Virus record (IMG/VR): IMGVR_UViG_3300020195_000150
Location: 1 to 26,391 of that record
Length of the DNA: 26,391 nt
Direction: 5' to 3' (one strand)
From: a virus
The notes beneath the pieces were generated by a model that had not been told where the DNA came from, searched no databases, and saw only the letters and a list, made by a program, of their open reading frames with translations. Shown piece after piece: positions 1 through 26,391 of this stretch; the stretch's first letter is position 1, and every line of letters begins with the position of its first letter. Made by a program: the position numbers and the translations under genes.

Positions 1-1
1 G

Positions 2-169
2 ACGAAGCGAGTGCTACCATCATGGCAGAGGCTACAGGAGTGCGATTTCTGCTGGGCCTATCATCTGGGCGGCATGATTGATGGCGAAACGGTCGTTACT
101 CACCGATGCCCGGCGTGCGGTTGCGACTACCCCGAATCAGAGGCGGCACGAAAACGCAGATTGGGATGA
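2..169 (+). CDS. Zinc-ribbon protein, 3' end only (partial)
   Basis: An open frame enters from the left edge and ends at TGA 167-169, giving the last 55 residues of a protein whose start lies outside the window. It contains two CxxC knuckles, ECDFC and CPACGC, about 20 residues apart. This is the spacing of a four-cysteine zinc ribbon, and a basic tail (ARKRR) follows. Small zinc-ribbon proteins are common in phage early regions, often of unknown role. The next gene begins 9 bases downstream behind a GAGGAGG-type site, so this is the upstream member of the same + strand operon. The function is not recognised beyond metal binding. Confidence 0.6.
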   Translation, partial: TKRVLPSWQRLQECDFCWAYHLGGMIDGETVVTHRCPACGCDYPESEAARKRRLG

Positions 170-178
170 GGAGGACGC

Positions 179-289
179 ATGAATGACGACGTTAGCAAGC
201 CGATGGCGGCGGTAGCTGAGTATGTTGAGTTGGTTATTGCCCTCAACTGTGGCTACGCTGTACCGACGCTACCAAGAGGGAGAGTTTAG
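179..289 (+). CDS. Small hypothetical protein, 36 aa
   Basis: ATG at 179 is preceded by GAGGAGGACGC, a strong ribosome binding site at good spacing. The frame stays open to TAG 287-289. The product begins MNDDVSKPMAAVAEYVELV and ends in a short basic stretch, PRGRV. It has no recognisable domain. Its stop codon shares one base with the GTG start of the RecA-like gene (TAGTG), which suggests translational coupling. It may be a genuine mini-protein or a leader that feeds ribosomes into the ATPase gene. The ribosome binding site and exact junction are the main support. Confidence 0.5.
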   Translation: MNDDVSKPMAAVAEYVELVIALNCGYAVPTLPRGRV

Positions 290-1239
290 TGCCAAAGAAA
301 GCCATCGCCGAAATAAGCGATCTCTTAGACTCCGGACTCATCATGTACGGGAACGACCCGCGTCTGGAAATACGGCGGCAGCCAACACTGATTCCCGGCT
401 TTGACGAGCTCCTAGGGGGTGGATGGCCCGCAGGTCGCTATACGCAGATTGTTGGCCCCGAAAGCGTTGGCAAGACCGTCCTATTGCAATTTGCCGCAGC
501 CAGCCAGCAACAGCATAAAGAGCGCCCGCATTGCCTCATAATTGACCTAGAACGTTCATACGATAAGGAGTGGTGGACAGCCAGCGGCGTAGATCCGGCA
601 AGTCTAATGGTCGCACAGCCGATGACGGGCGAGGAGGGCATAGATGTTATCTTGGCCGTCATCCATGCAGATCCGCTTTTGGGCTTAGTGGGCGTAGACA
701 GTATTGGGGCCATGTATCCCAAATCTATGATAGAGCCAGAAAAAGGGGCCGAACAGAGGTTCGTAGGCAATCAGGCCACGATGGTAAAACAGTTTTTTGC
801 TATGTGTACGCCGCAGATGGACGGGATTATCTTTATCCTATTGAATCAGATGCGCGCAACTATAGGTGGATATGAGGAGACCTATCCCGGCGGCTGGGCA
901 ATGCGCCATAATAACCACATTACGCTACGAACCCGTCGTGAAGGCTGGCTTCTCGAAAACGAGACCCGCGTTGGATTTATACTCGAGATAATAAACAAGA
1001 AAAATAAGGTTGGAGGAACACAGGGAGCAAGTATCCAGATTCCGTTTAGGTTCAGAGGACAAATAGACTTCATACAGTCATATATTGATGAGGCTATTGA
1101 GCGCAAAATCATTATCAATAAAACACCAAGTTATATATGGGGTAAGGAAAAGTTCTTTGGCAAAGGGAAACTTAGACAATACTTTCTCGATAATGCCGAA
1201 GCTCTAAAGAAATTAGAAGAGCAGGTTTCGAACAAATGA
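289..1239 (+). CDS. RecA-like recombination ATPase
   Basis: The 316-residue product has the RecA/Rad51 ATPase core. The Walker A motif GPESVGKT lies at residues 56-63, close to the bacterial RecA form GPESSGKT. The Walker B region GVDSIGAMYPK is at about 135-145. NQMRATIG at about 186-193 matches the NQ-R start of the RecA L2 DNA-binding loop and is followed by a glycine-rich TYPGGWAMR. The protein is a little shorter than bacterial RecA (about 350) and its C-terminus diverges. RecA-family proteins form filaments on single-stranded DNA and drive strand exchange. The start is GTG 289, preceded by AGAGGGA. Neighbouring nuclease and RuvC-like genes support a role in phage recombination or recombination-dependent replication. 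Whether it is a true recombinase or a UvsX/Sak4-like relative is not settled. Confidence 0.85.
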   Translation: MPKKAIAEISDLLDSGLIMYGNDPRLEIRRQPTLIPGFDELLGGGWPAGRYTQIVGPESVGKTVLLQFAAASQQQHKERPHCLIIDLERSYDKEWWTASGVDPASLMVAQPMTGEEGIDVILAVIHADPLLGLVGVDSIGAMYPKSMIEPEKGAEQRFVGNQATMVKQFFAMCTPQMDGIIFILLNQMRATIGGYEETYPGGWAMRHNNHITLRTRREGWLLENETRVGFILEIINKKNKVGGTQGASIQIPFRFRGQIDFIQSYIDEAIERKIIINKTPSYIWGKEKFFGKGKLRQYFLDNAEALKKLEEQVSNK

Positions 1240-1285
1240 AACTTGGTCAAAAGATGTCTCAAGAGTCTAATAATAGGAGGCTAGT

Positions 1286-1510
1286 ATGACGCCGCCACAT
1301 ACGTCTTCCAGATTCGTTATGGTACCGCCAATCGAGCGACCGTCTGGTAAAGAGATCAAGGCGTGGAGAAATAAAGAAAATATTACGCAGCCGATGCTTG
1401 CCGAGATGTGCGCCGTCACGACGCGCACGGTGGCGCGCTGGGAGCGTGGAGACATGCTACCCTCGCGGATGCTGAGACTGGCACTCTGGTACTGGGACTC
1501 AAAGCTGTAG
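1286..1510 (+). CDS. XRE-type helix-turn-helix protein
   Basis: The 74-residue product has one DNA-binding domain. The stretch KEIKAWRNKENITQPMLAEM leads into a recognition-helix segment TTRTVARWERGDMLPS, typical of Cro/C1-type (XRE) folds, in which a W-E-x-G motif follows the third helix. The ATG at 1286 sits behind ATAGGAGGCTAGT, a strong ribosome binding site. There is nothing beyond the DNA-binding domain, so no cofactor or dimerisation module is visible. In this early operon it could repress or time neighbouring transcription. Its operator cannot be assigned from the sequence alone. Confidence 0.75.
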   Translation: MTPPHTSSRFVMVPPIERPSGKEIKAWRNKENITQPMLAEMCAVTTRTVARWERGDMLPSRMLRLALWYWDSKL

Positions 1511-1525
1511 GGCTAGGAGTAGTAA

Positions 1526-1879
1526 ATGGGAATTCATACACAGGGCGAAACGACACGTACTAAGCCGCACAGGCGCGTAGAACGCATTTTGGATAAGATG
1601 CAGATAAGTTATGAAAGTGAACATGGATTTTACCCATACTCGGTCGACATCTACGTCTCCGAATGGCATATCGGTATTGAAGTCGACGGGCCACAGCACA
1701 GCGCCGCGAAAGATCGTATTAGAGACGAGATCATACGAGAGCGCTACTTCCTCCCAATACTACGTTTGTCAAGCGATAGGCTTAGTCCGCAACAAATCAT
1801 GACGAAGATCGAAGACTTCGTGGTAATCTGGGCGCAGACCACCGAGCAGCGCAAGTTTCAATGGAGGACACAGCTATGA
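1526..1879 (+). CDS. DUF559/Vsr-like PD-(D/E)XK endonuclease-fold protein
   Basis: The 117-residue product shows the pattern of small nuclease-fold proteins related to DUF559 and Vsr. An N-terminal helix (RRVERILDKMQISYESEHGF) is followed by the strand YSVDIYV with a candidate catalytic Asp, then the strand GIEVDGPQHS, whose E-V-D-G and His match the Vsr/DUF559 active-site neighbourhood. After that come a helix of charged residues (DRIRDEIIRERYF) and a final strand ILRLSSDRL. The ribosome binding site AGGAG lies 6 bases before the ATG. It probably cuts or processes DNA in replication, recombination or host-DNA degradation. The substrate is unknown. Its stop overlaps the next gene's start (ATGA). 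Confidence 0.7.
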   Translation: MGIHTQGETTRTKPHRRVERILDKMQISYESEHGFYPYSVDIYVSEWHIGIEVDGPQHSAAKDRIRDEIIRERYFLPILRLSSDRLSPQQIMTKIEDFVVIWAQTTEQRKFQWRTQL

Positions 1880-2172
1880 GTATTAACCACCTACGAAACC
1901 TTGTTGCGACTCAGCGTGAATCATGGCCCAGTTTGGCCGAACGACATGTCTTAACAACCTCGTTAAAGCAAAGATGTGGCTGCGGCGGAACGATAGACAG
2001 AGTAAGGAATGACAAGAATAGACGGACAGTATGGTGGCATTGTACCTCAGGAATGAGATCAGAAGAACACAAGTTCGGTCTTAATGACGAAGAATGGGCA
2101 GACAATACTTACGAACTCGTGCTCTATGAGTGGCTAGAAAAGTGGCTAGAAGAGATACATGCTGAAAAATAA
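1876..2172 (+). CDS. Hypothetical small Cys-containing protein
   Basis: The preferred start is ATG 1876, which overlaps the upstream stop (ATGA) and follows GGAGG with 8 bases of spacing. An in-frame ATG at 1861 has no such site. The product is 98 residues. It contains RCGCGG and a later HCTSG, so half of a metal-binding knuckle pair is possible. The C-terminal third is acidic and aromatic (YEWLEKWLEEIH), probably an amphipathic helix. I do not recognise a family. It overlaps the next gene by 14 bases, which supports membership of the same operon. Confidence 0.65.
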   Translation: MSINHLRNLVATQRESWPSLAERHVLTTSLKQRCGCGGTIDRVRNDKNRRTVWWHCTSGMRSEEHKFGLNDEEWADNTYELVLYEWLEKWLEEIHAEK

Positions 2173-2920
2173 GTCCGTCAAGAAAGACAGCGCCCTAGCC
2201 CGCGTTCTAGCGCAAAGAACCGGCAAGTGGTTAGGGGCGCATATAGACACATGGATCGAAAGCAAGTCTGGGGCCAGATATGATCCGGGCTGGTTTCATC
2301 CTTCTGCACTTGGCAATCCGTGTGATGCATTTCTAGCGTTCGCCTACATGGGCACCGAGGCCAAAGGCAAATCTAATTCGCGCGGCCTACACATTATGGA
2401 CAACGGCACTAGCCGCCATATAGATTGGAGTCGCTATCTCGTCAAGTCAGGCGTTAGTCTGTTCAAGTATTGGGAAGGCAAGAAGGCCAAGCAAGAGCGC
2501 TCGTTTGAAATTCCCCAACTTCGCATTCGTGGAGAGTGTGACGATGCGGTAACAAACCCATTGACCAAAGAAAAATACATCTTTGAATTCAAGACGATGA
2601 ACAAAGACGCATGGGAAGCCCTGACGGAGCCTAAAAGCGATCATATAATGCAAGTGCATCCATATATGTTCGGCTTCGGCATATTGCAGGCCGTCATAGT
2701 TTATGAGAATAAAAACAACCAACAACGGAAGGAGTTTGTTGTCAAGTTCGACCAAGCCTTATGGCGCAGTATAGAAGCGCGGGTGCTGAGCATTATAGAA
2801 CAGGTAGAGCGTAAAAAATTACCGTGGCGCACTCCCCTTCCAAACGACAGTCAGTGCCAGTTTTATTCTAAAAATGCCACACATAGCGGATGTGCAGCGT
2901 TCACATTTAAGGAGGAATAG
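2159..2920 (+). CDS. Cas4/RecB-like PD-(D/E)XK nuclease
   Basis: The 253-residue product has the motif order of the Cas4/AddB-type nuclease superfamily. HPSALGNPCDAF carries Cys55, and MDNGTSRHIDWSRYL at 80-94 resembles the family's G-x-x-x-H helix. RGECDDA (Asp128/Asp129), IFEFKT (Glu143, Lys145) and QVHPYMFGFG (Gln165, Tyr169) provide the D, ExK and QxxxY catalytic motifs. Two cysteines near the C-terminus, Cys233 and Cys245, together with Cys55 could hold an iron-sulfur cluster. The usual fourth cysteine is not clearly placed, since Cys127 sits within the active site. Such phage proteins are single-strand exonucleases that generate recombination substrates. Its position between the RecA-like and RuvC-like genes fits that role. 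Confidence 0.75.
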   Translation: MLKNKSVKKDSALARVLAQRTGKWLGAHIDTWIESKSGARYDPGWFHPSALGNPCDAFLAFAYMGTEAKGKSNSRGLHIMDNGTSRHIDWSRYLVKSGVSLFKYWEGKKAKQERSFEIPQLRIRGECDDAVTNPLTKEKYIFEFKTMNKDAWEALTEPKSDHIMQVHPYMFGFGILQAVIVYENKNNQQRKEFVVKFDQALWRSIEARVLSIIEQVERKKLPWRTPLPNDSQCQFYSKNATHSGCAAFTFKEE

Positions 2921-3142
2921 ATGTTCGGACAAGGCAAGAAGACTAAGAAGCTTGAAGAAGAATTGGCATTCCAAAAACAGTGGCAGGATATCTATAATAT
3001 CTATTTCTGGGATCTTGTTAAAGTTCTAAAAGAAAAAGATCTTATTCCAAAAGAAATGTATGTCATGATGGGCACCGCGCCATACTCTTATACTAATATA
3101 TCAAGAACAACAGTTGGAGCGAACGATGCCCCGAAAACCTAA
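2921..3142 (+). CDS. Hypothetical protein, 73 aa, helical
   Basis: The ATG directly follows the upstream TAG and is preceded by TTAAGGAGGAATAG, a near-ideal ribosome binding site. The product is highly charged at the N-terminus (FGQGKKTKKLEEELAFQKQW), consistent with a short coiled coil, and then aromatic (DIYNIYFWDLVKVL). There are no cysteines and no recognisable domain. The last 17 bases overlap the next gene's start. It might be an accessory subunit of the neighbouring nuclease, but only its position suggests this. Confidence 0.6.
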   Translation: MFGQGKKTKKLEEELAFQKQWQDIYNIYFWDLVKVLKEKDLIPKEMYVMMGTAPYSYTNISRTTVGANDAPKT

Positions 3143-3764
3143 GGTCGTAGAATCTCTTATTCCTCGCAAGATCTCAATCCGTGACGAGCTAGGGCAACGC
3201 TGGGAGGTAGACGACCAGGACGAACTATGGCCTGAGGTCTTGAAGATCACCGACAATGGCCAGATAGATGCCATCCTGCCTATCTCTGTCATTCTGTCTA
3301 AGCGCGGCTGGGGCTGGTGGTCTTGTTTCAAGACACAAGATGAATGGCTGCAAAACATCGGCGTGCCTATTCCAACTCATAAGCTATTAGATAATGCCGC
3401 ACATTGCAGCGCCGCACAGCTTACTCCTCTGTTGCAGGAGTACGGGGCGTATGTAGGCTTCTTAGAGGCGCAGGTGGGTTTACTGTTAGGCCGCAGGGGG
3501 GCGCTTAAGAGCGCCTACGATGCTGCCGTTTTGGTGCATAGCGCACAGGCAGAGACAACAGGCACAGGCAAAGACAAAGAAGGACAAGCGCTCTTAGAAA
3601 GCGAAACCCTCAGGCAAACCAAACGATTGTTTATCGAAACAGACATGCTCTATGAAACGGCGAAGGGCATGTGTACGGGGTATGTTAAAGCCTACGAAGC
3701 CGTAAGCAGAATTGTTTCTGTAAGAATAGCCGAAATGGAGCTCTCTCCTCGGAGAATGCCATGA
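3126..3764 (+). CDS. Hypothetical early protein, 212 aa
   Basis: The chosen start is ATG 3126, with GGAG seven bases upstream. A TTG 12 bases earlier is in frame, but its own sequence supplies the ribosome binding site. The N-terminal half contains many Trp and charged residues (RWEVDDQDELWPEVLKI, RGWGWWSCFKTQDEWL). The C-terminal half is predicted to be almost entirely helical with alanine-rich heptads (GALKSAYDAAVLVHSAQAE and onward), suggesting a coiled-coil or bundle assembly. I do not recognise a family. Its place between the Cas4-like nuclease and the RuvC-like resolvase, and its ATGA overlap with the latter, suggest a DNA-metabolism role, but this is guilt by association only. Confidence 0.7.
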   Translation: MPRKPKVVESLIPRKISIRDELGQRWEVDDQDELWPEVLKITDNGQIDAILPISVILSKRGWGWWSCFKTQDEWLQNIGVPIPTHKLLDNAAHCSAAQLTPLLQEYGAYVGFLEAQVGLLLGRRGALKSAYDAAVLVHSAQAETTGTGKDKEGQALLESETLRQTKRLFIETDMLYETAKGMCTGYVKAYEAVSRIVSVRIAEMELSPRRMP

Positions 3765-4207
3765 TTGTAGGCATTGACTACTCCACCAAGTATGTGCATC
3801 TGGCGTGGAACCTTGGCGGATGGAACTACCCGCGCATTAAAGTAGAAGAAGATTTGGGTGAATTTCTCTTCAATCTTAATGACATTTTGCCTAGTCTATT
3901 AGAAGAAGACGGTCATATATATATCGAGCGCCCGTGGGCTAGATACAACGTACAGACTGGAATGCTCATGCAGAGAATAGCTACTGTCGTAGACGTAGTG
4001 GCTACGCAAGCCGGATATGAGACGCATTGGGTCGCCATAGCTGCGTGGAGGTCATTAATTTTTGGCAAAGGAACATACAAAACCAAGATTGCGAAACAAT
4101 TGGCTATTGCCAAAGCGAAAGAAGTGATGTATACAGAAGTAGATGACAACACAGCAGACGCTATCTGTCTCGCCCTATATGGACAGCAGGCCCGCCTTGA
4201 GAGCTAG
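3761..4207 (+). CDS. RuvC/RNase H-fold Holliday junction resolvase-like protein
   Basis: The 148-residue product matches the RuvC layout. The first strand MIVGIDYSTK carries Asp6. HIYIERPWAR has Glu56 and is the equivalent of the second acidic strand. IAAWRSLIFGKGTYKTK resembles the W-R/K segment before the C-terminal helix. VDDNTADAICLALYG provides Asp129 and Asp133 for the third and fourth acidic positions. The length is close to RuvC (about 170). RuvC-fold enzymes cut four-way junctions symmetrically using Mg2+ and would resolve recombination or replication branches before packaging. The start overlaps the previous stop (ATGA) and has CGGAG upstream. A debranching role rather than strict Holliday-junction specificity is also possible. 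Confidence 0.8.
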   Translation: MIVGIDYSTKYVHLAWNLGGWNYPRIKVEEDLGEFLFNLNDILPSLLEEDGHIYIERPWARYNVQTGMLMQRIATVVDVVATQAGYETHWVAIAAWRSLIFGKGTYKTKIAKQLAIAKAKEVMYTEVDDNTADAICLALYGQQARLES

Positions 4208-4559
4208 GCTTCCTCATACCCGTAGCGGAGTTACGCACAAGCTCGTGATTCATTCCGGTCAGGGAGATGTTGATCTGTATATTACAATCAACTTCTATCC
4301 CGGGACACTAAAGATCGCCGAGCTCTTTGTGGACGTAGGCAAGCAAGGCACGACGCTTCAATCCATGCTGGACGGCTGGGCGATCCAGACCAGCGTGGCT
4401 CTACAGTACGGCGTTCCGCTTGCTGTGATTATTGAGAAGTTCAGGGACACGGTATTTCCGCCAGACGGGCGCGTAACCGGCTTGGGCATCGAAAAGTGTT
4501 CTAGCCTCTTCGACCTGATCGTCCAAGTGCTCGCCCAAGAATCAGGCACTTCCCTGTAG
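4179..4559 (+). CDS. Stand-alone TSCPD/NrdJ C-terminal-like domain protein
   Basis: This resembles only the far C-terminal domain of class II (adenosylcobalamin-dependent) ribonucleotide reductase. RARLPHTRSGVTHK corresponds to the R-LP-TR-S-THK linker. DLYITINFYPG and IAELFVDVGKQGTTLQSML follow the Y-I-T-V...GEIFI-KEGST pattern. TSVALQYGVPLAVIIEKF matches the SLALQYGVPLE-LV-KF segment, and VFPPDGRV the FEP-G turn. No catalytic barrel or radical-site cysteines are present, so it cannot be a reductase by itself. It may bind nucleotides or regulate a partner reductase. The start is uncertain: ATG 4179 gives 126 residues, ATG 4143 would overlap the RuvC-like gene by 65 bases, and TTG 4197 is also possible. 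It is the last gene of the + operon. Confidence 0.7.
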   Translation: MDSRPALRARLPHTRSGVTHKLVIHSGQGDVDLYITINFYPGTLKIAELFVDVGKQGTTLQSMLDGWAIQTSVALQYGVPLAVIIEKFRDTVFPPDGRVTGLGIEKCSSLFDLIVQVLAQESGTSL

Positions 4560-4718
4560 GTACGTCGGAAGTTCTGACCTGCGAATATTCCACGAGGGCG
4601 GGGCGTCGATGCCTATAGAGGCAAAGCCGCGTGCCGTTCTTAGAATATGCACATAGATGGGCGTTCCCTGCACATCTATGATAATGCTCTCATCGCTCTT
4701 CCGTGAGACCACCAACAT
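4542..4718 (-). CDS. csrA: CsrA/RsmA-family RNA-binding regulator
   Basis: This 58-residue frame begins MLVVSRKSDESIII, matching the family start ML-L(T/S)RK-GE(S/T)I-I. It continues IYVHILRTARGFASIGIDAP, the counterpart of the strands ending in GI-AP. It ends with WNIRRSEL in the place of V-VHREE(I/V). The RNA-contacting arginines of E. coli CsrA (Arg6 and Arg44) correspond to Arg6 and Arg47. Differences are Val4 for Leu4, Arg46 for His43 and Ser48 for Glu45. CsrA dimers bind GGA in hairpin loops and block or stabilise mRNAs. The ATG follows CCGGAGGAATAGGTT, a strong site. It is the final gene of the late - strand operon and overlaps the end of the + strand operon by 18 bases. A late role in reprogramming host or phage mRNAs is inferred. 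Confidence 0.85.
   Translation of the reverse strand: MLVVSRKSDESIIIDVQGTPIYVHILRTARGFASIGIDAPPSWNIRRSELPTYLQGSA
4652..4680 (-). promoter_or_regulatory. Hairpin inside csrA with a CsrA-type GGA loop
   Basis: On the csrA mRNA, CAUAGAUG (4680-4673) can pair perfectly with CAUCUAUG (4659-4652). The 13-base loop reads UGCAGGGAACGCC. UGCAGGGAACG resembles the in vitro selected CsrA site RUACARGGAUGU and puts GGA in a loop, as high-affinity sites do. It lies about 40 bases after the start codon. Autoregulation is plausible but inferred. Confidence 0.4.
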
Positions 4719-4752
4719 AACCTATTCCTCCGGTGGCGTCAGCACGGTCTTG

Positions 4753-4941
4753 TTAAGCCACTGGCTGGCGCACTGTGGCGTACACAATGGGCACCGCGCC
4801 AGATATAAGCACTACGACGGCCTGTTGACCGTTAGGGACGCCCTGTGTCTGTACTGCCATCACTAGGTACGTGCCCAACGCAAAGACAAGGGCGCGCGCA
4901 AGTTCTTCAATCGGCTTGACGAAATAGAGTGGAAATTTCAT
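4753..4941 (-). CDS. Holin-like small membrane protein
   Basis: The 62-residue product has a short charged N-terminus (KFPLYFVKPIEELAR) and two hydrophobic segments: ALVFALGTYLVMAV at about 17-30 and AVVVLISGAVPIVYATV at about 41-57. A polar turn (QTQGVPNGQQ) separates them. Two closely spaced transmembrane helices in a very small protein near the end of a late operon is the usual look of a class II-type holin, which permeabilises the inner membrane at lysis. No endolysin is visible beside it, so the assignment rests on topology and position. The ATG follows GAAAGGGAATAGACG. csrA starts 34 bases downstream. It could instead be another small phage membrane protein. Confidence 0.55.
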   Translation of the reverse strand: MKFPLYFVKPIEELARALVFALGTYLVMAVQTQGVPNGQQAVVVLISGAVPIVYATVRQPVA

Positions 4942-4944
4942 CGT

Positions 4945-5013
4945 CTATTCCCTTTCGTCCGGTATCGCTGCGTCCAGAGCAGGCTCATACACCCGCCCTG
5001 TGAATCCGCACAT
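4945..5013 (-). CDS. Possible 22-aa mini-ORF before the holin candidate
   Basis: ATG 5013 opens a frame encoding MCGFTGRVYEPALDAAIPDE plus two residues. It ends at TAG four bases before the holin-candidate ATG. There is only a weak purine stretch upstream (AGCTGAGCG). It fills an otherwise empty gap and could be a coupled leader peptide, but its length makes chance plausible. Confidence 0.25.
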   Translation of the reverse strand: MCGFTGRVYEPALDAAIPDERE

Positions 5014-5025
5014 CGCTCAGCTAGT

Positions 5026-5232
5026 TCAATCCGGGTCCGACGCATCCTCAGAACGCCGCGCCGCTTCCTTCGCCCGCTCGATCGCCGCCGAAGCGTCAAT
5101 CAATTCCGAGATCACCTTCTGCGATTGCACCGTCCCCGTACCGATCGCTGTCACCGCCTGTTCAGCCCCGCCGAGACGTGCCTTCGCCTCCGCGATCATC
5201 GCCAGCACCGTCACCGCCTTCGGAATAGCCAT
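5026..5232 (-). CDS. Small helical protein, 68 aa
   Basis: The start is ATG 5232, directly behind GGAGGAGACAG. A longer in-frame start at 5265 would add a basic non-conserved stretch and has no site. The product MAIPKAVTVLAMIAEAKARL... is rich in Ala, Glu, Lys and Arg and should be almost entirely alpha-helical. Its acidic tail reads RRSEDASDPD. No transmembrane segment is convincing. It sits between the hub-side mini-genes and the holin candidate, so a tail-accessory or lysis-accessory role is possible. No family is recognised. A good promoter-like element lies just upstream (5271-5299). Confidence 0.6.
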   Translation of the reverse strand: MAIPKAVTVLAMIAEAKARLGGAEQAVTAIGTGTVQSQKVISELIDASAAIERAKEAARRSEDASDPD

Positions 5233-5270
5233 CTGTCTCCTCCTTCTATTACTTCGCCATACCACACTAA

Positions 5271-5299
5271 ATTATAACACTGAGACGATGCCTTATCTA
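5271..5299 (-). promoter_or_regulatory. Candidate sigma-70 promoter
   Basis: Reading the - strand, TAGATA (5299-5294) is followed after exactly 17 bases by a perfect TATAAT (5276-5271). The -35 matches TTGACA at 4 of 6 positions. It lies in the only non-coding gap of the lysis-side cluster and would drive the 68-aa gene, the holin candidate and csrA separately from the long virion transcript. Confidence 0.4.
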
Positions 5300-5410
5300 C
5301 AGTGCCCTTTTCGTACGCTCTGCCTGTCGCATGATCTCCTCTATGTCGCGCAGCAATCCCGTAGGCCGCAGCGCGTGGTCGTAGTCCGGCCTTAGCAGGG
5401 GCTCCTTCAC
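5297..5410 (-). CDS. Mini-protein B, 37 aa, related to its upstream neighbour
   Basis: GTG 5410 overlaps the upstream stop as GTGA, a classical coupling junction, with GAAGAG just upstream. The product, starting MKEPLLRPDYDHALRPTGLL, ends in a charged helix DIEEIMRQAERTKRAL. It shares the pattern DH-A-LRP...LR-IE-MRQ-E-KR with the 34-aa product encoded immediately upstream, so the two appear to be tandem paralogues. No family is recognised. This reading replaces a longer 95-aa frame on the same strand whose arginine- and cysteine-rich translation looks like an off-frame shadow. Confidence 0.5.
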   Translation of the reverse strand: MKEPLLRPDYDHALRPTGLLRDIEEIMRQAERTKRAL

Positions 5411-5511
5411 GTTCTCTTCGCTTTCTCAGAGTCCTGGCGCATCCGTTCGATGATGCGCAGTATCTGGTTCTCAGGCCGCAAAATAGCATTATGGTCAATC
5501 TTGCGAATCAT
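5407..5511 (-). CDS. Mini-protein A, 34 aa
   Basis: ATG 5511 overlaps the stop of the baseplate hub gene as ATGA, and the frame ends at TGA 5409-5407. The product begins MIRKIDHNAILRPENQILRI and ends in a charged helix with MRQDSEKAKR. It has the same LRP-LR-IE-MRQ pattern as the next mini-protein. The two four-base overlaps on both sides, and the mutual similarity, are the main evidence that it is real. Its position after the hub suggests a tail-accessory or lysis-control peptide, but no function can be assigned. Confidence 0.5.
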   Translation of the reverse strand: MIRKIDHNAILRPENQILRIIERMRQDSEKAKRT

Positions 5512-7091
5512 CGCACCACCTGAGCTTCTACGCGATGTACTAACTTGTCTGTGTCAAAGTTGACGCCAAGTATCCGTACCACTCGCTCAATCGCTCCAGC
5601 CGGATCGGTTTCCGACAGCCGACATGTGATAATATCTCCAAGATTGACCCTCGATGCCGCGCCATCGAGCAAAGAGAAGCTAATAGACTCAGCGACGTGC
5701 TCCGGTGTGTCGAGCATCCGCGCCGCCGCGTTGAACAAAGCTTCCTGTTCCGTTACCTGTCGCTCAATCATAATACGTGTACCTCCCAGTCCCGGCCCTG
5801 TTGGTGTCGTCGTGGCGGTAGCCGACGGCCGTGCGCCGAACGTACCAGTACCGCCTACCACAAGCCCCGTACTGACAGACTCATCATAATCAATGCTGTA
5901 GCTCACGTCCTGCAAGTCTATCCCTTCTTCAATCACTAACTCGCCGCGCCGGTCGCGTCCGATCTGGCTCTGAAACAACAGCGCGGTATTAACGCCTTTG
6001 GAAGACACATCGTACCGGAAGCCCCATTCCCAGCCGGAGACCTCTGCCATCTGATTTAAGAACGTGTCTCCATTCTGCGCTTGATACTCGTAATCTAGAC
6101 CTGGCCCGTTGCCGACAGAAGACAGGTCGAGATAGAGCGCGGGTGCGGCACGCCGTTCAATCTCCGCCAACGTTACGCGCGTCACCAGTCCTGCTGGTCC
6201 GCGTGCAGTTCCACCAGATTTTGTCACAGAACGTTGCAGACGCCACACATGATCAGCAAGTTTGAACTGCACCTCAGAATCTGAATACCTTGCGTCATAT
6301 GTTCGTAGAAATCCTACCCATGGATGTGTGCCGTCGTAGCGTTCGATCGAGAACATCGGTGGCGCTCCGTCGGGATGCAACAGATGGCCGAACGCCGCGA
6401 GGCTCGGGTCTTCGCGACGCATCCGAAACGAGGCCGTCTGTTGGCGCATCAACATCTCGCCGTACGACAGATCGGCGGCGTCGATCTGCAATAGCTCCTG
6501 GTGCGGCGGGCACGACGACCGTAGATGTACCGTCGTGACGTTCGGCGCGTCTTCCCATTCGATCGTTATGACGGGCGCGGACTCCGGCGCGAAGTTGCGA
6601 GCGCGCGCATTGCGACTCGCCAATACCGACGAGCCGTTGTCTTCGAGGTAGATCGTCAGCGCGTTTCCTGGCACCCATCCCGGCTGATTGACGATCTCTT
6701 GGATGACGGCGGCGAAGTCCGGCGTCTCGTACCACACGTCTCCCACAAACGGGAGGACTGCGTTCCATGCCACGCTCGCGGCGGTGTCGGTGCGCGCGTC
6801 CCAATCGGCCGTCGATGGTATCTGCGGTGAGTTCGCCTGCTTGTCGCCCTTGATGATGACGTTACAGACAGTCAGGCTGCTGCTGCCGGACGCGCGGAAA
6901 CGAATGTTAGCCTGCTTGATCCGCGCGCCGCGTTTGATCTGCACGTTCGTCAGCCGCAGCGCCGTCGCCCGCGGCGTTCCTGTGGCGGAGCCAAACCCTA
7001 GAAGTAAGTCGTCAGCCCACGTCGCGCCAATGCGGCGCACGTCGTCAGCGTTATCGGCGATGAGGAACTGCTTGGTAACGGGCGCGCTCAT
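5508..7091 (-). CDS. Baseplate hub/tail protein with N-terminal DNRLRE-like domain
   Basis: The start is ATG 7091, overlapping the upstream stop as ATGA; longer in-frame starts run into the previous gene. The product is 527 residues. Residues 1 to about 190 resemble DNRLRE/disaggregatase-related beta-sandwich domains: IKQANIRFRASG, the aromatic W near 120, FAAVIQEIVNQPGWVPGNAL and then a final ITIEW strand. Such modules bind carbohydrate or mediate adhesion. Residues from about 200 onward look like a siphovirus hub (gp27-like/Tal N-terminus): MFSIERYDGTHPWVGFLRTY, DYEYQAQNGDTFLNQMAEVS, and the closing INLGDII-like segment RVNLGDIITCRL. The hub joins the distal tail ring to the tip. GC content is raised in the N-terminal half, suggesting that the adhesion module was acquired. 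Confidence 0.65.
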   Translation of the reverse strand: MSAPVTKQFLIADNADDVRRIGATWADDLLLGFGSATGTPRATALRLTNVQIKRGARIKQANIRFRASGSSSLTVCNVIIKGDKQANSPQIPSTADWDARTDTAASVAWNAVLPFVGDVWYETPDFAAVIQEIVNQPGWVPGNALTIYLEDNGSSVLASRNARARNFAPESAPVITIEWEDAPNVTTVHLRSSCPPHQELLQIDAADLSYGEMLMRQQTASFRMRREDPSLAAFGHLLHPDGAPPMFSIERYDGTHPWVGFLRTYDARYSDSEVQFKLADHVWRLQRSVTKSGGTARGPAGLVTRVTLAEIERRAAPALYLDLSSVGNGPGLDYEYQAQNGDTFLNQMAEVSGWEWGFRYDVSSKGVNTALLFQSQIGRDRRGELVIEEGIDLQDVSYSIDYDESVSTGLVVGGTGTFGARPSATATTTPTGPGLGGTRIMIERQVTEQEALFNAAARMLDTPEHVAESISFSLLDGAASRVNLGDIITCRLSETDPAGAIERVVRILGVNFDTDKLVHRVEAQVVR

Positions 7092-9835
7092 GCTTTCGCT
7101 CCGCGATGCACCAGCACCACATCCGTTTGTAGCATGTCCGGTTCCGTCCAGGTCAGCGAGTTCGCGCCCGCCGCGTACGTCAGCCACTCCGCCGGGTTGA
7201 CGGGGGCGACGCTCGACTTCGCCGGAAACGGCACGCCGTTTTCGGTGTACGTCGCCGTGCGGTTGGCGCAGTCGATCTCAAGCGTCGCGCCGGGCAGCAT
7301 CCACTTGTCGAGCGCGAAGCCTTCGCCCGTTGTCGCCGACGCCAGCACGCCCGTTGCGTGGTAGAGGTTGTTCGTGAACGCACTGATGCGATGGACGTAG
7401 GGTATATGCGAGAGTTGCCAAACGATGATCGTTTTGTCGAATGATGCGGATACTAGAGAGCGAGTTCCGGTCCCAGATACTACCGGAACAACGACAGGCT
7501 GATCGCCCTGTATATTGGCGTTCAGGCTGGAGTCATAGTCGCTAAGGAGATATGCACTAGCTGAAAAATCTTCATTAAATGTGTCCCACGTAGCCGTCAC
7601 CGTACCATAAATGCCCGACCCCTGACGACCACTATTTTCGCCTCCTAGTCGGCAAGGCAAATTCGTTGCCGTGCCGATTTCAACCCAATATGTTCCAGCC
7701 CTCCATAGTCCCCTTGAGGGCAGCACAAAAATATACCACGAAAATACTAGGGCGCCCGTTCCTAACGCTACGGTTGGAAGCAATGTCCTAGAAGAAAGTG
7801 TTAGGTCTGGGGCATTTCCTGAGTCAGGACGAACGTATCCAAAGACATTGACAGTTCCGCTAGTTACCTTCGCGGCATAGATAGCGACACCGCGAACAGG
7901 CTGATTTTTTTCTATGATGAACGGAAACGCAAGCCATCCGAGGGCGCCCTCATTGTCACTAGCTCCGCCAAATGAGAGTACATTGGGAGCCACTGCGGCC
8001 CGAAAGCCCGTGAGGATGTTGTACCGCGCCTTCAACTTGACGCCGTAGTTACCGGTGCCAGACAATGACGCCGGAAGAATCCTCCCCGCCGCCGCTGCCG
8101 CCTGTTGCAACTGATCAACGAGCTTCAGCGTACCGCTCGCATCGCGCACGAATAGCTCAAGGTTCAGCACTTCCGACGATGGCGTCCAGTCGTTGACGAT
8201 CGCCGACGTTAGCCCCTGCCGTACGCTCATCGGGAACGATTGTTCAACGTAGTTATACGGCGGCGAGCCGTCGCCCGGTGCATCGTCTTTGAACGTCAGG
8301 ATATTCCCGGACGCGGACAGTTGCAGCAACGGCGATATGTCGTTGCCGTCCTTGTCGAAGCCGGGCACCCACTGCGCCGTGCGTCCAGGGTTCGCGGGAT
8401 CGTAGTACACCGTCGAAGCGTCGTCTGCCTGATCGCCCCACCGCCACAGGCCGTTATTCGATTCGATGAGTTGGCACGCTGGCCGCTTCGACGCGGGCGA
8501 CGGCGGCGCGTCAGCGGTAGCCTTGCCAACGGCGACGGTGTAGAGCAGCGGGTTTCCGTACGCCAGCTTCGATACCGCGTGTGTCGCCGCCGTCGTTGAA
8601 TGCACGCCGCGCACGAGTCCCTGAATGCCGAGCGCCGTCTTTTTCGTGTAGTAGACGATCTCGTTTTCGAACGCCATGAACCCCGGCACCGGCAGATCGA
8701 GCGCACCCTCGATAAAATCCACCGACACCGACGCGGCAGTCATCGCGCCCGCGAGCGTCTTCTTGACGACGGGCGGCGCGGTGAGATTGCACACCACGTC
8801 AGACGCCGTGCTGTTCCATGCCACGAGCCAGCGGTCGATCTCTACGTCGTTCATCCAGACGCGGCAGTCGTCGCCGTTCGGTAGCACGCCACTCGCGGCA
8901 ATCGCGGCCCCGATAGGGTGCGTCTGGGCGGTCGTGCCGCCGAGCCCACGCACGCAGCCAGTAAGATTCAGGCCAGACACGCCCGCATAAGAGATCTCCT
9001 CCATCGTCCCGAACGTCGCGCCCGTTACCCACCTGATCACGGCCATTCCGCCAGCCGCATCGAACGCCGCCGCGTTCGTGACGGCGATCGTCGTGCCCGC
9101 CGCTCCGGGGTCTGCCGTCAACGTCGTGGCGCTTGTCGTGCGCCTAACGACCGCGCCAGATGCGGCGGTGTCCGTCGCCAGCCGAGCCGCGACCCCGGTA
9201 TCGTCGAATAGCCACACCGGGAGGTTATTCCATGCGTTCGGCGCTTTATTCACCAAGAAGCCGCGAAATGACCACTTGTAATCGTTGACATCGTTGGTCT
9301 TTACGAGGTCGGGTGTGTGCGTGATCACCGGACGCGCCTTGCGGCTACCAGCGTTCGTCGGCGCAATAGCGATCGAGTTAGCGGCGACGTTGAGGTGCGA
9401 GACGGTGGTGGCGGAGTCCTGCTCCCATATAGGATTCGCAACACGGATGGGAACATAGAATAGCCGAAGAACATTAGGAACGCGCTTTGGAGAGCTTAGA
9501 GCGCGCGCCTGAACGCGCCATATCGCTCCGTCTCCATCGGTAATTCTAAGATATACAAGGCCGTTCTCTGGATTAAACGTAGAATACATAGTCGCAACTG
9601 AAGACTCATCGGTACTAGAGACGACAATGTATATCTCCCAAGTTTTTCCTTTAGGTTGGGCGCGGACATCTCTGCTTCCAATTCCAGTAATCTCGGCCTC
9701 TATCTCTTGGTACTCTCCGGGATCAGTTCCTGGACCAGGACTTGCCGCCCGGAAAAATGCTCGCATGTAGACGCCAGCGGCACCGTCAACGGTCGTCCCG
9801 TTCCAAGAAAGAATTTTGTAGTCCTGTTGGGGCAT
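7088..9835 (-). CDS. Large distal tail protein (Dit-like) with inserted adhesin domains
   Basis: The 915-residue product starts one base inside the tape-measure stop (TGATG). Residues 1-200 resemble the N-terminal part of siphovirus Dit: VRAQPKGKTWEIYIVV, LVYLRITDGDGAIWRVQARAL and a VPIRVANPIWEQ stretch. The last 75 residues (LEIDCANRTATYTENGVPFP, then WLTYAAGANSLTWTE) resemble the C-terminal Dit/phage tail-family domain. A typical Dit has 200-300 residues, so about 600 residues are inserted. The insert contains two related repeats (about 253-305 and 372-425, both ending in VRG and TTA-TH), then a jelly-roll-like domain (about 630-745) with GVAIYAAKVTSGTVNVFGYV and GTYWVEIG. This is the layout of evolved Dit proteins that carry carbohydrate-binding modules. 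Receptor binding is inferred. Base composition changes inside the gene. Confidence 0.65.
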   Translation of the reverse strand: MPQQDYKILSWNGTTVDGAAGVYMRAFFRAASPGPGTDPGEYQEIEAEITGIGSRDVRAQPKGKTWEIYIVVSSTDESSVATMYSTFNPENGLVYLRITDGDGAIWRVQARALSSPKRVPNVLRLFYVPIRVANPIWEQDSATTVSHLNVAANSIAIAPTNAGSRKARPVITHTPDLVKTNDVNDYKWSFRGFLVNKAPNAWNNLPVWLFDDTGVAARLATDTAASGAVVRRTTSATTLTADPGAAGTTIAVTNAAAFDAAGGMAVIRWVTGATFGTMEEISYAGVSGLNLTGCVRGLGGTTAQTHPIGAAIAASGVLPNGDDCRVWMNDVEIDRWLVAWNSTASDVVCNLTAPPVVKKTLAGAMTAASVSVDFIEGALDLPVPGFMAFENEIVYYTKKTALGIQGLVRGVHSTTAATHAVSKLAYGNPLLYTVAVGKATADAPPSPASKRPACQLIESNNGLWRWGDQADDASTVYYDPANPGRTAQWVPGFDKDGNDISPLLQLSASGNILTFKDDAPGDGSPPYNYVEQSFPMSVRQGLTSAIVNDWTPSSEVLNLELFVRDASGTLKLVDQLQQAAAAAGRILPASLSGTGNYGVKLKARYNILTGFRAAVAPNVLSFGGASDNEGALGWLAFPFIIEKNQPVRGVAIYAAKVTSGTVNVFGYVRPDSGNAPDLTLSSRTLLPTVALGTGALVFSWYIFVLPSRGLWRAGTYWVEIGTATNLPCRLGGENSGRQGSGIYGTVTATWDTFNEDFSASAYLLSDYDSSLNANIQGDQPVVVPVVSGTGTRSLVSASFDKTIIVWQLSHIPYVHRISAFTNNLYHATGVLASATTGEGFALDKWMLPGATLEIDCANRTATYTENGVPFPAKSSVAPVNPAEWLTYAAGANSLTWTEPDMLQTDVVLVHRGAKA

Positions 9836-12800
9836 CAGTATCCCGTCCCGAGCGCCGCTAGTCCTGCTTGCGGATCTCCATGTATCTCAATCGTGTCAAT
9901 GTAGAAATTCTTAATAGTAGGTCTTCCGCCAGAAGCGTTCTCTGAGGCAGGAATAATTCTTTCTCCGCGGTGAACAAAAGCCAACGTATCGCGAGGAACA
10001 AAGTCTATTCCACTGGCATATCCTGGAGCGCCAATCCATTTCATAAAGGCGTCTCCACTGCCACTAGCGAATGCGTCCTTCATTCGCTTCATGTCGGAAG
10101 AAGAGGGTCCGCTAGACCCCCCACCTGAGGAACCAGCAACAGAAGCGTTAATTTGATCGCCTACTCTCTCAGCTTGAAATCCCATTGCTCTTAGTTGCTC
10201 AGTAACCTGATTATTAAGAGAGATATATCCTGTCTGGATCGCCGCCGTCCCATTAGCGATAAGAGAGGTTACGAATCTATTAAATATATCTCCCTGGACC
10301 CCAAGACGCTCCTTCATGCGGCTCATTCCAGAAGGACTAAGGAAGCCCTGACCAAAATCAGACTCAGTGCCCTTGGGCCTTTCGTCCAACGGCCCACGTC
10401 GCCACCACGGCACGGCTCCGTCTCCAGCGGCCCCAGCGACTCCAGCAGCTCCGCCACCGCCCGTAACGCCAGTAATAGCACTAACGGCCCCAGTAATGGC
10501 GCTAGTGGCTCCTGAGGTTGCCCGTATCCACGCCATAAAGGCGTCTTCGTTACCGGAGGCGAATGCGTCATGCATTCGCTGCATGTCTTCAGCAGAGGGA
10601 CCGCCACCGGCAACGGTATTGTCCTCTCCAGAAGCCGCTGTGACATATGCCGCAAAGGCATCGCCATGACCGGTGGCTATAGCAGCCAGCATAAGCAGGG
10701 TATTAGCGTAAATCTCTTGGGCGCTTGCAACCTCGTCAAGTTTAGCGGCCTGTGCTTGTAGAGCGGCGGCATAGGCATCTATGGCAACGACAAGCTGACT
10801 GTTAGTAAGAAGCGTCTTGTCCTCTGCGATGACTTGATTCTTCAGGATGTCTATTTTTAACTGCTGGAGACGCCTTTCTTCCTCAAGAAGGGCAATCTGA
10901 TCATCGATCGCTTTCGTCTGGCCAGACAGAGCTTCGATCTGGTCCTCCACCACATCTATTTGACGCTCGTAGAAATCTCTTGAAGGCTCATTTATTGCTG
11001 TACTAGCAGCTTTGCGTAAACGATCAAGCTCGGCCTGGAGCGCGTCAAGGGCGGGCTTATTGGCGGCGACAATTATCTCTCTCTCTAACGTAAGAGTGCT
11101 GATCTTAAGATTAAGCTCTGCTGTCTCTTTTGTGGGCTTATCGAAGAGAGCGTTATACATACTGTTTAGGGCATCAAGCGCACTAGAGAGCTCGTCCCGC
11201 ACATTTTTAGCAATTTGCGCGAACATACGCGAGAACTCTTGATCTATTGTTCTTCCAGACTTGAGGGCCGCTTCTGCCATCAAGACCCATATCGTGCGCA
11301 GTTGAAATGCCTTATCTGCCGCTTGTGTCTGCGCAACGCTCAGCGCCACCGTCGCCGCCATTATGCGTTTTTCTAGATCCAACTTATCTTCTATGACTTT
11401 AGTTTGCACCTTGAGCGAGAAAACCTGCGCGTCAGCTCCTTCTCTTACGGCCACCTCGTAGGCTACCATCGCATCAATCAAGCCCTGCTCAAGTGCGATC
11501 TTTAATTCGAGGACACGCAGGCGGACGGTATCCATTGCTATCGTCATTGCCAGAAGAGGATTGCTCTGTTGCTCCAGGATAGCGTTATAGACAGACTGCG
11601 CTTCTACAAGGCTCTTCTGTAGGTCAAGCCATGCCTTGAAGGCGTCAACGCTGTCGCTACCTGTCTGGGCGTTAAAGATCTTGAAAGCATCGGCAAGAGC
11701 TAGAAGGCCGAATTCGGTCTTATTGAGCTCATCCGTCTTACCGCCTCCATAGATAGATGGCGTGTCGCCAGCGGCAACGCCCGCTCCAAATCCCTTATTT
11801 GCATCTTCTGGCAAAAGTTGTGGAAGACTAAATGTTCCTCTAACTTTTTCTGCAAGGGCCTTGCCGAAAATAGGGATACCGGCAAGTCCCTTTTGCAGAT
11901 CCACTCCTAAATTCCCCATTGCAAGAGAGACACTAATTGAATATCCCCTGCTGAACAAATCCAAGAACGCAATAACCTTATCCATGTCGTCCCAAGGAAG
12001 TGAGGCTAGGACTTGCATAACGACAGATGGAGGCAAAGCATTCAGCGTAGCCGTAAGCCGCTGCGTCGCCGTATTCACCTCGTCATTTGATCTATTAAGC
12101 GCAGAAAGCTGAGAGCCATACAGAGTAACAAGAGATTTTGCTCCACTAAGAACATTACTCTGTTGTTCTATCGTATTCTTCAGCCCCGCCATCTGCGCGT
12201 CTACATCTTTTGTGCTTTGGCCCGTGGCCTCTAGTTCTAACTTATAGCCGTTAAGAACGACCATTTGTACTTCTAATGCTTCTGTTAGCGGATCAAACTT
12301 GTCAAATCCCTTTAGTGCGTCATCAATAGCAGATCCAAGATCTTCAAACTCAATCTCGGCATCTGAAATTGCCTGACCGAATTTATGCATGGCATCTGTA
12401 AATTGACCGTCGGCAAACCTTCCAAGACCAACAGGTTCAATCTTGAATAGATTAAGCTGGTCAGCGGCATCTATCAGCCCCGCAAGAAGATCTGCACGTT
12501 GCGGGCCTTCTGGAAGCTTTAGAATCTCATCTCTTAATTGCCTGTACGCTCCTGTCGTGTCCTTAACTCCAGAAATAAGTGCTGGGAATCCGTCGATTAG
12601 GGCATCTTGCTTGGCCTTGATAGTTGCAAGTGCATCTTGTGCTTCCGCAGAAGTATTGGACCATGAAAGACCATAGTCAATGATGACAACTCCGCCAATC
12701 TTAAGAGATGGGCTTTCGTCAAACTCTTTCTGCGCTTCCGTAACTGCGTTCATTGTTGAAACTGTTTGAGCGAGATAGCTATCTATCGTCCTAGAAAAAG

Positions 12801-15024
12801 ACTCGGCCTCATTTCCAGTAGTTTTTAATCTATTTGCTAATTCCGAGAGAGAGTCGGAAATAGTATTATTTGCAGACGCTATTCCTGCTGCCTTCTCGTC
12901 AGCGCCACTAAACCGTTCAAAGATGTTCTGTCCAGTCATCGCCTGAGAAACTGCATTTACCGCAGCGAGGCCTAATAGCAGAATTCCTAGGCGCGCTATT
13001 AGTGTTGCCGTTGCAACAGACAGTTTTGCCGTTGCTGCCGCAGCGACAGTCGTTGCCGTGGAATACCCGAACAGTCCCGCTGTTGCGACCGCTATTGCTC
13101 CAGTTGCACTGGCCATGAATCCAATCATCGTGGCGAAAGCACCTATGAAGATAGCTAGGGGACCAACGGCCACGGCAATTCCAGCAACAATAAGCAAGAA
13201 ATTACGCGCGGGGGCGGGTAGTCTTGTAAATGCCTCCACCGCCTTGTCAATAATTGGAAGAATTCCAAACATGGCTTCGGCAAGTGGCTTCGCTGCATCT
13301 CCCATCTTAATCGCATCTACTTGTAGATTAGCGACGAAGCTCTTCCACTTGAAGCCAAACGTGTCGACCATATTGGCATAGTCGGCTTCTAGGCTTCCGG
13401 CAGAAGCGGCAATCTGGTCATGCGCTTCGGCCACTTGATCAATTTGATTGAGCAGCGTAACAAGTGTCGTACTGGTTCGTCCTCCACCGAACGCTTCCGA
13501 AATCAGCCGGGCCTGTGCAGAGGGATCGCTTGTGAACGCCTCCAGGCTGTCTTTTAAGAGTTTCAGCCCAGCATGTAGTCCTTCATTGCGTACCGCACGG
13601 GAAAGGTCTAGCGTTCTAAGTCCAAGCTTATCTAGGATGGCGACGGCCTTATCTGTCGGGGCAGAAAGCAAAGAGAAGGTCATTCTCAAACGTGTGGCCG
13701 CAGAGTTAGCATTCACTCCAGAGTTCGTGAGTACGACCATTGCCGCACCCATATCTGTTAGGCTCACGCCGAAGGTTCTAGACGCGGCAAGAATGCCCGT
13801 GCTCATAGACTCGGTAAAGTCGTCCATGTTCAAGCGACCATGCGAAACAATGGCGTTCATTGTTCCCATCGCGACCGCCGCGTTTGTTGCGCCATCTACT
13901 TGCGAAACCATCGTCGCAGCCAGAGCTTTGGTTACGTCTTCTAGATCAGCCTGTCCTGCTACGGCTCCCATCGTGGCAGCGGTCATAGCGTCTACAGCCG
14001 CCGCGCCGCGAATATTAACAGACTCGATGCTGAACAGGGCCTCGGCCAATGCGACCGGAGTTTGTCCAGAAACTCTAGCGAGTTTCAACATTTCTCCTGT
14101 CATGAGCTCTACTTCAGCAGCCGTACCGCCCGTCTGGGACTGAATCTGCTCCATCGCAGTTTCATATTTTGTTGCTGCGATAATAGATACCGCGCCTACG
14201 GCAGCAATGGGAAGGCCAATTCCCATTGTGACGTTCATGCCCATTTGACGGGCGCGCGTGCCCCATTTTTCAAACCGCGCACCAGACTCCTCAAGCTTCG
14301 CGCCTAATTCACTTAGGCTACTTATTGCAGGGGCAACGTTCATCTGGGAAGCGAAGCCAGCCCCCATTTGAGAGATGAGCGCAGAAGAGGCTAGGTTGGC
14401 TCTGGCGACAGCCGCTATTCGTCCCTGGTCCAACGCATCGTCAACCAGCGCAAAGGGAGATGGGCCGGGACGTGGCCTTGCAAAAGGATCAAGTCCTTGC
14501 GACAGGGCGGCAAAGCCCCGTGCGCGCGAAGCTATCGCCAGCCGCTCTTCTGCAACAGCGGCTTGATTTGCCGCTACAGCCAAAGATTCTCGCAATGCAA
14601 TTGCGTGAGCCATTGGGGCATTCGCAGAGGCCTGAGCGATTTCCAGTTTAATGAGAGCGGCGGCTAGGCGGTCAAGACCGGCGTTCTCTATCGCAAGAGC
14701 TTGCGCGCTTGCAATAAGAGTTGCTTGAAAAGATTTAAGCGCATTGCCAGCGGCCAGAGCCGCGCCCGAAAGCTTCTCCAGCATGGCCGCACTTGTGCCA
14801 GTGCCCGCCGCGTACCTTGCAACAGCTTCGCCAGCAAGCCCATACGCGGTAGTAAGCTGAACTAGCTTTAGCTGAGTATTCTGACCAGAGATACTTAGCT
14901 TGGAGAAAGCGGCTTGGCCCACCACGCCAAGCGTCTCGAGATTACCAATGAGCCTAGCAACAGCTTCTTCGCCTATGGCGGAGACAACGATAGGAACCTG
15001 TACGCCGTCGCCGCCCATTACCAT
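9835..15024 (-). CDS. Tail tape measure protein
   Basis: This is the longest gene, encoding 1729 residues. The TP901-type tape measure core lies at about 285-510: ATKYETAMEQIQSQTGGTA, then AMVVLTNSGVNANSAATRLR and an FGGGRTSTTL segment. A strongly hydrophobic block follows at about 605-690 (LLIVAGIAVAVGPLAIFIGA), as expected for a membrane-inserting segment. Long coiled coils fill the C-terminal half. The C-terminus has the common motif YASGIDFVPRDTLAFVHRGE. Tape measures set tail length at about 0.15 nm per residue, so a tail near 260 nm is inferred. ATG 15024 is 9 bases after GAGGAA and directly follows the stop of the frameshifted chaperone. Three degenerate DAF-containing repeats lie near the end. 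Confidence 0.93.
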   Translation of the reverse strand: MVMGGDGVQVPIVVSAIGEEAVARLIGNLETLGVVGQAAFSKLSISGQNTQLKLVQLTTAYGLAGEAVARYAAGTGTSAAMLEKLSGAALAAGNALKSFQATLIASAQALAIENAGLDRLAAALIKLEIAQASANAPMAHAIALRESLAVAANQAAVAEERLAIASRARGFAALSQGLDPFARPRPGPSPFALVDDALDQGRIAAVARANLASSALISQMGAGFASQMNVAPAISSLSELGAKLEESGARFEKWGTRARQMGMNVTMGIGLPIAAVGAVSIIAATKYETAMEQIQSQTGGTAAEVELMTGEMLKLARVSGQTPVALAEALFSIESVNIRGAAAVDAMTAATMGAVAGQADLEDVTKALAATMVSQVDGATNAAVAMGTMNAIVSHGRLNMDDFTESMSTGILAASRTFGVSLTDMGAAMVVLTNSGVNANSAATRLRMTFSLLSAPTDKAVAILDKLGLRTLDLSRAVRNEGLHAGLKLLKDSLEAFTSDPSAQARLISEAFGGGRTSTTLVTLLNQIDQVAEAHDQIAASAGSLEADYANMVDTFGFKWKSFVANLQVDAIKMGDAAKPLAEAMFGILPIIDKAVEAFTRLPAPARNFLLIVAGIAVAVGPLAIFIGAFATMIGFMASATGAIAVATAGLFGYSTATTVAAAATAKLSVATATLIARLGILLLGLAAVNAVSQAMTGQNIFERFSGADEKAAGIASANNTISDSLSELANRLKTTGNEAESFSRTIDSYLAQTVSTMNAVTEAQKEFDESPSLKIGGVVIIDYGLSWSNTSAEAQDALATIKAKQDALIDGFPALISGVKDTTGAYRQLRDEILKLPEGPQRADLLAGLIDAADQLNLFKIEPVGLGRFADGQFTDAMHKFGQAISDAEIEFEDLGSAIDDALKGFDKFDPLTEALEVQMVVLNGYKLELEATGQSTKDVDAQMAGLKNTIEQQSNVLSGAKSLVTLYGSQLSALNRSNDEVNTATQRLTATLNALPPSVVMQVLASLPWDDMDKVIAFLDLFSRGYSISVSLAMGNLGVDLQKGLAGIPIFGKALAEKVRGTFSLPQLLPEDANKGFGAGVAAGDTPSIYGGGKTDELNKTEFGLLALADAFKIFNAQTGSDSVDAFKAWLDLQKSLVEAQSVYNAILEQQSNPLLAMTIAMDTVRLRVLELKIALEQGLIDAMVAYEVAVREGADAQVFSLKVQTKVIEDKLDLEKRIMAATVALSVAQTQAADKAFQLRTIWVLMAEAALKSGRTIDQEFSRMFAQIAKNVRDELSSALDALNSMYNALFDKPTKETAELNLKISTLTLEREIIVAANKPALDALQAELDRLRKAASTAINEPSRDFYERQIDVVEDQIEALSGQTKAIDDQIALLEEERRLQQLKIDILKNQVIAEDKTLLTNSQLVVAIDAYAAALQAQAAKLDEVASAQEIYANTLLMLAAIATGHGDAFAAYVTAASGEDNTVAGGGPSAEDMQRMHDAFASGNEDAFMAWIRATSGATSAITGAVSAITGVTGGGGAAGVAGAAGDGAVPWWRRGPLDERPKGTESDFGQGFLSPSGMSRMKERLGVQGDIFNRFVTSLIANGTAAIQTGYISLNNQVTEQLRAMGFQAERVGDQINASVAGSSGGGSSGPSSSDMKRMKDAFASGSGDAFMKWIGAPGYASGIDFVPRDTLAFVHRGERIIPASENASGGRPTIKNFYIDTIEIHGDPQAGLAALGTGY
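10030..10680 (-). repeat. Three degenerate DAF repeats in the tape measure
   Basis: The encoded protein carries three copies of a short motif: ATGHGDAFAAYVTAASG (about residue 1455), ASGNEDAFMAWIRATSG (about 1490) and ASGSGDAFMKWIGAPGY (about 1655). The last two are each preceded by the related run SAEDMQRMHDAF or SSDMKRMKDAF after a Gly/Ser-rich linker. Similarity is visible at both protein and DNA levels for the last two copies. Confidence 0.65.
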
Positions 15025-15258
15025 CTAGCTAGATTCCTCGCGCATGCTCTCTTGGAAATCATTAACTGCGCCGCGCACTAAGAACCAGCCCTCTATAAAA
15101 CCAGAGGGCAGGGCAAGATACTGCCAGAAGTCTGTGATCTTAAGCTCTAGCGCCTGCATAGCCAGTTGCATCCCTACTCGCTCTGGACATCTTCCGCCGT
15201 CGAGGTTGTCTGGACTCCAGGGATCACTGAGATGTTCGATGAGCTCTCGGTAGATTCT
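15025..15258 (-). CDS. -1 frame extension of the tail assembly chaperone (gpGT-like)
   Basis: This frame is open without interruption from the A8 slippery run to TAG 15027-15025, immediately before the tape-measure ATG. If ribosomes slip back one base after the second AAA codon, they add 77 residues beginning RIYRELIEHLSDPWSPDNL. The fusion product would be 105 + 77 = 182 residues. The extension contains ITDFWQYLALPSGFIEGWFL, with the aromatic and LP character common in T extensions. Lambda-like phages make such G/GT pairs to chaperone tape measure and tube assembly. An independent start (ATG 15168) is possible but has no clear ribosome binding site. Confidence 0.75.
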   Translation of the reverse strand, partial: RIYRELIEHLSDPWSPDNLDGGRCPERVGMQLAMQALELKITDFWQYLALPSGFIEGWFLVRGAVNDFQESMREESS

Positions 15259-15572
15259 TTTTTTTCGTCATCGTCCATCCGCTCGCTTGTAATCCTGCTG
15301 GCGAGCTTGTTGGCGAGCTCTGTGGCGACACTAATTTCAAGACGATCTATGTTCTCGTGCGTGCAGGGAACCGGCGTCCCTTCATGCTCGAAACTTGGGC
15401 CGCGCCATGACCTGACAAGATGGCGAAGCAGAGAAAGAGAAATTTCCATCTGATTCTCTGCCGCGCCAACCCTTGCCATGTCCTTCACGCTGAGAGCGCT
15501 GGAAATGGAAACAAAGTCTCCATCGCCCAAATCAACTTCTTCTACGTCTTCGTCCCAAACAAGCTTCTTCAT
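15174..15572 (-). CDS. Tail assembly chaperone (gpG-like)
   Basis: The 132-residue product starts at ATG 15572 behind GGAGGATCA. In-frame GTG 15629 gives 19 more residues but lacks a site. It begins MKKLVWDEDVEEVDLGDGDF and contains the amphipathic segment NQMEISLSLLRHLVRSW. Its disordered acidic tail reads DDDEKKESTESSSN. The position between tail tube and tape measure, the small size and the slippery sequence near the C-terminus are the hallmarks of the siphovirus chaperone pair. It should coat the tape measure and recruit tube subunits and is not expected in virions. The unshifted frame ends at TAG 15176-15174. Confidence 0.75.
   Translation of the reverse strand: MKKLVWDEDVEEVDLGDGDFVSISSALSVKDMARVGAAENQMEISLSLLRHLVRSWRGPSFEHEGTPVPCTHENIDRLEISVATELANKLASRITSERMDDDEKKESTESSSNISVIPGVQTTSTAEDVQSE
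15258..15265 (-). promoter_or_regulatory. Slippery site for -1 ribosomal frameshifting (A8)
   Basis: On the mRNA the zero-frame codons read GAA AAA AAA GAA, an uninterrupted run of eight A. It allows both P- and A-site tRNALys to re-pair one base back. The -1 frame is then open to the codon directly before the tape-measure start. No downstream pseudoknot was modelled. Confidence 0.7.
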
Positions 15573-15632
15573 TGATCCTCCATGATCTATCATCCATTCC
15601 AGTGCCGCTCTCTTGTCAAGCGGTAGCACTGA

Positions 15633-16061
15633 CTATACCGTTGTCCAACTGCCTCCGGCTGTCCCGAAGGGAACTAGGCCAGCGTCATACATCACAGCGC
15701 CGCTAATGGCCGCGCTAAGATTGTACTTGTTCAGCAAGAACGAACCCCTGAAAACGGGAAACCCTGCGGCGCTTCCCTTTGGAAATGCCTGAAACAAGTA
15801 TCCTGTCGTTCCGCCGATCAGACCACTGAGGACAATGTGAGAGCCGGTGGCGGCAAGGTCGTCAAAGTGACCCTTGAGCTCTACCTTGCTGTCCGCAAGC
15901 CCCGTCACGTAGTTCTTCTTACTGTCTCCGAATCCAGCGACATCGACCGTGTCCTGATCTGACGGAAGATCAACACTGTTGACGCCGACACTAATATTCC
16001 TGACAGCACTCGCACTGTCAGCTATAGCAACAACCAGATTACGACCGTGCCATTTTGCGAT
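15633..16061 (-). CDS. Short tail tube paralogue with ATC start
   Basis: The conserved N-terminus is encoded from ATC 16061 as (M)AKWHGRN, matching MAKFHGKN of the upstream tail tube gene. GGGAGG precedes both with exactly six bases of spacing. No ATG, GTG or TTG exists in this frame until GTG 15908, which would remove the first 51 residues, including the VDVAGFGDSKKNYV block shared with VDVASFGDTKKNYV of the paralogue. The 142-residue product aligns with the first roughly 145 residues of the 243-residue neighbour and lacks its C-terminal domain. It could be a tube subunit, a terminator/tube-initiator variant or a decoy. AUC initiation is inferred; a base error would be the alternative. Confidence 0.75.
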   Translation of the reverse strand: MAKWHGRNLVVAIADSASAVRNISVGVNSVDLPSDQDTVDVAGFGDSKKNYVTGLADSKVELKGHFDDLAATGSHIVLSGLIGGTTGYLFQAFPKGSAAGFPVFRGSFLLNKYNLSAAISGAVMYDAGLVPFGTAGGSWTTV

Positions 16062-16067
16062 GTCACA

Positions 16068-16073
16068 CCTCCC
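16068..16073 (-). promoter_or_regulatory. Shine-Dalgarno GGGAGG of the ATC-start tube paralogue
   Basis: GGGAGG lies six bases before ATC 16061, the same motif and spacing as before ATG 16813 of the related gene. This fixes the start despite the non-standard codon. Confidence 0.7.
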
Positions 16074-16081
16074 TCTACTAC

Positions 16082-16813
16082 CTAATTGATGTCCACACTA
16101 ACAGCCACCTGAGGCCTAAACGTCCCTCCGCCCATAAGCAGCTTCATGAATTGCGCCGTTCCAGTAAACGCCAGTCCACTGGCGCTTGGAGCCGTTCCTT
16201 GAAGGCCGAACGAAGCAATAATGGCCGTGCCGCTGCTAAACGCCGCCTGTGCTCCGCCGATAAGCCAGACAGTTCCGATATTCCCGGCCCCTACGTCTCC
16301 GTATGAACCGAAGTTCTGGATATACGCTCGTCCTCCACCCGTCGCAGAAGGCGTCGTTGCTACTGCCTCGGTTGTTCCTGCCGCGCCCAATGTTCCCCGC
16401 GAAGCAATCTGGATTGTAGGATCAAGACCCTGCGTGCCACTATTGCTTAGCTTTGTCTTGTATACTACGGCCCCGCCGATACTGGCTTCGACACTGAACG
16501 TATTCTCAAGGCTGGCAGACCCGGCAAATCCGTGCGCGCCCGGAGCCGTTCCGATTAAGAACATGGCATTTACGCTACTGCCGAGCCGGTCTGACAGAAT
16601 CTTATGCGAGCCAACATCTACTGTGTCATCAAAGAAACCGTCATGCGTGGCCTCACTGTCGTACAGGCCCACGACATAGTTCTTCTTCGTGTCTCCAAAT
16701 GACGCTACGTCAACAACGTCCGCCGATTGATCTACGCTGATGCTATTGGCGTAGCCACTCATGTCGTAACCGTCTATGTATACGCGCGCATTTTTACCGT
16801 GGAACTTCGCCAT
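16082..16813 (-). CDS. Major tail tube protein
   Basis: The 243-residue product begins MAKFHGKNARVYIDGYDMSG and has the beta-strand and loop pattern of siphovirus tube proteins: SVDQSADVVDVASFGDTKK, GFFDDTVDVGSHK, and a hydrophobic strand pair around VNAMFLIGTAPG. A second part (about 145-243) rich in Gly, Ala and Ser contains another beta domain, possibly an Ig-like or decoration domain exposed on the tube. It sits between the tail terminator candidate and the chaperone pair, the standard position. The ATG follows GGGAGGTCTCAT. The gene just downstream is a shorter paralogue covering the first part only, so the tube may have two subunit types. Confidence 0.75.
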   Translation of the reverse strand: MAKFHGKNARVYIDGYDMSGYANSISVDQSADVVDVASFGDTKKNYVVGLYDSEATHDGFFDDTVDVGSHKILSDRLGSSVNAMFLIGTAPGAHGFAGSASLENTFSVEASIGGAVVYKTKLSNSGTQGLDPTIQIASRGTLGAAGTTEAVATTPSATGGGRAYIQNFGSYGDVGAGNIGTVWLIGGAQAAFSSGTAIIASFGLQGTAPSASGLAFTGTAQFMKLLMGGGTFRPQVAVSVDIN

Positions 16814-16831
16814 ATGAGACCTCCCTTCTGG

Positions 16832-17278
16832 TCACTCTTGTTCCGCCACCGTGATGTCCTCACAAATTACCACTCCTAACTGCACGTTGGCAAACTTGAC
16901 CATGCCATATTCTTCTACTACGGGCTGCAAATTAGCACTCTCAATATAAGCGTCCCTAATAGCAGCACCGCCGCCAAGACCTAAGAATGGAAACTTGTCT
17001 ATCTGGTCAAGAACTCCTTGCCATGCGGCATTGAGATTCGTAGGGCCGCTCTCTCCACTACTGCGCCACTGCGCGCCTACGGTTAACGGCACATGCCAGT
17101 AATGCAGATGTCCGCCGCCCATAGACTCCCTGACGTGCCGCAGCTTAGGATTCACATCAATTACGGCAACAGGCGTGCGCCCATACGTGTAGACCTTATC
17201 GTCTGAGATACTGATATGCACAGTTCCGCTCGGGAAAATACTGGCGCTTCCCAAACATGCCTGTAACTGGTTGATCAT
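16832..17278 (-). CDS. Tail terminator/tail completion candidate
   Basis: The 148-residue product MINQLQACLGSASIFPSGTV... contains beta strands with a short helix, ending in KFANVQLGVVICEDITVAEQ. Its place directly upstream of the tail tube gene and downstream of the neck/adaptor candidate is where siphoviruses encode the tail terminator, a ring that caps the tube and joins it to the head. The length fits the family (about 130-160). No motif is decisive. The ribosome binding site before ATG 17278 is weak (GAG at a distance), so coupling from the upstream gene is likely. Confidence 0.5.
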   Translation of the reverse strand: MINQLQACLGSASIFPSGTVHISISDDKVYTYGRTPVAVIDVNPKLRHVRESMGGGHLHYWHVPLTVGAQWRSSGESGPTNLNAAWQGVLDQIDKFPFLGLGGGAAIRDAYIESANLQPVVEEYGMVKFANVQLGVVICEDITVAEQE

Positions 17279-17301
17279 CGAGTTGAAGCTGATCTCAGCA
17301 C

Positions 17302-17862
17302 CTACGCATTCGTGTCATCTGCTTCACTTGTGATAGTTCTATTTACCGCTGGGGCGCGCGGACTTTGACCAAATCCTCGCGGAAACTTACCAGCCACCCT
17401 ATTAGTCTCGCCCTCTCTGTCTAACTTGCGAGATCTGGACGTACCCGTAAACACAAGATTAGAACTCAAGCTCGATTGGGCACTGCCAGCGATGCCAATA
17501 TGAACTAGCTGTCCGCTCTCTATGAGCATCACACCTTCGTCCCATTGGTTTTGGAACATCTTCATACGCGGATTCGGTTCCCCGAATTCTGTTACTGGAT
17601 ATGTCATCTCTACGTTCATGCACGAGCGCAGAGCGTTCATCTTCTCGAGCCAGGCAAGGCCATGCTGATTAGCAGGAACAGCCGTGCCATATCCATATCG
17701 CACCAGCAACGCCATCACGTCGGCTTGACCAAACGCCAGCCAGTCATTCACTTGCTCCAGCGTAGGCGCTGTCGCAGTGCTAAACGTACCACTAGCCGTC
17801 AGGTGACGACACCAATTTTGGACGGTGGCTAAAGCCGTGCCTACGCTACGTTCGTACGGCAA
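17302..17862 (-). CDS. Neck/head-tail adaptor candidate with TTG start
   Basis: The preferred start is TTG 17862, seven bases after GAGGAG. An upstream in-frame start at 17916 lies inside the preceding glycosyltransferase gene and lacks a site. The 186-residue product is helical in its first half (PTLEQVNDWLAFGQADVMAL, GLAWLEKMNALRSCM), resembling the helical head-tail adaptor (gp15/gp6-like) proteins. Its tail is basic and disordered. It overlaps the glycosyltransferase end by 17 bases and comes just before the terminator candidate, consistent with a neck role. The family call is tentative. Confidence 0.5.
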   Translation of the reverse strand: MPYERSVGTALATVQNWCRHLTASGTFSTATAPTLEQVNDWLAFGQADVMALLVRYGYGTAVPANQHGLAWLEKMNALRSCMNVEMTYPVTEFGEPNPRMKMFQNQWDEGVMLIESGQLVHIGIAGSAQSSLSSNLVFTGTSRSRKLDREGETNRVAGKFPRGFGQSPRAPAVNRTITSEADDTNA

Positions 17863-19267
17863 GAGAGGTCTCCTCGACGCTCTTAGCGCCATTGGCACTA
17901 GTAACATTGGCAACAAGAGTCAAATCTTCAAGCGGGGCTTCTGTCACAACAGGCGCTTCTACTTCCGATGCGCCAAACGTGGGATCTTCCCATAGTTTAC
18001 CTAGCGGTCCCCATACGCGCGGCTTAATTTCGCTCCAGAGCCGCGTAATCAGCGGTGCCCAGTTTTCGTCAACAAGTGTCTGCCAGTCATACGGCATGGC
18101 AAACTTACGCGCCGCTGTGCGCATGTCGCCGTAGGCATGCCCCAAGTTCTTCTGTTCTGCAAGCATCTTCTGCTGGATGTCCAGCAATGCTTCGGCTGCC
18201 TTATAGGGATCTGCGATTCCCCAGAAGCTGCGCTGTGGCGTCCACTCGCGATGCGTAATAGGGATCTTGTATCCCACTTCGCCAAGCTCCCGACAGGCCG
18301 TCCAGTCGGTTACGACGACAGGCGTCCCGCAGGCTTGGGCCTCCAGAATAGGCAGGCCAAATCCTTCACCGCGCGAGAGCAGAATAAACGCATCCATAGC
18401 GTTATAAACGTTATTCATCTTGTCTGTCGTCAAGCCCATGCTCTGCAACACATACGGGTTAGCGAAACGAAGCTTGTCGATCAAGCCGAAGTCCGTAGCC
18501 ATCTGTTGCAGGTCTGGCCCGCCATGTTCGCCCGTCATCAAACTATGCTGGTAAAAGTACACGTTTTCCGGCTCCGGGCTCATTTTGAGGAACTCGGCCA
18601 TCGCCGTATACATCTCGTTCCACCCCTTACGCGGTGGGAAGCCCTTATTTGCCCCCACGGTGCCCACCAAGAAGCAGTTAGGAGGGAAGCCTAGGGTTTC
18701 CTTAGCTTTGGCCCTTTGGGCGTCGCCAAGGGGCTTGTAGAGGGTCGTTTCAACGCCATGCGGAATATACGTGTACTTAACGCCGTTATCGGCGAGTTCC
18801 TTCGCGGCGCTCTTGCTGTATACCAAGTTCTCATAAGTAACCTGCGTTCGCTCAAGAACCTGTGCCGGGACAGGCTCGTGGTCGATAGGAAACCAAGGAA
18901 GCCAGCGTGCTCCGCGCCAGCCAAAATCAGGCGCAAGAGGCCATAGGTCAAACAAAGTGACAACGACATCAGCATCAAAGATCGAAACATGGTCTTGGAT
19001 AACATCGTTCCCCCACGGGTCGCTACGCGCCGGGTAACATTTGACCTTGATGTGCTCCACCGGCATTTCAAGGCCGATTTCCTGATCGCTTACGCCACCG
19101 CTGATACCGTAGTAGGCCAGAAGAGCGATTTCATCTATCTCTGGCAGCTTGGCCAGCCTTGGAAGCAGCGAATTAGACTGGATACCATATCCCGTCTTTG
19201 CCCAAGGAGCATTTGCGTGATAGAGTAGACGAATGCCGTTTTTCTCCCTAGGAATAAAGTTACTCAT
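17846..19267 (-). CDS. GT4-like glycosyltransferase (GT-B fold)
   Basis: The 473-residue product has GT-B family features. The N-terminal Rossmann domain includes RLLYHANAPWAKTGYGIQ with the glycine-rich acceptor-side loop. The linker YIPHGVETTLYKP is the classical N/H-G-V-D/E segment of GT4. The donor domain has FLVGTVGANKGFPPRKGW and SRGEGFGLPILEAQACGTPV at about 294-313, which is the E-x7-E nucleotide-sugar motif. The C-terminal 60 residues are acidic and disordered. It transfers a sugar from a nucleotide donor. It overlaps the other glycosyltransferase by four bases (ATGA) and lies inside the virion operon, so virion-protein glycosylation is a reasonable inference. Host-surface or DNA modification are alternatives. 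Confidence 0.85.
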   Translation of the reverse strand: MSNFIPREKNGIRLLYHANAPWAKTGYGIQSNSLLPRLAKLPEIDEIALLAYYGISGGVSDQEIGLEMPVEHIKVKCYPARSDPWGNDVIQDHVSIFDADVVVTLFDLWPLAPDFGWRGARWLPWFPIDHEPVPAQVLERTQVTYENLVYSKSAAKELADNGVKYTYIPHGVETTLYKPLGDAQRAKAKETLGFPPNCFLVGTVGANKGFPPRKGWNEMYTAMAEFLKMSPEPENVYFYQHSLMTGEHGGPDLQQMATDFGLIDKLRFANPYVLQSMGLTTDKMNNVYNAMDAFILLSRGEGFGLPILEAQACGTPVVVTDWTACRELGEVGYKIPITHREWTPQRSFWGIADPYKAAEALLDIQQKMLAEQKNLGHAYGDMRTAARKFAMPYDWQTLVDENWAPLITRLWSEIKPRVWGPLGKLWEDPTFGASEVEAPVVTEAPLEDLTLVANVTSANGAKSVEETSLAVRT

Positions 19268-20130
19268 GCTGCCGCCAATTCGGTGAGCTTCCAGAACTCA
19301 CTGGGCGCAAGCACGCACTTTTCCACGAGTTCATCAAAGTCGCCTGCGGTGCAAACTTCTAGCCAACTCTCGATACCGAGCTTGCCACTGGCATACACGC
19401 GCAGTCCCAGAAGCATGGCTTCCAGAATAGAATAGCTAAAGCCATCTACCTGACGCGGCATGTGGATAAACCATTCATGGCTTGCCACGGCGTCATAGAG
19501 TGTTTCCAGGTCAGGGCAGCCGTTGTAACGAGCCGCCGCATTATTGACAAAGTTAAAACTCAGTGGGCCATAGATGTCCAGCACTTGGCCTTCGTTCTCG
19601 GCCCATCTGATAGCAAGATCTACGCCCTTCAGGGGGTGAACTTCGCCGAAGTAGCAAAGCCCCTCGCGCTTCTTACCTTCTGGATGATTATCCCACTTCT
19701 CGCGATGTGGCTTCAGGGCATTGATGTCCATAGGCGGCGCAAGCGCCAAATATGTCTCTTTGGCCTCAATCTGCCAGCCGCTTAAGAACAAGTGCCGATA
19801 CAGAGGGCTTGGGAACATCGTGACATTAGCGTGCTCGCAAAGAGCTTTGGCCCATGTGCGCCCGCTTGAATGATCCTGCCAGAGGTCAAACTGATATCTG
19901 ACATGCGGCTTCTTGCTCTCAACAAGCTGCTGAAGCAGTGTGTCGGGGAAGCTCTTTACGAGGCCCGTAAAGTATGCGTCACAAGTGGAGTCGAGCTCGG
20001 TTGCACCGACGGGGATGCGTACGAGCTCAACCCCACTTGGAGCGCCTTGTTCAAAAAGCTGCATGGCGCGCTGTGCGCCGCCAGCCCGCTCCTCTATCGA
20101 GAAGTCTTTCAAAATTCCAATGCGAGTCAT
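19264..20130 (-). CDS. Second GT4-like glycosyltransferase, compact
   Basis: The 288-residue product is shorter than a typical GT4 enzyme but keeps the fold order. GILKDFSIEERAGGAQRAM forms the N-terminal glycine-containing strand-turn. GLCYFGEVHPLKGVDLAI starts the donor domain, and VDGFSYSILEAMLLGLRVYA carries the S-x-x-E portion of the E-x7-E region. The acidic position before it is Asp rather than Glu. A short acceptor domain is likely. The ATG follows GGAGGTTACTT. It is co-transcribed and overlaps the larger enzyme, so the pair may act sequentially on one acceptor. Confidence 0.75.
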   Translation of the reverse strand: MTRIGILKDFSIEERAGGAQRAMQLFEQGAPSGVELVRIPVGATELDSTCDAYFTGLVKSFPDTLLQQLVESKKPHVRYQFDLWQDHSSGRTWAKALCEHANVTMFPSPLYRHLFLSGWQIEAKETYLALAPPMDINALKPHREKWDNHPEGKKREGLCYFGEVHPLKGVDLAIRWAENEGQVLDIYGPLSFNFVNNAAARYNGCPDLETLYDAVASHEWFIHMPRQVDGFSYSILEAMLLGLRVYASGKLGIESWLEVCTAGDFDELVEKCVLAPSEFWKLTELAAA

Positions 20131-20151
20131 AAGTAACCTCCATGTTACCGT

Positions 20152-20553
20152 TTACTGCAAAACATCCTGAATTTTTACGGTCGCGCTAACTGTGCCAGCC
20201 GTCCCAAGGGACGTGCCGACATACTTCATACGCAAGCCTCCTGCTTGGTCAATCTTCAGTCCGTCATACCGCGCGGCAGTTACCCAATCAAAGGGCACTG
20301 AATCATTTGCTGGAATCATAAATACGCCTACTGTTCCAGCAGCCGCCGCGCTGCCATTTAAGAGACCAACATGCACGGCATTCCCCGAGTTATTGTTGAT
20401 CACTCCCTTTTGCAGCAAGAAGTATGGATTTGTCCCGCCCTGATTGGCTGCACCGCCCATTGTCGCCGTGCCAGGAAGATCACAGACAACGGGCGTACCC
20501 GCTCCCATGACCGTAGGCGCAAAGATTTGAACTTGCGGTCTGCTTGCTGGCAT
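20152..20553 (-). CDS. Hypothetical virion-type protein, 133 aa
   Basis: The product is rich in Gly, Ala, Thr and Val with no charged clusters, as in beta-rich structural proteins: QVQIFAPTVMGAGTPVVCDL, NNNSGNAVHVGLLNGSAAAA, then AARYDGLKIDQAGGLRMKYV. ATG 20553 directly follows the upstream TAA, with CGGAGTAGC as ribosome binding site. It lies between the capsid and neck genes. It could be a head decoration, head fibre or neck whisker protein. No family is recognised. Confidence 0.6.
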   Translation of the reverse strand: MPASRPQVQIFAPTVMGAGTPVVCDLPGTATMGGAANQGGTNPYFLLQKGVINNNSGNAVHVGLLNGSAAAAGTVGVFMIPANDSVPFDWVTAARYDGLKIDQAGGLRMKYVGTSLGTAGTVSATVKIQDVLQ

Positions 20554-20994
20554 TTATGCTACTCCGGCCCCGTACGGATACGACACGACAGTACTATTAG
20601 CTGCTGTCCCAAACTGAAGAACAAATAACGTTCCACCGATATTGAAACCAATCATGGCGCTGGCGCCTGTGAATCCAGTAACGATATCACCGACACTGCC
20701 TCCGGCGTTTGCTGCTGTGCCGAATCCACTTGTGCTTCCACCGATAGCTCGACCGGCGGATGGAATTCTCAACCTATTCGTGCTCAGGTCAAGCAGACCG
20801 ATAGTCCCAGCGACAGACGTACCATCTACGGTCAAGGAGAGCGTGCCTGCCGTTACGCCTGTGCCGCCAACGACTCCGCCGTTATAGCTGTTGATAAATC
20901 CCATCCGTGCGGCTGGAACTTGCGACTGTGTATTACCGCGAAGACTTATGCTCCGCATAAAATCTGCTCGCCTGCGCCACTTTTCCGATGCCAT
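20554..20994 (-). CDS. Hypothetical virion-type protein, 146 aa
   Basis: A short basic N-terminus (MASEKWRRRADFMRSISLRG) precedes a glycine-rich beta-type body: NSYNGGVVGGTGVTAGTLSL, a hydrophilic loop STNRLRIPSAGR and the end GTLFVLQFGTAANSTVVSYP. There is no signal peptide. GGAGATATAC, a T7-like ribosome binding site, precedes the ATG. Like its downstream neighbour it is probably a small virion or head-surface protein. No domain is recognised. Confidence 0.6.
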   Translation of the reverse strand: MASEKWRRRADFMRSISLRGNTQSQVPAARMGFINSYNGGVVGGTGVTAGTLSLTVDGTSVAGTIGLLDLSTNRLRIPSAGRAIGGSTSGFGTAANAGGSVGDIVTGFTGASAMIGFNIGGTLFVLQFGTAANSTVVSYPYGAGVA

Positions 20995-21005
20995 GTATAT
21001 CTCCT

Positions 21006-21023
21006 ATCCGGACAAGGCCGGAT
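21006..21023. repeat. Inverted repeat before a virion-type gene
   Basis: ATCCGG and CCGGAT flank a six-base spacer just upstream of the GGAGATATAC ribosome binding site. It could form a short hairpin in the leader but has no T-tract, so it is not a standard terminator. Confidence 0.3.
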
Positions 21024-21052
21024 TAATATACCCCGCAAACTTCATTGTTTGC

Positions 21053-21523
21053 TTAGCCGCCGAGCGAAATCCTTTTCGGTCGTTCTTTTCCTGTCGCTAC
21101 GCGCTGCCCCGCGTATGGATCCGCGTCTGAGAGCCCCTCTACTTCTGAGGCACCAACGTCCCAGCCAGTATCTCCCTTGTCTGGGTCGCCGGTGCCACCA
21201 CGAAGCATAGGTTTCGCTCCTGACTTGACCGCCACTTTCTCATCGAGGTCAATCATGGGATTGCACTGACCCCGCCACTTAACCCCATGAGCGCGGACAT
21301 ACTGATCCGTTACGCTGCCCAGAAACTCACGCCCGCATTTGCAAGTATATGTTTCTACGTTCGGTTCCAGTTCCCTTACATAGCCCCAGCCCAGCAACTT
21401 CTCGTCATTAAGCTGACTGGACATCGTAAAGACCTGTCCGCGCTCAAGTGGATTACTTGTGCTGAATTCCGGACCATAAATCTTCATGTGGTCCGAGACG
21501 CAAGCTACTTTCTTAGAACTCAT
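21053..21523 (-). CDS. Small zinc-knuckle-like head-region protein, 156 aa
   Basis: ATG 21523 follows GATGGAGGAATAGT. The product has a metal-binding-type knuckle YTCKCGREFLG and, after about 20 residues, RAHGVKWRGQCNP, so a zinc site from two or three Cys and a His is possible. The C-terminal 60 residues are Gly/Asp-rich and disordered (GGTGDPDKGDTGWDVGASEV). It follows the major capsid gene and precedes two virion-type genes. No family is recognised. It may be a head-completion or accessory protein. Confidence 0.65.
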   Translation of the reverse strand: MSSKKVACVSDHMKIYGPEFSTSNPLERGQVFTMSSQLNDEKLLGWGYVRELEPNVETYTCKCGREFLGSVTDQYVRAHGVKWRGQCNPMIDLDEKVAVKSGAKPMLRGGTGDPDKGDTGWDVGASEVEGLSDADPYAGQRVATGKERPKRISLGG

Positions 21524-21558
21524 ACTATTCCTCCATCATCCATGATGAAACTAATTAC

Positions 21559-22569
21559 CTACGCCGCCGCTGAAGCCATGAAAATACCCGACTGTGTTTC
21601 GGTAATCTTCACGTCCCAGTAGCCATGCGCTTCAATAACGTCCTTACGTCGCTTGTCTTCGCGATAGCGCCGGATGAACTGCATGCCGCCGCCCGTCATT
21701 GGCTGCCAGAAGAAGTTCATACCCGCCGCCGGATTGAACCTGGAAGCCGCCGGAGGCGTGTGGAGCAACAGCGCGTTAGCGCCGTACATGCGGGTCAGCG
21801 TCGGCGTGTCGTTACCCGTTGCCTCGATGCTGCTACGGAAAATACCGCGACCGACGAGAACTTCATCAATCTCAAGCATGCTGGCAAGCTGAGCTTTTGT
21901 CATCAGCGCGGGACTACCACTGGTAGCGCCGCCCTTGATGCGATCGATAAAGTCGGGGTGGTGCTTCAAACGCCGCCACGTCAGCGGCCCAAGAACGAGC
22001 TTGTTCGGACGAACACCTGTGTTCTGCTCAACGGTGTCGAGGTTGTTCTCGAATTCCGTGAACGGGTCGCTGCCGCCGTAGTCTCCGAACTGCGTGAAGT
22101 CCGTGCCGCCTGTGCGGTCGGTGCCCCAAACGCCGGTCGCAAAGGCTTTCCGCACCCATTCAAGCTCACGCCTGATGCGCAGAATTTCCGTCGCCAGCTT
22201 GGTCGCTTCCATGTCGAGCTGGAACACGGCATCTGCATTGCTCCGAAGTTCGTCCGGGATGTCCACGCCGATAGCGTAGTTAATGCAGAAGAACGTGTTG
22301 GTCATGTCAACACGGTAGCCAACCTTGCGGGCTTCGGTTCCAGGAGCACGCACAAGTGCGCCACTGCCTGCCCCAGAGAGACCGAGATCTTCGGAACCCT
22401 GGAAGAAGTCGCCACGATTGTACTTCACATAGATGTTAGACTGCTTGTCGCTTGGCACGGTCGGAAAGACCGTGTCTGCGATGTAAGAAATTGGATCGTT
22501 TGCAAAGCCGATACTGACATCTGTCAGCGCGGCATTTACATGGACATCGCCTACGTCCGGCTGATTGAT
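21559..22569 (-). CDS. Major capsid protein with apparent ATC start
   Basis: The body resembles a major capsid family whose N-terminus carries the pattern LT-(N/D)-(I/V)-S-(V/I), a (F/Y)IA--VFP-VPV segment and then KQS-Y. Here it reads ALTDVSIGFANDPISYIADT, VFPTVPSDKQSNIYVKY and RAPGTEARKVGY, with a C-terminal FWQPMTGGGMQFIRRYRED. That conserved N-terminus lies upstream of GTG 22458, the first ordinary start codon. Between the in-frame TAG and this GTG the only credible initiator is ATC 22569, nine bases after GGAGG, giving 336 residues. The protein should form the HK97-fold shell and is likely processed or assembled with the nearby protease/scaffold. Residues 5-12, DVGDVHVN, recur in that protease/scaffold. 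Confidence 0.85.
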   Translation of the reverse strand: MNQPDVGDVHVNAALTDVSIGFANDPISYIADTVFPTVPSDKQSNIYVKYNRGDFFQGSEDLGLSGAGSGALVRAPGTEARKVGYRVDMTNTFFCINYAIGVDIPDELRSNADAVFQLDMEATKLATEILRIRRELEWVRKAFATGVWGTDRTGGTDFTQFGDYGGSDPFTEFENNLDTVEQNTGVRPNKLVLGPLTWRRLKHHPDFIDRIKGGATSGSPALMTKAQLASMLEIDEVLVGRGIFRSSIEATGNDTPTLTRMYGANALLLHTPPAASRFNPAAGMNFFWQPMTGGGMQFIRRYREDKRRKDVIEAHGYWDVKITETQSGIFMASAAA

Positions 22570-22575
22570 TTTACT

Positions 22576-22686
22576 CTACCTCCACTCCGAAATTACCAAT
22601 GTCACCACAGCGAGATGACGAATGGAGGCTTGTGTAGCAAGACCGGAATTGTGTGTGCTGTGCCACTTCCAGAACTTGCCAGCCAA
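22576..22686 (-). CDS. Possible 36-aa ORF between decoration and capsid genes
   Basis: TTG 22686 lies eight bases after AAGGA and opens a frame to TAG 22578-22576, which overlaps the capsid ribosome binding region. The product starts MAGKFWKWHSTHNSGLATQA and ends with a hydrophobic stretch HLAVVTLVISEW. It exactly fills the gap, which is typical for this compact operon, but a TTG start and short length keep confidence low. Confidence 0.35.
   Translation of the reverse strand: MAGKFWKWHSTHNSGLATQASIRHLAVVTLVISEWR
22579..22583 (-). promoter_or_regulatory. Shine-Dalgarno GGAGG of the major capsid gene
   Basis: GGAGG is followed after nine bases by ATC 22569. No ATG, GTG or TTG in the capsid frame lies within reach of this site, so it supports the ATC assignment. 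Confidence 0.6.
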
Positions 22687-22697
22687 TTAATAAATCC

Positions 22698-23108
22698 TTA
22701 GATACTCATCTTGCCGGGGTTTACGAAGATCTCAAAGATATCTCCGCTTGCCGCCGCTCGCGTCAGCGCCCTGCCAAGGTAATACCCAACGACAGTGTTA
22801 TTGGCGTTATTAGCTACCGCGCTAGTTCCGCGCCCTGCGCCATGCTGCGTCACCAAGGCACCGATGCCGATCGCACCGGCAGCTTCCATCTTCGTCACGC
22901 CAAAGATACAGACACGCGCGCCCTGTCCAGCCGCTGTCGGCTTATTCGTAAGAACGCCGATAATGGCCGTGCTGGCACTGGCCTGAATCGACTGTGCAAA
23001 CGTACCGGCAGAACCTGAATCTGTCAGGTTCACGCACCGATACTGGAACGCGCTTAGGTCGGCGCTTGCTGGGACAGTAATCTCTACGTTCCAACGTTCT
23101 CCCGGCAT
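22698..23108 (-). CDS. Capsid decoration protein candidate (DUF2190-like)
   Basis: The 136-residue product resembles the small beta-rich decoration/head-fibre proteins encoded between protease and capsid. Its segments include WNVEITVPASADLSAFQYR, then a hydrophobic TAIIGVLTNKPTAAGQGARV and IGIGALVTQHGAGRG, where G-L-(T/Q)-N-K-P, GQ-A-V and the closing G-AL-AA--GD--E pattern are seen in DUF2190-type proteins. It would bind the outside of the expanded capsid to stabilise it. The ATG directly follows the upstream TAA. Confidence 0.65.
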   Translation of the reverse strand: MPGERWNVEITVPASADLSAFQYRCVNLTDSGSAGTFAQSIQASASTAIIGVLTNKPTAAGQGARVCIFGVTKMEAAGAIGIGALVTQHGAGRGTSAVANNANNTVVGYYLGRALTRAAASGDIFEIFVNPGKMSI

Positions 23109-24578
23109 TTACTCATCCTCCCCATAGCCGTAGTTTGTCGGCGCAATTTTCGAAGCCTTGTCCTTCTCGCGGATGTACTCGGTGTAAAGCTTCGGCTGTG
23201 CTTGCGCGATTGCGGCCACCGCGTCGCCCTTGGACTTGTCAGGATGAGCCGTCATCCAAACATCACGCGCTTCGGAAAACTTCTTTTCGGCGTCGCCGCC
23301 CTTCAGTAGCTGGCTCGGGCCGCTTCCCTGACCGACTTCCTTAAAGGCTTCGCCTTCACGCATGGCCTTGGCCGTTGCCCGCGCTTCGCCAACGTAGTCC
23401 TTAAACTCTTCGCTGTCTTCGCCAAATTCCTTGGCGATCAACGCAAGCGTCTTGTGATGCGTCTCATGCTTGCCGTAAAACGGCGGACTGCCGTCGGCCT
23501 CAGCATTGCGGCCCATAATCACGTCGGTAAACCGGCGCATCTGCCCGTCGCCCTCTAGCTTCACCAAACGCTCTTCTGCCGCCTTGCGAAGACCCTTCTC
23601 TTCGTCAAGCTGCTCGGTAAGCTGCTTGGTCTGTGCTTCGACAAATTCCTTTGTCGCGTCGTCTACACCGTCCACGGATTTACCTCCTGCCTTTTTGCTG
23701 GATGCCTTATTTGGGACTTCAATTGATGTATCTTCTTCCCTCCCGACTTTAACTGCCTTAGATGACTTCGTCAGTCCATTGACATGCACATCCCCTACGT
23801 CAATATTAGCCTTCTTCTTGTCGCCCTCGTCCTCGTCTTCTTCATCTGCGGTAAATTTCATGGCGCTAAACGAAAGACTGGCCGTAGGCTTCTCGCCGCT
23901 AGTGTCTATGTCCCACTCACCGGCCTGATAGCTGTCTTCACTTGCTACCATTGGACGCATTGCCTTGTCCTTAAAGAAGGGGCGCGTCGTAATGGCTCCG
24001 CCTACGATTACATTGGCAATCTTCTTACTGGTCGCAGGGTCAGTCCATTCGTCAAACCATTCGGGGCTGAAATACTGGAACGCGTCGCTGGCAATAAGCT
24101 CCTTGCCACGATCTGTCCAATTGACATTCGCTTCAGCGCCACCACGCCCTTCATCAATAAGCATCATCTCGCCGTAGTATCCCACAGCGCCGCTGAGCTT
24201 TGACTGATGCTCGGCATCAATAGGAACTTGTTCTTGATAGACGTGCTGGTTGTGGTTGTCCACGAACTTCTGAATAATCGCGGGAGTCAGGGTAAACTTG
24301 CCGTACTTTGCATGAGAATAAGAGCCTGCCTTGGGGAGCACCTGAATAGTCGCAGGCGGCTCGGCAAACTCGCGCTCCATAAACAAACGCCATTCGCCGT
24401 CGCGGCCGAAGGATTCCGACATGGTCATAGTTTTGTTCTCCGCCTTCTGCGTCCCGCCCGAATGAGCTCTAGCTTGCCTAATAGCAGCTGCTATGTCTTC
24501 CTCAGACATTTCCGTAAGATGGGATTTGTTGTCCCTGAAAAAGGATCCCAACTTTTGCAAAAAATGTGGATTATTCAT
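23109..24578 (-). CDS. Prohead protease/scaffold fusion (Mu gpI-like)
   Basis: The 489-residue product has two parts. Residues about 70-215 resemble Mu gpI-type capsid proteases: EPPATIQVLPKAGSYSHAKYG, PIDAEHQSKLSGAVGYYGEM with a candidate catalytic His in the D-x-E-H segment, and FQYFSPEWFDEWTDP followed by VGGAITTRPFF. Residues about 300-489 are charged and helical (TKQLTEQLDEEKGLRKAAEE), as in scaffolds. An acidic linker (DEEDEDEGDKKK) joins them and contains DVGDVHVN (260-267), which is also found at the capsid N-terminus. In Mu the protease also makes the scaffold and later cleaves it. ATG 24578 has only a weak site (GGGAA). The decoration and capsid genes follow. Confidence 0.8.
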   Translation of the reverse strand: MNNPHFLQKLGSFFRDNKSHLTEMSEEDIAAAIRQARAHSGGTQKAENKTMTMSESFGRDGEWRLFMEREFAEPPATIQVLPKAGSYSHAKYGKFTLTPAIIQKFVDNHNQHVYQEQVPIDAEHQSKLSGAVGYYGEMMLIDEGRGGAEANVNWTDRGKELIASDAFQYFSPEWFDEWTDPATSKKIANVIVGGAITTRPFFKDKAMRPMVASEDSYQAGEWDIDTSGEKPTASLSFSAMKFTADEEDEDEGDKKKANIDVGDVHVNGLTKSSKAVKVGREEDTSIEVPNKASSKKAGGKSVDGVDDATKEFVEAQTKQLTEQLDEEKGLRKAAEERLVKLEGDGQMRRFTDVIMGRNAEADGSPPFYGKHETHHKTLALIAKEFGEDSEEFKDYVGEARATAKAMREGEAFKEVGQGSGPSQLLKGGDAEKKFSEARDVWMTAHPDKSKGDAVAAIAQAQPKLYTEYIREKDKASKIAPTNYGYGEDE

Positions 24579-24602
24579 AGTTCCCGTTTAGTGCTAGGCA
24601 GA

Positions 24603-24618
24603 GCCGCCCGAAGGCGGC
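24603..24618 (-). promoter_or_regulatory. UUCG tetraloop hairpin upstream of the protease gene
   Basis: On the - strand RNA, GCCGCC and GGCGGC form a six-pair all-GC stem closed by the very stable UUCG tetraloop. No T-run follows, so it is not a typical intrinsic terminator. It may stabilise, pause or process the late mRNA about 25 bases before the protease start. Confidence 0.6.
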
Positions 24619-24647
24619 GTGCATGCCCGAGAGCAGTATAGGCTTGC

Positions 24648-24666
24648 GTAGCTCATGTTGAGCTAC
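24648..24666. repeat. Perfect 8-bp inverted repeat in the 100-base gap
   Basis: GTAGCTCA and TGAGCTAC are separated by TGT. It lies about 30 bases from the UUCG hairpin in the same intergenic gap. A protein-binding operator or RNA hairpin is possible; no other part of the gap is explained. Confidence 0.5.
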
Positions 24667-24678
24667 TTACAAGTACAC

Positions 24679-25392
24679 CTAACCCAGTCGTGGCAGAGAT
24701 CCAGTAAACAGCCCTCCCTTCCCGCGCAATGCTCTGCGCCCTGTGGTTGGTTGCGGGACAGTAATCCCAAGCTGGTCGGCGACAGCAAATGTAGAAGCCT
24801 CTTGAATGAATAATTCTATCTCTGCTCGCGTTTCAAGCTCTGCCGCCTCGACATAATTCAATGGCTTAATTCCCGGATGATTGACATACAATACCGTTAT
24901 GACATTTGGCCCGCCCTCGTCGCTCATGGAAAATCTTAGGGCCGCACGGGTGCGATGCTCGGTACTTCTAGAGAATCCAGAAATTCCTGTTCCAAAACCT
25001 CCGCCAGCCCGTATTCCTCTGTAGGGTCCTTGATTTCTCCCCTGAGCGATTCTAAAGACCCTAAAAGGGCTTCCTTCTTTAGAGCCCGCTCTAATAGGCT
25101 GAGCAGTGGCCCTACTGGAGTCAAAATTACGGGGGTAAATAGTATGCGGCTTTGTCCCTCTGTCTAACCACTTGGAGACCGGACTAATTGAATACAGAAG
25201 TGCCCCGTCCGGAAGTGGCCTAATGCGCCAGCTATTGTTCAAAGCTCCCGTTTTTGTGTGTGAGGAAAGCCGTACCTTAATTGCCCTGTCAAGAGTACGC
25301 GCGCCCTCAAAACAGGCATCTCTCGCACTTTCCATTAAGTGCGGCCCGGTGCCTTGCGGAATACTCACTCTAGAGCCGGAAAAACTAATCAT
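24679..25392 (-). CDS. Minor structural protein, possibly HK97 gp10-like
   Basis: The 237-residue product contains ARDACFEGARTLDRAIKVRL, then TKTGALNNSWRIRP and SISPVSKWLDRGTKPHTIYP. This order (helix, T-G-L--SW strand, Y--WLE-GT-PH-I-P) is characteristic of gp10-type neck/tail-completion proteins. The remaining 110 residues are an extension with Gly/Arg-rich RNQGPYRGIRAGGGFG and a helical end. The location upstream of the protease rather than near the tail is unusual for gp10. The start overlaps nothing but follows the upstream TAG by two bases, with no clear ribosome binding site, suggesting coupling. Confidence 0.5.
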   Translation of the reverse strand: MISFSGSRVSIPQGTGPHLMESARDACFEGARTLDRAIKVRLSSHTKTGALNNSWRIRPLPDGALLYSISPVSKWLDRGTKPHTIYPRNFDSSRATAQPIRAGSKEGSPFRVFRIAQGRNQGPYRGIRAGGGFGTGISGFSRSTEHRTRAALRFSMSDEGGPNVITVLYVNHPGIKPLNYVEAAELETRAEIELFIQEASTFAVADQLGITVPQPTTGRRALRGKGGLFTGSLPRLG

Positions 25393-25394
25393 GA

Positions 25395-25727
25395 CTACAG
25401 AACGTTTTCGTCACCAGTGATGTGGAATCCAAGCTGCAATGTCGGTGAGCCAGAAACAAAGATTTGCTGTCCACTTGTTAGTGGCCAGTACACATATGCG
25501 TCATACACGGCCGATCCGGCGATCGGAAAGTTATCATACTTCCGCGTGTCCGTGACATCCGAAGCGCCAAGCGCCATTGAGAATGACCCTGCCGCACCAG
25601 GATTAGAAACATGAACCTGTCGAATAAGCGACACCAAGTTAGTTGGAACATAAGTTGGTGCCGTATATCGCGACGTCGAGGCAACCGCGACCGTACCGCC
25701 TACAAAAACCTTTGGAAGCCTTGCCAT
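25395..25727 (-). CDS. Hypothetical beta-rich virion-type protein, 110 aa
   Basis: ATG 25727 has the strong site GGAGGAGTTAGGTC. The product reads like a beta-sandwich: LPKVFVGGTVAVASTSRYTA, LVSLIRQVHVSNPGAAGSFS and VYWPLTSGQQIFVSGSPTLQ. This pattern (I-----V-N-----F---G ... P---G) is common in small phage structural proteins that bind in or on the virion. The 130-base gap upstream separates it from the sigma-like gene and may contain the late promoter, although no clear -35/-10 pair was found. No family is assigned. Confidence 0.6.
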   Translation of the reverse strand: MARLPKVFVGGTVAVASTSRYTAPTYVPTNLVSLIRQVHVSNPGAAGSFSMALGASDVTDTRKYDNFPIAGSAVYDAYVYWPLTSGQQIFVSGSPTLQLGFHITGDENVL

Positions 25728-25857
25728 GACCTAACTCCTCCTGCTGATTTGCCTAATTACTATATGCTACCAAATCTAATACTACTTCATTTGTCCCCCG
25801 TCGCCTCCACTCACCGACCGGCTATTGGGCGATGTTTAGCAACCGTTAGCGCGCGGG

Positions 25858-26340
25858 CTAATGTTCTGTCCCCCTTGACTCGCGCCAAGTGTTCGTGTGG
25901 AAGTCAAACGTCTCGCCGGAAAGCAGGCGTCTCAACCTACGCCTAGCGTAACCAGCATGCGCCGACTCCAGATTACTCATAGGCAGACGTTGGGCATACA
26001 ACATGATCGCATCGCGTTGCTTGAGTGTGAGGTTTCGCATGGCTTGCTGGAGGTCTACCCTCATGCATATGTCATGCGCTTCAACCGACGCCGTGCGTGC
26101 TGCTACCAGAGGCAACCACTCCGTCCTCATCTCCCCTCGTCGCGTGCGCGGCCCGTAACGCCTAGCAGCGTCGATAGCCGCTCTGCGCGCGAACCCGCCG
26201 CCCATGTTGTAGTCCGACTGCCACCAGCGGATCAGCATGTCCTGTGCGGCGTCGTCACGGTCGGCGGGAGGAATGCCCACACCGGCGGCGACGATCCGGT
26301 AGTAGATGATCCGCCGGTCGTATTCCGACTGCGTTAGCAC
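25858..26340 (-). CDS. Sigma-70-family-like transcription factor, small
   Basis: The 160-residue product has the two-domain plan of ECF-type sigma factors. A region 2-like segment (about 20-62), RDDAAQDMLIRWWQSDYNMG and FARRAAIDAARRYG, resembles the core-binding/-10 recognition helices. A region 4-like segment (about 98-145), LQQAMRNLTLKQRDAIMLYA, is followed by the helix ESAHAGYARRRLRRLL at the place of the -35 reading helix. The latter is less canonical than usual. The GTG start at 26340 overlaps the preceding stop. Its place just before the virion genes suggests a role in late transcription. It might alternatively be an ArpU-like late regulator with only the C-terminal fold. Confidence 0.6.
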   Translation of the reverse strand: MLTQSEYDRRIIYYRIVAAGVGIPPADRDDAAQDMLIRWWQSDYNMGGGFARRAAIDAARRYGPRTRRGEMRTEWLPLVAARTASVEAHDICMRVDLQQAMRNLTLKQRDAIMLYAQRLPMSNLESAHAGYARRRLRRLLSGETFDFHTNTWRESRGTEH

Positions 26341-26391
26341 GACCCGACCTGATAGACACGCCGCACCCAGTACACCGGATCGCCCGCATAG
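26334..26391 (-). CDS. 3' end of an unidentified gene (partial)
   Basis: A frame entering from the right edge ends at TAA 26336-26334 and encodes YAGDPVYWVRRVYQVGSC. It overlaps the GTG start of the sigma-like gene by seven bases, in keeping with the compact operon. Only 18 residues are visible, too few to identify the protein. Confidence 0.4.
   Translation of the reverse strand, partial: YAGDPVYWVRRVYQVGSC

Follow-up and report, generated by a model that had tools for sequence, protein, structure and literature searches.

Comparison of predicted RNA hairpins at the start codons of csrA-carrying phages leads us to propose, with somewhat more confidence than doubt, that phage CsrA controls the translation of the phage's own late genes, often including csrA itself. 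Whether many phage CsrA proteins would be dedicated regulators of phage late genes, rather than or besides agents of host reprogramming, we regard as an even call. Predicted canonical CsrA sites are statistically enriched at phage ribosome-binding sites, where they occur beyond chance expectation, the effect being weaker when only the vicinity of csrA is considered. On these sequence comparisons, translational control of late genes is the best-supported role of the protein; reprogramming of the host is the leading alternative and might also accompany it. By itself, the gene is one more member of a published class; the new part is the predicted set of targets among the phage's own genes.

The window, that is, the whole 26.4-kb IMG/VR record that was analyzed, encodes on its minus strand, at 4542..4718, a 58-aa protein that is present in its list of open reading frames; the plus strand across the same interval is interrupted by stops. 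A sequence-only reading had assigned this interval, without giving a strand, to a CsrA homolog, and profile searches bear out the assignment: the Pfam CsrA model (PF02599) matches at 45.7 bits with an E-value of 6.4e-12 (cut-off 27), and PHROG 9500, 'CsrA-like regulator', matches with an E-value of 2e-5. The similarity, which had been said to span the full length, extends over residues 1-50 of the 58, aligned to positions 1-47 of the 53 in the Pfam profile. Because the score against the NCBIfam csrA model (TIGR00202; E 1.4e-8, 34.8 bits) lies under the equivalog cut-off of 70.1, the protein is classified by profile as a member of the CsrA family, yet not as an ortholog of the standard bacterial csrA.

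The MLVVSRKSDESIIID start and the GIDAP and IRRSEL motifs pointed out in the sequence-only reading are each present in the protein, and the two arginines that it had listed as retained are indeed kept, R6 as R6 and R44 as R47 (E. coli CsrA numbering first). Changed relative to E. coli are L4 (V4, a conservative substitution), R7 (K7), V42 (I45), and I47 (L50). For contact with RNA, L4 and R44 have been singled out as especially critical (PMC7652899). Three additional residues follow strand 1 in comparison with E. coli CsrA, and similar insertions after this strand are found in other viral CsrAs; in an alignment of 36 viral sequences, M1, L2, V3, R6, E10, I14, R47, and E49 are invariant. The AlphaFold monomer model (pLDDT 86.9, pTM 0.65) is predicted to adopt the CsrA fold: its 13 best matches in the PDB are all CsrA, RsmA, or RsmE chains (TM 0.5-0.7), the top match being RsmE in complex with the hcnA Shine-Dalgarno, with E-values of only 0.06-0.4 because the chain is very short.

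With respect to genomic context, csrA is the final gene on the minus strand and shares its terminal 18 nt with the 3' end of a convergent, stand-alone TSCPD-domain gene (4143..4559, plus strand; Pfam TSCPD E 1.6e-10), 63% identical to its counterpart in G001, the one related phage discussed below. The TSCPD domain, which elsewhere is located at the end of ribonucleotide reductases, is a separate phage gene here and is kept as such in G001. This gene closes a plus-strand recombination and replication block (289..4559) that includes a UvsX/RecA-like protein, an HTH protein, a Cas4-like exonuclease, and a RuvC-like resolvase. The minus strand carries the late-strand block of head, tail, and glycosyltransferase genes (5508..26340), with the genes for the head maturation protease (23109-24578), the major capsid protein (21559-22458), and the tape measure protein (9835-15024). 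This gene order supports the earlier claim that csrA is the last of the late-strand genes; its late expression would follow from that position. Two consecutive genes within the head and tail block, at 17846-20130, encode a group-1 glycosyltransferase and a 288-aa glycosyltransferase-like protein (19264-20130, minus strand), both about 74% identical in G001; the second of the two matches no Pfam family by itself. A 160-aa protein encoded at 25858-26340, where the late strand begins, matches ECF sigma factors very weakly (E 0.03, below cut-off) and could be a late regulator.

The csrA leader (4719..4740, minus strand) contains a strong Shine-Dalgarno (CCACCGGAGGAATAGGTT before the ATG), recognized from the sequence and by leader comparison, with the ribosome-binding motif GGAGGAA. 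A promoter-like site, TAGATA-17-TATAAT with TG before the -10 element, is located at 5271..5299 on the minus strand, in the gap that precedes the last three genes, and such sites are no more numerous than expected by chance. Upstream of csrA, a 62-aa gene with hydrophobic stretches (4753..4941, minus strand) had been proposed as a holin candidate. It has no match in Pfam, PHROG, or NCBIfam and is missing from G001, which leaves a link between csrA and lysis timing through a holin unsupported.

A single phage related to that of the window was found in IMG/VR, G001, a 41.6-kb contig (with L002 as a part of it). Since G001 encodes a 64% identical CsrA in the same position, as the last late-strand gene, with an overlap of 45 nt with the TSCPD gene, the csrA frame in the window is not a chance occurrence. 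The identity between the two phages is comparable for csrA (64%), its neighbors (63-71%), and the major capsid protein (77%), so csrA is apparently as old in the lineage as the backbone, and a recent acquisition was rejected because the gene has diverged to the same extent as its neighbors. The substitution rates between the two genes (dN 0.35, dS 1.6) indicate purifying selection on csrA. In the interval from the tape measure gene to csrA, there is nothing detectable in common between the two phages; the tail-tip and lysis genes are wholly different, and an Amidase_2 endolysin is recognizable only in G001. Since csrA is kept while these genes differ completely, it appears to be a gene of the lineage that is not tied to any particular holin. 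The explanation we favor is that csrA, a stably maintained gene of this phage lineage, codes for a functional RNA-binding protein of the CsrA family.

Several further features emerge from the comparison of the two contigs. In these two phages, with 45-79% identity among their head genes, the non-homologous block (window 4719-9835, G001 25103-33147) has the appearance of a clean module replacement bounded by csrA. A possible regulatory element is the second-longest exact DNA match between the contigs (21 nt, 22653-22673), which on the minus strand lies just ahead of the gene for the capsid protein. In G001, the lysis genes are accompanied by one for a 107-aa protein (L012 11627-11950) whose similarity to the Lar restriction-alleviation family stays under the threshold. 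Searches with the capsid alignment and the CsrA protein detected no relatives among 84,980 bacterial genomes, a nucleotide search among named phages yielded no match to the window phage, and a tail-protein query gave nothing. Outside this lineage, no csrA-TSCPD pairing was found among 80 csrA-positive loci.

As for the likely targets, RsmE and CsrA favor short-stemmed hairpins with an ANGGAN hexaloop, which often contains the Shine-Dalgarno (PMC7652899), and from this published work we derived the rule of a six-base ANGGAN loop on a stem at a ribosome-binding site. Scanning both phages with this rule revealed several predicted hairpins directly ahead of late start codons. In the window, the predicted site GGTAAC-ATGGAG-GTTACT (20132..20149, minus strand) has the Shine-Dalgarno in its hexaloop. 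This site is 1 nt away from the downstream ATG that starts the 288-aa glycosyltransferase-like gene, and in G001 the site ATAATC-AGGGAG-GATTAT lies directly before the orthologous ATG. Both leaders form a 6-bp hairpin, with compensatory changes in the stem and loops that differ from each other and remain ANGGAN; no other site is clearly preserved as a complete hairpin in both phages. The predicted site GATC-ATGGAG-GATC (15574..15587, minus strand) is located 1 nt before the ATG (15572) of a tail-assembly-chaperone-like gene, where the corresponding G001 leader reads AATC-AGGGAG-GAAT, with a broken stem. The third predicted site, TTTCATC-ATGGAT-GATGGAG (21531..21550, minus strand), lies 7 nt before the ATG of a 156-aa gene that follows the major capsid gene. 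On the plus strand, ATTT-AAGGAG-GAAT (2905..2918), before a 73-aa gene at 2921, is a weak predicted site with a weak AU/GU stem. The csrA leader of G001 carries a canonical ANGGAN hairpin, and no such hairpin was found in that of the window (4719..4740). No exact DNA match between the contigs is longer than the 23 nt within csrA itself on the minus strand (GATGTGCAGGGAACGCCCATCTA, 4654..4676), a stretch that contains CAGGGA; the next is 21 nt. In the window, it could form the loop of a 7-bp hairpin, and because this stem is poorly kept in G001, it is a weak candidate for an internal CsrA site.

Among 63 curated leaders of the two phages, tested against 1000 flank shuffles, 7 of the 31 ANGGAN motifs sit on stems of at least 4 bp (0.59 expected), a number reached in none of the 1000 shuffles. 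Control loops in the same two phages (non-A, penta-, hepta-, and shifted) occur at chance level, and folds of whole leaders are mostly no stabler than shuffles; the signal resides in the loop register, not in overall stability.

The comparison was extended to 33 other IMG/VR contigs with a confirmed csrA and 33 contigs without csrA chosen by random 14-mer. Gene starts in these contigs were called by a simple rule, and several versions of the test were run; all P values given here are uncorrected. A first, looser cross-virus test was positive but included many false starts; the gene-aware test took its place. In the csrA-positive contigs, ANGGAN loops lie on stems of at least 4 bp in 27 of 558 cases (11.6 expected), with 14 on stems of at least 5 bp (4.7 expected) and 8 on stems of at least 6 bp (1.8 expected), whereas non-A control loops reach 16 of 1131, 3, and 3 at the same thresholds (25, 9.9, and 3.7 expected). 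The contigs without csrA yielded 5 of 393, 1, and 0 (7.4, 2.8, and 1.1 expected), and the difference between the two sets has uncorrected Fisher p values of 0.0015, 0.0037, and 0.014 at stems of at least 4, 5, and 6 bp. Two or more such leaders are present in 7 of the 33 csrA-positive contigs versus none of the 33 others (p 0.005, uncorrected); 20 of the 33 csrA-positive contigs have no such site. When 16 loop registers were compared, clear enrichment in the csrA-positive contigs was confined to the canonical hexaloop and to concentric loops, and no register was enriched in the contigs without csrA. Removal of a related pair of phages, G008 and G019, leaves 19 sites versus 10.4 expected. The leaders of phage csrA genes also carry the hairpin in 8 of 59 cases (1.3 expected), two of the eight being the same hairpin in related genes. 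Restricted to about 10 kb around csrA, a strict test shows no excess at 4 bp (9 of 410 versus 8.9); the excess is not significant at 5 bp (6 versus 3.4) and small at 6 bp (5 versus 1.3; P 0.01, uncorrected). The strong enrichment came from the long-contig version of the test, not from this near-csrA version.

The G008 (L231-L232) and G019 (L283) phages have ANGGAN Shine-Dalgarno hairpins at up to six late-type genes; the hairpins are shared at two orthologous-looking genes, at one of them with a wholly different stem. For a test of own-gene control, these phages would be better suited than that of the window. With regard to frequency, a degenerate pattern for the CsrA start was found in at least 119 viral stretches in IMG/VR contigs, and csrA was present in 1 of 34 random contigs; by these counts, phage csrA is common in IMG/VR contigs.

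We infer a mechanism in which csrA is transcribed last on the late strand and its product, most likely as the usual dimer, would bind hairpins with an ANGGAN hexaloop that include the Shine-Dalgarno of phage late mRNAs. The targets would be the glycosyltransferase-like gene, the tail-assembly-chaperone-like gene, the gene that follows the capsid gene and, in G001, csrA itself. Blocked ribosome entry would lower or delay the translation of these genes late in infection, repression being the presumed effect rather than activation, and csrA would often feed back on itself. Phages might have taken over a global regulator of the host and set its hairpins over their own capsid-, tail-, glycosyltransferase-type, and csrA ribosome-binding sites, with a late timing or dosage circuit as the outcome and a presumable benefit to the phage.

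In the published view, the main targets of phage CsrA are host mRNAs, with effects on metabolism, surface structures, or immunity (e.g., repression of cas genes), and the protein has no dedicated targets in the phage. This view, which we consider possible although rather unlikely, draws on the repression of CRISPR-Cas by host RsmA, homologs of which are encoded by phages (PMC8450108), the reshaping of the host proteome by the plasmid protein RsmQ (PMC9928087), the smaller plaques that result from csrA knock-down in phage PTXU04 (PMC11879866), and the normally pleiotropic action of CsrA. From this view, however, one would expect neither canonical sites at the ribosome-binding sites of the phage nor more of them than in phages without csrA. 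Both roles could be true together. The suggestion of the sequence-only reading that the phage retunes translation is likely to hold, whereas the targets that it named, host metabolism and lysis timing, are unsupported, the evidence favoring the phage's own late mRNAs. An improbable variant holds that the hairpins are real CsrA sites read mainly by host CsrA, for example coupling late translation to host physiology, with the phage protein substituting for, competing with, or mixing into host dimers. It gains from the tendency of csrA-positive phages to infect csrA-positive hosts (PMC8450108), because of which the csrA-positive contigs are biased toward CsrA-containing hosts. The presence of sites in the phage csrA leaders themselves and the selection that holds csrA in the window-phage lineage argue against it.

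Hairpins that sequester the Shine-Dalgarno exist without CsrA, and inverted repeats are also DNA palindromes, so the hairpins might serve as RNA thermometers, in translational coupling, or as DNA operators, the match to the CsrA loop being incidental. We assign this possibility a quite small probability, since enrichment is restricted to six-base loops that begin with A, whereas loops that are shifted, shorter, or longer, or that lack this A, occur at chance level, and since contigs without csrA show no enrichment. Finally, csrA might be a mere passenger whose position is preserved by nothing more than its overlap with the TSCPD 3' end, which amounts to 18 nt in the window and 45 nt in G001. 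This seems highly improbable to us, considering that the overlap covers only the tail of csrA and that the RNA-binding core is under purifying selection, with all key residues kept.

Phage csrA is widespread, and the literature assumes host manipulation. Should phage CsrA mainly control the phage's own late mRNAs, its role could be probed with short RNAs and reporters, and each phage would have a defined list of targets. The sequence-only reading cited Legionella elements as a precedent; the presence of csrA in phages themselves is already published (PMC7366521, PMC8450108, PMC11879866). The csrA alleles were reported in 30 of 2517 phage genomes (PMC7366521), GenBank and IMG/VR have been searched from the same Pfam model, with host manipulation including anti-CRISPR action proposed (PMC8450108), and Bcep22-like phages carry csrA, possibly in the virion (PMC9144972). 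In common with these homologs (Pseudomonas RsmM phages, Bcep22-like phages including JC1, and PTXU04), the window phage has a short CsrA-family gene with conserved RNA-binding residues in a tailed-phage genome. It differs in the divergence of its protein from those of named phage records (best match 40% identity, E 0.4), in the 3-residue insertion after strand 1, and in the location of the gene at the junction of late and early regions. The papers on known phage csrA genes propose or measure effects on the host or on plaque size; we did not find sites on the phage's own mRNAs reported in them, and in the open-access literature we found no report of a phage CsrA acting on phage mRNAs. The RsmQ protein of plasmid pQBR103 (PMC9928087) and csrA of Legionella elements are likewise CsrA-family regulators on mobile elements. 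For RsmQ, in contrast, changes to the host proteome and conjugation have been shown, and we did not find site enrichment in the element's own leaders reported (PMC9928087).

Bacterial CsrA, RsmA, and RsmE repressors, such as RsmE on the hcnA Shine-Dalgarno (PDB 2jpp), share with the window protein the predicted fold and the predicted site, an ANGGAN hexaloop over the Shine-Dalgarno, and are usually autoregulated. Unlike them, the window CsrA is encoded by a virus, and its predicted targets are virion-assembly and glycosyltransferase-like genes. The T4 RegA and gp32 proteins and the MS2 coat protein, which are not homologous to CsrA, are phage proteins that bind phage mRNAs near their ribosome-binding sites and repress translation. 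If our proposal is correct, a host-derived member would join this short list of autogenous translational repressors of phages: in contrast to RegA, gp32, and the MS2 coat protein, the window CsrA would be a global regulator of the host type that has been taken over.

Follow-up and report, generated by a model that had tools for sequence, protein, structure and literature searches.

Translation of the short tail-tube gene of this phage very probably initiates at an AUC codon. The gene lies in the tail module of the window (the whole 26,391-base stretch analyzed, which is an entire IMG/VR virus record), preceding the genes for the assembly chaperone and the tape measure protein (Table 1). Its initiation region consists of GGGAGG (16073-16068), the spacer TGTGAC and the ATC (16061-16059), followed by GCA-AAA-TGG-CAC-GGT-CGT-AAT, and the frame read from the ATC begins IAKWHGRN and ends at 15633. 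Upstream, the frame is bounded by a stop at 16098-16100 and is open from 16097, with the codons TGT GGA CAT CAA TTA GGT AGT AGA GGG AGG TGT GAC preceding the ATC. No in-frame ATG, GTG or TTG occurs between that stop and a GTG located 51 codons downstream of the ATC. The Shine-Dalgarno sequence reads GGAGGUG at the RNA level and, in its extended form, GGGAGGTG, which is identical in the closest relative. A preliminary description of this DNA had reported the ATC, the GGGAGG, the six-base spacing and the likeness to an ATG-started neighbor, and we found sequence and spacing as it stated. Initiation at AUC is common to the two models that we weigh most seriously below, one limited by IF3 and one set in a tolerant host, and the placement of the initiation site at the ATC or immediately adjoining it is well supported.

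Table 1. Coordinates of the tail-tube genes, their initiation elements and other genes of the window discussed in the text
Feature	Position	Strand	Basis or remark
Short tail-tube protein gene, ATC start, 142 codons	15633..16061	(-)	PHROG 10528 and tube-fold model
ATC initiation codon (very probable)	16059..16061	(-)	Sole well-placed initiator in open frame; ATT at aligned codon of L002
GGGAGG Shine-Dalgarno and TGTGAC spacer, 12 bases	16062..16073	(-)	12/12 identical in L002
GTG, earliest canonical in-frame codon, rejected as start	15906..15908	(-)	Would delete 51 conserved residues
Long tail-tube paralogue, 243 aa, ATG start, GGGAGG at 16825-16820	16082..16813	(-)	PHROG 9522 and 10528
Virion-cluster gene, probable ATC at 17293-17291, AGGTG at 17303-17299	16832..17293	(-)	L002 alignment
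Major capsid protein gene, ATC at 22569-22567, GGAGG at 22583-22579	21559..22569	(-)	PHROG 1005 major head protein, E 4e-64
Tail assembly chaperone match	15174-15629		Weak, E 8e-4
Tape measure gene	9835-15024		

Relatives were found via the capsid protein, and the closest is a separate IMG/VR contig, IMGVR_UViG_3300009285_003210 (L002, also G001). Its tube and capsid proteins have 76% residue identity to those of the window, and synonymous sites are near saturation; with this divergence, the two contigs are separate phages. At the short tube start, L002 reads GGGAGGTGTGAC-ATT-TCG-AAG-TGG-CAC-GGA, with the ATT at the same codon position as the ATC of the window. A TAA is located eight codons upstream of the ATT with no further initiator between them, and the next canonical codon is a GTG at codon 9, downstream of the conserved KWHGKN. 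All 12 bases upstream of the ATY codon are identical between the two contigs; the four-fold degenerate sites of the same gene are identical at 23 of 55. Where no upstream gene overlaps the start, other genes retain between 1 and 9 of their 12 upstream bases, except for the gene at 20553, which keeps all 12, a stretch that we read as the end of the preceding gene because that frame extends up to its ATG. The identity of the 12 bases upstream of the short tube start suggests that the weak start needs support. The virus collection that we searched yielded no close relative other than L002. Searching by pattern for the conserved initiation site recovered this already known relative alone, and viral contigs searched with the single protein P0001 gave no relative.

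The protein read from the ATC can be assigned to tail tubes by profile and by fold, in agreement with its earlier description as a tail tube paralogue. It matches the major tail protein family PHROG 10528 with an E-value of 1.1e-21 (residues 4-127 of 142, profile positions 5-129). In tblastn searches, the major tail proteins of Arthrobacter and Microcystis phages align from query residue 5, and the ATG starts read in these homologues differ from the position of the ATC by about a codon at most. The AlphaFold2 model (pLDDT 77.5) has tail tubes as its top PDB matches (monocin 8qhs, 9j1j; E below 1e-4, TM about 0.6). Codons 2-51, compared between window and L002, give a pS of 0.74 and a pN of 0.19 in the short tube frame, with pS and pN roughly equal in the other two frames, and the stretch evolves as coding sequence in this frame only.

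The long paralogue starts with GGGAGG-TCTCAT-ATG-GCG-AAG, its protein beginning MAKFHGKN. The short and long proteins have 36-38% identity in cross-matches to L002, and a search with the long protein among phage records gave no match. In L002 the long paralogue starts with TTG (L002:14937), so the contrast of ATG and AUY between the two tube genes is not constant. On the other side of the short gene, near the end of the chaperone frame (about 15257-15271, minus strand), seven A residues followed by a G are kept in L002. Located where the conserved reading frame changes, this run is a likely slippery site that would give a chaperone product by frameshifting.

The short tube gene had been described as the second virion gene of the window with an ATC start. 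In our reading the earlier one is the major capsid gene, with its ATC at 22569, and a third is probable at 17293. The capsid gene start reads AGT AAA ATC AAT CAG CCG GAC, downstream of a stop, and the next canonical start is 37 codons into the conserved N-terminus. Relatives of the capsid gene start at or within about a codon of this position, with ATG in L002, L003, L023-L029, L032 and L033, and TTG in L004 (L004:8998). The ATC at 17293, preceded by AGGTG, aligns with the ATG start of an L002 gene of 72% identity; because an in-frame ATG at 17278, five codons downstream, could serve as the alternative, this start is only probable. Both of these ATC codons are seen in this contig alone. All remaining window genes mapped against L002 start with ATG, GTG or TTG. 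Within this phage group, virion genes repeatedly have weak starts, as in the TTG of the L004 capsid gene and of the L002 long tube gene. Inside the head-tail cluster (17846-20130, minus strand), we also observed a glycosyltransferase-like gene (PHROG 2170, 17846-19267) and an adjoining gene for 288 amino acids (19264-20130), a pair that is present in the relative too.

Codons of the AUY type pair with the initiator anticodon at the first two bases only and belong to the class rejected by IF3, and very few bacterial genes are known to start with AUU or AUC. We give an even chance to the model in which AUC initiation is genuine and limited by IF3, keeping the short tube protein below its long paralogue. 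The long Shine-Dalgarno sequence GGAGGUG would position the initiator tRNA on a codon matched in two bases, rejection of the AUC by IF3 would make synthesis of the short tube protein lower and IF3-dependent, and with the ATG-started long paralogue adjoining, two tube proteins could be produced at a set ratio. The codon, the open frame, the coding conservation up to the codon and the AUY in L002 are seen directly; from these we infer IF3 dependence, initiation with fMet, lower output and a ratio-setting purpose. Since IF3 rejects AUY-class codons, the phage probably makes less of the short tube protein than of the long paralogue. RNA folding of the initiation regions gave nothing unusual in structure, and a masking hairpin is therefore unsupported. 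No tRNA genes were detected in the window or in the relative, and hence no phage-encoded initiator tRNA was found. Part of a study of start codon switches describes Shine-Dalgarno sequences as more conserved in genes with weak starts, and gives one reconstructed switch to AUU among 61,358 ancestral AUG genes, an annotation-based count that misses such starts; no switch to AUC appears alongside that count (PMC5622118). In favor of the IF3-limited model are also the ATT of L002 with its identical upstream bases, the ATC of a Nonomuraea prophage homologue, and the more distant L004, whose short tube gene has GTG beside an ATG-started long paralogue. Against it count the TTG of the long paralogue in L002 and the ATG of homologues in cultured phages and most prophages. 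The main argument against the IF3-limited mechanism comes from the capsid, which is needed in bulk and yet has an ATC start, a poor fit with a low-output purpose. If the capsid AUC is real, AUC must work well in this host.

This counter-argument is the reason that we hold the IF3-limited model at even chances and treat as a serious contender, at somewhat below that, an AUC start that is genuine but unregulated. The host would be lax, AUC behind a strong Shine-Dalgarno sequence would be nearly equivalent to AUG, and starts would drift among ATG, GTG, TTG and ATY with little effect. The ATC of the capsid gene and probably of the 17293 gene, as well as the varying start codons of homologues, are consistent with such tolerance. 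There is also a precedent for efficient AUC starts in Clostridium, where alternative starts including AUC gave, relative to AUG, 40-100% for one leader and 5-20% for a second, as compared with 0.04-3% in E. coli (PMC9680021). Set against unregulated initiation are the 12 upstream bases, identical in two phages despite near-saturated synonymous sites, and the canonical starts of all remaining mapped genes in the window. We consider it improbable that AUC acts as a shared late-gene switch, with the capsid, 17293 and short tube genes translated efficiently only under relaxed initiation fidelity in infected cells, through titration or alteration of IF3 and perhaps with the phage's own CsrA-like regulator. 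A CsrA-family regulator gene is located at 4542-4718 on the minus strand of the window (Pfam PF02599, 45.7 bits versus a cut-off of 27), and G001 also has one; it offers no more than a suggestive context for the ATC starts.

The start codons of more distant homologues bear on whether the ATC could be due to an error in sequencing or assembly, or to a lineage mutation that replaced a canonical start. AUY at the short tube start is kept in a single close relative, and more distant relatives have ATG or GTG. Among virus contigs, L004 starts its short tube gene with GTG and its long paralogue with ATG, and the short tube genes of G002 and L023 start with ATG. A search of 343 genomes from the family to which Nonomuraea thailandensis belongs found prophages of the Streptosporangiaceae type in nine. 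The short tube homologue in the N. thailandensis prophage has an ATC start after GGAGG, without alternative, and an 89% identical relative of this homologue has GTG after the same upstream bases. The remaining prophage homologues start with ATG, except for L046, which starts with GTG; a candidate ATT start in L046 was dropped on account of this in-frame GTG three codons upstream. Sampling the class more widely, over 395 genomes, yielded one further clear short-tube homologue, with an ATG start. In cultured phages and most prophages, the homologues have ATG. This prevalence of ATG or GTG would fit an error or a mutation, as would the capsid and 17293 ATC codons being confined to this contig. 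The diverged, separate contig L002 nevertheless has ATT at the aligned codon, the isolate prophage has ATC, and the rest of the short tube gene is open and evolves as coding sequence, which leaves this explanation very unlikely. The preliminary description had argued from the same rare initiator in two structural genes against random error. For the short tube gene, sequencing error is indeed very unlikely because of the L002 ATT and the Nonomuraea prophage ATC; for the capsid gene the two-gene argument is weaker, as the ATC is found in one contig only and relatives have ATG or TTG.

A downstream start, at GTG 15908 in the window and at the codon-9 GTG in L002, has almost nothing to recommend it beyond these being the earliest canonical codons of the respective frames: their positions are 43 codons apart, and the KWHG motif and the residues after it show conservation and purifying selection. 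We do not find a start at GTG 15908 credible because four predicted strands of the tube fold (3-6, 9-14, 20-22 and 27-33 in the AlphaFold2 model) would be lost. Homologues beginning at that GTG had been raised as a possibility; none starts there, and the alignable starts either coincide with the ATC or lie no more than a few codons from it. Equally improbable is a fusion of the short to the long tube protein by frameshift or readthrough, with no need of a start codon: the window frames overlap slightly (16097 versus the stop at 16082) with a shift of -1, but in L002 the tube genes are in one frame with two stops between them, and since this frame relation is not conserved, whereas the Shine-Dalgarno sequence is, we rejected the fusion.

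With AUC initiation of the short tube gene retained, ATY starts extend to virion structural genes, and for the short tube the start is common to two diverged phages and recurs in an isolate prophage. Searches of the open-licence literature with narrow phrases found no report of AUC or AUU starts in phage virion genes. Gene finders limited to ATG, GTG and TTG would shorten or miss such proteins, which is a warning for phage annotation, and the short tube gene offers a compact, testable case for initiation-codon choice in phage assembly genes.

Several known systems resemble parts of this arrangement. The infC gene, with its ATT start in E. coli and its ATC start in Streptomyces (PMC5472188), has the same class of start codon, likewise kept as AUY between relatives; in contrast to the phage virion gene studied here, for which a response to IF3 is inferred only, infC is a cellular gene that controls itself. 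In sigR, a GTC start lies behind AGGAGGTG, and IF3 holds SigR output under that of its partner (PMC5472188). The likeness consists of a rare start behind an extended Shine-Dalgarno sequence, with an adjoining partner made in a different amount, although codon and protein differ and it is for sigR that IF3 repression was measured. The Arthrobacter phages Kovu (genes 61/62) and Ottawa (genes 39/40) have two tandem genes that are both annotated as major tail protein, with the tail assembly chaperone after them. The second of each pair is a homologue of the short tube gene, but starts with ATG in those read. Finally, phage SPP1 has unequal amounts of two tube proteins, gp17.1 and gp17.1*, in its tail, kept at 3:1, with the second made by translational frameshift (PMC7666168), while the present phage has two genes.
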